From Prunus persica (Eukaryota; Streptophyta; Magnoliopsida; Rosales; Rosaceae): a stretch of 64,000 nucleotides of DNA. The notes below the pieces were generated by a model. The model was not told the DNA's origin. It was given only the letters and a program-made list of their open reading frames with translations, and ran no database searches. A program made the position numbers and the translations under genes. The stretch is taken from contig NC_034011.1 in NCBI RefSeq assembly GCF_000346465.2, forward strand, positions 18,636,676-18,700,675, read 5' to 3'. Below are positions 1 to 64,000 of the stretch, piece by piece (the first letter of the stretch is position 1; every line of letters begins with the position of its first letter).

Positions 1-362
1 TCAAATAGCTTCTTTGGTTGGGGAAAGAAGTCAATGAGACATTTTAGATATCTAAATTAAGACATGCACTTTTTCTATCTTAATTCAGGAATCTTTGTAA
101 TGACCCGGTCCTAAATAAATTTTTAATTATTAAGTTATTCAGATAAAAGATCATTTTGTCCCTGAAATATTTTATTAGGTTTAAAGTTGACTTTTTGGCC
201 AGGAAGGAATGTGGGAATTTCGACTATATCGTTGCGTAGAGCACGGCGAGATGAGTTCGTAGACACGTAGTGAGCTTGAATCGGAGCTATAACGAAGAAG
301 TTACAAGCAAAACATCACCAGTGGCACAATCGTAATTATTGCGAAAAGGATTTGATAACAAT

Positions 363-368
<6 letters not shown>

Positions 369-396
<28 letters not shown>
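369..396. repeat. (TC)14 microsatellite
   Basis: Fourteen perfect TC dinucleotides inside the presumed solo LTR. CT-rich tracts are common near plant transcription starts, but nothing else here marks one. Confidence 0.95.
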
Positions 397-399
<3 letters not shown>

Positions 400-1780
400 A
401 GCGCAACCTTCTCCCCCGACCAGTTTTTGGGCAGCCATTGGTTCTGGCCACCACATGCCACGACACTGGTGTTAAGCTCACCGGCACAGCCTCGCCGTCA
501 TACCCCAGCCTGTTTGTGCCGCCAACCGTTGTCCAGTCGCCGGAAAACACGAGATTTTGGCCGGTTTTCATTGAAATTTTTTGACGTTCGTTCTTCCTCC
601 TCCGGCCACCGATTCTGACAAGTGAAGTATGGATTCTCACCTATTTTTCGTGATCTAGCTGATGGTTGGGTAGGATTTCATCAATTTTGAGCATAGGTAA
701 TTTGATTTTCAAATTGGATTTCGGCCAGTTTTGGGATAACGATTCCGGCTACTTCCGGCCCTTTTTGGGGGTAGGCCTAAGAACAAAAGAGACTCCAAAT
801 AGGGTGTTACACCTAGGGTAGGAGTCTTGAGCCGTGATTTGACGGCGCGTGGAAGCTGTTGAAAAGGGGCATTGTGTCCCGATGTGACATCCTGGTCCCC
901 ACGAGCGCGTAGAGGTGCTCGGATTTCAATTTGGATATCGTTCGAGTCTCGAACGGATTTTGCCTATTGTACGTTATTCGGGTTCGATAGGTTTGAACAG
1001 TTGGATAGTCTTAAATTTAATGTATGTTAATATAGGCATTTCTAGGATCGTGTAGGAATTCATGGATCGTGAATCGGAACCTCGGCTGTTCCAATTTAAT
1101 AACTTGAAGTTTGTGTTTTACAATAACCGTCCAATCGTGCGATCCAATCGTTCGATTTGGACAAAACTTGCAGGACGTGTATCCTAAATCTTGTAAAACC
1201 AATAGGAGCTTTCGGATCAGAATTGGAGGTCGTGGGCCCGTTTGACCAAGTTTGGGTAGTTTGACCCTTTGTTGACCATGAGTCTTCCGAGATAGTTTCA
1301 CCTTTCTAAGAGGATTAAAATGACCTTATTGACGAGTCTTGACCGTTAGTTGAGTTATGTTGATCACATGGGATTATGAGATTAATTTATTGTTTTAAAC
1401 TGGGGGATTAGTAGATGTTTTATTGTTGTTTGAAGTTTATGCAATATTGGAAATTGGAATATATGATTATTAAGAAGTGAGTGGACATTTATTTTAAATA
1501 TGCATTATTTTCTCTGATTGGAAGAATATGCATGAAAATAGTTTATTTGTATATATAAATAGATATTTTGGATAAAAGAGTGAGAAATTCATAAGTTGCG
1601 ATATTAGTATTATGAAATTGAGAATTTGATTGTGATTAAAGTATTTGATGGTTAGTTTCTTAAAAAGGGTCAAGTTATTTATGATTTTAGTCTTGGATGG
1701 ATTTTTGGGGAAAATCGGGAATTGAATATTACGGTTTATTATGGGAAGTTATATGAATACATTATGTAAAAGTACATACT

Positions 1781-2330
1781 TCCCATATGTGGCGTTGGAA
1801 TTTCCGGTGTATGGGAAGAATGTATGATTATTAGGTCTCACACGTGGCGTTGGAATTTCCGGTGTATGGGAAGAATGTATGATTATTAGGTCTCACACGT
1901 GGCGTTGGAATTTCCGGTGTATGGGAAGATTATGTGATTATTAGGTCTCACACGTGGCGTTGGAACTTCCGGCGTGTGAGACACTTCCCATACGTGGCGT
2001 TGGAATTTCCGGCGTATGGGAAGATTATGTGATTATTAGGTTTCACATGTGGCGTTGGAATTTCTAGCGTGTGAGACACTTCCCATACGTGGCGTTGGAA
2101 TTTTCCGGCGTATGGGAAGATTATGTGATTATTAGGTCTCACACGTGACGTTGGAATTTTTGGCGTGTGAGACACTTTCCATACGTGGCCTTGGAATTTC
2201 CGGCATATGGGAAGATTATGTGATTATTAGGTCTCACATGTGGCGTTGGAATATTTCGGCATGTGAGACCCTGTGATTTGTTATGAATTATCACACGTGG
2301 CGTTGGAGAATTCCGGGGTGTGGTAAAAGA
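1781..2330. repeat. minisatellite of alternating hairpin units
   Basis: About eleven copies share the core ACGTGGCGTTGGAATTTCCGG with small changes. Most units are flanked by arms that pair with each other: CTTCCCATACG with CGTATGGGAAG, or GTCTCACACG with CGTGTGAGAC. The two arm types alternate through much of the array, joined by a spacer like GATTATGTGATTATTAG. The arms drift, but in several units both sides drift together. Most cores contain ACGTGGC, the ABRE/G-box core. No coding function is suggested. Confidence 0.9.
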
Positions 2331-3215
2331 ATAGGGAGAGGAAGAATGGATTATTTTACTATATCAGGGAAAGATTGATGCTTAAAAGAATAATGTCTGG
2401 TGTGTTGTGATTTAAGGAGAAAGGGAAAGGAATAATTCTAGAATTTACTATTTTGTATTGCTGTAATGGATTATATGTTATTTGAACTGGGATTTTTGTA
2501 GAAAGAACTACGTGTGGCTTGATCCCTCAGTAAGGGTAAGTAGGTAGCCTAGGGTCCCACCCGGGTGCAGTCGCGAACTAAAGTTATTTTGGTCTTTGAA
2601 TGAGTTTGGTGTCAACCTTGTCGGTGGTTTTAAGACTCGATCAAAAGCGAGACTTGATTGAATAAATATTTATCATTCCGTTGGACTAAGTGAGTGTTGT
2701 TAATTTGTGATTGTGGTCAAGTTAGGTTTGAAACCGTTTTGAATTGTTGTACGACTTGGGCCAAGTCCTTAATCTACATTCGATTTGTGTTGGTTTGTCA
2801 AATATCACATGATGGACTTTGGGAAGTGGTTTGGTGTTAATTACGGTAGGTATGCGTAAATTAGTTTAAGTTCATTAAATGCATGGTTTATTTTCATTAT
2901 TTGACTTAAGAACTTGGTAGGTGGTTTTGCTTCGGATTATTTGAAGGTCGGATGCCGAATATGTGAATTGCATGAAACTATCTTGTGCATACTGCTGGTT
3001 GGTCATATTAAATATGTTTTAACAGGTTGAGAAGTTTTGGGAAATGTCCATTTTTCAGGAGAGACTTTGTCGAAATTTCGGCAAAAAATCTCGTACCCTT
3101 CTTTATTTTTTGAAAAAGAGGTTATAGTAATTGAAGTGGGCCCGACATCGGGGTGATGTTGGGATTTCCACAGGATTCATTTCGGGTTCTGAGGAATTCG
3201 GGGTGGGTCCTGTCA

Positions 3216-4512
3216 GTCTTGGTTTAGCTTTTGAGTTTTTTTTATTCTTTATTTGCCAAATATTTTAGGTTGTAATTCATTTTCACCCACTTCTGGACAC
3301 GCAATTTCTCTTTCCACAAATTAAAGGGGAAAAAAAAAAAGGAATTCGAGAAAGCATTTTATTATTTTACTCTTTTTCAAAAAACGAAGGCACTAATTAA
3401 AAAGGAGGCAAACACCCACAACTTGTTTCTTGGAATGTCAATGGACGTGGAATAACTCCTAGATGTATCTGATCATAATGACATTTGGTCTGAATTTGAT
3501 ATGAAAATTTGACTTTTAGTGACGAAAATTTTGAAAAACAACGTCGTAGAAACCTTTTAGCCAAGACAAATCGATGAACAACAGTCGCTAAAAACCTTTG
3601 GTGACGAAAAATCTTCAAATTTCTGAGCAAAACAGTAGATGGGTTTTATGGGTTTTAGGTCCTTTTTTGAGCTTCAAATCGTCCTAAAACATAATGTAGG
3701 CCACCTAAGACCCCCAAACCTAGTCCAAATCATCATAATAACCATTCTAAACATGTCGGTGGCTTCAGATTGACTAGAAAAACAACAAAAAAGACATTAG
3801 GCAGAAATTTTGATTTTGGCCAAAATAAGAACCTACTTAGCTATGTTGCTATTTTCTGTCATTTAAACTCAACCAATGACCAAAAAAGCTTTTGTAACAC
3901 ATCTGAAATGTGCTGTAAACAACCTAGGGCTAGAAAAATACTAAAATTGTTCTTTGGAACACAAAATCTTTTGTTTGATGACCCAAAACTTAACAACAAC
4001 AAAAAAACATGAAAAATGTAAGAGAAATCACACAGAAACACAAAAAAAAAAAAAAAAGAAATGAAAACGAAAACAAAGATGAGAATGCTTGGGTTGACTC
4101 CCAAGAAGCGCTTAGGTTATAGTCGTGAGCTAGACTTTTTGATGCACGGAGACTAGATAGAATCTACCGGCTCACTAAAAGAGAGCTAGGTCTTCTCTAT
4201 CTCAAAGGGTGACTTGATGTAAGGCTTCAAGCAATGCCATTCTCTTTGAAGGTCGGCTAATCTTTATTATTCTGAATTTCAATGGCACCATATGGGAAGA
4301 CTTGCAATATAAGAAAGGGGTTTTTTTTTCTATCTTAATTAGCTTTTGAGTTTTTTTTTTGGCCAAATATTTTAGGTTGTAATTCATTTTCAACCACTCA
4401 TGGACACGAAATTTCTCTTTCCACAATTTAAAGGAAAAAAAAAGGGAATATGAGAAAGCATTTTATTATTTTACTTTTTTCAAAAAAAGAAGGCACTAAT
4501 TAACAAGGAGGC
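3216..4512 (-). mobile_element. retroelement fragment between 140-bp direct repeats
   Basis: Positions about 3269-3408 and 4370-4512 are near-identical direct repeats (AGGTTGTAATTCATTTTC ... CACTAATTA). Between them, minus-strand text at about 4085-4115 resembles the GCGCTTCTTGGGAGTCAACCC phrase often seen just after pol in plant LTR retrotransposons. There is no ORF of note. I read it as a degraded internal fragment plus duplicated flank; the family is uncertain. Confidence 0.4.
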
Positions 4513-4962
4513 CACTTAACATAGTCACATTAATAAGAATGAAAATTAGAGGCACATGCTCTTCCCTTTCTCTTACTAATCAATGATTTGACAAAACCAT
4601 GAGCATCCTCATATTTATGTATAAAACAAAGAAACTGACATTCTCCAATAGGTCTTTTAGTGGAAGATATGTTTCTTTGACTAAAATCTCAACAAAAAAC
4701 TGACATTCTCGAATAGGTCTTTTAGGATGGTAACAATTGAGATGATCTTCAAAAGCTTAATTTAAGGTGTAAATGTGTACGAAATTTTTAGTTGACAATA
4801 TACACCAGTAGTCAGTAGGATCCAGCCCAATTTGAAAATGTCTGCACTTCAAGCTTGAAAAGATCATCATCATTCATGTCTTAATTTCTCTAACATTTTT
4901 AAATGCTGATCATCCTAATCTCATAATGATGCAACAATGTAAAGCAGAAAAAGTATACCAGT
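4513..4962. other. 3' flank of a PEPR-like relic, displaced by the gypsy insertion
   Basis: Positions 4731-4962 match the spacer just downstream of the intact receptor kinase (40671-41376), including GATGATCTTC, CAGTAATCAGTAGGATCC-like text and the AAAGTATACCAGT end. The match resumes at 18879 on the far side of the gypsy element, so this is the left half of a target site split by that insertion. No gene is seen in 4513-4730. Confidence 0.75.
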
Positions 4963-6533
4963 TGTTTGGGCCCAAATTCGGCACGCCCAAAACCAAAAGA
5001 CAGGCCCATGATAAAATTGCCTGCTCAGCCCAGAGACTTGAGAAAAACAAAAATAAGATCCAGACAGATTGGGCTTCACACCAAGAATGTTGGAAATAAA
5101 GCCTCAGCCCAAAGAAAGCCCAAATGTGGAAACTTTCGAAATAGGCTTCAAAGATCAGCCCGTATTTTTTGTTAGGTTCAAACCCAAAGGATCAAAGACA
5201 CACCCACGTGATTGCCTCAACTTTGGAAAAGTCAGCAATTCCAACTAAAGTTTAAAAATGTGAGAGGGACGTCTCTGAAACACTGCCAATTGAAGATCAA
5301 AAACCCATCTGTGTTCGAGATTTTGCTCCAAATCAATACACCATCTCCCAAGGAATTCACGGATCACGCTTTCTAAGTTAGAACGGGAAACAGGGAACCA
5401 CTCAGAAAATACAAAAGAAAAAAAGAGCCAAACCGCCATAAAAAGCCCACCCAGACGGTAGCGTTGGTTGAATTAGAAAGCTGCCACCCAGGAAACCAGG
5501 GAAGGGACTGCTTTAGGAGATGACTGTTCAGAACCTATCTGCCTTGATTGATAAGAAATCCTTCTTACTTTACATTATAAGAAGATCTTTTTGCCGCCCA
5601 TTATTTAGGATTAAAAATCACCTCCCCAGGAGGGTCTCTTATAAAAACGAAAGTAGGCAAGGGAACAAAGGACACTCAATTCATCAATCAATAAAAAAAA
5701 ACAAACAAGAAAACAATCAAAAGCTCACTTGAATCCCAAGAGAAAAACAGCTTTAGATCAGAATTTCAAAGTTCAGACTTAGAAAATAAGTCTTTTGAAA
5801 ACGAGATCCCTCTCGTTACAAATTTGGTTTAGCAAAAGCCAAGACAAACATAGTTTGAGTTTTCACAAACATGAAAACCTCAACAAATTTTACAGCATAG
5901 TTCCAGCTTGCCAAATCCTCGAGAATAGCCACTTCTGTCCCTTCAAACTGAAGAAGCTGCAGTTCTGTCCGCTCAAAAGTCTCCCAAGGCTTAAAGTAGA
6001 TTGAAGCTCTGCCAGAATTGAACTTTGGTATCGATTTACAGCTGAAGCCAAGCAGCTAAAGTTGTTGACAGCACAGTCCAGCACAGACATACCCAGTCCA
6101 GCCCGGATCAGAAGTTTCTACCTAGGCAGAAATGGGATTCCAGCCATCTTTTTGTCTGTCTAGAGTTGATTTCTCCCTTCTTAATTTTGTAAAAGGCAGT
6201 TCTGCTTGAAACAGTCTACCTTATTATTATATATTCTGGCCAGAACAACCATTTGATACTGAGATAAATTATGAAAGTCCTCACCAGTCTGAGGCAAGAA
6301 AAGAACTTACTTGGGAGATATTCCTCACCCAAATTCACAATCATTTGTTTTAGAAGTCAGTAACTTGAGGCGCAAGTTATCCACTCTAAAAATAACTCTG
6401 CTAGAATTTTCATTACTAGCAGTGGCACGCTCACACACCAAAGAAAGCTGACTTGTCGACCAACCAGTGGTCTCCAAGCCAGTGGGGAACTTCGCCCTTC
6501 CACCTCAGGAGTAAACACGAAAACGGGTGAACA
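4963..6533 (+). repeat. 5' LTR of the gypsy element
   Basis: 1571 bp, TG...CA ends, near-identical to 17315-18878. A TATAAAA box lies at 5640-5646, which puts U3 at about 4963-5670. One clear indel against the 3' LTR is a 7-bp segment near 6031-6040 that is absent there. Confidence 0.95.
5640..5646 (+). promoter_or_regulatory. LTR TATA box
   Basis: TATAAAA in the context CTCTTATAAAAACGAAAG, conserved at 17994-18000 in the 3' LTR. It would drive the sense genomic RNA from about 25-35 bp downstream. Confidence 0.7.
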
Positions 6534-6534
6534 A

Positions 6535-6554
6535 TTTGGCACGCCCAGTGGGAC
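6535..6554 (+). other. primer binding site of the gypsy element
   Basis: TTTGGCACGCCCAGTGGGAC begins one base after the 5' LTR end, where a tRNA primer site is expected. It is not the common initiator-Met site (TGGTATCAGAGC). I do not assign the tRNA. Confidence 0.65.
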
Positions 6555-6632
6555 TTCTCAGTATACATACTCTGACAGAATCATTCACAGATTTACAAAT
6601 ACCGGAAGATCTAGTCAGAACCCACACCAGAT

Positions 6633-9600
6633 ATGGAGAAAAACAAGATGGTTATCAGGGAAGGCCTCGAGTCAGAAGAAAGCGATGCTAGGCAATCTGC
6701 CCACGGCAGTACAGGAAGTAGATGTTCCAGGACTGGCTCCAAAAGGATGAATCAAATACAGGAGTCAGTACTCCGACAAGAAATCACAGTACAAAGGAGC
6801 CAGGACACTCTCAATAACATGACAGCCATGATGCAATGGCAGGTTAACAGACAGTTCCGGAAGGACCGAGAATCCGCCATGGCCAGAATTCCAAACCCGG
6901 ATCCTATACTCCAGCAGTTAGATCTCCCGTATGGCCCTCCGCCGGGATTAACGTGGCCATATCAGGAAAATCCCCTAGTTGCACAGATGGCTGGAGTGCC
7001 AGACCACAGAGAAATTCAGACTGGTCCGAGGGAAGGAGCCCTTCCTAATCAAGAACATGAAGCCCCAGCTCAACCAGATAACCTGGCACTGGCTCAGAAC
7101 CAGCCAGAACCTCAGCCCATTCCACCTCATGTGGCCCCACATGATCAACCTTTGGCGCTTCTGCCTGAACCACCGGTAATATTGCCGTATAGACCCAGAA
7201 GGATGGACCCTAATCCATTCCCTCCACTTGCAAGAGGGAGGAGAGGCCGAGGAGGGAACAACTTTTTTGCTAATCATGACAGGAATAGACCGGGGGCAAA
7301 CTGGAGGAATCATCCAAAAGTCGAAGAGCAGGAAGAACACAGGGAGGAAGTTCCACCCAGACCACACAGAGCAGAGCCCAAGTTTGATTACGTTCAGCCA
7401 GAGCAGGGACAAAATCTTCCCCCCGTCAATGCTTTGAATGACATAGGAGCATTGCAAAGAATGATCAGAGAAATCATGGAGCCTGAGGCCAGAAGAGGGG
7501 AAAGGCCTACTTACAGAAAGCCATACCCAGCCTATATCGATCAAATACCATTGTCTCCAGGTTTCAAAGTACCAAACTTCACTCTGTTCAATGGGGAGGA
7601 CCCTCATGCTTCCTCAGTTGAACATATAGGCAGGTTCTCCGTCCAATGCATAGCTATTGAGAACAACCCTCTGCTGAAACTAAGGCTTTTCGGCAACTCT
7701 CTCTCTGGACAAGCTTTTACCTGGTACACCAGCCTGCCAGCTAACTCTGTTCAAACCTGGGAACAGATGGAAAATATCTTCCATGACTACTATTACAGGA
7801 TTCAGCTAGAAGTCACCATCAGTGATCTAGCTGCCCTCAAGCAAAGTGAAGATGAACCGGCCCAAGATTTCATAACCAGGTTCAGAAAGCTCAAGATGAA
7901 GTGCCGAATCCCTATGGAAGAAAGGCACTTCATCCAGATGGCCCAAGCCGCCCTTAAAATTTCTCTCAGGAAGAGGTTCGACGGGATATTGTTCGGAGAT
8001 CTGGCAGAACTGGCTGATAAGGCATCCAAATATGAGGAGTTACTCGGGGAAGAACAGCAAAGGAGGAACTCCTCCAAAGGTACATACTATAAAACCCATT
8101 CTTCTTCAGTCCACCTGATCGAGGTGGAATCACAAGAAGATGCAGAAGAATCAGAAGAGAAAGAGGTTTCAGTGGCAGAAATGGCAAAACTAAAACATCC
8201 CATTAATTGCAAAGCCCTCACAAAGCCACTACCATTCACAGGAGGATTCGTTCCAAACAAGCCAACACAAAACAAGGTCTACTCTTTCGACTTAACCAAG
8301 GTTGATGCCTTGTTCGACGAAATGCTACTGCAGAAGGCAATAGAAACGCCTCACAGAATACCGAAGCTGGAAGAACTCAAGGGCAGACAGTACTGCAGGT
8401 GGCACAACTCTTGGAACCATTCTACCAACAGTTGTGTTGTTTTCAGGGACGTGATACAAGAAGGGATAACGGCAGGAAGGTTGAAACTGGCAGAAAAACC
8501 ACCATCGGTCACAACGGATCCTTTTCCTCAACCTCAAGTCAATATGGTCAACTTAAATTGGCCAGAACAGAGGAAAACCGAGCCAATCACAGATGCTGGT
8601 TGCAGCAGAGGCAGAAGAATCATATGGGAGACCAGTCAAATACCAAGAGCGACCATCTCGGCTGGGGTAGTGCTCTGCAGTAGGTGCAAATGTGAAACAG
8701 AGCTAGAGGTGGTTCTAGACAGACAAAATCAGCCCACACCTAGTGTCTTTGACAGGATTGGAACCTCATCCCGAGACAAAACAAGGCAGAAGAGCTGTCT
8801 TAGGCCTACACAATACAGCGAGAGGAGGATGGAGCAACCCAGAAAGGAAATACCAGTCAAGACACCCGGAAACGAAAGACCCTTGGCAACGATCATAGAA
8901 GGGAGATGGTATTCTGTAGGAAGAAGCGGTAGACCGACTCTGGAGCTAACCAGAACTCAGAAAAGGAGAATCCACAGGCAATACTGCACATATCTTAAGA
9001 GCCAAGATGATACGCAGGTACGTTCACAATCCAGTTCTGCCAGGAAAGGAAAAAATCCTGAAACACTTCCCCAGACAGAACAGAAAGCTTGCCAGTCAAG
9101 GGAATTGCTGAAAACAGAACCGCCAGCCAGGTCTCCTATCCATGTAGCCTCGTCATCCAACAATCGTCCTGACACCACGCAGACACCAGACAAATCCGGG
9201 TCTACCCCGTTACAAGGAGAAGACGACTACGCTGAGGAATATGAAGAAGAGCAATTGGACTATGAACCTTCTGCAGATGATCAGAATGAGCCCCTCGAAG
9301 TAGCAGAGCAGGATGACTGGACGGAAGAATACGGGGAAGAATTAATGGAATTTGGTGAAGAATTGGACCCAGAAACGGAAGCTTTTGGCGCAGAATTAGA
9401 AGACCTCCTACAGGGTGATCTGGGAATTAATATGGTATTCATCCTACCAGGTAAATTCAGGGCTGCCGAGGGACAAGAAAGCACTCTGGAAGGAGATGTT
9501 TTCTCTCAAGAAAGCTTTGAATGTAGATTGGCAGAAGCAGAGGAGCTGCCAGAACCACAAGCAGACAACCCCAGGACAGGCGGAACAGCCAATAAACCAG

Positions 9601-10232
9601 CTTCAGAGCAACTTTGTTTCTCCAAGCCAACCAGAGAAATGGCAAATCACCTCAGGCCTTTGTTTATAACGGCAAATCTTGGGGGTATTCCTATTTCCAA
9701 GATCATGGTAGATGGAGGTGCAGCCATTAATCTATTACCCCACAGAATGCTGACCAAGTTGGGCAGAACAGAGAAAGATTTGATTCCAACACGATTGACC
9801 GTCATCAACTTCGCTGGGGGCATCACAAAAATACATGGCATCTTAAACGTTGATGTCATAGTCGGAAGCAAAGAGTTGAAAATAGCTTTCTTTGTGATAG
9901 ACACTACTTCCACCACCTACAATGCACTACTTGGCAGGGATTGGATTCACCAGAACCTTTGTATTCCTTCCACCCTCCACCAGCAGTTAGCACTATGGAA
10001 TGAAGAAGGCTGCATGGAGATTATAGAGGCCGATCCACGGCCATTCCTGCCCTCTGCCATGTGCTTTGAAGCAAGGTATTATCATGATGACCTCGGTCCT
10101 TTCACTTTCCTTGGAGTCAATCAGAACGGCCGCCCCCATGGTGTCACGGCCCAAAGACTCATTGAAGAAGGTTTAGCCAGTTCTCTAGAGGACTGGAATA
10201 GACCTTTTTGTGCTGAACTTCCAGAACTCTGA
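6633..10232 (+). CDS. gag-pro: gag-protease polyprotein (ORF1)
   Basis: 1199 residues from ATG 6633, the first good start after the PBS. The N-terminal about 290 residues are Pro/Gln/Arg-rich and of low complexity. Residues about 300-470 are the retrotransposon gag (capsid) domain, with LFNGEDPHAS, FTWYTSLP and AQDFITRFRKLK. Near residues 585-605 a CxxH...H...C motif (CRWHNSWNHSTNSC) takes the place of a standard zinc knuckle. Residues about 830-980 are acidic and variable. Residues about 1010-1120 are the aspartic protease, with the active-site variant VDGGAAINLLP (DGG in place of DSG/DTG, as is usual in Tat elements) and the second-half GRDWIH motif. The stop overlaps the next start as TGATG. 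The frame is open throughout. Confidence 0.92.
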   Translation: MEKNKMVIREGLESEESDARQSAHGSTGSRCSRTGSKRMNQIQESVLRQEITVQRSQDTLNNMTAMMQWQVNRQFRKDRESAMARIPNPDPILQQLDLPYGPPPGLTWPYQENPLVAQMAGVPDHREIQTGPREGALPNQEHEAPAQPDNLALAQNQPEPQPIPPHVAPHDQPLALLPEPPVILPYRPRRMDPNPFPPLARGRRGRGGNNFFANHDRNRPGANWRNHPKVEEQEEHREEVPPRPHRAEPKFDYVQPEQGQNLPPVNALNDIGALQRMIREIMEPEARRGERPTYRKPYPAYIDQIPLSPGFKVPNFTLFNGEDPHASSVEHIGRFSVQCIAIENNPLLKLRLFGNSLSGQAFTWYTSLPANSVQTWEQMENIFHDYYYRIQLEVTISDLAALKQSEDEPAQDFITRFRKLKMKCRIPMEERHFIQMAQAALKISLRKRFDGILFGDLAELADKASKYEELLGEEQQRRNSSKGTYYKTHSSSVHLIEVESQEDAEESEEKEVSVAEMAKLKHPINCKALTKPLPFTGGFVPNKPTQNKVYSFDLTKVDALFDEMLLQKAIETPHRIPKLEELKGRQYCRWHNSWNHSTNSCVVFRDVIQEGITAGRLKLAEKPPSVTTDPFPQPQVNMVNLNWPEQRKTEPITDAGCSRGRRIIWETSQIPRATISAGVVLCSRCKCETELEVVLDRQNQPTPSVFDRIGTSSRDKTRQKSCLRPTQYSERRMEQPRKEIPVKTPGNERPLATIIEGRWYSVGRSGRPTLELTRTQKRRIHRQYCTYLKSQDDTQVRSQSSSARKGKNPETLPQTEQKACQSRELLKTEPPARSPIHVASSSNNRPDTTQTPDKSGSTPLQGEDDYAEEYEEEQLDYEPSADDQNEPLEVAEQDDWTEEYGEELMEFGEELDPETEAFGAELEDLLQGDLGINMVFILPGKFRAAEGQESTLEGDVFSQESFECRLAEAEELPEPQADNPRTGGTANKPASEQLCFSKPTREMANHLRPLFITANLGGIPISKIMVDGGAAINLLPHRMLTKLGRTEKDLIPTRLTVINFAGGITKIHGILNVDVIVGSKELKIAFFVIDTTSTTYNALLGRDWIHQNLCIPSTLHQQLALWNEEGCMEIIEADPRPFLPSAMCFEARYYHDDLGPFTFLGVNQNGRPHGVTAQRLIEEGLASSLEDWNRPFCAELPEL

Positions 10233-11629
10233 TGTTTAGTCCCAATCAACTGGACAAGGATCGAGCTGCAACAATTCGATCCATCACAAAAAGATTGTTG
10301 ATATACTGGGGAGAAATGAGGTTTTTCATACAGAATCCAGCCATCAATATGGCAGAATTCACCCATGAAAGCACAAAAGAACAAGAGGAGGAAATTTTAC
10401 AGGAGGAAGTGTTAGATTTTGCACCGGCAGCACTAGATGACTCCCTGCCAGAAGTAGAGGATCCTCTACAGGAGATAAACTTAGGGACAGAAGAAGATCC
10501 AAGGCCTACTTTCATCAGCACACTGTTAAAGGAACCACTCAAGGCTGAACTCATGGCACTTTTGCAGGAGTTCAGAGATTGTTTTGCCTGGCATTACCAC
10601 GAGATGCCAAGATTGGACAGGCAGTTAGTAGAGCACAAGCTGCCAATTAAAGATGGCTACCTTCTAGTCAAACAGGCCAGAAGAAGAATGTCTATGGACA
10701 CAGAACTAAAGGTCAAAGAAGAGATAGAAAGGCTGCTCAAAGCAGGATTCATCAGGCCAGCCATCTATGCCGATTGGTTAGCAAATATTGTATCTGTCCT
10801 CAAAAGAAAAACAGGGGCAGTTAGAATCTGTGTGGATTATAGAAATCTGAATGAAGCATCTCCCAAGGATGAATATCCTATGCCAATGGCAGACATGCTA
10901 ATAGATGGAGCCGCTCATAACCAGATGCTATCTTTCATGGATGGCAATGCAGGTTATAACCAGATTATGATGGCAGAACAAGACATCCACAAGACAGCTT
11001 TCATGTGCCCAGGACATATAGGTGCTTTCGAATATACTGTAATGCCTTTCGGTTTGAGAAATGCGGGAGCCACCTACCAAAGGGCAATGAATTCTATTTT
11101 TCATGATATGATAGGACATTCCTTGGAAGTATACATAGATGACGTGGTGATTAAATCCCCTGAGGAAGGAAACCACGTAACAAGCCTAAGAAAGGCATTC
11201 CTAAGAATGAGGCAGCACAAACTAAAAATGAACCCCAAAAAATGTGTTTTTGGAGTCGAAGCAGGAAATTTCTTAGGATTCTTGGTCCACCAGAGAGGTA
11301 TAGAGGTTGACAGAAATAAAGCAAAATCCATCATAGAAGCTCTACCACCTCGGAACAAGAAGGAACTTCAAAGTCTCTTAGGAAAAATCAATTTTCTAAG
11401 GAGATTCATATCCAATTCTGCAGGAAAAATCCAACCTTTTTCTTCCATGTTAAGGCTGAAGCAGGAACAGACATTCAAATGGGAAGAACAACACCAACAG
11501 GCTTTCCAGGAAATAAAGCATTACCTCTCAAATCCACCAGTTCTGTCCCCGCCAAAAAGAGGCAGACCACTCCGTCGAGATCTTGGGAGATTCTATGCTT
11601 GTCCTAAAACAGATTGCTGGAGAATATAA
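10232..11629 (+). CDS. pol (RT): reverse transcriptase ORF, truncated at RNase H
   Basis: 465 residues from the ATG that overlaps the gag stop (TGATG). The linker (residues 1-110) leads into the RT domain at about 130-390, with RICVDYRNLNEASPKDEYPMP, FMDGNAGYNQI and the catalytic YIDDVVIKS at about residue 300, then the connection LLGKINFLRRFI. After PPVLSPPKRGRPL, where RNase H should start, the frame runs 17 residues of unrelated text to a stop. The next frame picks up near the end of an RNase H domain. A deletion with a frame change has removed most of RNase H, so this copy should not complete reverse transcription alone. Gag-pro is in another frame; reinitiation at TGATG or an old indel could explain that. 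Confidence 0.88.
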   Translation: MFSPNQLDKDRAATIRSITKRLLIYWGEMRFFIQNPAINMAEFTHESTKEQEEEILQEEVLDFAPAALDDSLPEVEDPLQEINLGTEEDPRPTFISTLLKEPLKAELMALLQEFRDCFAWHYHEMPRLDRQLVEHKLPIKDGYLLVKQARRRMSMDTELKVKEEIERLLKAGFIRPAIYADWLANIVSVLKRKTGAVRICVDYRNLNEASPKDEYPMPMADMLIDGAAHNQMLSFMDGNAGYNQIMMAEQDIHKTAFMCPGHIGAFEYTVMPFGLRNAGATYQRAMNSIFHDMIGHSLEVYIDDVVIKSPEEGNHVTSLRKAFLRMRQHKLKMNPKKCVFGVEAGNFLGFLVHQRGIEVDRNKAKSIIEALPPRNKKELQSLLGKINFLRRFISNSAGKIQPFSSMLRLKQEQTFKWEEQHQQAFQEIKHYLSNPPVLSPPKRGRPLRRDLGRFYACPKTDCWRI

Positions 11630-13181
11630 GTGTCTAAATCCTTCTCTGGCTGTATATCTAGTAGCAGATAGAAATCTGCTAACAGAATTTAGAGAAGCTA
11701 CTTGGGAGCACATCCCAAGGGAGGAAAACTTTGCAGCCAATGAACTGGCTCAGGTGGCATCAAGCATACAAATGCCCGAAGACTGCGTCCAAAGGATCAT
11801 CAAGATAGGAAGGAAAAGTCTACCATCTGTTTTGACTAGAGGAATGGAGATAGAAGTCAATTCTGCCTTGATCACTGAAGATGATTGGAGGGAGCCTATC
11901 ATGACTTACTTACGATATCCCACTCTGCCCTCTAAGAAAAGAGTCAGAATCATGGCTACAAACTACCTCATGTGGAATGAAGATTTGGTCCGAAAAAGTA
12001 AGGATGATGTACTATTAAGGTGCCTCGGGAAGACAGAATATATGAAAGTCATGGGAGAAACCCATGAGGGGATCTGTGGAGCTCACCAAGGGGGAAGGAA
12101 GATGTGCTGGTTAATCAGAAGGTATGGCTACTTTTGGCCAACCATGATGAAGGATTGCATCAACTATTCCAAGGGATGTGAGGCCTGTCAAAGGCACGGC
12201 CCAATCCAGCAGGCCCCTTCGGTTCCCATGAATCCAATGGTAAAACCATGGCCTTTTAGGGGATGGGCAATGGATCTCATTGGCAAGATCTATCCAGCCA
12301 GCAACCAGCAGCATTGTTTCATTATTGTTGCCACAGACTACTTCACCAAATGGGTGGAGGCTAAGCCAGTAAAAACCACAACATCTCAAGAGATCATCAC
12401 CTTCATAGAAGAACAGATCATACAAAGGTTTGGCATTCCAGAATCAATCACAACTGATAGGGGTTCTTCTTTCATATCTAGAGATATGCTAGATATGGCA
12501 GAAACATTCAAATTCAAACTGCTTCAATCTACTCCTTACTATGCTCAAGCTAATGGACAGGCAGAATCAAGTAACAAGGTGATTATCAATATCATCAGAA
12601 AAATGCTAGAGAAGAATCCAAAGCAGTGGCATGAGAAGTTATCAGAAACTTTGTGGGCATACAGAACTTCAAAAAGAGAAGCAACTGGCATGACCCCCTA
12701 TGCTATAACCTACGGCCATGATGCAATTATTCCCATGGAGATAGCAGTCCAGTCTCTTAGAATTGCTCACCAGCACGGTCTCACTGGGGAGGATTACTCT
12801 CACGCCATGTTGCTAGAATTGGAAGAATTGGATGCAAGCAGAATTGACACCCTCAACAAACTCTTAGCAGGAAAACAGGCTGTGTCAAGGGCCTACAACA
12901 AAAGAGTCAGAAACAAGAGTTTTGAAGAGGGAGAGATAGTCTGGAAGGCAATTCTGCCCCTTGGAGCACACATAGCTGGATATGGGAAATGGTCACCTAC
13001 ATGGGAAGGCCCTTTTATAATTAACCAAATCCTCGGAATGGGGGCATACAGGTTGCAGGACCGAGATGGAGTTGTTCATTTTGCCCCAATCAATGGTAAA
13101 TGGTTAAAGAAGTTCTATCCAACCATGTGGGATTCGCAGGCTGTACAAACAGATCCCGGGATAGAAGAAGAACAAGATTGA
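11583..13181 (+). CDS. pol (IN): RNase H tail plus integrase ORF
   Basis: 532 residues in the gag frame, overlapping the RT ORF by 47 bp. The first about 65 residues (GDSMLVLKQIAGEYK ... ENFAANELAQVASS) are the tail of an RNase H domain whose front is missing. The integrase follows: an HHCC zinc-binding region (HEGICGAHQ ... GCEACQRHG), then the DDE core with Asp in WAMDLIG, Asp in TTDRGSSF and Glu in NGQAESSNK. The C-terminus has the GPF/Y-type module (SPTWEGPFIINQILG) and no chromodomain. The nominal start is only the first start-like codon in the open stretch; the protein would normally be released from a pol polyprotein. Confidence 0.9.
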   Translation: MGDSMLVLKQIAGEYKCLNPSLAVYLVADRNLLTEFREATWEHIPREENFAANELAQVASSIQMPEDCVQRIIKIGRKSLPSVLTRGMEIEVNSALITEDDWREPIMTYLRYPTLPSKKRVRIMATNYLMWNEDLVRKSKDDVLLRCLGKTEYMKVMGETHEGICGAHQGGRKMCWLIRRYGYFWPTMMKDCINYSKGCEACQRHGPIQQAPSVPMNPMVKPWPFRGWAMDLIGKIYPASNQQHCFIIVATDYFTKWVEAKPVKTTTSQEIITFIEEQIIQRFGIPESITTDRGSSFISRDMLDMAETFKFKLLQSTPYYAQANGQAESSNKVIINIIRKMLEKNPKQWHEKLSETLWAYRTSKREATGMTPYAITYGHDAIIPMEIAVQSLRIAHQHGLTGEDYSHAMLLELEELDASRIDTLNKLLAGKQAVSRAYNKRVRNKSFEEGEIVWKAILPLGAHIAGYGKWSPTWEGPFIINQILGMGAYRLQDRDGVVHFAPINGKWLKKFYPTMWDSQAVQTDPGIEEEQD

Positions 13182-13371
13182 CCCTTTTTGTTTCTTGAAA
13201 AGAATCTTGTTTAGATCTGTTTTTGCTTTAAAGTTGTTTTGTTTTTACTTTCAAAGCCGTGTCCGGTTACTGCATCAAGAATAAATAAAAAGCAGTAAAA
13301 TGCTTTGAAAGCTTATATAAAAATAGCCACCTTCGCGGCAAATTATTCGAACAATAAAAAGAAAGAAGAAG
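13182..13371. other. convergent 3' spacer between integrase and the antisense gene
   Basis: 190 bp separate the integrase stop from the stop of the minus-strand gene. AATAAATAAAAA at about 13281-13293 could serve as a plus-strand poly(A) signal. The minus strand has A/T-rich text such as TTTTTATTGTTCG past its stop. The two transcription units are tail to tail. Confidence 0.5.
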
Positions 13372-16300
13372 CTAAAATCCTAGTTTTCTAAGAGTCTCCT
13401 GCAGGTTCGCCTTCTTGACAGAAAGCTCTTTCTGGAGCAGCACCCCCTGATGAATTGAAGCCTCTGCAATTTCCAAAGCTGGCCTGGAAGCTGCAACCAT
13501 ACTTTGCACAAGGAAAGTAGCCTTGGTTTTAGAACTCAGTCCAGCCCCAACCCTGCTCTGCACCTCCCTGCATTCTGCCAGTTGTTTTTGGAGCTCTTCA
13601 ATCTGCTTCTCCAGCTTGTCCGCAGTGGCCCTGGCTTCCTTGTATCCGGCCACCATCTGATCCAGTTCTGCTTTCTGCTTTGCAAAATCAGCCAGGTTGG
13701 CTTCATGAGTGGCCTTGCAGAGTTCAGAAGTCTTGAAAGTAGGCCTGAGATCCTCATAGCGATCATGTAGATTGAGCACATCTCTGGTCAAGCTTAGGCC
13801 CATCTCAAGAATAGGCTTTGGAGCCATGTTCTGTCTGTGAAGCAGGTCCAGGTCCTTCATCAGCTGATTTAAGGCTTCATTGTCTTGATCAAACTCCAGC
13901 TCATTGAACTGCCAGATTTTCAACCTCTCCATGGCCTCCTCCACTGCCCTAGATTTTGCCTTGCCTGGAGGAGAGCTGAGTTTCTCCAGTCTGTCCAATT
14001 GGGCATCCAGATCCATGGCTTCAAACTCTTCAAGTTCTGGATCAACAAAAGAAGCCGTGGCAGATGACCCTGGAAGGGAATGAATGGGCATCTGCAAGAA
14101 GAAAGCATAAGTTACAGACCAGGCAGAAAATGGAAAATAAAGGCCCAAAAGATGTGAAGACTTACAGCAACAACGGGAGGCTTCAGGGGACTGGTCACCG
14201 CTGCCAAGACGCCAACGGCTGTAGGCACTTCTACCTGAAAAGGCGACAACAGTTAAAAAAAAAAGGGGGGAGAATTGCAGGAAAATGTGGACAGATAAGA
14301 AAGAAGGTTACCACAACCACAGGGGCAGCAGCGGTTGTCTCCACTCCAGCCTCCGGAACTACAACAGACAGTTCTGCCTGATCCACAGGCTCTGATGCAG
14401 ACTGCTTCCCCTGATCCTCAGCCGCTGGAACGGCAGTAGAGTGCTCTGCCTCGGCATCCTCAAATAAGGCCAATTCTGAGCTAGTCAGCTCAGCCCTTGG
14501 GCCCCCTTGTTGCTTCTGCGCCAAGGCAATGCTCTCTGCAATCACCTCAGCAGGGATCTCCTCCTACCAAAACAGAGGTCAGAACAGAAGGAATGGGGCA
14601 AGAGGGGAACTGATGCGAATCACAGAAATAAAACTTACCTCTCCTTCCACCACTGCCGTTTTCTCCTGAGGCGTCTTTTCCAGCCCTTCCTGTTCTTTTT
14701 CCTGCTCCACCTCCTCAAAAGCCTCTCGCAGCTCTTCATCCGTCCCAGAGGTAATAGTGGGAACTGATGCCGTTTCTTCCGCAGCAACATACTCCTCCTC
14801 ACTCCTCTTTTTGAGTTTTTTCAACTTGGTAGGAGGAGGGGAAGGACTTCCAGCTGCACAGAACAAAAAGCAATATTAGGGAAAAGAAGCCAAGGCAGAA
14901 TAAATCTAAAGGGACTGGGTGGAACATCACAAGCTTACCTGAAATACCAGGCCGCGTGGTATTGTCCGAAGGGGGAGCAGGTCCTTTTCTTTTTCTTCTG
15001 CCAGAAAGAGCGGCCTCAGCAGGGGTTTGTTCTGCCTGGACCTCATCTCCTTCATCTGCAGAAGGGAGCTCCAAGTCCCCGACAGCTATAACAGAAGAGA
15101 CTGCACCAAGGCATTAGACATTAGAAACCAATCCAGCAGGAAAAGACAGAAGAGAATTAAAAAGAAAAAGACTTACCAATCACTTCTCCAGCATGAACAG
15201 ACTGCCCACCTACGCTGGTCAAAGAAGGATCTGATACAGGCAGAATAGACATTAGAAATCAATCATCAAGACAGAATGAATCCCAGACAGAATCAGAGAT
15301 CTACCTTCTATGATTTGTGCGTTGATGTCTTTGATAGTCTGGATCATGTGCGTCTTGGCATCCCCATCCGCAAAAATGGCCCAGTGCACCCAACCATCAA
15401 AAAGCACCTTGAGAGCAGTAACTGAAGCAGGCAGACCCTGGAATTTGGCTTTCCACCATGCGTCAAAGTCAGCAGAACTGCAGGAATTCAGCTCCCACGA
15501 GGGATAGAGGGCATCCGTGCTATTGTTGATTTTGTTCACTGCACACCGAGCATCCTTGTGCACCTCCAGATCATCTGCATCCCTCCAAGAAGAGGCCTGG
15601 TTACAACTCCGATATGATTTTCGCGGAATGAGCTGGGGACAACCAAGCTGCCTTGCGCAGAAGTTGGGATGGTAGACTTCTGCCCCCAGATGATAGTTGG
15701 GAGGTTTGCCCCCACCATGGGGTAGATCTCTGGGCAGAGTAATGCTCGGAAATTTCCTCCTGAAGTCTGTTCTGGCAGCTTCATCTTCTGGCTCTTTCTC
15801 AAATAACCAAAATCCGGTCTGGAACCAAGGATAGGTCCTCTTGATCACCACTTGCCACTGAGCTGCCGACCTTTTTGTACAATGCCTGAAGAGCATCAAA
15901 TACTCCTCAATAGAATGCTTGGGCACTTCTGCCGACATTAAAGGAAGCGCCAGGACTTGGTCTTCAGGCAGAACTATGTCTGGGAACCTTAGTTCTGGAA
16001 AGTAAACCTGCAGCCAGATCTGGATCATCCAGAATGCGCCAGGGGCTGACAGGTTCAGTGGATTCTCCAGGGTAGCAGTGTGCAGATTCTTGAAAAGGTG
16101 AGCCAGAACTGTAAGCCCAAGCCCCACATCAGTATGGTTGTGAAGTGCTTCTGCCAAGTGTCTGTACTCTAGCAGAACTGCAGAAGACCGATTGGGGAGA
16201 ACGAACCGATTCAGCCAATACAGAAGGAACAACATGTGTTGCTGATCCTTGTCCTTCTCAGCACTGAATTTCTTCAGATAGTTGGAGAAAGAGCAGTTCT

Positions 16301-16968
16301 GGTTGATCACGGCTGGAGAGATAGTAAAAGGAGTGGCCACTTTCTCTTGATTCCGTCGCCTGTGATAATCTCCAACGGTATCAACAGGCCTACCATGGGG
16401 CCTGAACGCAAAGATCTGGGCCATGTCCAACAAGGTTGGCGCCATAGGACCCACACAGAAATCAAATGTATTGCTGGCAGAATTCCAAAAGCATAAAGCA
16501 GCGGCAAGCAGACTCTCATCTCTGTTAACTGACTGCTTGGATAGAAAAAATGGCGTCATAAATCCCAGCTCTCCTCCAGTGACCCCCATATCTCGGGAGG
16601 AGTCTATCAATCCAGTCTGCCCATTTGACCGGACTGTTCCTCACCTTGCTGGACGGGAAGGACCGACTCAAATTCTTGCTGACCCAAGAATAAGAAGCCA
16701 GGGCAGAAGAACTCTCAAAACATAAAAGAGCCTCGGCATCCTTTTTTAGCAATTCTGCCATCTCAGCTGGAACAGGACCAAACCAGTGAGGCCCTAACAC
16801 CAGGGTGTTCTCGAACAAATGAAGGACATTCTCGTCCAGATTCTTTTGGGCAAAGGGATGAAGCTTGCTCCTGATTTCTATCGCGTGAGCATCAATCCCG
16901 CTCCCGGTGATATAGTCAGGAGGAACTGGAGCGGAAGAAGACTGAGCGCGGGACCTTGGGGAAGACAT
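13372..16968 (-). CDS. antisense seven-exon plant mobile domain (PMD) protein carried by the retrotransposon
   Basis: Exons (minus strand): 16968-15305, 15230-15177, 15085-14939, 14853-14639, 14563-14312, 14234-14166, 14091-13372. All six introns are GT-AG and 74-91 bp, and every junction keeps frame (phases 1,1,1,0,0,0). Exon 1 starts at ATG 16968 (MSSPRSRAQSS) and holds the PMD fold: WADWIDRLLPRYGGHWRRAG, DESLLAAALCFWNSAS, MAPTLLDMAQIFAFRPHGRP. Exons 3-4 hold basic NLS-like GRRKRKG and KLKKLKKR, then Glu-rich text. Exon 7 is a long coiled coil (ADKLEKQIEELQKQLAECRE). One extra base in the A6 run at 16545-16550 shifts frame inside the PMD. Exon lengths sum to 3121, that is 3 x 1040 plus one, so a single base separates this from one open frame of about 1039 residues. 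PMD proteins of the MAIN/MAIL type are nuclear; the function here is unknown. Confidence 0.85.
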
Positions 16969-17314
16969 TTCTGATTCAGGGGAAGAAGCAGAAGAAAGGA
17001 AGGTCTGAAGAAAGCTATGGAAATCTCGAAGAAAAGCTCGCAGGAACAAGAGTCGGAAGGTTTAGGGTTTTCTTTTCAGAGGCTATGAATTTGAATTTCT
17101 TTTAAAGAGGGGCTCGAAAACATGGGAAGAAGAAGATGGGACGGCACCTGATGTTTATTAGCTAGTAACTAGCTAATAACTAGCCGTTTTTCCCACGAAC
17201 TCTAGTTCGTAGCAGGCAAACGTGGGCGAAAACACGGAAGAAACTGGCGCGCGAATTAAATGGCAAAACATTAAGTCTGAAACCGTTCCAAAACGATTCA
17301 GACTTAGAGGGCAT
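16969..17314 (-). promoter_or_regulatory. candidate promoter of the antisense gene, and PPT of the element
   Basis: Upstream of the antisense ATG the minus strand has a telo-box-like AAACCCTAAA (17061-17070) and a TATA-like CTTTAAAAGAAA near 17100, both usual for plant gene promoters. On the plus strand the purine stretch AGAGGGCA just before 17315 is the likely polypurine tract. About 345 bp carry both functions. Confidence 0.5.
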
Positions 17315-18878
17315 TGTTTGGGCCCAAATTCGGCACGCCCAAAACCAAAAGACAGGCCCATGATAAAATTGCCTGCCCAGTCCAGAGACTTGAGAAAAAC
17401 AAAAATAAGATCCAGACAGATTGGGCTTCACACCAAGAATGTTGGAAATAAAGCCTCAGCCCAAAGAAAGCCCAAATGTGGAAACTTTCGAAATAGGCTT
17501 CAAAGATCAGCCCGTATTTTTTGTTAAGTTCAAACCCAAAGGATCAAAGACACACCCACGTGATTGCCTCAACTTTGGAAAAGTCAGCAATTCCAACTAA
17601 AGTTTAAAAATGTGAGAGGGACGTCTCTGAAACACTGCCAATTGAAGATCAAAAACCCATATGTGTTCAAGATTTTGCTCCAAATCAATACACCATCTCC
17701 CAAGGAATTCACGGATCACGCTTTCTAAGTTTAGAACGGGAAACAGGGAACCACTCAGAAAATACAAAAGAAAAAAAGAGCCAAACCGCCATAAAAAGCC
17801 CACACAGACGGTGGCGTTGGTTGAATTAGAAAGTTGCCACCCAGGAAACCAGGGAAGGGACTGCTTTAGGAGATGACTGCTCAGAACCTATCTGCCTTGA
17901 TTGATAAGAAATCCTTCTTACTTTACATTATAAGAAGATCTTTTTGCCGCCCATTATTTAGGATTAAAAATCACCTCCCCAGGAGGGTCTCTTATAAAAA
18001 CGAAAGTAGGCAAGGGAACAAAGGACACTCAATTCATCAATCAATCAAAAAAAACAAACAAGAAAACAATCAAAAGCTCACTTGAATCCCAAGAGAAAAA
18101 CAGCTTTAGATCAGAATTCCAAAGTTCAGACTTAGAAAATAAGTCTTTTGAAAACGAGATCCCTCTCGTTACAAATTTGGTTCGCAAAAGCCAAGACAAA
18201 CATAGTTTGAGTTTTCACAAACATGAAAACCTCAACAAATTTTACAGCATAGTTCCAGCTTGCCAAATCCTCGAGAATAGCCACTTCTGTCCCTTCAAAC
18301 TGAAGAAGCTGCAGTTTTGTCCGCTCAAAAGTCTCCCAAGGCTTAAAGTAGATTGAAGCTCTGCCAGAATTGAACTTTGGTATCAGCTGAAGCCAAGCAG
18401 CTAAAGTTGTTGACAGCACAGTCCAGCACAGACATTCCCAGTCCAGCCCGGATCAGAAGTTTCTACCTAGGCAGAAATGGGATTCCAGCCATCTTTTTGT
18501 CTGTCTAGAGTTGATTTCTCCCTTCTTAATTTTGTAAAAGGCAGTTCTGCCTGAAACAGTCTACCTTATTATTATCTATTCTGGCCAGAACAACCATTTG
18601 ATATTGAGATAAATTATGAAAGTCCTCACCAGTCTGAGACAAGAAAAGAACTTACTTGGGAGATATTCCTCACCCAAATTCACAATGATTTGTTTTAGAA
18701 GTCAGTAACTTGAGGCGCAAGTTATCCACTCTAAAAATAAGTCTGCTAGAATTTTCATTACTAGCAGTGGCACGCTCACACACCAAAGAAAGCTGACTTG
18801 TCGACCAACCAGTGGTCTCCAAGCCAGTGGGGAACTTCGCCTTTCCACCTCAGGAGTAAACACGAAAACGGATGAACA
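17315..18878 (+). repeat. 3' LTR of the gypsy element
   Basis: 1564 bp, matching 4963-6533 with few differences and ending GATGAACA right before the target duplicate CCAGT (18879-18883). Confidence 0.95.
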
Positions 18879-18883
18879 CCAGT

Positions 18884-19500
18884 TAGACCTATTATTTGGA
18901 AGATTCAAAAGCTAGCCTCTTATGCTTCTCATTTGGGGATTTGCTTCTAATAACTGCTTGATAACATCTCTCATTGTTGGTCTTTGTCTCGGATTTTGGT
19001 CAGTGCATCTAAAAGCCACCATCAGCACATCGACAACTTGGTTAATGATATTTGAATGCAGAAGGCTTGAATCAACTAACGGATCAATGTCTTTTGCGTT
19101 GCTCCACATTGACCTAGCCCAACCTACAATGTCTGTTTGGTCCTCAAATGCTGGATCCAATGCCTTCTTTCTAGTTGTCAGCTCAAGTAAAACAACTCCA
19201 TAACTGTAAACATCAGATTCCATGCTCCTTGTTGGTATGAATGCATTTTCTGTCACAAAATATGGCAAATCCTTACATTGTATACCAAAATGAGTCAGAA
19301 ACAGAGTGGAAAATGTAGTGAGAGAGAGTGTGTGGATGCATTGTGTTGGCTTTTCAGTTTGTGCTACAATAAGAGATTGGAACAGAGTTTCTTTTTTGTT
19401 GCCAAAGATTAGGGCAGAGTTGAGATTGGAACAGAGTTTATTGTGTTGCTGAGGTTGAACTAAAAAGTTCAAGAGAGATACGGTCATATTTAAGTTTAAA
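18884..19500 (-). pseudogene. PEPR-like relic: exon 2 fused to the gene's own 5' region
   Basis: 18912-19249 (minus) is the second exon of the PEPR-like kinase: ENAF, then SDVYSYGVVLLEL, DIVGWARSMWSN, RCTDQNPRQRPTMRDVIKQL and a stop. Its frame is intact and the acceptor (TTTTGTGACAG) remains. It lacks five residues against the full copies near VDSSL. Just upstream about 40 bp of intron remain, and at about 19291 the sequence jumps to text matching the 5' leader of the intact gene near 58376 (AAATGAGT, then GCAGAGTGGAAAATGTAGTG). About 3 kb (all of exon 1) is gone. An ORF from ATG 19487 runs through to the stop (191 codons), but it has no complete kinase domain. Confidence 0.85.
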
Positions 19501-20216
19501 TTGACAAAACCAGTCTAAGAAAATATCGAGACTCTTTCTTGTTTACTGTATGAACAGAGATTTCTTTTCATAAAATAAAATAGTATCTACATTCATAGAG
19601 TAAAGCTTGAGGAAGTAACCTCTTTTGTTTCAAACTCAATTTGGATTGCGGAAATGGAGAGGATGTCTTGTTTTTAGTAATGTAAACCTATTATTGGGTT
19701 ATGTGACTTGTGCTTACACTTACCTAACCACACTATGTTTATTCATGAGTGGAGGCCGCTAGGGTAGGGTTATTGAGTGGAGGTAGGCTAGAGCATGGAA
19801 GGAGTCGTCGAAACAGAAAGCGTCTCATAATAAGCTTTTTGTTTCTTCTTTGAAGATGGAAAGAAACGCGAACAGAGTTCAAGTTCAATTTTGAATTTTG
19901 AATTTTTTGTCTAGAATAAATTCCCCCACCTAATTTTTCACTCAAGTAGGCTATAGGCTTTGAACAGTTCCTATATGCCAATTTTATAGGCATCACAAGA
20001 GTTCAAACAACTTGGAAAAATCAGGAAGCACAAGTAATGGTGCATAACTTAACTTGGTTTTGATATTTTGCACTGTACATAAGTAATATCTCTCGCAAAT
20101 GGTGTTAACATTTGCTGAAATAATGGAAGAAAAAGGTGGGGCCTTGCTGAAGAAAAAGACGGTGCCTTGGCTGAAATAATGTTGTTAACATAGCAAGACT
20201 CAAAGGTGGTGCCTTG
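19501..20216. other. duplicated PEPR promoter spacer, no gene
   Basis: Text such as GACTCTTTCTTG...GAACAGA and TTCTTCTTTGAAGATGGAAAG recurs upstream of the intact receptor kinases (about 45150, 46620, 59680). The end, 20100-20216, has short repeats of TTGCTGAAATAATG and GGTGCCTTG, which form the target of the next LTR element. No ORF is worth calling. Confidence 0.6.
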
Positions 20217-21344
20217 TGTCACGGGATGAGCGAGCAGCGCAGCAAGGCCGAAGAGAAACACACATTTAGCCACTCAAAACACACCCGTGCGGCCCAGGAT
20301 CCCTTAGGATCTCAGTCAGCCTTCTCCCACTTCATGATATTCATGACTATCACAACTCCTCGAGAGGTTCACCATCAAATGTTTTCTCCTATGGGTGCCA
20401 CGCCCCATGGGTAGACAACGAGTCACACTACCTTGTGACAATACATCACTCCGCATCCGATAACGAACCTTCGACGCCCATAAATCAAGCGTTGCATAAG
20501 ACACGTTAACTGCATCGACCATGTTGTATGCTTAACTCGTGGCTCGCTCATGCCCATGTCAAGACACAGCAATCTAACACACCATCGGTTTACCCACACT
20601 TCTGTTGGTCATTCCGTTAGCAACCAAGATAGCCCACATCCTCAAGCTATACACGTAAGCTGTCATACTTGCATGTCGCCCAAGCCTTGGCTACATATGT
20701 ATTTCGAATGTCCCACATAATCGTCTATGCATTGCATGGGGTCACAACCCATGAGTACCTGCATCCGAATATCTTCCTTCCATATTAGACAAGGCCGAAC
20801 CCAAGCCAAGTCCTTTGAGTATTGTCAAATGCCTCGCTTGCCAACAACATAGTGAATGCCATACGTTGACCTCACTTTTCACAACAATACGCAATACAAA
20901 CAGTCTGGCGTGTTCGTACTGTCCTCGGGAATCCTTTCCCTCAGAGACATAGATTATCCTTCAACAATATTATGCCTACCCATATGACTACCTCCAATGT
21001 CATAAGGATGCTCGCTTAGTGCCACAAGGGTGTAGCACTAGGAGTGGTGGAGAGCATGACACCATGTCACCACCCTATATAGCATTTTATGCATTTAGCC
21101 TTCTGCCAGGATGAAACATCACCTATGCATGAGGAGTCATAATTGGGCATAACTCTTTCATACAAACTCCGAATTACGAACTGTTAGTTGCGTTGTTTGA
21201 GTCTCAACATCACAAACGTCCCAGTATTCTTAGCTTCCTTAGGTTCCTACAGTAACCTTCGGAAATACCCAAAATACACTTCATGTGTGCAACCCGGCCG
21301 ACTATGGAATCATAATAGCACTCACTTATGTGCGATCCGTGACA
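20217..21344 (-). repeat. LTR (3' side in element orientation) of the LARD
   Basis: Homologous over its length to 26776-27916, for example GTTTTCTCCTATGGGTGC versus GTTGTCTCCTATGGGTGC, with a polypurine tract abutting at 21345-21356. Confidence 0.85.
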
Positions 21345-21356
21345 TTCTCCCCCACT
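21345..21356 (-). other. polypurine tract of the LARD
   Basis: The minus strand reads AGTGGGGGAGAA directly before the LTR start TGTCACGG, as needed for plus-strand priming. Confidence 0.75.
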
Positions 21357-21789
21357 GATAGTGGCGACATCCTCGTCGACATGCCAACTGCACTGCCGCA
21401 TAACACCACCATATAGGAATATCCTCTTTTGCTCTCTCCATGGACCACAATGCACCACTGTGTTCACCTTTTTCAACTTCTCTCAAAGTTCCACATCTTT
21501 CCCTCTTCGGGTCGAGACCTCTATTTCTTTTCGCACTCACCTTAAGGTGCCTCAACAGTAAAGTTCCACAACACTTAGGCCATCACAATTCACTAAGTTA
21601 GGTATCATCCCTACTACGAGTAGAACCATGTACCTATGAACGCCCAAGCTCGAACTCGACAGAACCACTTCCATAGCATCCACATGGGAACAAGTAAGAT
21701 GTCGACATCCAAGTTATTTTAACTTTGTCTGCCATCAAATGTGGACATACTCCATATTCTTAGCAACCATGCTCACAAGTAAGACTCCG

Positions 21790-21821
21790 GGAGGTCTGTC
21801 TGGGTTTTCTTTGCTTATTGG

Positions 21822-21856
<35 letters not shown>

Positions 21857-24800
21857 AATACAGATCCTACCTACCTCCCAAAAACAATTAAGAGATGAAA
21901 CATAGAGAAAATCTTACTTTTTCTCTCTATTATTCACAAGTTCCAGATTTGAAAGAAATAGTGAAAATCATTTAATTTCAAGATTTGAGTGAAATGTTTC
22001 ACCGAAAATGTATAAATATTTTTTTCACAAGTTTTTTCACGTATATACAAAAAAGGAAAACTAATTATGACCTATTTAGTTTACAAAACTGAAGGATTGT
22101 TCATAAAAATACCTTAAAAACAATTCTTCCTCTTTCGGGAAAAATAATTCATCTCCAATGTTGAATGCCTTAACTTTTTGTTTTCCTATCCAAAACTTCA
22201 GCCACGATGAAATAAAGAAATTCCGCATGTCAGTTCCCATTTTTCAAAACGATCGGACTTATCTCCAGCAACGAGTTCCTTATCCCCTTTCTACTGATAC
22301 TAATCCCTCCAGACCTGATCACATCACCAGACTCACCAATCCATCTCCCACCTGATCACCAACTCCTTCTCCACGCTTCCCACAAACATTAAAACCCCCC
22401 AAAAAAATAAAAAAAGTAAATGCATAAACATCTTTATAGGTAGATGAATGAGTTGCTTGGGTTTTTGTTGTGGTGCTGCAAATTGACCACGTCAACCCCA
22501 TGGTAAATTGTTTTTTGTGCATCATAGTTTGATCAAACGATAAATAATATAATTATATATGAAATTTTATTTTCTTTGTTTTGTTTGGTTGCTGGTTACT
22601 AACTTACTAAGCTAGGCTCACTCATGGTATGGAATATATGATTGATGGAATCACCTCAGTCAGGAGAAAGTTATAGTTGACCATAATGTTTATCAATACA
22701 ATACCACAAGTTACAGGAGTATAGACATATGCATGCAGCAGAAACACATAGAGACTCATAGACAGACACCATACATACCCCAGATAAAGAGAAATTTGAC
22801 TTTGAAATTTATACCGTAGAAATAAATATCCTATCTAATATCATCTTCTGCGGATTTAATATCATAACAAGTGGGAATTCCTATCTAGCTATCATTGTTG
22901 AAATTTTGAGTTTCAATCGGCTTTCAACTCTCCCACCTTTAGTTTTCAGGGTTCCTGCCCGGTGTGCCTTTACATTAAGGTATGTCTGGGTTTTCTTTGC
23001 TTCATGAAAATGAAATAAAGATCCTATCTACCTCCTAAAAGCAATTAAGAGATGAAATAGAGAGAAAATCTTACTTTTTCTCTCTACTCTTCTCAAGTTC
23101 AAGATTTAAGTGAAACAGAGAAAATCATTTAATTTCAAGATTTGAGTCAAATTTTTCATAAAAAATGCATAAATATTTTTCCACAAGTTTTTTCACCTAT
23201 ATACAAAAAAGGAAAACTAATTATGACATATTTTGTTTATAAAACTGAATGATTGTTCATAAAAATACCATAAAAACAATTCATCTCCAATGTTGAATGC
23301 CCTAGCTTTTGTCTTCCTATCAAAAACTTCAGCCACGATGAAATAAAGAAATTCCGCATGCCAGTTCCCATTTTCAGAATTATCGGACTTATCTCGAGCA
23401 ACGAGTTCCTTACCCCCTTTCCACTGATACTAATCCACCTCTATACCTGATCACATCACCAGACTCACTAACCCATCTCCCACTTGATCACCACCTCTTT
23501 CTCCATGCTTCCCACAAACATTAAAATCCCCCCAAAAAATAAAAAAAGTAAATGCATAAACATCTTTATCTGTAGATAAAGGAGTTGCTTGAGTTTTTAT
23601 TGGGGTGCTCCAAACTGACCACGTCAACCTCAGGGCAAATTTTATTTTATGCATCATAGTTTGATCAAATGATGAATAATGCAACTATACATGAAATTTT
23701 GTTTTATTTGTTTTGTTTGGCTGTTGGTTACTAACTTACTAGGCTAGGCTCAATCATGGCATGAAATAGATGATAGATGGTCTCACCTCAGTCAGGAGAA
23801 AGTTATGGATGACCATAATGTTAATCAATACAATACCACAAGTTATAGAAGTATAGACACATACATGCAGCAGAAACACATAAACACACACAGAAAGACA
23901 CAAGAAAAGACCATACATAAACCCCAGATAAAGAGAAATTTGACTTATGACTTTGAAATGAGTTTCAATACCGTAGAAATAAATATCATATCTTACATCA
24001 TCTTCTGTGGCTTCAATACCGTAGTAAGTGGGATTTCTTCGCTGGCTATCATTGTTGAGATTTTGAGTTTCAACTGGCTGTTAACTCTCCCACTTTTTGT
24101 TTTCAAGGTTCCCGCCTGGTGTGCTTTTACATTAAGGTATGCCTGGGTTTTCTTTGCTTCTTGAAAATGAAAGAGAGAGATGAAATAAGGATCCTATCTA
24201 CATCCCAAAAGCAATTCAGAGATGAAACAGAGAGAAAATCTTACTTTTTCTCTCTATTCTTCACAAGTTCTAGATTCGAGCGAAACAGAGAAAATCATTA
24301 AATTTCAAGATTTGAGCGTAATTTTTCACTGAAAATGCATAAATATTTTCTTCACAAGTTTTTTCACCTATATACAAAAAAGGAAAACTAATTATGATAT
24401 ATTTTGTTTATAAAACTGAATGATTGTTCATAAAAATAATTCATCCTCTTTCGGGAAAAACAATTCATCTCTAATGTCGAATGCCCTAGCTTTTGTCTTC
24501 CTATCAAAAACTTCAGCCACGATGAAATAAAGAAATTCCGCATGCCAGTTCTCATTTTTCAGAATTATCAGACTTATCTCGAGCAACGAGTTCCTTACCC
24601 CCTTTCCACTGATACTAATCCACCTCTAGACATGATCACATCACCAGACTCACTAATCCATCTCCCACGTGATCACCACCTCCTTCTCCACACTTCCCAC
24701 AAACATTAAAATCCCCTCAAAAAATAAAAAATAAAACGCTTATCTTTATAGGTAGATAAATGAGTTGCTTGGGTTTTTGTTGTGGTGTTGCAAACTGACC

Positions 24801-25545
24801 ACGTCACCTCATGGGAAAGTTTATTTTGTGCATCATAGTTTGATCAAATGATGAATAATACAATTATACATGAAATTTTATTTTTTTCTTTTGTTTGGCT
24901 GCTGGTTACTAACTTACTAGGCTAGGCTCAATCATGGCATGAAATGGATGATGGATGGCCTCACCTCAATCAGGACAAAGTTATTGGATAACCATAATGT
25001 TTATCAATACAATACCTCAAGTTACAGGAGTATAGACACATGCATGCAGTAGAAATATACAGAGACTCATAGATAGACACAAAAGAAAAGACATTACATA
25101 AACCCTAGATAAAGAGAAATTTGACTTCTGACTTTGAAATTTTGAGTTTCAATGCCGTAGAAATAAATATATGCGACTTCAATACCGTAGCAAGTGGGAT
25201 TTTTTACCTGGCTATCACTGTTGAGATTTTGAGTTTCAACTGGCTATCAACTCTCCCACCTTTAATTTTCAAGGTTCCCACCCGGTGTGCTTTTACATTA
25301 AGGTTTGTCTGGGTTTTCTTTGCGTCTTGGAAATGAAAGGGAGAGAGAAAGTGAAGGAGAAAGAGATGAAATAAAGATCATATTTACCTCCCAAAAGCAA
25401 TTAAGAGATGAAACAGAAAGAAAATCTTATTTTTTCTTTCTATTCTTCCCAAGTTTTAGATTTGAGTGAAACAGAGAAAATCATTCAATTTCAAGATTTA
25501 AGTGGTGAAACACTCCGTCGTTCTGAATATCAGTACGCAATCTTA
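21790..25545. repeat. tandem array of about 1.16 kb units inside the LARD
   Basis: The landmark TCTGGGTTTTCTTTGC recurs at about 21799, 22985, 24143 and 25308, giving three full units and a partial fourth. Each unit repeats the same order: GA-rich stretch, TTTTTCTCTCTATT, CAAGTTTTTTCAC, CCACGATGAAATAAAGAAATT, AAACATTAAAA, GACCACGTCA, CAATACAATACC, GAGTTTCAA. The units differ by scattered substitutions and indels, so the array is old. Flanking text at about 21560-21790 recurs at about 25980-26170. No conserved reading frame crosses the units. Confidence 0.88.
21827..21853. repeat. (GA)13 microsatellite
   Basis: Perfect GA run at the start of the first array unit; shorter or absent in later units. 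Confidence 0.95.
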
Positions 25546-26761
25546 TGTCAAACATTGTGCATCAACTACATGTTCTCCACAACGACTTACTGAAGCCTAG
25601 CCCGTCAGCGACTTACCCTCTTAATGAAGCCTAGCCCATCAGCGACTTACTTCATTCAAAGACTGCACTGTTTCGGTCTTGAGCTCCCACAACTCTTCCC
25701 CGAACAAAGGTCTTGCACCATCCGTTCAATACTCATCACCGACTTCAACACAACCATCAATGGCATGTGATGGTTCGAGTATTGCCAATCTTCGGCACTC
25801 TCACCAAACTTGCGTTACCATCTTTCTCACATCTTGGCCTTGAACACGCAACATCACTATGTCAACCGTGTGTCCTCCAAGGCACTTTCATTCATTTGTG
25901 CATATGCGTTGTCATACCTCAATGACATTCGTGGGTCTCTCCCACTTATCTCGTCGATGCACCCTCACGTCAATGTACCTCCGAAGCGAAGTTCTAAAAC
26001 ACTCAGGCCTTCACAATTCACCAAGGTTTGATGTCATCCCTACTACGAGTGAGCCACCTAACCAACAACAAGGGAACAAGTAAGACATCCACACCTAAGT
26101 TACTCCAACTTTTGCCTACCATTAAGTGCGGACATACTGTATACTTAGCCATCATCCTCACAAGAAAGACTCTAGGATCCACTTTTGGAACACTCCAGCA
26201 TTTCGAATATTAGTTAACAACCTTATGTCAAACATTGTGCCTCACCCACACGTTCTCCACAATTGTAAGAGCAACCACTTAGGTGACTCCTGCATTAAAG
26301 CTTAGCCCTTTAGCGACTTACTCCCTCAATGGGTCCTAGTCCATCAGTGACTTGTTTCGGAGATTGTACCCTTTCAGTTTTTTGCCATTACAAATATTCC
26401 CTAAACAAGGGCCTTGCACCGTCTGTCCAACACTTGTTACCAACAGAGTTTGCCACATCTTAGAGCCATCCTTCTTGATGCATTCTCAAAACTTCAAGGT
26501 GAACTTTTGGATACCTTCACCCGTTAATAGGTTCCAGCACCAAGACGGGTTTCCATGAACCGTCACATAATCTGATTCCAACAATCATCCATAGTGACGT
26601 TGGGTTCTTCACCCAACTTCACAGGACCACTACCCATCACAGGCAATGACCTGCTATCTCAGTTCTTCCATCACCAATCTCTTCTAGGTAGGAATCCCTT
26701 ACACCGAAACCACCTTGTGGGTGTGAATCGTTTGAGCAGAAGCCACCATCTGAATCGATTA

Positions 26762-26773
26762 GCTCTAATACCA
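26762..26773 (-). other. primer binding site of the LARD
   Basis: The minus strand reads TGGTATTAGAGC two bases inside the LTR end at 26776. It matches the initiator tRNA-Met primer site TGGTATCAGAGC except for one base, and it fixes the element orientation. Confidence 0.8.
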
Positions 26774-26775
26774 CT

Positions 26776-27916
26776 TGTCACGGGATGAATGAGCGAAGCG
26801 GCGCGGCAGAAGCGAAACACACATTTCGCCACTCAAAGCACACCCTTGCGGCCCATGATCCCTTCGATTTCCAGTTAGCCTTTTCCCACTTCATGATATT
26901 CATGACTCTCACAACTTCGCCAGAGGCTCACCAACAAGTGTTGTCTCCTATGGGTGCAACGCCTCATGGCTAGACAACGAGTAACACTACCTTATGATAA
27001 TACAATCAACCCGCATTCGGCAACGAACCCTCAACGCCTATAAGACATGTCAACTGCATCAACCACGTCGCATGCTTAACTTGGGGTTGCTCATGCCAAA
27101 TCAAGACATAGCGATCCAACACACCATCGATTTACCACATCCTCAATCTATACATGCAAGCTGTTATACTTGCATGTCGCCCAAGCCTTGGCGACATATG
27201 TATTTTGAATGTCCTACATAATCGGCTATGCATTACGTGGGGTCGCAACCCATGCATACTGGCATCTGAGTATCTTCCTTCCATATTAGACAAGGTCGAA
27301 CCCAAGCCAAGTCCATCGAGTATTGAAAAATGCCTCAATTGTCGAAGGCACAGCGAATACCAAAAGTTGACCTCACTCTTCACAACGATGTGCAATACGA
27401 ACAGCCCCGCGTGTTTGTATTATTCTCGGGAATTCCTTTCTCTCGGAGACATAGATTATCCTTCAATAATCTTATGCCCGCCCTTATGACTACCTCTAAT
27501 GTCATAAGGATGCTCGCTTAGTGCCACAAGGGTGTAAGCACCAGAGGTGGTGGAGAGCATGACACCATGTCACCCTCTATATAGTATTTTATGCATTTAG
27601 CCTTCTGCTAGGAGGAAACATCACATATGCATGAAGAGTTATAATTGAGCAAAACTCTTTCATACAAACTCCGAATAGTGAACTGTCAGTTGCATTTTCT
27701 GCGTCTCAACATCACGAACGTCCCAGTATTCTTAACTTCCTCAGGTTCCTCTCGTAACCTTCAAAAATATCCAAAATACCCTTCACGTGTGCAACTCGAC
27801 CAACACAAACCATTCTAGCTCTTAAGCTCTCGCTCTTCCACAGTTAGACTACCTCATAAGCGCATAGATATCCCATTGGAGTCACAGTAGCACTTGCTTA
27901 TGTGCAACCCGTGACA
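26776..27916 (-). repeat. LTR (5' side in element orientation) of the LARD
   Basis: 1141 bp, TGTCACGGG...CCCGTGACA, paired with 20217-21344. Confidence 0.85.
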
Positions 27917-28480
27917 CTTGGCTGAGATAATAGTGTTAACAGATCAAGACTCAAAGGTTTTGCCTTGGCTAAGATAATGATGCTAACAGAACAAGACTTA
28001 AAGGTGCTATCTTGCATGATAAAGATAATAGAGCTAAAGCTTAAGAGATGCTAACTTACAAAGAGGATATGATAGAAAATGACTTATGTTAACAGACCAA
28101 GAGTTTAAAGAAGCTAACTTGACAGACCAGATAACCTTAACATAGAAAAGGTAACTTGCAGCAAAAGAGCAAGTTTTAAAAATGCAATCTTGGCAAACAG
28201 TGAGATAACGGAGAAAAGGTCCCTTCCAAAATAACAGCTTTTCTTGGTCTATTTGGTACCCTGAAACAGACAAAATGGTAAAACTTACATGTATCCCTAT
28301 AAAATAATAACTTTACCCCTAAGTCTGTTCTCTGTTGATATTCAAACTTTTCATGTGTTAGCCTTTTTCAAAAACAGATTTGTTGTTTTTCTAAACTCAA
28401 ATTATTTTATTATCATCTAATATATATATATAGTTGTGTTTCGGGTACAGTGATTTTATCCTTTTGTTGTCCTAAACAAA
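27917..28480. repeat. degenerate 45-60 bp repeats flanking the LARD
   Basis: Variants of TAACAGACCAAGACTTAAAGGTGCTAACTTGGCTGAGATAAT recur several times (about 27917-28150), continuing the repeats left of the LARD at 20100-20216. The element thus split a small satellite. From 28200 on I see only A/T-rich single-copy text. Confidence 0.55.
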
Positions 28481-29724
28481 AGCAAGCAAGCTTGGTCTAG
28501 GGTATCATCATGGAGGTCTAGTGGGATGTTGTAGGGAAAAAGCCAAGGGTTTATGACTGGAAATCGTCTTTGGGTATCATCATGAGATGTCGTAGGGATT
28601 CACGAAAAATTGTACCCCAATCACCCTTTCAGAAAGGCAAGGGCTGTGTGAAATTAGGAGCGTGATTTCAGGGACCCAGCTGTGTGAACTCATGGCAAAG
28701 GACCTGGCTTGTGCTCCGGCTCGTGTGAAATTAGGGGCATAAAGACCCGTGCTCCAGCTCTAAGGCCCCAGCCCGAATCCCTTACAACTTCCTTGCTGAA
28801 GGTCTGTGAGTAGCTCAAACCCACCAAGCCACCAAAGACCCGGATCGGTGTGGTAGCCTCGCCAAATAGGTCACAGCAGTACCTTGCCGAACGGTGGGCA
28901 AGGATGCCTCCAAATCATGTTGTACAAAAGCAAAGAAGGCTCACAAAAAAAATCCCTCAAATTAAACTTACAGGCTGACCTTGCTGAAAGCCGCAACTGG
29001 GGAACTCGAATTCCTCTCTCACCAAAGCTATGCGGGACCAGAGATTTAGAACTAGCCCCATGGTCACATGCTTGCACCGAAGCTCTAGCACCTCATTGAC
29101 CCAAGCCACCCCAATTTCCTTGCCGAACGGCAAGGGTGCTAGAAGAAGAATACACGGGCAAACGAGAAATTGTTTTCCAATTGATCCTGCCGAATGGCGC
29201 AAACATAGCTTCTTATATTTTGTTTCACAAAACCTAGGTTATTGCATAGCCCAAAACCCACTCGGTACCTACCGAAGGCCCAAAAACTTCACCAGCCCTT
29301 CCCAGCTCCTATTTGAACAGGTAGGCCTCGTAACGAAGGCCCAGCTCCAAGCCTAGAGGCCCAGCCCCTTAAATTCTCCTCCTTCCAAAGATCATCCAAA
29401 GCTAAAAAAATACCTGCCGAAACCTTGCCGCATGGCACTACCCTATCCAAAGATCATCCCAAGCTGAAACCTTGCCACACTACCGTGGTGATTACACAAT
29501 CTCCTTCTGAAGTTGAAGAACTAGTGGGCTCGCGAAAAAGACACCTCCCAGTTGGCAAGGGCTGTGCGAAATCTTGACGTAATCGCGAACTACTCTTCTC
29601 CTTTCAGAACCTATCGAAACCTTGCCTTTCAGAAATCTTACCGTAGACTCGTGCTCCAGACCATGCCCTTTGTACTCTCGCAAGGAATTCCCCTCCAAAT
29701 GGCCCTTGCCAATCGGGAGGTGGA
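28481..29724. other. unassigned insertion that replaces the kinase part of a PEPR relic
   Basis: 1.2 kb with higher GC than its surroundings and recurring CCTTGCCGAACGG, GGCAAGGGCTGTG and AGGCCCAGC phrases. No ORF with a recognisable product on either strand. It ends where PEPR homology starts on its right (about 29725). It could be part of an LTR or another non-coding transposon; no ends were found. Confidence 0.4.
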
Positions 29725-32700
29725 CCCTCTTGAGTAACAACTTCAAATTCCTGCTTGGTCTTTTTGCACAAGAGGAACACATAAACAAGTCCATAAAGCA
29801 TAGAAACAACAAGTAATGAAGACCCCAAGGCTGTCAATACAATTTGCAATATACTAATGCCTTTACGATTGCTTGATTGACTGTAGCACAACTTAAACTA
29901 TTGTTTCTTGCACAAGTTGAGCCACATGATGAAAGGTAACTGACACATATGTAAGGATTGCCCAAAAATGATAATGGGGATGAGTTCAACAGCTTCATCA
30001 AGGTCTCTGGTACTGCACCTGTGAAGTTATTGTCTGAAACATCAACCTTAATCAATGAACTCATATAACCAAGAGCTTTTAAAGTCTTTGTCTGTTATGA
30101 GACAGATCTAGTTGTTGTAGCCTTTTCAACTTCCTCAGCCCTTGAGGAATCGGACATGTCAATGTATTGTTGCTAAGATTCAATGCATAAAACAGATTAA
30201 CCAATTCTCCAATTGATGAGGGAATCGCACTTCCGAAAAATTTCCTCCCAGTTTTAGCTCTAAAAGCTTTCCAAACTCCAAAAAGAAAGGTGGAATACCG
30301 CCGGTGAAAATGTTGTCACTTCAAATCAGCATTGATAAATCTGTCCAACTAGATGGAATGGAACCATTCAACAAATTTGATCTCGCATCAAACTTATGCC
30401 TTTTGATAGCTGAGGAGGCAGAGAACCAACCAAATTGTTTTTTTTGAAATATTCAAAGAATGAAGTTCTGCAAGATTCCTTAGCTTATGGGGTAGAACTC
30501 CTGTTAACTTGTTCCAACACAAATTGATACTTGTAAGATTGTTACAGTTTCCCAAGCTTGATGGGATTTCTCCAATAATTTCATGATGCTGATAGGCATG
30601 TAAAATGAGTTGGGTCGAGCTAGCCCTGTCTTAAGAGAAGTGAGCCCAAGCCCTATCTTATCACAGACTTCGTCGAGCTTAAAATTTAAACAAGTCGGGC
30701 CAGACTGGGCTCATATTAAATAAGTTAAGCCCAGACCTTACCCATAGGCCTAAAATTTTCGGGCCAATTTTCGGGCCTGAAGGCTGTTCTCATGCCTCAT
30801 TGAATGAGATGGCATTTCTTATTTTAAAAAATAGAAACGTTGGGAGGGACATCAACATGAGGACAACATGGTCTCCCTAAATTCTAAGACCTCTGCAGCT
30901 GCGCATAAGTTTGTTGTTTTTAAGCAAATTAATTCACAAAAACATATGCTTTCTTTAATACTTGTAGTTTTCCAACAAAAGTTCGTAAAGCAACCTAGAA
31001 ATTAGGATTGTGATTGCCTCTTTTTTTATGAGTGATGACGGGGTTCAATTTGTTAAGATAGATGTCAGATGATGGACTAAAGAAACAAATTAATATAGAT
31101 GGCCAACAATGAGTTCCACTATAATAATTATTAATTTAAATAAAACTTAACTAATTATAATCGGGCCATTATAATCATTATTAATTTAAATCAAACTTAA
31201 CTAATTATAATCGGGCCAAGCCGGACTTTTATAGGGCTTAAATGCATAGTCCAAGCCCTACCAATTAAACCTGGGGTCGAGCCAAGCCCGCCCATTGCTT
31301 CAGGCTAGATAAACCCATAATTTAAAAATCAAGTCGGGTTAAGGCTAGCCCATCGGAATTAATCCACACAAAAATATGCTTTGCCTTAATGCTTGTAGTT
31401 TTCCAACAAAAATTCGTAAAGCAACCTAGAAATCAGGATTTTGATTGCCTTTTTTTTATGAGTGATGATGGGGTTCAATTTGTTAAGATAGATGTCAAAT
31501 AATGGACCAAAGAAACAAATTAATATGGATGGCCGACAATGAGTTCCATTATAATAATTATTAATTTAAATAAAACCTAACTAATTAAAATCGGGCCATT
31601 ATAATCATTATTAATTTAAATAAAATGTAACTAATTATAATCGGGCCAGGTCGGGCTTTTATAGGGCTTAAATGTATAGTCCAAGCCCTACCTATTAAAC
31701 CTCGGGTCGGGCCAAGCCCACCCATTGCTTCAGGCTAAATAAACCCATAATTGAAAAAATAAAGTCAGGTTAAGGCCAGCCCATCGGGATTAATCCACAC
31801 AAAAATATGCTTTGCCTTAATGCTTGTAGTTTTCCAACAAAAGTTTGTAAAGCAACCTAGAAATTAGGATTTTGATTGCCTCTTTTTGTGAGTGATGATG
31901 GGGTTCAATTTGTTAAGATAGATGTCAGATGATGGACCAAATAAACAATTTAATATAGATGGCCGCTAATGAGTTCCATTATAATAATTATTAATTTAAA
32001 TAAAACTTAACTAATTAAAATCGGGCCATTATAATCATAATTAATTTAAATAAAATGTAACTAATTATAATCGGGCTAGGTCGGGCTTTTATAGGGCTTA
32101 AATGTATAGTCCAAGTTATAGGGCTTAAATGTATAGTCCAAGCCCTATCTATTAAACCTTGGGTCGGGCCAAGCCCACCCATTGCTTCAGGCCAAATAAA
32201 CCCATAATTGAAAAAATAAAGTCAGGTTAAGGCCAGCCCATCGGGATTAATCCACACAAAAATATGCTTTGCCTTAATGCTTGTAGTTTTCCAACAAAAG
32301 TTCGTAAAGCAACCTAGAAATTAGGATTGTGATTGCCTCTTTTTTATGAGTGATGATGGGGTTCAGTTTGTTAAGATAGATGTCAGATGATGGACCAAAG
32401 AAACAAATTAATGTAGATGGCCGACAATGAGTTCCATTATAATCATTATTAATTTAAATAAGACTTAATTAATTATAATCGGGTCGGGCTTTTATAGGGC
32501 TTAAAAGTATAGCCCAAGCCCTACCCATTAGACCTCGAAGTGGGCCAAGCTAGCCCATTGTTATTGGCTGAGTAAGCCCATAATTACAAAAATCAGGCTG
32601 AGTTAGGGCCAACCCATCAGCTTTGGGCTTTATTTACAGGCCTAGCTGCTATGTCCATGTATGAAAGGGTAGGATTTTTTGCAAACTGTGGAAAAACCCC

Positions 32701-34085
32701 AATAAGGTTATTCTGGTACAGGCTCAACCTTGAAAGAGAAGAGCAAGTTCCAACATCAGAACTTATGGTGCATTGAAATCGATTGGATCCCAAAATCAAC
32801 TTCCTTAACTACTTTCCTTGGCAAAGATTTGGACGGATTTTACATGTGAAAATATTATTGGTAAAATCTAACAGCGACAAGCTGATGTTAATCCCTAAAC
32901 TTTGAGGTATAACTCCAAAAAATAGGTTGTTGAACAATCTTATAAATTTTAGCTGCTTCAGCTTAATCACCACTACAGGCAACTCCCCAATGATGCTATA
33001 TATTATTGAACACAAGGATATGCTGAAGACTTTGAAGCTTCCATATGCTGACTGGATTTCACCAGTTAAATGATTTTGAGGAAAGTGCATAGCTCTGAGG
33101 TACTTCAGTTGGCCAAAGGAAGATGGAATACTCCATTCTAAATTGCTACCTTCAGCAAGAAAATGTGTTAAATTACTATAGTCCAATCCTTGATGGAAGA
33201 CCTCCACTAAACTTATTGCTGGACAAATCCATTGAGTTTAACTTCTTGGAATTACCTGAACCCAAAGGAATGCTACCCTCAAGACTATTTATAGCTATAT
33301 CTAGATCTACTAGGTTCTCAAGGTTGTTTATACTCTTAAGAAGCTCTTCTGTCAACTCGTTGTGACCCAAAACCAACTCCTCCAATTTACTACAGTTTCC
33401 AATGGATGAAGGAATCACTCCTGAAAACTGATTCTTATATAAAGACAGTTGCACAAGCTCGCTCAAATTCCCAATATTTCCAGGGATGGAACCATTCAGC
33501 CTGTTAATACCCAAAGTTTGAGGTATAACTCCAAAAAACAGGTTGTTGTGCAATGATATATATTTTAGCTACTTCATCTCGGTCATCTCTCAAGACAGCT
33601 CCCTAGTGAGGCTATTATTGAACACAAGGATCTGCTTAAGACTTCGAAGCTTCCATATGCTAATTGATATTTCACCAGTTAAATAATTTCGTTGTAGCTG
33701 CAGAGTTGTAAGGTACTTCAGATGGCCAAAGGAAGATGGAATACTCCCTTCTAAATTGCTACTCACAGCAGAAAATCGTGTTAACGTACTACAATTTCCA
33801 AGCCCTAATAGAAGAACTCCACTAAACTTATTGTATGACAAATCCAAGTAGTTGAACTATTCACATGTAGAAAGACCAGGTTCTCAAAGTTGTTCAAACT
33901 CTTAAGAAGCTCTGCTATCAACTAGTTCTAAGACAAATACAACTCCTGCAACTTACTACAGTTTCCAATAGTTGAAGGAATCTCTCTTGAAAACTGATTC
34001 TTATATAACGACAGATGCATAAGCTTACTCAAATTTCCAACATTTCTAGGGATGTAACCATTCAAACTGTTAATACCCAAATTTA
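29725..34085 (-). pseudogene. PEPR-like receptor pseudogene (LRR and TM, no kinase)
   Basis: Reading the minus strand: LRR blocks lie at 34085-32645, the TM side at 30592-29725, with a 2 kb element between. Recognisable pieces include GNLSKLMHLSLYKNQFSREIPS, IPSSFGHLKYLTTLQLQRN, VDVSDNNFTGAVPETLMKLL, SFLGNPYICVSYLSSCGSTC and the membrane segment ALGSSLLVVSMLYGLVYVFLL. The sequence breaks off right after the juxtamembrane KKTKQEFEVV, where the 28481-29724 block begins. The LRR part is a mosaic: text for the same repeats appears twice (about 32880-33515 and 33515-34085), as expected from unequal recombination between LRR modules. There are many stops and frameshifts. It is not a functional gene. 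Confidence 0.88.
30593..32644. mobile_element. GGGCC-rich hAT-like TIR element with four internal tandem repeats
   Basis: Begins TAGGCATGTAAA and ends TTTACAGGCCTA, inverted termini. It sits inside the LRR pseudogene, splitting a codon run that is continuous in the intact genes (CTCATTGTTGCTGATGTCC). Flanks GATGCTGA and GCTGCTAT fit an eroded 8-bp target duplication of GTTGCTGA. The interior has four tandem units of about 430-458 bp, starting near 30938, 31371, 31800 and 32258 (AAATATGCTTTGCC ... GGGCTTTTATAGGGCTTAA). No ORF. hAT is inferred from the 8-bp duplication and the TAGG...GTAAA ends. Confidence 0.75.
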
Positions 34086-34199
34086 CATAGGTCTTGGAGT
34101 GTTTGCACACAACACCTTCCTTATTTATGGGTGGAAAGTGTCATCCTCTCACGTTGGTAGTGCATTTACCCTAAACCCTAAATCATTTCTCATGTCATT

Positions 34200-34625
34200 T
34201 CTCAAGGGATGAAAAATGGAGATTCATTTCCCATGTTTGGTAATATGAGGAAAATAACCAAGAAATACCACTTTATTTCCTTTTACATGTTTGGTTTTTG
34301 TAAGAATGCAAAACAAAGTTTGTTTAATTTTTCAATTATACCTATATGAAATCAAATAAAAAAAGAATGCATTTAATGCAATATTGTAATTCTAAATTGT
34401 TAATGGGGATAATATGGTCATGAAAAATGTGCATTTAATATTAACTCATTTTCCCAAACTTTTCCATGATGAGGAAAACAAAACCCAAGAGGGGAGGAGG
34501 GCTTCACTTTCCCCATACTTTCCCATGTGCAAGGTAATGATTTTTCATGCCCGGACTTACCAAACATAGGAAAACAATTAATTTTCCGTTCCCAAGCCTC
34601 CTTTCCCATGAACCAAACGGGGCCT
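34200..34625. mobile_element. MITE-like element, same family as 37182-37671, inverted
   Basis: Shares, in reverse orientation, blocks such as CATTTCCCATGTTTGG, GTGGTATTTC-type and CATGAAAAATG with the element at 37182-37671, and ends AACCAAACGGGGCCTAA. The left end is not defined. Confidence 0.6.
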
Positions 34626-34631
34626 AAATGA

Positions 34632-34706
34632 TGACACATGTCCCATAGTTAGCCTTAATGAACTTTTATGTGAGAATAAATAAGGTTAATTATGGGACAC
34701 GTGTCA
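34632..34706. repeat. 75-bp hairpin (foldback MITE candidate)
   Basis: Arms 34632-34657 (TGACACATGTCCCATAGTTAG...) and 34681-34706 pair over 26 bp with a few mismatches around a 23-bp loop. Confidence 0.7.
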
Positions 34707-35154
34707 CCTTTTAAGGGTAGTGATGAGCATACACCTTTTGTTAATGTGGTGAGCCAAAATGCTCCCTCTCATAAGATGCATTTAGGGAATCACATGACAA
34801 GGACCCACCCAATCAACCACCTCATCAGCCTCCAGTCAAGCCCAACCAAGTTACAATCTTTTTCGGCCCTAGGGTTTGTCGGACCAGGCCAACCCTATCT
34901 TAAATATGATAAGCCTTAGGCCCAAACCAAGGGCCTAAAATTTTAGGGCTCATGGGCACGCCATGGGCCATGCCTATATGGCCCTATTCAATGAGTCACT
35001 TATAAAAATATTAAATGCAATCATAATTAATGAAATACAAAATCTTATGCATGAGATTATAATGTCAAGATTGTGCTTTGAAACACCAAAAAAAAACAAT
35101 AAACCAACTTTTCTATCTCACCTACTATAATATCGGGTTGAGCCAGCCCATAAC

Positions 35155-36734
35155 CAGGGGCGGCTCTGGGGTGGTGCAAGTGATGCCACCACACAGGGCC
35201 CCCGATTCTTAAGGGTCCCCAAAAAAAAATTCTTTATATTATATATATATATTAATATTATATGAATCGTAAGTGATAAAAGAAAGAAGAACTCATCTTC
35301 TTTCTTTTTTGATTACCTTCCTCGCGTATGTATAAGACCGAATCCATTCGATTTCCTGAAGAGGAGTTCCCTGTGTCAGTGTTGTTCAAAGTTTCCCTTT
35401 CTTTCCCTCGGGAAATCGACTAAGAGATACAGTCTTGGCTCAGTCAATCAATCACTACTATAAAAAAAAAATCTATATAGTATAGCGTCTGGATATTTGC
35501 ACAACAGCGTGTTCAGGGGAGTTGGTTGAAGCGCAAATCTATTTCGCAAAAGGGTCAGAGTGGAAGCTTAACACCAAAATAAAAAAGGTTTTCTCCTCCA
35601 AGAAAAGAATTTTCTTCATTCAAAACAAAACGAAAAAAACTTCATGGCTTCTTCTTTATCTTAAACTCTGATTTTCTAGTAAGTAATCATCATTGTTCAT
35701 CAATTTCTCTTTGGTTCTTTTTTTCAATCCTTTGACAATTTCTGTTATTATTTCAATTTCAGGAATTTGAACACCAAAAATAGAAAACCCTAATTCTTGA
35801 ATTCATAAAGACCACTCAAAATCAAATAGTCAGAGTCAAATCTAAATTCAAATTCAGGTATGTATCTAAATTTCAATCTATTCTATATATTACATGACTT
35901 ATTTTATTAAATTATTATCATGTTGATGATTGGTAATATGAGAATATAGTTTGTAGAAATATTTATCTATTTCTTGCTGGGGTTTTCTCCCAAGTTATAG
36001 GGTTTTGGAATTTTTCTTTGTAATCTAAACATGCCACATACTAGAAAATATGTTTCTGGATATACAAAACGGCTTAGAAAAAGAAAAATCGAGGAAATGA
36101 CTCAATCTCAAAGAGGAGCTCTTGATAGATTCATTGTTAGAGAATCACATGCTACAATTGATGAAAATATTTTCAATGAACAAGAACAAGATGATGTTGA
36201 GGAATTGCAAGATATTGAAAACAATATGGATGAATGTGTGGGTAATGCTGAGCAGAATGAGAATGATGACAATGAAAATGTTGATATTGATGATCACAAT
36301 GAAGATGTTGAAGATGTAGACATAGAAAATCATAACAATGAGAACGTCACTGATTTATTCAATGAAGAACCAAGCCAGTCCATTCCTTTGGATATTTATG
36401 ATCCAAGAAATTGGGATAATATTGATCCCAATTCCGTGACCTATTAGTGGAAAAAGGTCATGTAAGAGATCTATTAATAGGAAAAGGTCCTAAAGATCAT
36501 TTGCATAGTCGTTTCTCTTCAACATTTTACACTCGTTATTTGCCAAATGGAGAGCAAATTAAGTTATGACATATTTATTACATTAAGTTATAAAAAAATG
36601 ATGAATTTTAGTTATAAAAAAAATTGTTTATAACATTAAGTTATGACAAATTTTTATAGTATTTTTGTATTAGATTATGTGAGTCCCTAATTTTAGTTTC
36701 GCATAGGACCCTCAAAATCTCAAGGACGGCCCTG
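35155..36734 (+). mobile_element. degenerate hAT transposon
   Basis: Terminal inverted repeats CAGGGGCGGCTCTGG and CAAGGACGGCCCTG, with an 8-bp target duplication CCCATAAC / CTCCTAAC (6 of 8 match). It holds the N-terminal part of a hAT transposase gene and is much shorter than a full element, so it is an internally deleted copy. A (TA)n tract lies near 35240. Confidence 0.8.
36031..36447 (+). pseudogene. N-terminal fragment of a ZMYM1-like hAT transposase
   Basis: 138 codons: a basic start (YTKRLRKRKIEEMTQSQRGA, LDRFIV), a long Asp/Glu/Asn-rich stretch, then PLDIYDPRNWDNIDP. This is the layout of the N-terminus of plant hAT transposases of the TTF/zinc-finger MYM type. After VTY* the following DNA still codes RDLLVEKG in the next frame, so a frameshift at about 36435-36445 ended the frame. 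Everything after about 36560 (TTF finger, DUF4371, catalytic and dimerisation domains) is missing. Confidence 0.75.
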
Positions 36735-36803
36735 CTCCTAACCCAAAAAATAGGGTCAGGCTCGGCCTAGCCCATTGTGCTAGAGCCTTTTTACAGGCCT
36801 AAT

Positions 36804-37075
36804 AAAGGCCTTAGTAAAGTGGAAATAGCATTTACAATCTTCGGGTCTTCATTATTCGTTGTTTTGTGCTTTATGGACTGGTTTATATGTTCGTATTGCG
36901 CTAAAAGACCAAGAAGGAAGTAATGGAGTAATGGAAGCTACATAAAATCTTAGTGGTAAATATATCATTGGGAAAGCCCATGGAACTGTCTATAAGGCCT
37001 CTTTGGCTCCAAACAAAGATGCTTGTATTTGCAGGGCATGAAGGAAGGGGTTCGAGCATGGTTAAAGAAATTCAA
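36804..37075 (+). pseudogene. PEPR-like kinase fragment A (plus strand)
   Basis: Matches the reverse of 42220-42530 in the intact gene: membrane segment text (GTCTTCATTATTCGTTGTTTTGTGC), then the Gly-rich loop region (ATCATTGGGAAAG, GCCTCTTTGGCTCC) and VFAGHE. It ends abruptly at GAAATTCAA. Frames are broken and the strand is opposite to the intact genes. Confidence 0.8.
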
Positions 37076-37181
37076 GCCCATGCCCTATCTAGTTATGGGG
37101 CTTTTTCGCCCTAAGGTTTGAATGGGCCGAGCCGGGCCAACTTAATCTTAAATATGGTAAGCTCATGCCTACTCAACGGTC

Positions 37182-37671
37182 TAAGGCCCCATTAGGTTCA
37201 TGGGAAATGAGGATTAGAATGGGAAATCAATTGTTGTCCCATGTTTGCTAAGTCCATGCATGGGAAATTGTTGCTTTGCACATAAGAAATTAAGGGGAAA
37301 ATGAAACCTTTCCTCCCCCCTCTTCCTGGGTTTTGTTTTCCTCCCCATGGAAAAGTTTAAGAAAAGTAGCCAACATTAAATACGCATTTTTCATGACCAT
37401 ATTGTCCTTACTAACAATTTAGAATTACAATATAATATTAGACGCATTTTTTTATTTATTTGATTTTATATGGGTATAAATGAAAATTTAAACAAAATTT
37501 GTTTTACATTCCTACATAAACCAAACATGTGAAAGGAAATAAAGTGGTATTTCTTGATTACTTTCCTAGAATTACCAAACATGAGAAATGAATCTCCATT
37601 TCCCATCCTTTGGGAAATGACATGGAAAGTGATTTCCCCTCAAATCCGTTCCGTTAACCAAATGGGGCTTA
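37182..37671. mobile_element. 490-bp MITE with TAAGGCCCCATT termini
   Basis: Ends TAAGGCCCCATTAGGTT and AACCAAATGGGGCTTA are inverted copies. Non-coding, A/T-rich centre. An inverted relative lies at 34200-34625. The termini resemble PIF/Harbinger or hAT MITEs and I do not choose between them. Confidence 0.7.
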
Positions 37672-37910
37672 AAAGTTTCGAACTCTTGGGCAGGCCAATG
37701 GGCCCATCCTATATGGCCCTATTAAATGAGTCACTTATAAAAAAAAAATTAAATGCAATCACAATGAATTAAATGTAATCATAATTAATACTAGTTTTCT
37801 TTTATAATAATACTAATTGATTATTAATATTCATATTGGATGAGTCATTAATTTCTTTTAAATCTTTTAGTTCAATGAAAGGGTAATTAACATTAATTAT
37901 ATATATATAC

Positions 37911-38091
37911 AGTCCCGATCTCTTGGACCACAGGAGTCCAAGAGATTGTGGTCACCCGCCGTTGGATATTAATCTAATGGTTCAAGAAAGTTTTTTAAAA
38001 TGAGTGCAAGAGTGAGTGAACCATTGAATTTACATCCAACGGTGAGTGACCACAAATCTCTTGAACCCCTGTAGTCTAATAGATCAGGACT
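37911..38091. mobile_element. 181-bp MITE between TA repeats
   Basis: Inverted termini AGTCCCGATC and GATCAGGACT (9 of 10 pair). The subterminal parts also pair (CTCTTGGACC...CAGG with CCTGTAG...). Both flanks are (TA)n tracts, so a TA duplication cannot be told from the microsatellite. Confidence 0.75.
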
Positions 38092-38293
38092 ATATATATA
38101 TATATATATATATATTATCTATTAACTTAATTATCGGGTTTGGCCGGGCTGCCCATGGGCTTAAAACTTAAGGCCCATGCCCTACCCACTACACAACTGG
38201 TTGGATAACATCGGGCCAAGCTAGCCCATAGCCATAATAATTGGGCGGGGCTTGGGCTCGCCCATCGGACTTGGATCGTTTTTACAAGCCTAG

Positions 38294-38660
38294 TAAAGGG
38301 GAAATCGCATTTACACCCTTGGGGTCTTCAGGAACTCGAGGTCTTTGCTCAAGACGAGCTGTCTTCCTTACTGAATGAAATAATAAAGGCTACAAAAAAT
38401 CTTAATGATCAATATATCATTGGGAAAGAAGCCCATGGAACTATCTATGAAGCCTCTTTGGCTCAAGACAAAGATTATACTATCAAAAAGCTTGTATTTG
38501 CAGGGCAATAAGAAGACTTATTGTTAAGAAATGACCACGATTTAATCTTGTATAGGTACATATAAAATGGGAGCCTTCAAGGTGTTGTACATGAAATTAA
38601 ACTCCCACAATATGCTGAGTGGACTGTCAGCTACTACATGATAACACATAAAGGTGGTGG
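38294..38660 (+). pseudogene. PEPR-like kinase fragment B (plus strand)
   Basis: Covers the juxtamembrane and N-lobe of the kinase: AAAAATCTTAATGATCAATA (NLNDQY), ATCATTGGGAAAGAAGCCCATG (IIGKEAHG, the second Gly of GKGAHG lost), LVFAGQ then a stop, and a degraded YRYI.NGSLQ region. A deletion joins GGGGTCTTCA to GAACTCGAG, removing the membrane segment. Same orientation and same left neighbour as fragment A. Confidence 0.8.
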
Positions 38661-41405
38661 TCAGCATACTCTTTTGATTAATGTGGTGAGCAAAAATGCT
38701 CCCCTTACAGGATTACCTAAAATAAAGCTCGATTTAGATAAAAAGAGACATCACAAAAGATTTTCTTATCTATAAAATGACGAAACAAAACGTGTTTCAT
38801 AAGGTTTTGTTTCTTCTTTAAAGATGGAAAGGAACTTTAGCACCAGTTGCGAACAAAGTTAACTTTAATTTTGAATTTTTTGTTTAAAAATAAAATATCG
38901 CATGTGACTAATTTTTTTAATTTATATTTTGTACCTTTGGTAGTTGAGAATTAGACTTCAAGTGAAAAATAAAAGAATAATGCTAAACGAATCCTAAAAT
39001 TAACTGAGTATACTCTATTACAATACTATTTATTGAATTGCTAATTTATCCTAAGTGACAAAAAAAGACATATTGAATTGTAAAACAAATGTAACTTTAA
39101 TAAGTGCCCTACATACCATGTTCAATCCTAATCAAACGAAAGCGAAAAGTCATACTTCCAAAAACCTTAGAATTAACTCCAACAATTTATTTCATCGTTA
39201 TTTAGTAAATACAATGTGTATCTGATATGCAGACGAAAGCGCTAACCATGCAAATTTGTTACAGAATCAATTATATGTTCCATGTACTACTACCCAATTT
39301 TCATGCCAAGATATGAACACATGCTTATAAATTATAGTCTTTAGACACCCAAAGGAAAAATCTGTCCAAGTTTCATAGCACCCCATAAATACAAATCCTT
39401 ACAGCAATGCAATTATATGATGAAAAGCACCTAGTGTATAATCATTCTTCATTAATTATCTGGTACATATCATTGTACGGATCAACATGAGTTATGAGTG
39501 ACATGTGTCATGCAGGCTTATACTACTTCTGATCGCAGGTTTACCTATGTGAAGTAACTATGCAAAAACTAAATAAGTAAAATTACCAATGTTATTGTTG
39601 GAAGTCATATTTCCGTTTCCAGTGTATGCTTCTTAGCATCAACTACACAAAAATTGATCCACGGTTTGCAGGAATTTTCCTTACGAATCAGATAATTCAC
39701 TGCAAATCACCAACCATCCGCAGAGCACCAATTGGTCACACTCAACGGAATTATTTGGAAAGAAAAGTAGTAAATTAAAGCTGAAATTTCATGCCAACAT
39801 CAACATTCAAAATTTATGAGGCAAACAATCCAAAATTCAACAACAACAACAAAACAAAATTCAGAAAGGAAAATGAATTCATAAGCAGGGAAACGATGTA
39901 TGGGTTTGTTATTGTGTGTGATAGAGTGTATTATGGTGTCCCAATGATATTTTTGGTAGTTAAATAGGGTCTAAACCCCGTTTTATTTTGAAAGAGGGAT
40001 CAAAATTTAACACAAGGGATTGGCTTTTTGTGTGGGTGAGAAATCTTACATTCATGACTCTTTTGGCTTTGCTTTTGTGCTTTTGAGCATTTGCCCAAAT
40101 AAAATGCGGAAGGGTTATTGAGATTTATTTTTATTTTTTTTTTTTGGGTACAATGGAGGACCAAAGCCCAAAAATCACTTTTTAATTTTGGTCCTTAAAT
40201 CGGACAATAAAATTATCATTTGGGTCTCGGTTGTTTGCGAGAACTTATTATGAAGAAAGCATGCAAGCACTTGCAATTTCACATAAGTTTTGGCTTTGAA
40301 ACATCCCGGAGCCCATCTTGTGAAACATGCCATGTTTACATATCACCAACGAAGTTTTGAACTTCCATCATTTTTAGATCGACCATTTTGGAAAGAATCT
40401 TGATGTAAGATGGAAGAGGGATAGGATAATTGGCTTGCACCACAACTCAACAACATCACCATCACAATCAATCTCATAATGTTTTCCTCCACACCTCTGT
40501 TCTCTTTGAATTTTTTTGTTATTTGGAAGTTGAAAATGAAGATGTAAGATCCGTTTCTTTAACTAAATATGATACTGTGTGCGTGTATCTCATAAATTCT
40601 CGACAAGCAAATGGTCCTCAGCAAGCTCGAAACATTTTGAGAAGGGCTTATCATCAAACAGCATTATAGATATGGTAACAGTTGAGATGATCTTCAGAGG
40701 CTTAAACTTGTAAATGTGTGTGAACAATTTAGGTTGATCAAACATTTAGTAGACAATACAAACCAGTAATCAGTAGGATCCTACCCAATTTAAAAATGTC
40801 TGCACTTCAGGAAAGCTTGAAAAGATCCTCATCATTCATGTCTTAATGTCTCTAAACATTTTAACATTTAACAAGTGATCGCCCTAACCTCATAGACCTC
40901 AAGAAGTTATCTTTCTGACTCAAATCACTAATATGGTTATTATAATAAACTAAGAAAGCTATACTGCTGGCAAGCGAGCTAACTAGTGTAGCAAAAACTG
41001 CACAGGCAGGGGATCTTATCAGGGGTCAATAACAGGCCAGTATACGGTATACCAATACATTAGTTGTATAAATATAGATGCGCCAGAAATAAAATGCATC
41101 AGCAAAGTGGAATGTGCATAAGAGACATGAACTATCATATAATGGTCATTCATGAATGACGTACAGATGTTACGTATAGAAGCAACAAGCAACAGGCTAC
41201 AGAATGGGAATTTCCTATCTCAGCTCCCGAGCTGGGCAACTGACTTCAATGTTCCAGCAACTGTGTGTGTGAGAGATAGATAGGATGTTTTGAAGTCATT
41301 TCCCTCATAATTACATACGGATGCAACACTATCAAGTAGGACTAAACCTAGTGTACAGTAGAAAAAGCATACCAGTTAGAACAACCCATTCGGAAGATTC
41401 AAGAG
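38661..41405. other. spacer downstream of PEPR-like gene 1, no gene seen
   Basis: 38700-38940 repeats the AAGCTCGATTTAGATAAAAAGAG ... TTCTTTAAAGATGGAAAGG block seen at 46500 and 59570. 40380-40530 matches 54465-54600. 40671-41376 matches 4731-4962 and is the 3' flank of the gene. 38940-40380 is A/T-rich with no recognised element or ORF over 80 codons. A short CAACAACAACAACAA run lies near 39841. Confidence 0.55.
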
Positions 41406-44400
41406 CTAGCCTTTTATGCTTCTCACTTGGGGATTTGCATCTAATAATTGCTTCACAACATCTCTCATCGTCGGCCTCTTTCTAGGATCTTTATCAGTAC
41501 ATCTGAATGCCACCATAAGCACATCGACAACTTGGTCCATAATACATGAATCCAGAAATTCCTCCTTAAGGCTTGAATCAACAATTTGATGAATTTCTTC
41601 TGTGTTGCTCCACACTGACCTAACCCATCCTACAATGTCAGTTTGCTCCACAAATGATGGATCCAATGCCTTCTTTCTAGTTATCAGCTCAAGTAGAACA
41701 ACCCCATAACTGTACACATCAGATTCCACGCTCTTTGCTGGTCTAAATGCATTTTCTGTCACAAAATATGCCAAATACTTTAGTTCATTGTACACCTGAA
41801 TATAGAAACATTGTTGATGAAAATGAAACTAGAAGACTTACCTGGTGCAATATATCCAGTTGTTCCCACAACTGCAATGGACGTCGTTGATGCAGAAGAC
41901 TGATCCAGAAGTTTAGCAATACCAAAATCAGCAATATGAGGCTCCATATCAGCGTCTAAGAGGATGTTCATTGGTTTGACATCTCGATGAACTATAGGGG
42001 GGTCACAATCATAATGGAGATACTCCAACCCGTATGCAGTTCCAAGTGCTATCCTATAGCGGACACTCCACTCAAGAGTTGGTGGGGGTTTAATTTCATG
42101 CAAAACATCATTAAGGCTCCCATTTTGCATGTACCTATACAAGATTAAACCGTGGTCCTTTCTTAACCAGAAGTCTTCCAATTTAACCAGATTCCGATGC
42201 CTAATAGTCCCGAGGGTTTGAATTTCTCTAACCATGCTCAAACGCGTTCCTTCATGCCCCGCAAACAGAAGCTTCTTGACAGCATAATCTTTGTCTGGAG
42301 CCAAAGAGGCCTTATAGACAGTTCCATGGGCTCCTTTCCCAATGATATACTGACCATTAAGGTTCGCTGTAGCCTCCAATACTTTGTTGAGTAAGCCAGA
42401 TGGCCCCTCTTGAGCAGAGATCTCAAGTTCCTGCTTTGTCTTTTTGCGCAAGAGAAACATATAAACCAGTACATGAAGCACAAAAACAACAAATAATGAA
42501 GAACCTAGGGATATAAATGCAATTGCCACTTTACTAAGGCCTCTATGCTTGCTTGATTGACTGTTGCATGGCTTAAAACTGTTGTTTCTTCTTGCACAAG
42601 TTGAGCCACATGATGGAAGGTAATCGACACATAGGTAGGGATTGCCCAAAAATGATAATGGAGATGAGTTCAAAAGGTTCATCAATGTCTCTGGTACTGC
42701 ACCTGTGAAGTTATTGTCTGAAACATCAACCTCAATCAATGAATTGATATAATCAAGAGCTTTTAAAGTCCCTGTCAAATTGTTATGAGATAGATCTAGT
42801 CGTTGTAGTCTTGCCAACTTCCCCAGCTCTGAAGGAATCGGACCTGTCAATGCATTATTGCTAAGATTCAATGCATAAAACATACTAACCAATGCTCCAA
42901 TTGATGAGGGAATGGCACCTCCCAAAAAATTTCCACCAAGTTGTAGCTCTGAAAGCTTTTCAAACTCCGACAAGAAAGGTGGAACACCGCCAGTAAAACT
43001 GTTGTCACTTAAAATCAGCGTTGATAAACCTGTCCAACTTCTCAAACTCGATGGAATGGAGCCATTCAACAAATTTGATCCCACATCAAACTTATACATT
43101 TTGGTACAATTTGATAGGTGAGGAGGCAGAGGACCAACCAAATTGTTTTTGAAAAGAATCAAAGAACCAAGTTCTGCAAGACTCCCTAGTTCCTGGGGTA
43201 TAACTCCTGTTAAATTGTTCATGGACAAATTGATGGCTGTGAGATTGCTACAGTTTCCCAAGCTTGATGGAATTTCTCCACTAATCTCATTGTTGCTGAT
43301 GTCCATATATGAAAGGCTTGAATTTTTTGCAAACTGTGGAAGAGCCCCAATGAGTCTGTTCTGTTCCAGTTTCAACCTCCAAAGAGTAGAGCAATTTCCA
43401 ACATCAGAAGGTATGGTGCCTTGAAATCGATTGAAACCCAGATTCAACACCCTTAACTGCTTTCCATGGCAAAGATTTGGAGGGATTTTACCAGTGAACT
43501 TGTTATTGATAAAATCTAACTGCCACAAACTGCTGTTAATCCCCAAACTTTGAGGTATAACTCCAAAAAATAGGTTGTTGTACAATGATATATTTTTTAG
43601 TTGCTTCAGCTCAGTCATCACTTCAGGCAGCTCCCCAGTGAGGCTATTATTGTACACAAGGATATGCTGAAGACTTTGAATCTTCCATATGCTAACTGGA
43701 ATTTCACCAGTTAACCGGTTCTCAAATAATTCAAGGTCCTCTAATTGAGTCAGCATTCCCAATTCACTAGGAATTTCTCCCACTAGTTGGTTCTTATACA
43801 AGCGTAGTATCTTCAAGGATTCACACTTGCCAAGTTCAGGAGGTATTTTACCAGACAAATGATTTAGAGGAAGGTACAGGGTTGAAAGGTACTTGAGTTG
43901 GCCAAAGGAAGATGGAATAGTCCCCTCTAAATTACTACCCACAGCAGAAAATTGTGTTAAATTACTACAATTTCCAAGTCCTGGTGGAATACCTCCACTA
44001 AACTTATTGTATGACAAATCCAAGTAAATTAAATTCTTGCAAGTGCCTGAACCCAAAGGAATGCTACCCTCAAGACTATTTATAGCTACATCTAGATATA
44101 CCAGGTTCTGAAGGTTGTTCAGGCTCATAGGAAGCTCTCCTGTCAACTGGTTCCGACCCAAAAACAACTCCTGCAATTTACTACAGTTTCCAATGGATGA
44201 AGGAATCACTCCTGAAAACTGATTCTCATACAAATACAGATGCACAAGCTCACTCAGATTCCCAACATTTCCAGGGATGGAACCATTCAAATTGTTAGTA
44301 TACAGATGTACATAAGCTAAGGCAGGAATTGCAAACAAGGATTCAGGTATTGCACCAGAAAAGCCATTTTTATACAAGTCCAAGTTTTCAAGAAGACTAC

Positions 44401-44752
44401 AATTGGCCAATTCTTTTGGGATTTTGCCAGAAAAATTGTTGACACTCAAATCAAGAGTCTGCAAGTGCCTAAAGCTGCCAACTTCAGGTCCCAATTGACC
44501 AGAAATTCCATAACCAGTGAGGTTCAAGGTAACCACATTGTGGGCATTGTCACATTCTATTCCAACCCATTGGCATGGAGTGGCATCAGAAGCACTCCAG
44601 CTTGAGGATATGGAAGCAGGGACAGACGTCCAATGCTTGGAGAGTGACAATAAAGCCAACCCATCAGAGCTCAAACTAGATACAGTAGATATGGACACAG
44701 AGAAGCACAGCAACAGCAACAACAAGAAGAAATTGAACAGATAAAGCTGCAT
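41406..44752 (-). CDS. PEPR1/2-like: PEPR-type LRR receptor-like kinase, gene 1
   Basis: CDS is the complement of join(41406-41755, 41842-44752): 1086 residues and one 86-bp GT-AG intron (41756-41841) that splits the Glu codon of the kinase APE motif. Order: signal peptide (about 1-27, FFLLLLLLCFSVSIS), LRR N-terminal cap with CQWVGIEC, about 26 LRRs to residue about 710, a Cys-rich cap (CVDYLPSCGSTC), a membrane helix about 741-766, then a Ser/Thr kinase about 796-1075. Kinase: Gly loop GKGAHG, Lys in YAVKKL, HRDVKPMN (RD type) near 921, DFG near 941, then SDVYSYGVVLLEL and RPTMRDV. PEPR1/PEPR2 bind plant elicitor peptides at the plasma membrane and, with BAK1, activate immune signalling; ligand specificity here is inferred from the family. 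No defect is seen. Confidence 0.92.
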
Positions 44753-46607
44753 GCTTTCTAGTTAGTTGAAGAAAATTACTTGGTAGAGGTATATGAGCTT
44801 TACTGTCAACAGTGCATAGCTAGCTGCTTTGAGCTCACAGGAAAACCCAGCCTGCAGATTGAACTTGCGTCTGTCTGAAATGAGTTGGAAACAGAGTTGA
44901 AAATGTTGGGAGGGAGAGAGAGAGAGAGAGAATGGATATGTTGGGTTGGCATGTCGGTTTAAGCTTAAATAAAAGATTTTCCGCAGCTAACGCATAGAAG
45001 CAGAAAAAGAATAAAATTAAATTAACACTACGCGGTCTGTGGTCCCTGAATGTCTGCCACGTTTTGGAGGACTTTCTCTATCCTAGAGGTGAGAGAGCGA
45101 CTTGAGTCATATTTACACTGACAAAGCCAAGAACAGAAAAAGACTCTTTCTTGTTATGCTGTGTGAACAGAAGATTTCTTTCTTTCTTTCTTTTTTAAAA
45201 TAAGTTCACAAAAGATAATAACTTAAACTGAAATTATATATTATATGGAAGATTGCAATTGTATCGTTTTTTATTGGATTATAATTGATATGTCCCCCAG
45301 CTGCAGCTACTTGGTCTAAATCAGTGGGCCGTTTCACACACAACATGCTGTATACAGAGCATGCTTTCCACAGCCTTTTGACCACAATATATTTATTGAC
45401 ACTCTTTCCACAGCCTTTTGACCACAATATATTTATTGACATTCCCTTCCCTTTGGTTTTGTTCCAAGGCAAGGCAGGAGGTTTGCATTGCATGCTTTGC
45501 CATGAACATCGCTATAAAAATAATCTCTTGGAATTGTTGTATAAATTATAGAAGCCTGTAATTCAATGTGAAAAGCGGGTATGGACTTCGTCCTGTCTAC
45601 GCGTGGAGTGCCAAATTCCAAGTGACCATATATTATATGCTATACCAACAATGACTTTCCTTTGAAAAAAAAAAAACTTAGTGCGGTGGTCAAGAAGGTT
45701 ATGTGCTCATTAAAAAAACCAAAAAAAAAACTATGTGCATGTAAGTTGATTTTTTCCGTTGATGTATTATGAATCATATATGTACAAACGGTGAAAATAA
45801 ATTTACAGATAATAATTTCATTACTAAATTCATCTGGGCGTGAACAACTGATCATACTATTCTTCTTCCTACTTATAACAAGGCCCTACTTCAATTCTCT
45901 ATTCTGACTTTACGGGGGAGTAAAAAAATTGGATCGGAGTAGTTAGGTGTGTATACATACAGCAGCTGGAGATTCAACCTTTTTTATCAAAGAAATACTG
46001 CGTGATGGAGCCTACGGACCATGACTACTCAATAACATAGATGGTGATACGGTGGGGTTTTTATAGCTAGAATTAATTTAGTGTGTGGTCCATACGGGTA
46101 CACAGAGAAATATAGGAGGTCAACTATTTGTGTTATAAATTAAATAAGACGAAAGGGCTTACCTATAATTTTGATACTACGGAATATTTCAATTATAAGA
46201 AAAATTAATTATGAGACTGATCTTATATTATTGTATGTTGATAGCTGATGTTATCCTATTAAAGTATCTAGTAAAAGAATCATGTCTTAAATAATATTTT
46301 GTTACCCTCTTGTATCCTTCCAAGCAAAAGCTATGAAGTTTATGTTGTAAACTTGTACTATTGGAAACACCATGTATAATGGAAGTGTTTATGTTTAGTT
46401 CCTGGTAGTTCGAATTGAGTAAGTTAATGAGTATGACTTAATTGTTCTTTTAGTGAATTTGGTCTGATTTTGGGGTGTGATAATTTTATTCCGTGAACAC
46501 ATATAATGAGATTATTTAAAACAAAGCTAAAATTTAGATAGAAAGAGCTTATATGACATCATACGAAATTTCTTTATCTTTTACAATGATGAAACTGAAT
46601 GGTTAAG
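44753..46607. promoter_or_regulatory. upstream region of PEPR-like gene 1
   Basis: The leader has a GA microsatellite (about 44910-44932; CT-rich on the coding strand). The coding strand reads CTTTTATTTAAGC near 44965, a weak TATA candidate. Two 41-bp tandem copies of TTTCCACAGCCTTTTGACCA... lie at about 45367-45448. The stretch 45860-46160 is repeated at 51390-51660 upstream of the Harbinger relic, part of the duplicated spacer. No gene. Confidence 0.5.
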
Positions 46608-49485
46608 GTTTTGTTTCCTTCTTTGAAGATGGAAAAGAACTTTCCCACTACTTGGGAACAAAATTATAACTTGAACTTTAAATTTTTTGTTTAAAAATAG
46701 CATGAGGTAGTTGGGTTCGTTTTGGTGAAAAGACAAAATGATAGTGGGTGAGATGGAAAAGTTTGCTTAAAAAATCTGTGCAGTGGAAGATCCTAAATTT
46801 GAGACTTCTACATCAAAAATATTCTCTTTAACGAAGGTATTTGTGCTTGGTGGCTCAAGATCAACCTCATGAAAGTCCATTGGTAGCTAGGGCTAAGAAG
46901 TGAGAAGACAAAATGATAGTAGGTAAGATGGAAAAGTTTGTTTTAAAATGGCAAAGTTGGTTTCTCGGATTCTCACCCGCAAGCAATTTTCTTTTTCTTT
47001 TTTTCTTGACTTCATACGTCTCATGCATAAAAATAAGATTGTATTTTTTTTTCCAACTTTTTATGGAATCTTAATTACTCAAACAAATTCCCATTATCTT
47101 TCCTTGAGTAAATATTACGTCTATTACAGTTTGGCACACAAGTCATCAAATAAGACCCGTTCAATCTTTTTTGTGCACATCTTAACAAACACATACAAAA
47201 GTGTAAAGGCAAATATCCAAATCAATGACTAGTGACAAGACCAAGAGCACCATATGAGGTCAACTAGGGCGTGCAGAAAGTGAACCAAGAATTGAAAAGT
47301 AGCACCATACGAAACGTTAAACTCACTTCTTTCTTTTTCTTTTCACTTTTCCATGTTAGTCTTCACAACCTATATTTCATTTACAATTAATCAGTGTCAC
47401 CCCAAAGGACCAATGATATGTTGGGTTGGCTTGTCTGTCGGTTTGGGCTTAAATAAGCAAAAAATCTTACTTATAACCAACCGACCAATAATACAATGAC
47501 ACGCGAAAAAGTTATCTTACATGTCATTGCGTTATTGATCAGAGATAGCAAAAAGTGTTATTCCCGTTACATGAAAGTGTTTTAACATAGCTTAATAGCT
47601 TAATATTGTATTGATGAGGATAATATGGTTATTTGAAGCTTTCCACTACACGTGCGGACGGGACAAATTACAGGGCTTCTACTATACAAATTTTCTATAT
47701 TTCTAAGAGATTATTTCTGCTTTATTTTATGGCGATGACCGCACAAGACCGTATCTCTCTTTTTTTTTCCCTCTTTTTTTTTTTTGGTAAGTAAAAAGAA
47801 GGAGATACAACATGAAGACTTTTCAGGAAGTCGCCTATCTTAATATTATTTTTGTCCAAACTAGCTTAACCTCTATTTTAATTTAGTCTTAGGTTTTGTT
47901 TCCTTCTTTGAAGATGGAAAACAACTTTCCCACTACTTGGGAACAAAGTTAGAACTTTAGATTTTTTGTTTAAAAATAGCATGTGGCTACCTTTTTATTT
48001 GGGTTTTTGTTTTGGTCAAGTCCATTGGTAGTTGGGTTCGTTTTGGTCAAGTCTATTGGTAGTTTGGGTTGAGAAGTGAAAAGACGAAATGATAGTAGGT
48101 GAGATGGAAAAGTTTGCTTAGGAATTTGCAGTGGAAGATCCTGAATTTTAAACTTTTTACACCAAAAATATTATCTTAAACGAAGGTATTCGTGCTTGAC
48201 GGCTCAAGATCAGCCTCATAAAAACCTTATATTCCCTGAGGAGGTTCTTCCAATGGAACTTTAAATGGTAGTTGGGTTCCTTTTTTGGGTCAAGTCCATT
48301 GGTAGTTAGGGCTTAGAAGTGAGAAGACAAAATGATAGTACGTGAGATGGAAAAGTTTGTTTTAAAATGGCAAAGTTGGTTTCTCGAATTCTCACCTGCA
48401 AGCAATTTTCTTTTTCTTTTTTTCTTGACTTCATATGTCTCATGCATAAAAATAAGATTGTATTTTTTTTCCAACTTTTTATGGAATCTTAATTACGCAA
48501 AAAAAATTCCCATTATTTTTTCTTGAGAACATATTACGTCTATTATAGTTTGGCACACAAGTCATCAAATAAGACCCGTTCAATCTTTTTTGTGCACATC
48601 TTAACAAACACATACAAAAGTGTAAAGGCAAATATCCAAATCAATGACTAGTGACAAGATCAAGAGTACCATATGAGGTCAACTAGGGCATGCAGAAAGT
48701 GAACCAACAATTGAAAAGTAGCACCGTACCTAGCTAAGATGGGTCATCATAAGGATTTGGGTTATTATGAGCTCTCTTCTCCTCCTGATCACTTGCAGCC
48801 TATTTTAGATGATGATAAGAATGGTCTCTTGAGGCCTAGATTTGTTCCTGTGTAGTCTTTTTGGTTTGGGCTTTGCCCCCTATTTTACCAACCAAAAAAA
48901 AAAAAAAAAAGTAGCATCATACGGAATGTTAAATTCACTTCTTTGTTTTTCTTTCACTTTTCCATGTTAGTCTTCACAACCTATATTTCATTTACAATTA
49001 ATCAATGTCACCCCCAAGGACCAATGATATGTTGGGTTGGCTTGTCTGTCGATTTGGGCTTAAATAAGCAAAAAAACCTTACCTATAACCAGCCGACCAA
49101 TAATACAATAACACACAGAGAAGTTATCATACATGTCATTGCGTTATTGATCAGAGATAGCAAAAAATGTTATTCCCGTTACATGAAAGTGTTTTAACAT
49201 AGCTTAATATTGTGTTGCTAAGGATAATATGGTTACTTGAAGCTTGCCACTACACGTGCGGACAGGACAAATTATAGGGCTTCTATTATACAAATTTTCT
49301 ATATTTCTAAGAGATTATTTATGCTTTATTTTATGGCAATGACTACACATAGTAGTACCTCTTTCTTTTTCTTTTTCTTTTTTGTAAAGTAAAAAGAATG
49401 ACATGCAACACGAGGACTTTTTAGAAAGTTACCTTAATATTAATTTTGTCCAAACTCGCTTAACCTCTTTTTTAATTTAGTATGA
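46608..49485. repeat. tandem spacer duplication of about 1.3 kb
   Basis: Unit 1 (about 46608-47890) and unit 2 (about 47892-49485) share the same order: TTTCCTTCTTTGAAGATGG, GATGGAAAAGTTTGCTTA, TTGGTTTCTCG, TTTGGCACACAAGTCATCAAATAAG, GTGAACCAA, ATGTTGGGTTGGCTTGTC, CACTACACGTGCGGAC. Unit 2 is longer because of an internal 0.2 kb repeat of its start and a LINE tail. Partial further copies lie at 53640-53940 and 59650-60370. Confidence 0.85.
48730..48910 (+). mobile_element. 5'-truncated LINE-type retroposon with poly(A) tail
   Basis: About 180 bp ending in an A17 tail, flanked by 16-bp target duplicates AAAAGTAGCACCGTAC (48714-48729) and AAAAGTAGCATCATAC (48907-48922). The paralogous unit has the empty site AAAAGTAGCACCATAC at about 47295-47310. 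The body codes KMGHHKDLGYY...LLRPRFVPV* in plus, with TTTGGGCTTTGCCCCCTA before the tail. It may be a non-LTR retrotransposon 3' end or a retrocopied mRNA tail. Confidence 0.85.
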
Positions 49486-49612
49486 GGTTATATCAACATT
49501 ATAAATACAAGAAATCCTTTAGTACTACAAGAAATCCTTTCGCCCTTCATAAATGTTCCATCAAGTCAACTTGACGTCGTTCATGAATATACGACGATTG
49601 CATCTCCGTGTA

Positions 49613-50707
49613 TCAATCAATCATACGGGGCATGAAACTACTATCCCTAACCAACGGTTCATGCTGCACTGGTTCTCCATTTGGCCCTATGGGTTTTTCA
49701 TAAATTTGTGTCAAGGTCGTGTTCATGGGATCCGGCTCGTACACGTTTGCAGCATCGTAATCATACTCATCCTCCACAATCATGTTATGGAGGATGATGT
49801 ATGTCATCATTATGCTCCTCAGCACCTCCTCATCTAACAGACGCGTCGCGCCCCTAATAATAGCCCACCGGACTTGGAGGATACCAAAGCACATCTCCAC
49901 ATCTTTTCTGTAACCCTCTTGATAGGCAGCAAATAATTTTTGCTTCTGGGATCGGGTATGTGGAATTGATTTCACAAATGTGGTCCACCTCGGGTAGATG
50001 TCGTCAGCTAGATAATACGCATTCTGGTAGACCGTATTGTTGATTTCATAGGTGATATTCGGGGCTTCACCTCTCAAAACATCATTGAACACCAGGGATT
50101 GACCCAGGACGTTCAAGTCATTTTGAGATCTGGCAAATCCGAAGAAGGTGTGCCAAACCCATGTATCGAATCCAGCAAAGGCTTCAAGGATGATGCTTTT
50201 CTGCCCTTTCCTATTTCCATAATACCTTTGCCAAGTAGTTGGGCAATTCTTCCATTGCCAGTGCATGCAGTCAATGCAACCAATCATTTCAGGAAATCCT
50301 CGAGACTCAGCTTTTTGTAAAAGCCATTGCAGGTCCCTGAGCCTAGGTTTGCGTAGGTAGTCCCTGGTGTACAGAGTTCCCACTGCATCACAAAATCGCA
50401 CCAAGCTCTCCAAAATAATGGACTTCCTCATCCGGCCAATCTCGTCCACCTAATCAGCAGATGACCCATACATCAACATTTGTATCACAGCTGTGAACTT
50501 TTGCTCGGGAAGAAGTCCCAAATTTCCAGCAGCATTTTTCTTTTGCACAAAGTATTCATCATAATTGCAAATATCATGCATGACTTTATTGAACAAATGA
50601 AGTTGCATTCTATATCTCGCTCGAAAATGAACATCAGAGTACAGAGAATGTGGGATAAAATAATCTTCCAGAAGATTCTTACTCCGAGAATGTCTATGTC
50701 TGTCCAC
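49613..50707 (-). pseudogene. Harbinger (HARBI1-like DDE) transposase with one in-frame stop
   Basis: Two same-frame pieces, 50707-50453 (85 codons) and 50449-49613 (278 codons), are separated by a single TAG at 50452-50450. Motifs: EQKFTAVIQMLMYGSSAD before the stop; DCMHWQWKNCPTTWQRYYGN, then ILEAFAGFDTWVWHTFFGFARSQNDLNVL carrying the second Asp; YYLADDIYPRWTTFVK; and FGILQVRWAII ... IILHNMIVEDE with a late acidic residue. This is the HARBI1/DDE_4 nuclease family, which in active elements needs a separate Myb-like partner, not seen here. About 363 codons remain, near family length. Confidence 0.88.
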
Positions 50708-51317
50708 ATTCGGGCCACGGCCTTCTCGTGAACAACGACGGCTCTAGTTTTCTACATCAAGCAAAGCCACTGCTATGCCAAGTTGCTCATCTAGTTCTCT
50801 CTGAGCCCTTTTTGCTTGCAGCTCGTGTACGCATTCTTTCTCTAATTTCTCGCTTTTGTCTCTCCAAAACCTCTTGCATGTCTACCATTTGAGAATGGAG
50901 AATGAAATCTAAAATCTGAGAAATGAAAATGTAGAGAATATCTGGTGTGGGAGGTATATGAAAGTGAAAAAAATATTGAGTAGAAAGTGAATAATAGTAG
51001 AAGGAGAAGAAAATGTATGAGGATTTGACGTTAAAAGTAAAGAATATTGGTTAGTATTTATAGAAAAAGAAATAAAAAAATAAAGTTTCTTTTTAAAAAA
51101 AATTTCCCTTTTTTTTCTTTTTTTTTTAATTACACAAAAATTGGCTGCAGTTGGATTGCTGGAAAAAATTTGATTTTTTTTTAATGTTGGAGCATGGCTT
51201 ACATCGTTGTGACGTCAGCACCAAAACTTGGGCTAGCGCTCGGGCCAGCCCAGGTTGCTGGGTCCCACCATCTGCTTGAGCCTTGTTTTGTTGCTGAAAA
51301 TCGGGATTTTGGGCCAA

Positions 51318-51346
51318 CCCCCCCACCCCCCCCCCCCCCCCCCCCC
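51318..51346. repeat. poly-C run
   Basis: Twenty-nine bases, all C except one A at 51325, inside the Harbinger remnant. Sequencing or assembly length errors are likely here. Confidence 0.95.
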
Positions 51347-51389
51347 AAGCCCTCCCCTTGGTCCCCTTGCTGGAAATACTCTTAAGATC

Positions 51390-51986
51390 CGGCCCTACTT
51401 TATTGCCTTACTTGAATGCATGAGTTCTGACTTTGCGGGGAGTAAATAAATGAATCATAGTAGTTGGGTGTGTATACAGGCTACATCAACGCGAGATTCA
51501 GCCTTTTGTCAAAGAAATACTGAGTGGAGCCTCCCGACCATGACTACTCAATAACAAATTTGAGGGGTTTGTTTTTGTATCTAGAATTAAATTCTCTTGT
51601 GGTCCACTTGGGTCCATATTCCGTGTTATAAAAATTAAATAAGATGAAAGGGCTTACCAATAATTTGATATATTCTTCCTTTTTATGATAATTAGCCTTT
51701 TTGCATACGCTTCTACTCCTGCGAGAGGCTTTTTTTTTTTTTTAATTTTTAAATTTATTTTTGCATTAAAAAAGATCATGAATAGTTGTGTTCTATAAAG
51801 ACAGGATCTATTATCTAATTTTTCTTTTAATTTTAATTTTTTTAATATGAAAAAATGTGAATTTACCATATTATCCTCATTTAATTAATAATTTCAATTC
51901 TAATGTTTGCATTAACTAAGGGCATTTTTTGGTATTTTGAATGTTTCACCATTCTCTGCCTTTTGCTTTATATATATAGATGAAGT
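51390..51986. other. duplicated PEPR upstream spacer, no gene
   Basis: 51390-51660 matches 45870-46160 (TTGGGTGTGTATACA, GAGATTCAGCC, CGACCATGACTACTCAATAACA). The remainder is A/T-rich with no ORF. Confidence 0.6.
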
Positions 51987-52492
51987 AGATAAGCCCAGTA
52001 GGTGTGAGGTTTTATCACAAAAGGCCTAGGTATTATTAGTAGTAGAACCATTCATTATATTTTATATTTTATTTAGTCAAATTTCCGATGTGGGACTTAT
52101 ATTCTTCAACATGCCCCCTCACGTGGAACCACCACATAGTGGGTCACACGTTGAGCCAAATCCACATCGAAGTCAATCATTCAAGCCCAACACGTGAGCA
52201 TCAGGTAAAGGGTATGGGTAAACATTCAAGCTCAACATGTGAACACCACATATTGGATAAGGGTAGAGGCCCAATCAATCAACCCGCTCTGATACCATGT
52301 TAAATTCAGAGAGATGGGCCAGCGGCCCACTACTAGCAACATTGATATTGTCCCCAACTTAACCATCTACAAAACCCAGTAGGTGTGAGATTTTATCATA
52401 AAAGGCCTCGGTATTATTAATAGTAGAACCATTCATTATATTTTGTATTTTATTTAGTCAAGTTTCCGATGTGGGACTTATATTCTTCAACA
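51987..52492 (-). mobile_element. TRIM (terminal-repeat retrotransposon in miniature)
   Basis: On the minus strand: LTR 52492-52298 (195 bp, TGTTGAAGAATATAAGTCCC ... GAATTTAACA), then at once the primer site TGGTATCAGAGC (52297-52286, an exact initiator-Met match), about 170 bp of non-coding interior with CACGTG-rich phrases, a polypurine tract GAGGGGGCA, and the second LTR starting at 52111. The second LTR keeps about 125 bp and has lost its far end. Total about 0.5 kb with no coding capacity, as in TRIMs. I saw no 5S rRNA box that would suggest Cassandra. Confidence 0.9.
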
Positions 52493-53270
52493 ATTTTTAT
52501 ACTCAAGGTTTATGTTTGATTTTTTCTCCCTTAATATCGTTTGTATAAAAATATAGAAAATAAAAAGATAATGAAGTAGATGATATAGTAATTGCGGATC
52601 AATTACATGTGATTGAGTATTTTCTCCCAGGAAAGTACTATGTGGATTTGGGCCCGTTGATTTCAAGGAGACAGAGAGATTAGGAAGTGGGTGAGGGTGA
52701 GGGTTGCTAGGAGGTGTTTATGAATTTTTTAAAGGGTGGGCTAGCTAAAGTTATTAGCTTAAAATCTATTTTTTTACTTATAGTTTATATACTCTTTCTA
52801 GAAATAGAATATACATTGAATCATATGAATCATGTTAGTCATAACTTTATTGACTAATTTTCAATAACCTTCCTAATTCTACATTACATTGGAATGGTTG
52901 GGATATGACTAGATTTTAAGCAGTTGTTTGGTGCAGTACAAAACCAAAGTTGAGATTAGTATGGATTGCCGTTGTTTATTTTTTATTTTTTTCATTATTA
53001 TATTCTCATTTCCAAACTAATTGCAACAAAATCGATTTTCAATCCAACCAAAAAAAAAAAAAAAGAATAAGTTGTCATCTTCAGACTTCTTCCACCATAT
53101 GTCTGCCTATGGAATCAACAATAAAAAAAGAAACATAAACTTAATTGAAGAAATTTTTAATATCATAAATATTAAATAGCACAAGTATTCTATATAAGTG
53201 TATGTTGACAACTGATGTTATCTTAGACTATCTACAAAAGAGATTTTTTTTTTTCCCTAAACGCATCTCA
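52493..53270. other. A/T-rich spacer, no gene seen
   Basis: Only short ORFs with no recognisable product. The end (CCCTAAACGCATCTCATGAG) matches 46480-type and 59545 spacer text into which the plastid fragment is inserted. Confidence 0.5.
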
Positions 53271-53271
53271 T

Positions 53272-53587
53272 GAGGCTTACGGGTATCTGAGCAATTCTTC
53301 ATGTTGCTTTTTACAGAACTCCCCTCTTATATCATCAAACCGTCACCCATTAATACACACACCAATATTATTTGATTTCAAATTCAGAGCAATACCTATC
53401 GTACCTTCTTCAAATTCTACTAATTCACCTACCATTACTTCATCCAGACCATAAATACGAGCAATACCATTGCCTACTTGAAGTACAGTACCGGTATTTA
53501 AAATCTTTACTTCTCTATTATATTGCTCAATACGTTCGCGAATAATATTATGAATTTCATCATATAAAATCAATATGGGATTCATTT
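53272..53587 (-). pseudogene. atpA fragment: nuclear plastid DNA fragment: atpA N-terminus
   Basis: The minus strand encodes [35 protein letters not shown], then [18 protein letters not shown], the start of chloroplast ATP synthase subunit alpha. A frameshift after NNIGV moves the following GDGLMI and EGSSVK text to another frame, with a TAA in place of Gln. Homology fades at about 53272 (GCTCAGATACCCGT is the last clear piece). The first about nine codons differ from plastid atpA. Both flanks are the duplicated spacer (CATCTCATGAG on one side, AGCTTATATGACATC on the other), so this is an insertion of about 0.3 kb of plastid DNA, long enough ago to have decayed. Confidence 0.9.
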
Positions 53588-53947
53588 TTTAAAAAAAAGC
53601 TTATATGACATCATATATATACAAAGTTTCTTTTATATTTAAAATGATGAAACCGAGTAAACAAAACTTTTGTTTTCTTCTTTGAAGATAGAGAAGAAAC
53701 TTCGCACAAGTTAGGAACAAATCAAAGCTACTTATAAAAATAAATAAATAAAACCTTTTGGGGTTGGGTTGAGGCTAGTGAAATAACAAAATGATAGTAG
53801 GTGAGATGGAAAAGTTTGCATTGAAAATGGCAAAGTTGGTTTGTTGGATTCTGACCCTAGGAGCAATTTCTTGTGTTTGAAAACACAATTTTGACTTCAT
53901 ACATCTCATGCATTCATAATTATGTGAAACAAAAGAGCAGCTGCAAA

Positions 53948-54368
53948 CAGTGGCGGAGTCAGAATTTTATGTGTGGAAGGGCTAATATATTAGGATTTAA
54001 AGTTGATTTCTTTCCCAGTGTTAAGCTTGTAAATAAATAAATAACATATTATCTTTAATTTCCTATTTTCTTAAATATACTTGTGAAAGAAAGATTTGAT
54101 TGACTGTTTCTTTTAATTTTTATTAATTATGTTAGTAGAATCTAGGAGTAAGTTTGCCATATTGCTAAGAAAAGAGTCCTTTAGTTGGAGGGGGAAATGT
54201 AAATCCCTCTTTTTCTTTATTGTGAGGGGCCACAAGCATTAATTATATATACATATATATATATATATAGTCCTAAGTTGTACAATACAAAGACAATATA
54301 TATACTATTTCAGAATTTTGGGAGAGCCAAGGCCCTTGCAGGCCTAAGCACACCTCCGCCCCTGGCTG
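53948..54368. mobile_element. non-autonomous hAT element
   Basis: Inverted ends CAGTGGCGGAGTCAG and CACACCTCCGCCCCTG, with target duplicate GCTGCAAA at 53940-53947 and 54369-54376. The duplicated spacer near 60552 (AGCCGCTGCAGACACCTGATC) is the matching empty site. About 420 bp, non-coding, with a (TA)n run near 54250. Confidence 0.85.
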
Positions 54369-54376
54369 GCTGCAAA

Positions 54377-54892
54377 AACCTGATCCCTCCTCAAATAAAT
54401 AGCTTTGTCATTTTGTATTGGAAAATCCTCAAATGAATAGATTTTCACGATTTTCAGGCTGACCATTTCGAAAAGATTCACGATGTAAGAGGGAGGAGGG
54501 ATAAGATGATTACCTTGCACCACAAGCAACCTCATTATATTTTTCTCCACGGCTCTGTTCTATTTGAATGTTCTTGTTATTTGGAAGTTGAATATGAATT
54601 AAAGATTTGTAAGGTAAATGCCCCTTTATCCAAGAGAAAAAAAGAACCAAAGTATTGGATAATTTAGCATATGGGTAAAATGATTTGTAAGTTTAACATT
54701 TGAAGGACCAAAGGAAGATATTCTCAAAAAGATCTCGAGTATCTTTCAGTTTTCTCACGTTCATATCTCTTGGCATTGCTTTTAAGCTTTTTTTACTAAA
54801 ACTTGACTCTATGTTTTTATAGTGATACAACGGAAGATCTGTTCCTTTGCTACATACACTAGGACTAAACTAGAGCAGAAAACAGATACCAA
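54377..54892. other. 3' flank of PEPR-like gene 2
   Basis: Matches the flank of gene 1 at 40380-40530 and the spacer at 60560-60615 (AGCTTTGTCATTTTGTATTGG). No gene. Likely contains the 3' UTR of gene 2. Confidence 0.5.
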
Positions 54893-57800
54893 TTAGGACA
54901 AACCATTACGAGGATTCAATATCCTTCTTTTTCTCACTTGGGGATTTGCATCTAATAATTGCTGGATAACATCTCTCATCGTCGGTCTCTTTCTAGGATT
55001 TTTATCAGTACATCTGAAAGCCACCATAAGCACATCCACAACTTGGTCGATTATATTTGAATGCGGGAGTTCCTCCTTAAGGCTTGAATCAACGATCTGA
55101 TCAATGTCTTCTGTGTTGCTCCACGCTGACCTAGCCCATCCTACAATGTCAGTTTGCTCCCCAAATGCTGGATCCAATGCCTTCTTCCTAGTTATCAGCT
55201 CAAGTAAAACAACCCCATAACTGTACACATCAGATTCCACACTCGTTGATGGTCTAGATGCATTTTCTGTCACAAAACATGGCAGATACTTTAGTTCATT
55301 GTATACATGAATATAGAAACATTGCTGCTGAAAATGAAACTAGAACCAATACCTGGTGCAATATATCCAGTTGTACCCACAACTGCAGCGGACGCCGTTG
55401 ATGCAGAAGACTGATCCAAAAGTTTAGCAATACCAAAATCAGCGACATGAGGCTCCATATCAGAGTCTAAGAGAATGTTCATTGGTTTTACATCTCGATG
55501 AACTATACGGGGGTCACAATCAAAATGGAGATACTCCAAACCGTATGCAGTTCCAAGTGCTATCCTGTAGCGGACAATCCACTCAAGAGTTGGTGGGGGT
55601 TTAATTTCATGTAGAGCATCATGAAGGCTCCCATTTTCCATGTACCTGTACAAGATTAAACCATGGTCCTTTCTCAACCAGAAGTCTTCCAATTTAACTA
55701 GATTTCGATGCCTTATCGTCCCCAGGGTTTGAATTTCTCTAACCATGCTTGAACGCGTTCCTTCATGCCCTGCAAATACAAGCTTCTTGACGGCATAATC
55801 TTTGTCTGGAGCCAAAAAGGCCTTATAGACAGTTCCATGGGCTCCTTTCCCAATGATATATTGATCATTAAGATTTTCTGTGGCCTCCATTACTTCCTTG
55901 AGTAGGGAAGACAGCCTGTCTTGAGCAGAGACCTCAAGTTCCTGCTTGGTCTTTTTGCGTAAGAGGAACATATAAACCAGTCCATAAAGCACAAAAACAA
56001 CGAATAATGAAGACCCCAGGGCTGTAAATGCAATTTCTACTTTACTAAGGCCTTTATGATTGCTTAATTGACGGTTGCACAGCTTAAAACTGTTGTTTCT
56101 TCCACAAGTTGAGCCACATAATGGAAGGTAACTGACACATAGGTAGGGATTGCCCAAAAATGATAATGATGATGAGTTCAACAGCTTCATAAACGTCTCT
56201 GGTACTGAACCTGTGAAGTTATTGTCTGAAACATCCACCTCAGTCAATGAAATCATATGATCAAGAGCTTTTAAAGTCCCTGTCAAATTGTTATGAGATA
56301 GATCGAGTTGTTGTAGGCTTGTCAACTTCCCAAGCTCTGAAGGAATCCGACCTGTCAATGCATTATTGCTAAGATTCAATGCATATGATAGACTAACCAA
56401 TGCTCCGATTGATGAGGGAATCGCACCTGCAAACAAATTTCCACCAAGTCGTAGCTCTATAAGTTTTTCAAACTCTGTGAAGAAACGTGGAATTTCTCCA
56501 GTAAAACTATTGTCACTTAAAATCAGTGTTGATAAATCTGTCCAACTTCTCAAACTCGATGGAATGGAACCATTCAACAAATTTGATCCCACGTCAAACT
56601 TATCCATTTTGGTACACTTTGAAAGCTGAGGAGGTAGAGGACCAACCAAATTGTTCTTGAAAAGAATCAAAGAACGAAGCTCTTCAAGATTCCCTAGCTC
56701 CTGGGGTATACCTCCTGTTAACTTGTTTATGGACAAATTGATGGTTGTGAGATTGCTACAATTTCCCAAGATAGATGGGATTTCTCCACTAATCTCATTG
56801 TTGCTGATGTCCATATATAAAAGTCTTGAATTTTTTGCAAACTGTGGTAGAACCCCAGTGAGGTTATTGTGTCCCAGTTTCAACCTGCTTAGACTAGAGC
56901 AATTTCCAACATCAGAAGGAATGGTACCTTGAATTCGATTGAAACCCATATTCAACTTCCATAACTGCTTTCCACGGCAAAGACTTGGAGGGATTTTACC
57001 AGTGAACTTATTATTGGTAAAATCTAACAGCCACAAACTGCTGTTAATCCCCAAAGTTTGAGGTATAACTCCAAAAAACAGGTTGTTGAACAATGATATA
57101 TTTTTTAGCTGCTTCAACTCAGTCATCACTACAGGCAGTTCCCCGGTGAGGCTATTATTGTACACAAGGATATGCTGAAGACTTTGAATCTTCCATATGC
57201 TAACTGGAATTTCACCAGTTAACCGATTCTCAAATAATTTAAGGTCCTGTAATTGAGTCAGCATCCCCAATTCACCAGGAATTTCTCCCACTAGTTGGTT
57301 TGTATACAAGTGTAGTTCCTTCAAGGATTCACACTTGCCAAGTTCAGGAGGTATTTTACCAGACAAATGATTTAGAGGAAGGTACAGGATGGAAAGGTAC
57401 TTGAGTTGGCCAAAGGAAGATGGAATAGTCCCCTCTAAATTGCTACCCACAGCAGAAAATTGTGTTAAATTACTACAATTTCCAAGTCCTGGTGGAATAC
57501 CTCCACTAAACTTATTGTATGAAAAATCCAAGTAAATTAAATTCTTGCAAGTACCTGAACCCAAGGGAATGCTACCCTCAAGACTATTGTTAGCCACATC
57601 TAGATATACCAGGTTCTCAAGCTTGTTCAGACTCTTAGGAAGTTCTCCTATCAACTGGTTCTCAGCCAAATACAAGTCCTCCAATTTACTACAGTTTCCA
57701 ACGGATGAAGGAATGACTCCTGAAAACTGATTCTCATATAAATCCAGATGCACAAGCTCACTCAGATTCCCAACATTTCCAGGGATGGAACCATTCAAAC

Positions 57801-58251
57801 GGTTACTATACAGATGCACATAAGCTAAGGCAGGAATTGCAAAGAAGGATTCAGGAATTTCACCAGAAAAGCCATTTTCATACAAGTCCAAGTTTTCAAG
57901 AAGACTACAATTGGCCAATTCTGTTGGAATTTTGCCAGAAAATTTGTTAACACTCAAATCAAGAATCTTCAAGTACCTAAATCTGCTAATTTCAGGTCCC
58001 AATTGACCAGAAATTCCATAACCAGTGAGCTTCAGGGAAACCACATTGTGGTCATTGTCACATTCTATCCCAACCCATTGGCATGGAGTGGAATCAGAAG
58101 CATTCCAGCTTGAGGATATGGAAGCAGGGACAGAGGTCCAATGCTTGGAGAGTGACAACAAAGCCACCCCATCAGAGTTCAAACTAGATACAGTGGATAT
58201 GGACACAGACAAGCACAACAACAACAAAAAATTGAACAGATAAAGCTGCAT
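54893..58251 (-). CDS. PEPR1/2-like: PEPR-type LRR receptor-like kinase, gene 2
   Basis: CDS is the complement of join(54893-55266, 55353-58251): 1090 residues, one 86-bp intron (55267-55352, donor GTATTG) at the same codon as in gene 1. Signal peptide, CQWVGIEC cap, about 26 LRRs, Cys cap (CVSYLPLCGSTC), membrane helix (ALGSSLFVVFVLYGLVYMFLL), then a kinase with GKGAHG, YAVKKL, HRDVKPMN, VADFGIAKL and RPTMRDV. Very similar to gene 1, so a recent duplicate. Differences cluster in single LRR surface positions, and the C-terminus differs: where gene 1 ends QVRSIKG, a small indel makes gene 2 read on for eight extra residues (QVRKRRILNPRNGLS) into former 3' UTR. The role in sensing elicitor peptides at the plasma membrane is inferred from the family. 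Confidence 0.92.
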
Positions 58252-58470
58252 GCTTTCTAATGAGTTGAAGAAAATTACTCGGTAAAAATATGAGCTTTAC
58301 TGTCAGCAATGCAAAGCCAGCTGCTGTAAGCTCTCAAGAAGACCCAGCATGCAGATTGAACTTGCCTTTGCAAAGCCTGAAATGAGTTGGAAGCAGAGTG
58401 GAAAATGTAGTGAGAGAGAGAGAATGGGTATGTTGGGTTGGCTTTTCAGTTTGTGCTTCAATAAGATATT

Positions 58471-58620
58471 GGAGCAGACTTTATTGTGTTGCTGAGGTTG
58501 AGAGCAGACTTTTATTGTGTTGCTGAGGTTGGGAGCAGACTTTATGTGTTGCTGAGGTTGGGAGCAGACTTTATGTGTTGCTGAGGTTGAGGGCGGACTT
58601 TTGTTGTGTTGCTGAGGTTG
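58471..58620. repeat. five-copy 30-bp minisatellite in the gene 2 upstream region
   Basis: Five copies of about GGGAGCAGACTTTATTGTGTTGCTGAGGTTG, 29-31 bp each, 220-370 bp upstream of the gene 2 ATG. The relic at 18884-19500 has one copy at about 19428-19456, and I see none upstream of gene 1. Confidence 0.9.
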
Positions 58621-58829
58621 ACCCCATGTAACTAAAATATTTCTATTGGATTATATGCCCCCAGCATCTACTTGGTGTGGGCCCTTATTTGTGGAGGGAA
58701 GCAAGCAACTCTCAAGAAAGGAGAAAACCAGGGTTATTTTTATTTTTATTTTTATTTTGGTGAATGGGTTGGGTAATCCAAAAAAAGGGTGGTTTAAAAG
58801 AAACATAAATTTCATTGAAGCAATTTTAC

Positions 58830-59007
58830 ATTTCATAGATAGCACAAGTATTCCATTTTAATAGAGTGCTGCTAAACAAATTCTAAAATTACCTGAGTAA
58901 ACAAAAAATGGAATACTTTGTGTTGGAAGAAGCCAAATGAGCAAAAAGCCATCATAATTATTATATTTATGTTACAAAAAATGGAATACTTGTGCTATCT
59001 ATGAAAT
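58830..59007. repeat. 30-bp perfect inverted repeat
   Basis: 58830-58859 (ATTTCATAGATAGCACAAGT...) is the exact reverse complement of 58978-59007, with 118 bp between. Further weaker pairing extends outward in the TGCTGCTAAAC / GTTTAGCAGCA text near 58870 and 59065. Possibly a foldback element; no clear ends. Confidence 0.8.
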
Positions 59008-59009
59008 TT

Positions 59010-61291
59010 GAAGCACTCTATTAATTTTAGGGTACTTAGTTAATGATTTTCGTTAATTTTAGAGTTCGTTTAGCAGCATTCTTTTAATATTGTATGTCGA
59101 CAGCTAATGTTATCCTATTAAAGTATCTAGTAGAAGAATCATTTTTAAATTATATTTGGAAAATAAATAGAGCTTATTAAATCTAGGTCCAAAACGATTA
59201 GTTGTCATTGAGTTTAGTTCACGTGTTTTTTGTAAATGTAAGTCCTTTGACATTTATTACTTTTTTTGTTGTGTAGATTTTCTCCTTTGAGGTAAATAAG
59301 GAAAATGCATTGAAAATCTAAATTTAATGCATTATTTCCTTGCAATTGAATTCTCAATTTGTGCCTTTTTTTTTTCTTTTCTTTTTTGTTTTCTTTTTTT
59401 GTCATTCTCTAGGGAGGGGAGGGAGAGTATTATATTGGGTTGCCTCAAGATTGTCTCCTAGGTGAATCGAACCCGGGTACACTTGGATAGGAGAGGGAGA
59501 GTTTAACCCACTTTTCCACTAATGCTATGAAATAAATATTATATTCCCTAAACACATCTCATGAGATGAGATTATTTAAAATAAAGTTCCATTTAGATAA
59601 GAAGAGCTTATATGACATCAGAAAAGTTTTATTTTATCTGTAAAATGACAAAACAGCGAGCGTCTTTTGTTTATTCTTTGAAGATGGAAAGGAACTTCCG
59701 TACCAATTGTTTACTCTTTGAAGATGGAAAGTCGAGATTGACTTCAATTTTAAAATTTTTTGTTTAAAAATAAAATAGCAAGTGACTAATTTATTTTTAT
59801 TTTTATTTTTTATACCATTGGTTGTTGAGATTAAGACTTCCAAGTGGAAAAACAAAAGTATAGTAGGTGAGATAGAGAAGTTTGTTTTCAATGGCAAAGG
59901 TGGTTTATTGGATTAAGCTTTTTTATTTTTTATTTTTTTGAAAACACAATCTTGACTTCGTGCATCTCATGCATAAGATAGGATTGTAATTTTGCAACTT
60001 TTTATGGAAACTTATGAACGTAAAAGAGTATCCTTATTTTTCCTTGACCAATGTTTCGTGTATTGCCGATTGAGCAACAATCCCACTGTTTTTTCAAGAA
60101 AAATAACACCCCTTCACTCTTTCGTGCACATCTAACAAGCACATACAGAAGTGCAAAAGCAAAGAGACAAATCAACGGCTATGGCCAAGATAAAGGGAAC
60201 CATAGAGCATGCAGAAAGTGAACCAAGAAATGCAAAACTATTTCAAAATGTTTCCTCCTTTTTATTTTCACTCTCCAAATTAATTCTTATTCACAACCTA
60301 CATTTCATTTCACTTACAAAGCAATTAATGTCATCTCAAGGAAGGACCCATGAATAGTTCAATCATATTTGCTTCAAACTTCTAATACCAAAGTATTGTC
60401 ATGATCCGTTCCCAAATTCCTCTCGTTGATAAATGTCAAAAAGTCTTATTAATCTTTAGGCGGCTTGATGATCGTGAATCAAACCTCCATACATAAGGTG
60501 TGTCTGACAGTAACCTTGCCTAGTGAAGTAATATTACCTGAAAAAAAAGAGCCGCTGCAGACACCTGATCTCCTCATATGAATAGAGCTTTGTCATTTTG
60601 TATTGGAAAATCCTGTATATAAACCACACAGCATATAATACCCAACATCTTCTCAAGATTTATGCGTCCAACATCTTGAATGTTAAAAACAGCATTACTA
60701 GCACCTCGCTTAAACGATGACCTATGACTAATCTAAGATTATAGTATGTCGTGGTGATGGAAATGACAATGGTTATGGAAAGGAAAGCATGATAATGGTG
60801 TGATTTCCTAAGTTTCCACATCCTAAAAAAGTTATGTCATGATAGAGAACCGGGAACCACCTTCAGATGAACTGTTGATATAAGTCATCACTCAAACCTA
60901 TGTAGAAAGAAAAAAAATGTAAGATAGAAAGATGCCTCTATAGATGGCCATTCCTAATTTTGATGTGCAGCAATTTAATATGAAGCAAAACAAACACAAA
61001 TCCAACAGATCTGCAGACCCATGCACCACTCATCCTACAGATGATAACAATATTTATGCCCCTAATATCCAGGCATTAACACATACTTCTGAAAAATGCA
61101 TGTCACAAAAACGTTATAACATGGACAAATGTTATGTTCATGATGCCACTATGTGCATTCATTCACATGAGGAGAGATGCTAATGCTGATGACGTGAGGA
61201 TGAAATGGATGCATGCAACAGCTGCAAGATGCATCCTATCATGTGGTTGTATTTGTCGGTAGCATAAAAAACAGAGTACATCCCCTTCAAG
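59010..61291. other. spacer between PEPR-like gene 2 and the RRM gene
   Basis: 59540-60370 is another copy of the PEPR spacer (CATCTCATGAGATGAGATTATTT, TTTGAAGATGGAAAG, GTGCACATCTAACAAGCACATACA), and 60548-60615 is the empty site of the 53948 hAT element. Beyond about 60640 the PEPR-type repeats stop and the sequence appears single-copy. 60640-61291 would include the 3' UTR of the RRM gene. No other gene seen. Confidence 0.55.
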
Positions 61292-64000
61292 CTACTGGTA
61301 TGTCATAGCCGGTGGAGCTCCATTGGCAGCAGGGACAGCACCAGGGTGGTTCCCATCCTTCCTTTTCCCAAATGGGTTCTTCGAATATGTATTTATAGGT
61401 CAAGGAAAAACACATAAATTACGAATCATAAAAAGGAACATGGACAAGTCACAAGCAACATATATACATCATCCAGTGAACACATTCATATCTTAGCAAA
61501 TTAGATATCTCTATGGTATACCAGAGAAAAAAGAAATATCACTGTGCTCTACATGCAAACCCTTTACATAAATATCTCTCTAAGGTTAACATTAAGAAAT
61601 CGCACACACAACAAACAGCAAATGCAATTCACGAGACTATAAAGTAAGTGAGCACACATGATAACTTTTGCACGCCACTAAACCAGAAATACCATACATC
61701 TGGGAACCAAGATGAAAAATTAAAGCTACTTCTGTTCCAACAAATACCACATAAATGAAAAGCAAGAACCTGATGCATTGGACTCACCAACATTAGATTT
61801 AATAACCTACGATGGCAACTTTCTCGGTTTTGATGGGTTGAAAGGTAGGGTATTTGAGAATGTGATGGGAGTTATCTTTGTCTGTTATTTTGTAAGATTG
61901 GAAAGCATCTTGTACTTCTACTTTCCGAGGATTGAATTCTTCCTGTAGGTTGCATGTTTAGTTTTCTTCCAGTAGTGCACTCCTTATTCATTAATTTTGC
62001 ACCACTTCACTTTTATTTCTAATGAATGGTTCTGTTTCTTACCCAAAAAAAAAAATTCATCCTAGATAACAATGTTCTGAAATGGTTGAAGGTCACTTGA
62101 GTGATTAGCATTTAGCAACTAGTCAGGGCGGTGCCTTCAAGAGAGTCTAGTACCCAGGTAGCACACATTGTAACTATGCTAACCAGTGCTTGCAGAGTGC
62201 AATTAATATATAAAAGTTCAAAAAGAAAAAACAAAAGATCAGCCAAAACAAAACTTTAAAAGGATATTGTATTCTCATGCCTACAGAGCCCGAACTGGGG
62301 ATAACAGCACCCTGCAAACTGTGGTGTACATTGGAGGCACTGTTTACATCCTGCACGTATTATGCGGAAAATCCTTTTAGAAAATATAGAAAAAGGGCAT
62401 GTACTCAAAATACATATCTCAACATGAAAGGTTAATGACCAATGCATAACTGCTGAATAACCATTACTCACTTCAAACTCAATGAAGCAAACAGTATGCC
62501 TTTCTTGTCTCAAGACCTTCATTTGCTTAAATCCAGGTTGTCTGCAAGACCAAAAATCATGAAATTAACAAAAGATTATCCAATTTAGTGGACATCTTTA
62601 CTGTGAAACAAAGAGATGAAACACATTGCAAGATAAGCAGAGATGAGATGTTCATACGAGTTGAAAAGGCCCCTCAGTTCTTCCTCATTAATGCTCTCTC
62701 CAAGATTTCCAATAAATAAGGTATTGCACGGTGGGTTATCTTTTGTATTCTGCAGGAATCACAAGAAGCATCACAAAAAAAGAACAAATTATGGACATCA
62801 CTCATCATGAAAAGCCAACATTCAGAAAAAATAAATAAATATAAATAAAAAAATTTGACAGATCTGAAACAACAAAATTACAGCAAACACGAAGAAAGAA
62901 ATTGGGAAACACAAACAAAATAAGCTACATAACACTAACACTAACTAAGAAAAATTCTTTAAATTTTTAGTACAATAATATGAATAAACATATGGCACAG
63001 TGGATTACCAGAACAGGTACATAACTACTAGGTGCTGGTACAGGAGCAGAAGGGGGCATTGGTACTGGAGGAACAGGATAACCACCATATGGATCATATG
63101 GAGGAGGTGGTGGAGCCATATACCTGGGCCACATAAGCAACATTCACATGAGAAAATGAGATGTATCTGGAAAGGGAAATATATGATCCGTTGAGCAGCA
63201 GAAACGACTGATTTTTATTTTTTTTCAGAGTATATATTTTCCCTTCTAATATACACCGCTTTTTAAAAGAATAACAACAAATCAGGCAGGAAAATAGATG
63301 AGCAAATGTTCAATTACCCATGTGGCCCCCAAACAGGTGGTGGAGGAGGATGAAAAGGAGATGGACTGCTATAACCAGCCTGCGTGTAGTCACCACCAGT
63401 TCGCAATCGTTTACTTTGATCATAAGCATTTGCATCCGCTACGATTCCTACAGTTTCCAACTCATATTAGCGCATCATAACACACTACATTCAAACTCGC
63501 AACAGCTAACTGGAAACTATTGACATTATGATCTGAACGACCATAGTGTGGTAATGATAAACAGGAGTCACAGAACCCAATATTTACACATTACTGAAAA
63601 CAAGACTTCTCTCCTTTTCCAAAATCAAAATCGAGTTTGAAACAAAAGCCATTGATCACTCCACATGCCCTATGAATGTAGATCATATTTTCTGGACTAG
63701 CTTCCTCACAACATATTGAAAACAAATAACGTCTCCGATTCAACTCAAAACAGTAACAAATTGCACCTCATCCTCACCTCTTTTAACAAAAAGATTCTTC
63801 TTTGCCATCTCCGTGTGCAGCACCGCCTTTGACTCCGAATCGAAAATCATTCCCTAAACCGCAAAATCCAACAAAAACTCAAAACTTGAACATTTAAAAT
63901 TAAAAAAGATAAAACATAAGAAAACCATAGATAATTATACAAAGCTAACCTGAAGGGCGTCTTTGGCAGCAATGGCTTGCTGAGCAGTGGAAAAGAGAGC
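61292..64000 (-). CDS. RRM RNA-binding protein, 3' part (SCW1/WHI3-like)
   Basis: Eight exons (minus): >64000-63950, 63853-63778, 63447-63318, 63123-63009, 62749-62658, 62541-62472, 62350-62268, 61388-61292. All junctions keep frame; the 5' end lies outside the window. It starts in the end of a first RRM (ALFSTAQQAIAAKDALQ, then AVLHTEMAKKNLFVKRG), followed by a Pro/Tyr/Gly-rich linker (HPPPPPVWGPHGYMAPPPPP) and a second RRM with RNP2 CNTLFIGNLG and RNP1-like RHTVCFIEFE, then the tail IQYSKNPFGKRKDG and a stop at 61292-61294. This layout matches plant RRM proteins related to fungal Scw1/Whi3, which bind mRNA; substrate and role here are unknown. Six introns are GT-AG and the last is AT-AC. 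Confidence 0.9.
61389..62267 (-). other. U12-type AT-AC intron in the RRM gene
   Basis: The 879-bp last intron begins ATATCCTTTT, the exact U12 5' splice site, and ends TTCCTTGACCTATAAATAC. TTCCTTGAC is the U12 branch-site consensus, 11 bases from the terminal AC. Splicing here rebuilds the reading frame as IQY|SKNPFGKRK in phase 2. A GT-AG alternative nearby (donor after CCTTTTAAA) would give a less natural junction. Confidence 0.88.

Follow-up and report, generated by a model that had tools for sequence, protein, structure and literature searches.

A predicted seven-exon plant mobile domain gene on the antisense strand of a decayed Ty3/gypsy retrotransposon from peach

How might an LTR retrotransposon come to carry a gene with six introns? 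A December 2025 review describes plant LTR elements as generally intron-free, with Ogre and EVADE as notable exceptions (PMC12786077; papers are cited here from extracts of their text except where a main text is named), and an earlier review calls for a search for antisense and spliced transcripts (PMC7264820). The question is raised by a stretch of 64,000 nucleotides of Prunus persica DNA (contig NC_034011.1, positions 18,636,676 to 18,700,675), here called the window, in which an original prediction had placed a plant mobile domain (PMD) gene on the antisense strand of a retrotransposon. Our preferred reading, to which we assign a probability of roughly 0.65, is that the locus is a decayed copy of a Prunus Tat-type (probably Ogre-like) Ty3/gypsy family with a layout like that of an ambisense virus.

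The host element is a 13.9-kb Ty3/gypsy LTR retrotransposon, recognized by its paired LTRs, its target site duplication CCAGT, and the location of RVT_1 upstream of rve. Its parts, in window coordinates, are as follows.

4958..4962, no strand, left target site duplication CCAGT
4963..18878, plus strand, whole LTR retrotransposon insertion (TG...CA LTRs, matching 5-bp target site duplication)
4963..6533, plus strand, 5′ LTR, 1571 bp, aligned to the 3′ LTR
6537..6554, plus strand, putative primer binding site with a TGG start, directly inside the 5′ LTR
6615..10232, plus strand, gag and protease ORF (Retrotrans_gag E 6.8e-12; gag-asp_proteas E 0.0022, below cut-off)
10217..11629, plus strand, reverse transcriptase ORF with a truncated RNase H start at its end (RVT_1 E 3.5e-26)
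11517..13181, plus strand, second half of the additional RNase H, and integrase (RVT_3, Integrase_H2C2, rve)
13372..16968, minus strand, antisense PMD gene, from the ATG at 16968 to the stop, between integrase and 3′ LTR
17315..18878, plus strand, 3′ LTR, 1564 bp
18879..18883, no strand, right target site duplication CCAGT

The LTR pair differs by 22 mismatches over 1,563 aligned sites (K2P 0.014), which at assumed rates of 1.3e-8 or 7.7e-9 gives an age of 0.55 or 0.92 million years, respectively. The RNase H region is incomplete. The RT_RNaseH_2 match covers only positions 1 to 31 of a 100-position profile and falls below the cut-off, the RVT_3 match covers only positions 61 to 122 of 123 and lies directly before the integrase, and within window positions 11500 to 11640 the beginning of RNase H passes directly into the middle portion of the additional RNase H. 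We read this as a deletion through both domains, which would have removed RNase H together with half of the additional domain. Given this fusion, the copy would be unable to make a complete RNase H. Because RNase H is missing and the frame of the PMD gene is also broken, as described below, the copy is probably dead, a slightly decayed member of its family.

Several other features lie elsewhere in the window. Direct repeats about 6.5 kb apart and 84 to 87% identical delimit positions 20217 to 27804 and enclose four tandem units of roughly 1.16 kb (21792 to 25504), an arrangement suggestive of an older LTR element that contains tandem repeats. At 1778 to 2267 there is a short array of tandem repeats spaced 55 and 95 to 96 bp apart, and the minus strand carries two ORFs, each about 1,000 aa long, for LRR receptor-like kinases (41780 to 44761 and 55291 to 58296) and a Plant_tran (PF04827) transposase-like ORF (49613 to 50449, E 2.5e-82).

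The antisense gene is convergent with gag-pol. As originally predicted, this minus-strand gene lies between integrase and 3′ LTR and comprises seven exons and six GT-AG introns, with its ATG at 16968 and its stop at 13372.

15305..16968, minus strand, exon 1, encoding the N-terminal part plus the PMD; its frame is broken within a T-run near 16547
15231..15304, minus strand, intron 1, 74 bp
15177..15230, minus strand, exon 2
15101..15176, minus strand, intron 2, 76 bp
14939..15100, minus strand, exon 3, with a basic RRKRK run
14854..14938, minus strand, intron 3, 85 bp
14639..14853, minus strand, exon 4, with a basic KKLK/KKR run, then acidic
14564..14638, minus strand, intron 4, 75 bp
14312..14563, minus strand, exon 5, linker
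14235..14311, minus strand, intron 5, 77 bp
14166..14234, minus strand, exon 6
14092..14165, minus strand, intron 6, 74 bp
13372..14091, minus strand, exon 7, coiled-coil-like tail

Two details of the prediction needed correction: the introns span 74 to 85 bp rather than 74 to 91 bp, and the exons are not all in frame. Codons 1 to 140 and the later part of exon 1 use different open frames, and owing to this change near 16547 the exon sum of 3,136 nt is not a multiple of three. The break is either a mutation or a homopolymer base-calling error, which are indistinguishable here. Exons 2 to 7 form a single continuous frame of 1,472 nt, stop included. The introns contain 44 to 50% T, and the exons contain 16 to 31%. 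Introns 1 and 2 (window 15101 to 15304) are alike (z of 5.2 with 200 shuffles; the other 14 of the 15 intron pairs have z of at most 2.5), which suggests that a small tandem duplication may have occurred around exon 2.

Since the full frame in the window copy requires passing over the break in exon 1, the gene might be an artefact of prediction, a set of chance open frames linked by chance GT-AG pairs. We used dynamic programming to search for the longest frame obtainable by splicing, starting at exon 2, with 100 dinucleotide shuffles as the null; the donor patterns were picked after the gene had been seen, and the same patterns were applied to the shuffles. The span from exon 2 to the stop yielded 1,469 open nt with five introns, a length reached by none of the 100 shuffles (mean, 365; maximum, 1,139), and the opposite strand of the same span yielded a longest spliced frame of 401 nt. 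Exons 2 to 6 alone gave 803 open nt (shuffle mean, 329; maximum, 623). With the spliced frame beyond all 100 shuffles, chance splicing was rejected. Related proteins align over the junctions and the PMD is matched at E 4e-33, which also argues against an artefact; that explanation is largely refuted and hardly tenable. The antisense gene is very probably a real spliced protein gene of the element family, as judged from its sequence.

To place the gene among its relatives, the read-through protein served as the query; 7,994 candidates were scored, and 82 passed the threshold of E≤0.001, comprising 79 named Prunus, 2 Malus, and 1 rice. Twelve of the 82 are at least 980 aa long. Eleven of these are of the same family (985 to 1,048 aa) and stand for 56 sequences, 40 of which are represented by P0002; the twelfth, P0078, has 36% identity and is not of the same family. 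At junctions 1 to 6, respectively, 47, 52, 41, 54, 49, and 53 of the 82 relatives align on both sides, and 47, 52, 41, 52, 45, and 52 of those do so without an intron-sized insert. These relatives are gene models whose basis is not visible, and homologous DNA would give the same predicted introns without real splicing; we take the counts as demonstrating conserved sites and frame, not splicing. The eleven long relatives cover 52 of 66 junctions; the remainder either stop short or are missing the zone. P0005 reads the zone of exons 2 and 3 in a different frame, pieces are missing from P0011 and P0012, and identity in the vicinity of junction 5 is low in several relatives (5 of 16 in P0002, for example). 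In P0086 (571 aa, 27 sequences) exon 1 is unbroken and the model reads on into intron 1; its identity to the window is lower in the residues encoded by the intron (11 of 16) than in those of the exon (511 of 554; Fisher p 0.007).

The two Malus proteins, which share 96% identity, differ by a stretch of 24 codons at the codon aligned with intron 1. We infer that this stretch may be a 69-bp phase-1 intron, retained in one protein and removed in the other; if that is right, intron 1 predates the Malus-Prunus split. This bears on whether the gene is a passenger, that is, a host PMD gene recently captured by the family and carried without use. The introns point to capture either as DNA or in antisense orientation relative to the carrier RNA, and PMD-B and PMD-C genes exist in host genomes (PMC5418596), both of which would suit such a capture. 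It is at odds with the many divergent relatives across several Prunus species and with distant Malus relatives that have a possible intron at the same codon, and some PMD clades are reported as Gypsy-only in the extract of PMC5418596. We regard a recent, unused capture as very unlikely.

No MAIN, MAIL, or named PMD-A, -B, or -C reference appeared among the 82 relatives or the best 120 of 201. A search with the exon 7 tail (7,981 candidates scored) matched only Prunus, in 75 of 75 cases, with no tie to the tails of other lineages at this sensitivity. Scanning IMG/VR with P0086, where records near the window's genome are possibly excluded, gave one pattern match and no encoded relative. Three oddities among the gene models are of separate note. 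P0076 (P. persica LOC109949604), whose integrase is 95% identical to that of the window over 340 aa, has integrase and PMD joined on the same strand; it looks like a rearranged locus or a chimeric model and is at odds with a simple antisense picture. P0083 (P. brigantina) joins a Ca2+-ATPase model to the coil at the exon 7 start (residue 1055). The name "autoinhibited Ca2+-ATPase 11" is attached to many PMD models of P. dulcis, perhaps a misannotation that has spread.

Conservation is unevenly distributed along the protein. Mean pairwise identity, over the 36 pairs among nine sequences (the window and eight models), was 0.826 for the N terminus, 0.845 for the PMD, 0.665 for the linker, and 0.862 for the coil; the lower linker value may stem partly from low complexity and alignment, and the measure differs from dN/dS. 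Higher identity in the PMD and coil than in the linker is not as predicted by uniform neutral decay, and it speaks for selection having acted on the protein at some point in the history of the family. We consider it likely that the antisense protein is maintained by such selection.

The same profile weighs on the idea that the locus works as RNA, with convergent transcription giving rise to double-stranded RNA and to small RNAs that restrain the element or are exploited by host surveillance. Tea has 175 PHAS loci at PMD genes, and the phasiRNAs from these loci target PMD genes (PMC10673657, the extract of which leaves it unstated whether these genes are element borne); moreover, antisense transcripts of LTR elements can set off silencing (PMC7264820, PMC12786077). 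A role as RNA alone does not account for the protein-shaped conservation (about 85% in PMD and coil versus 66% in the linker) or for the one frame that continues across the junctions. We judge this explanation unlikely, and RNA and protein roles are compatible and could coexist.

The PMD (PF10536) was found on the window's own sequence, in exon 1 downstream of the break, at E 4e-33 and 115.5 bits against a curated cut-off of 34.9, in keeping with the prediction; the first 140 codons alone gave no Pfam match at E≤0.01. The predicted NLS-like segments have counterparts in basic runs (RRKRK at residue 608, KKLK/KKR at 639 to 642) and the coiled coil in heptad-like spacing at about residues 948 to 993, but the acidic region is only mildly so: the linker has 19% D/E and 8% K/R, and the coil itself has 17% D/E. 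An AlphaFold2 model of P0002 (40 sequences) was poor (mean pLDDT, 43.2); it shows the PMD as helical, the linker as unstructured for the most part, and the tail as long helices. No solved structure matched the PMD profile at E≤0.1. Pfam matches in the tail, Mis12 and five others, were all below cut-off and were treated as generic coil. Transposase_28 (PF04195) was absent to E 5 in seven family and distant proteins and, in a scan of the window that covered exons 1 and 7, absent from the post-break part of exon 1 and from exon 7 (E 0.1) and from the first 140 codons (E 0.01).

Motifs that could serve the antisense gene lie upstream of its ATG, in sequence that does not belong to the 3′ LTR.

17061..17106, minus strand, candidate antisense core promoter (motif matches, weak by themselves: TTTAAA at 17106, telo-box-like AAACCCTAAA at 17070-17061)

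The telo-box-like AAACCCTAAA occurs twice in the window, versus 0.31 expected, and is weak evidence because two or more copies were found in 3 of 100 shuffles. A promoter and terminator scan of 16900 to 17400 found none, using bacterial-type models that are uninformative for a plant.

Under our preferred reading of an ambisense-like family, gag-pol would be transcribed from the 5′ LTR and the antisense gene probably from a separate promoter located between its ATG and the 3′ LTR. Six splicing events would then give a protein of about 1,045 aa, predicted to consist of a plant mobile domain, a linker with basic and acidic stretches, and a coiled-coil tail, and other copies of the family would carry the gene at the same place. 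The introns would be kept because, being antisense, they appear in the genomic RNA as CT...AC rather than GT...AG and are copied intact. Antisense orientation thus explains their survival, but the claim that introns persist only when antisense was too strong, given the sense introns of Ogre and EVADE (PMC6317226, PMC12786077). The protein might enter the nucleus and act in trans as an accessory factor tuning the element's own transcription or silencing; we give a nuclear accessory regulator about even odds. That it specifically counters MAIN/MAIL1-type silencing seems somewhat unlikely. The boldest version, in which Rosaceae Tat elements have been ambisense for tens of millions of years and a nuclear PMD mimic disrupts the host MAIN/MAIL1-PP7L complex, is decidedly unlikely; were the mimic reading true, the silencing factors of the host and the weapon of the element would share descent from one domain.

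A defined seven-exon antisense gene supplies exact junctions for testing, and its relatives provide concrete proteins for asking what the PMD does in elements and hosts. ORF surveys blind to splicing would fragment such genes and lose the tail.

The closest known systems share parts of this arrangement. In angiosperms, the PMD-A1 and PMD-A2 proteins are encoded only by Gypsy elements (PMC5418596), and a PMD borne by a Ty3/gypsy element is what the window holds; orientation, intron number, and tail structure are not given in the extract of that paper. In one survey the PMD was the most frequent atypical domain, occurring in ten species and, under a looser filter, in 40 (PMC9289625). MAIN and MAIL1, which have the PMD in common with the window protein, are host factors with silencing roles in Arabidopsis (PMC5418596, PMC7156037), as the prediction had stated.

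Ogre is a Tat-type element, as the window element probably is, with a PMD and an extra gene beyond gag-pol, and a PMD-bearing gene is present in the window. An additional RNase H placed between RNase H and integrase marks the Tat lineage; of this arrangement the window copy retains the RVT_3 half-domain before its integrase, with most of RNase H and the other half gone. PMDs are present as extra ORFs in 57% of Ogre elements, in a survey of ORFs of at least 250 codons called with getorf (PMC6317226), to which a spliced gene would be visible only as its long exons. Ogre primes from a tRNA-Arg primer binding site (PMC9289625), and its gag-protease and RT ORFs are spaced by an average of 274 bp (PMC6317226). 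That spacer is read as an intron, whereas in the window the gag-protease stop and the ATG of the next ORF overlap as TGATG at 10230 to 10234. Such an overlap could permit stop-restart translation of pol in place of the Ogre intron. For extra ORFs, these papers cite the survey of Steinbauerova 2011.

Antisense extra ORFs in Tat-lineage elements were already in print, as the prediction had stated: antisense coding regions were found in every Retand cluster studied (PMC11963269). Retand TRP28 and maize Grande gene23 resemble the window gene in lying antisense between pol and the 3′ LTR (PMC11963269, PMC7264820), and gene23 has an antisense promoter and a nuclear protein product (PMC7264820). Smc and Mis12 domains are reported for TRP28 and gene23, and the window gene has only a weak, below-cut-off Mis12 match; its N-terminal domain is a PMD, and exons 1 and 7 gave no Transposase_28 match. 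The word "intron" is absent from the main texts of both papers. HBZ of HTLV-1 also comes from a retroelement antisense gene and is a nuclear regulatory protein (named in PMC11963269). HTLV-1 is, however, an animal retrovirus. The HBZ transcript is spliced.

Gypsy-borne PMDs and antisense ORFs are in print, and our incomplete search of the literature, including the partial texts cited, found no description of a multi-intron antisense PMD gene. Set beside these systems, the gene seems to be a known kind of accessory gene whose orientation and exon count seem under-described.
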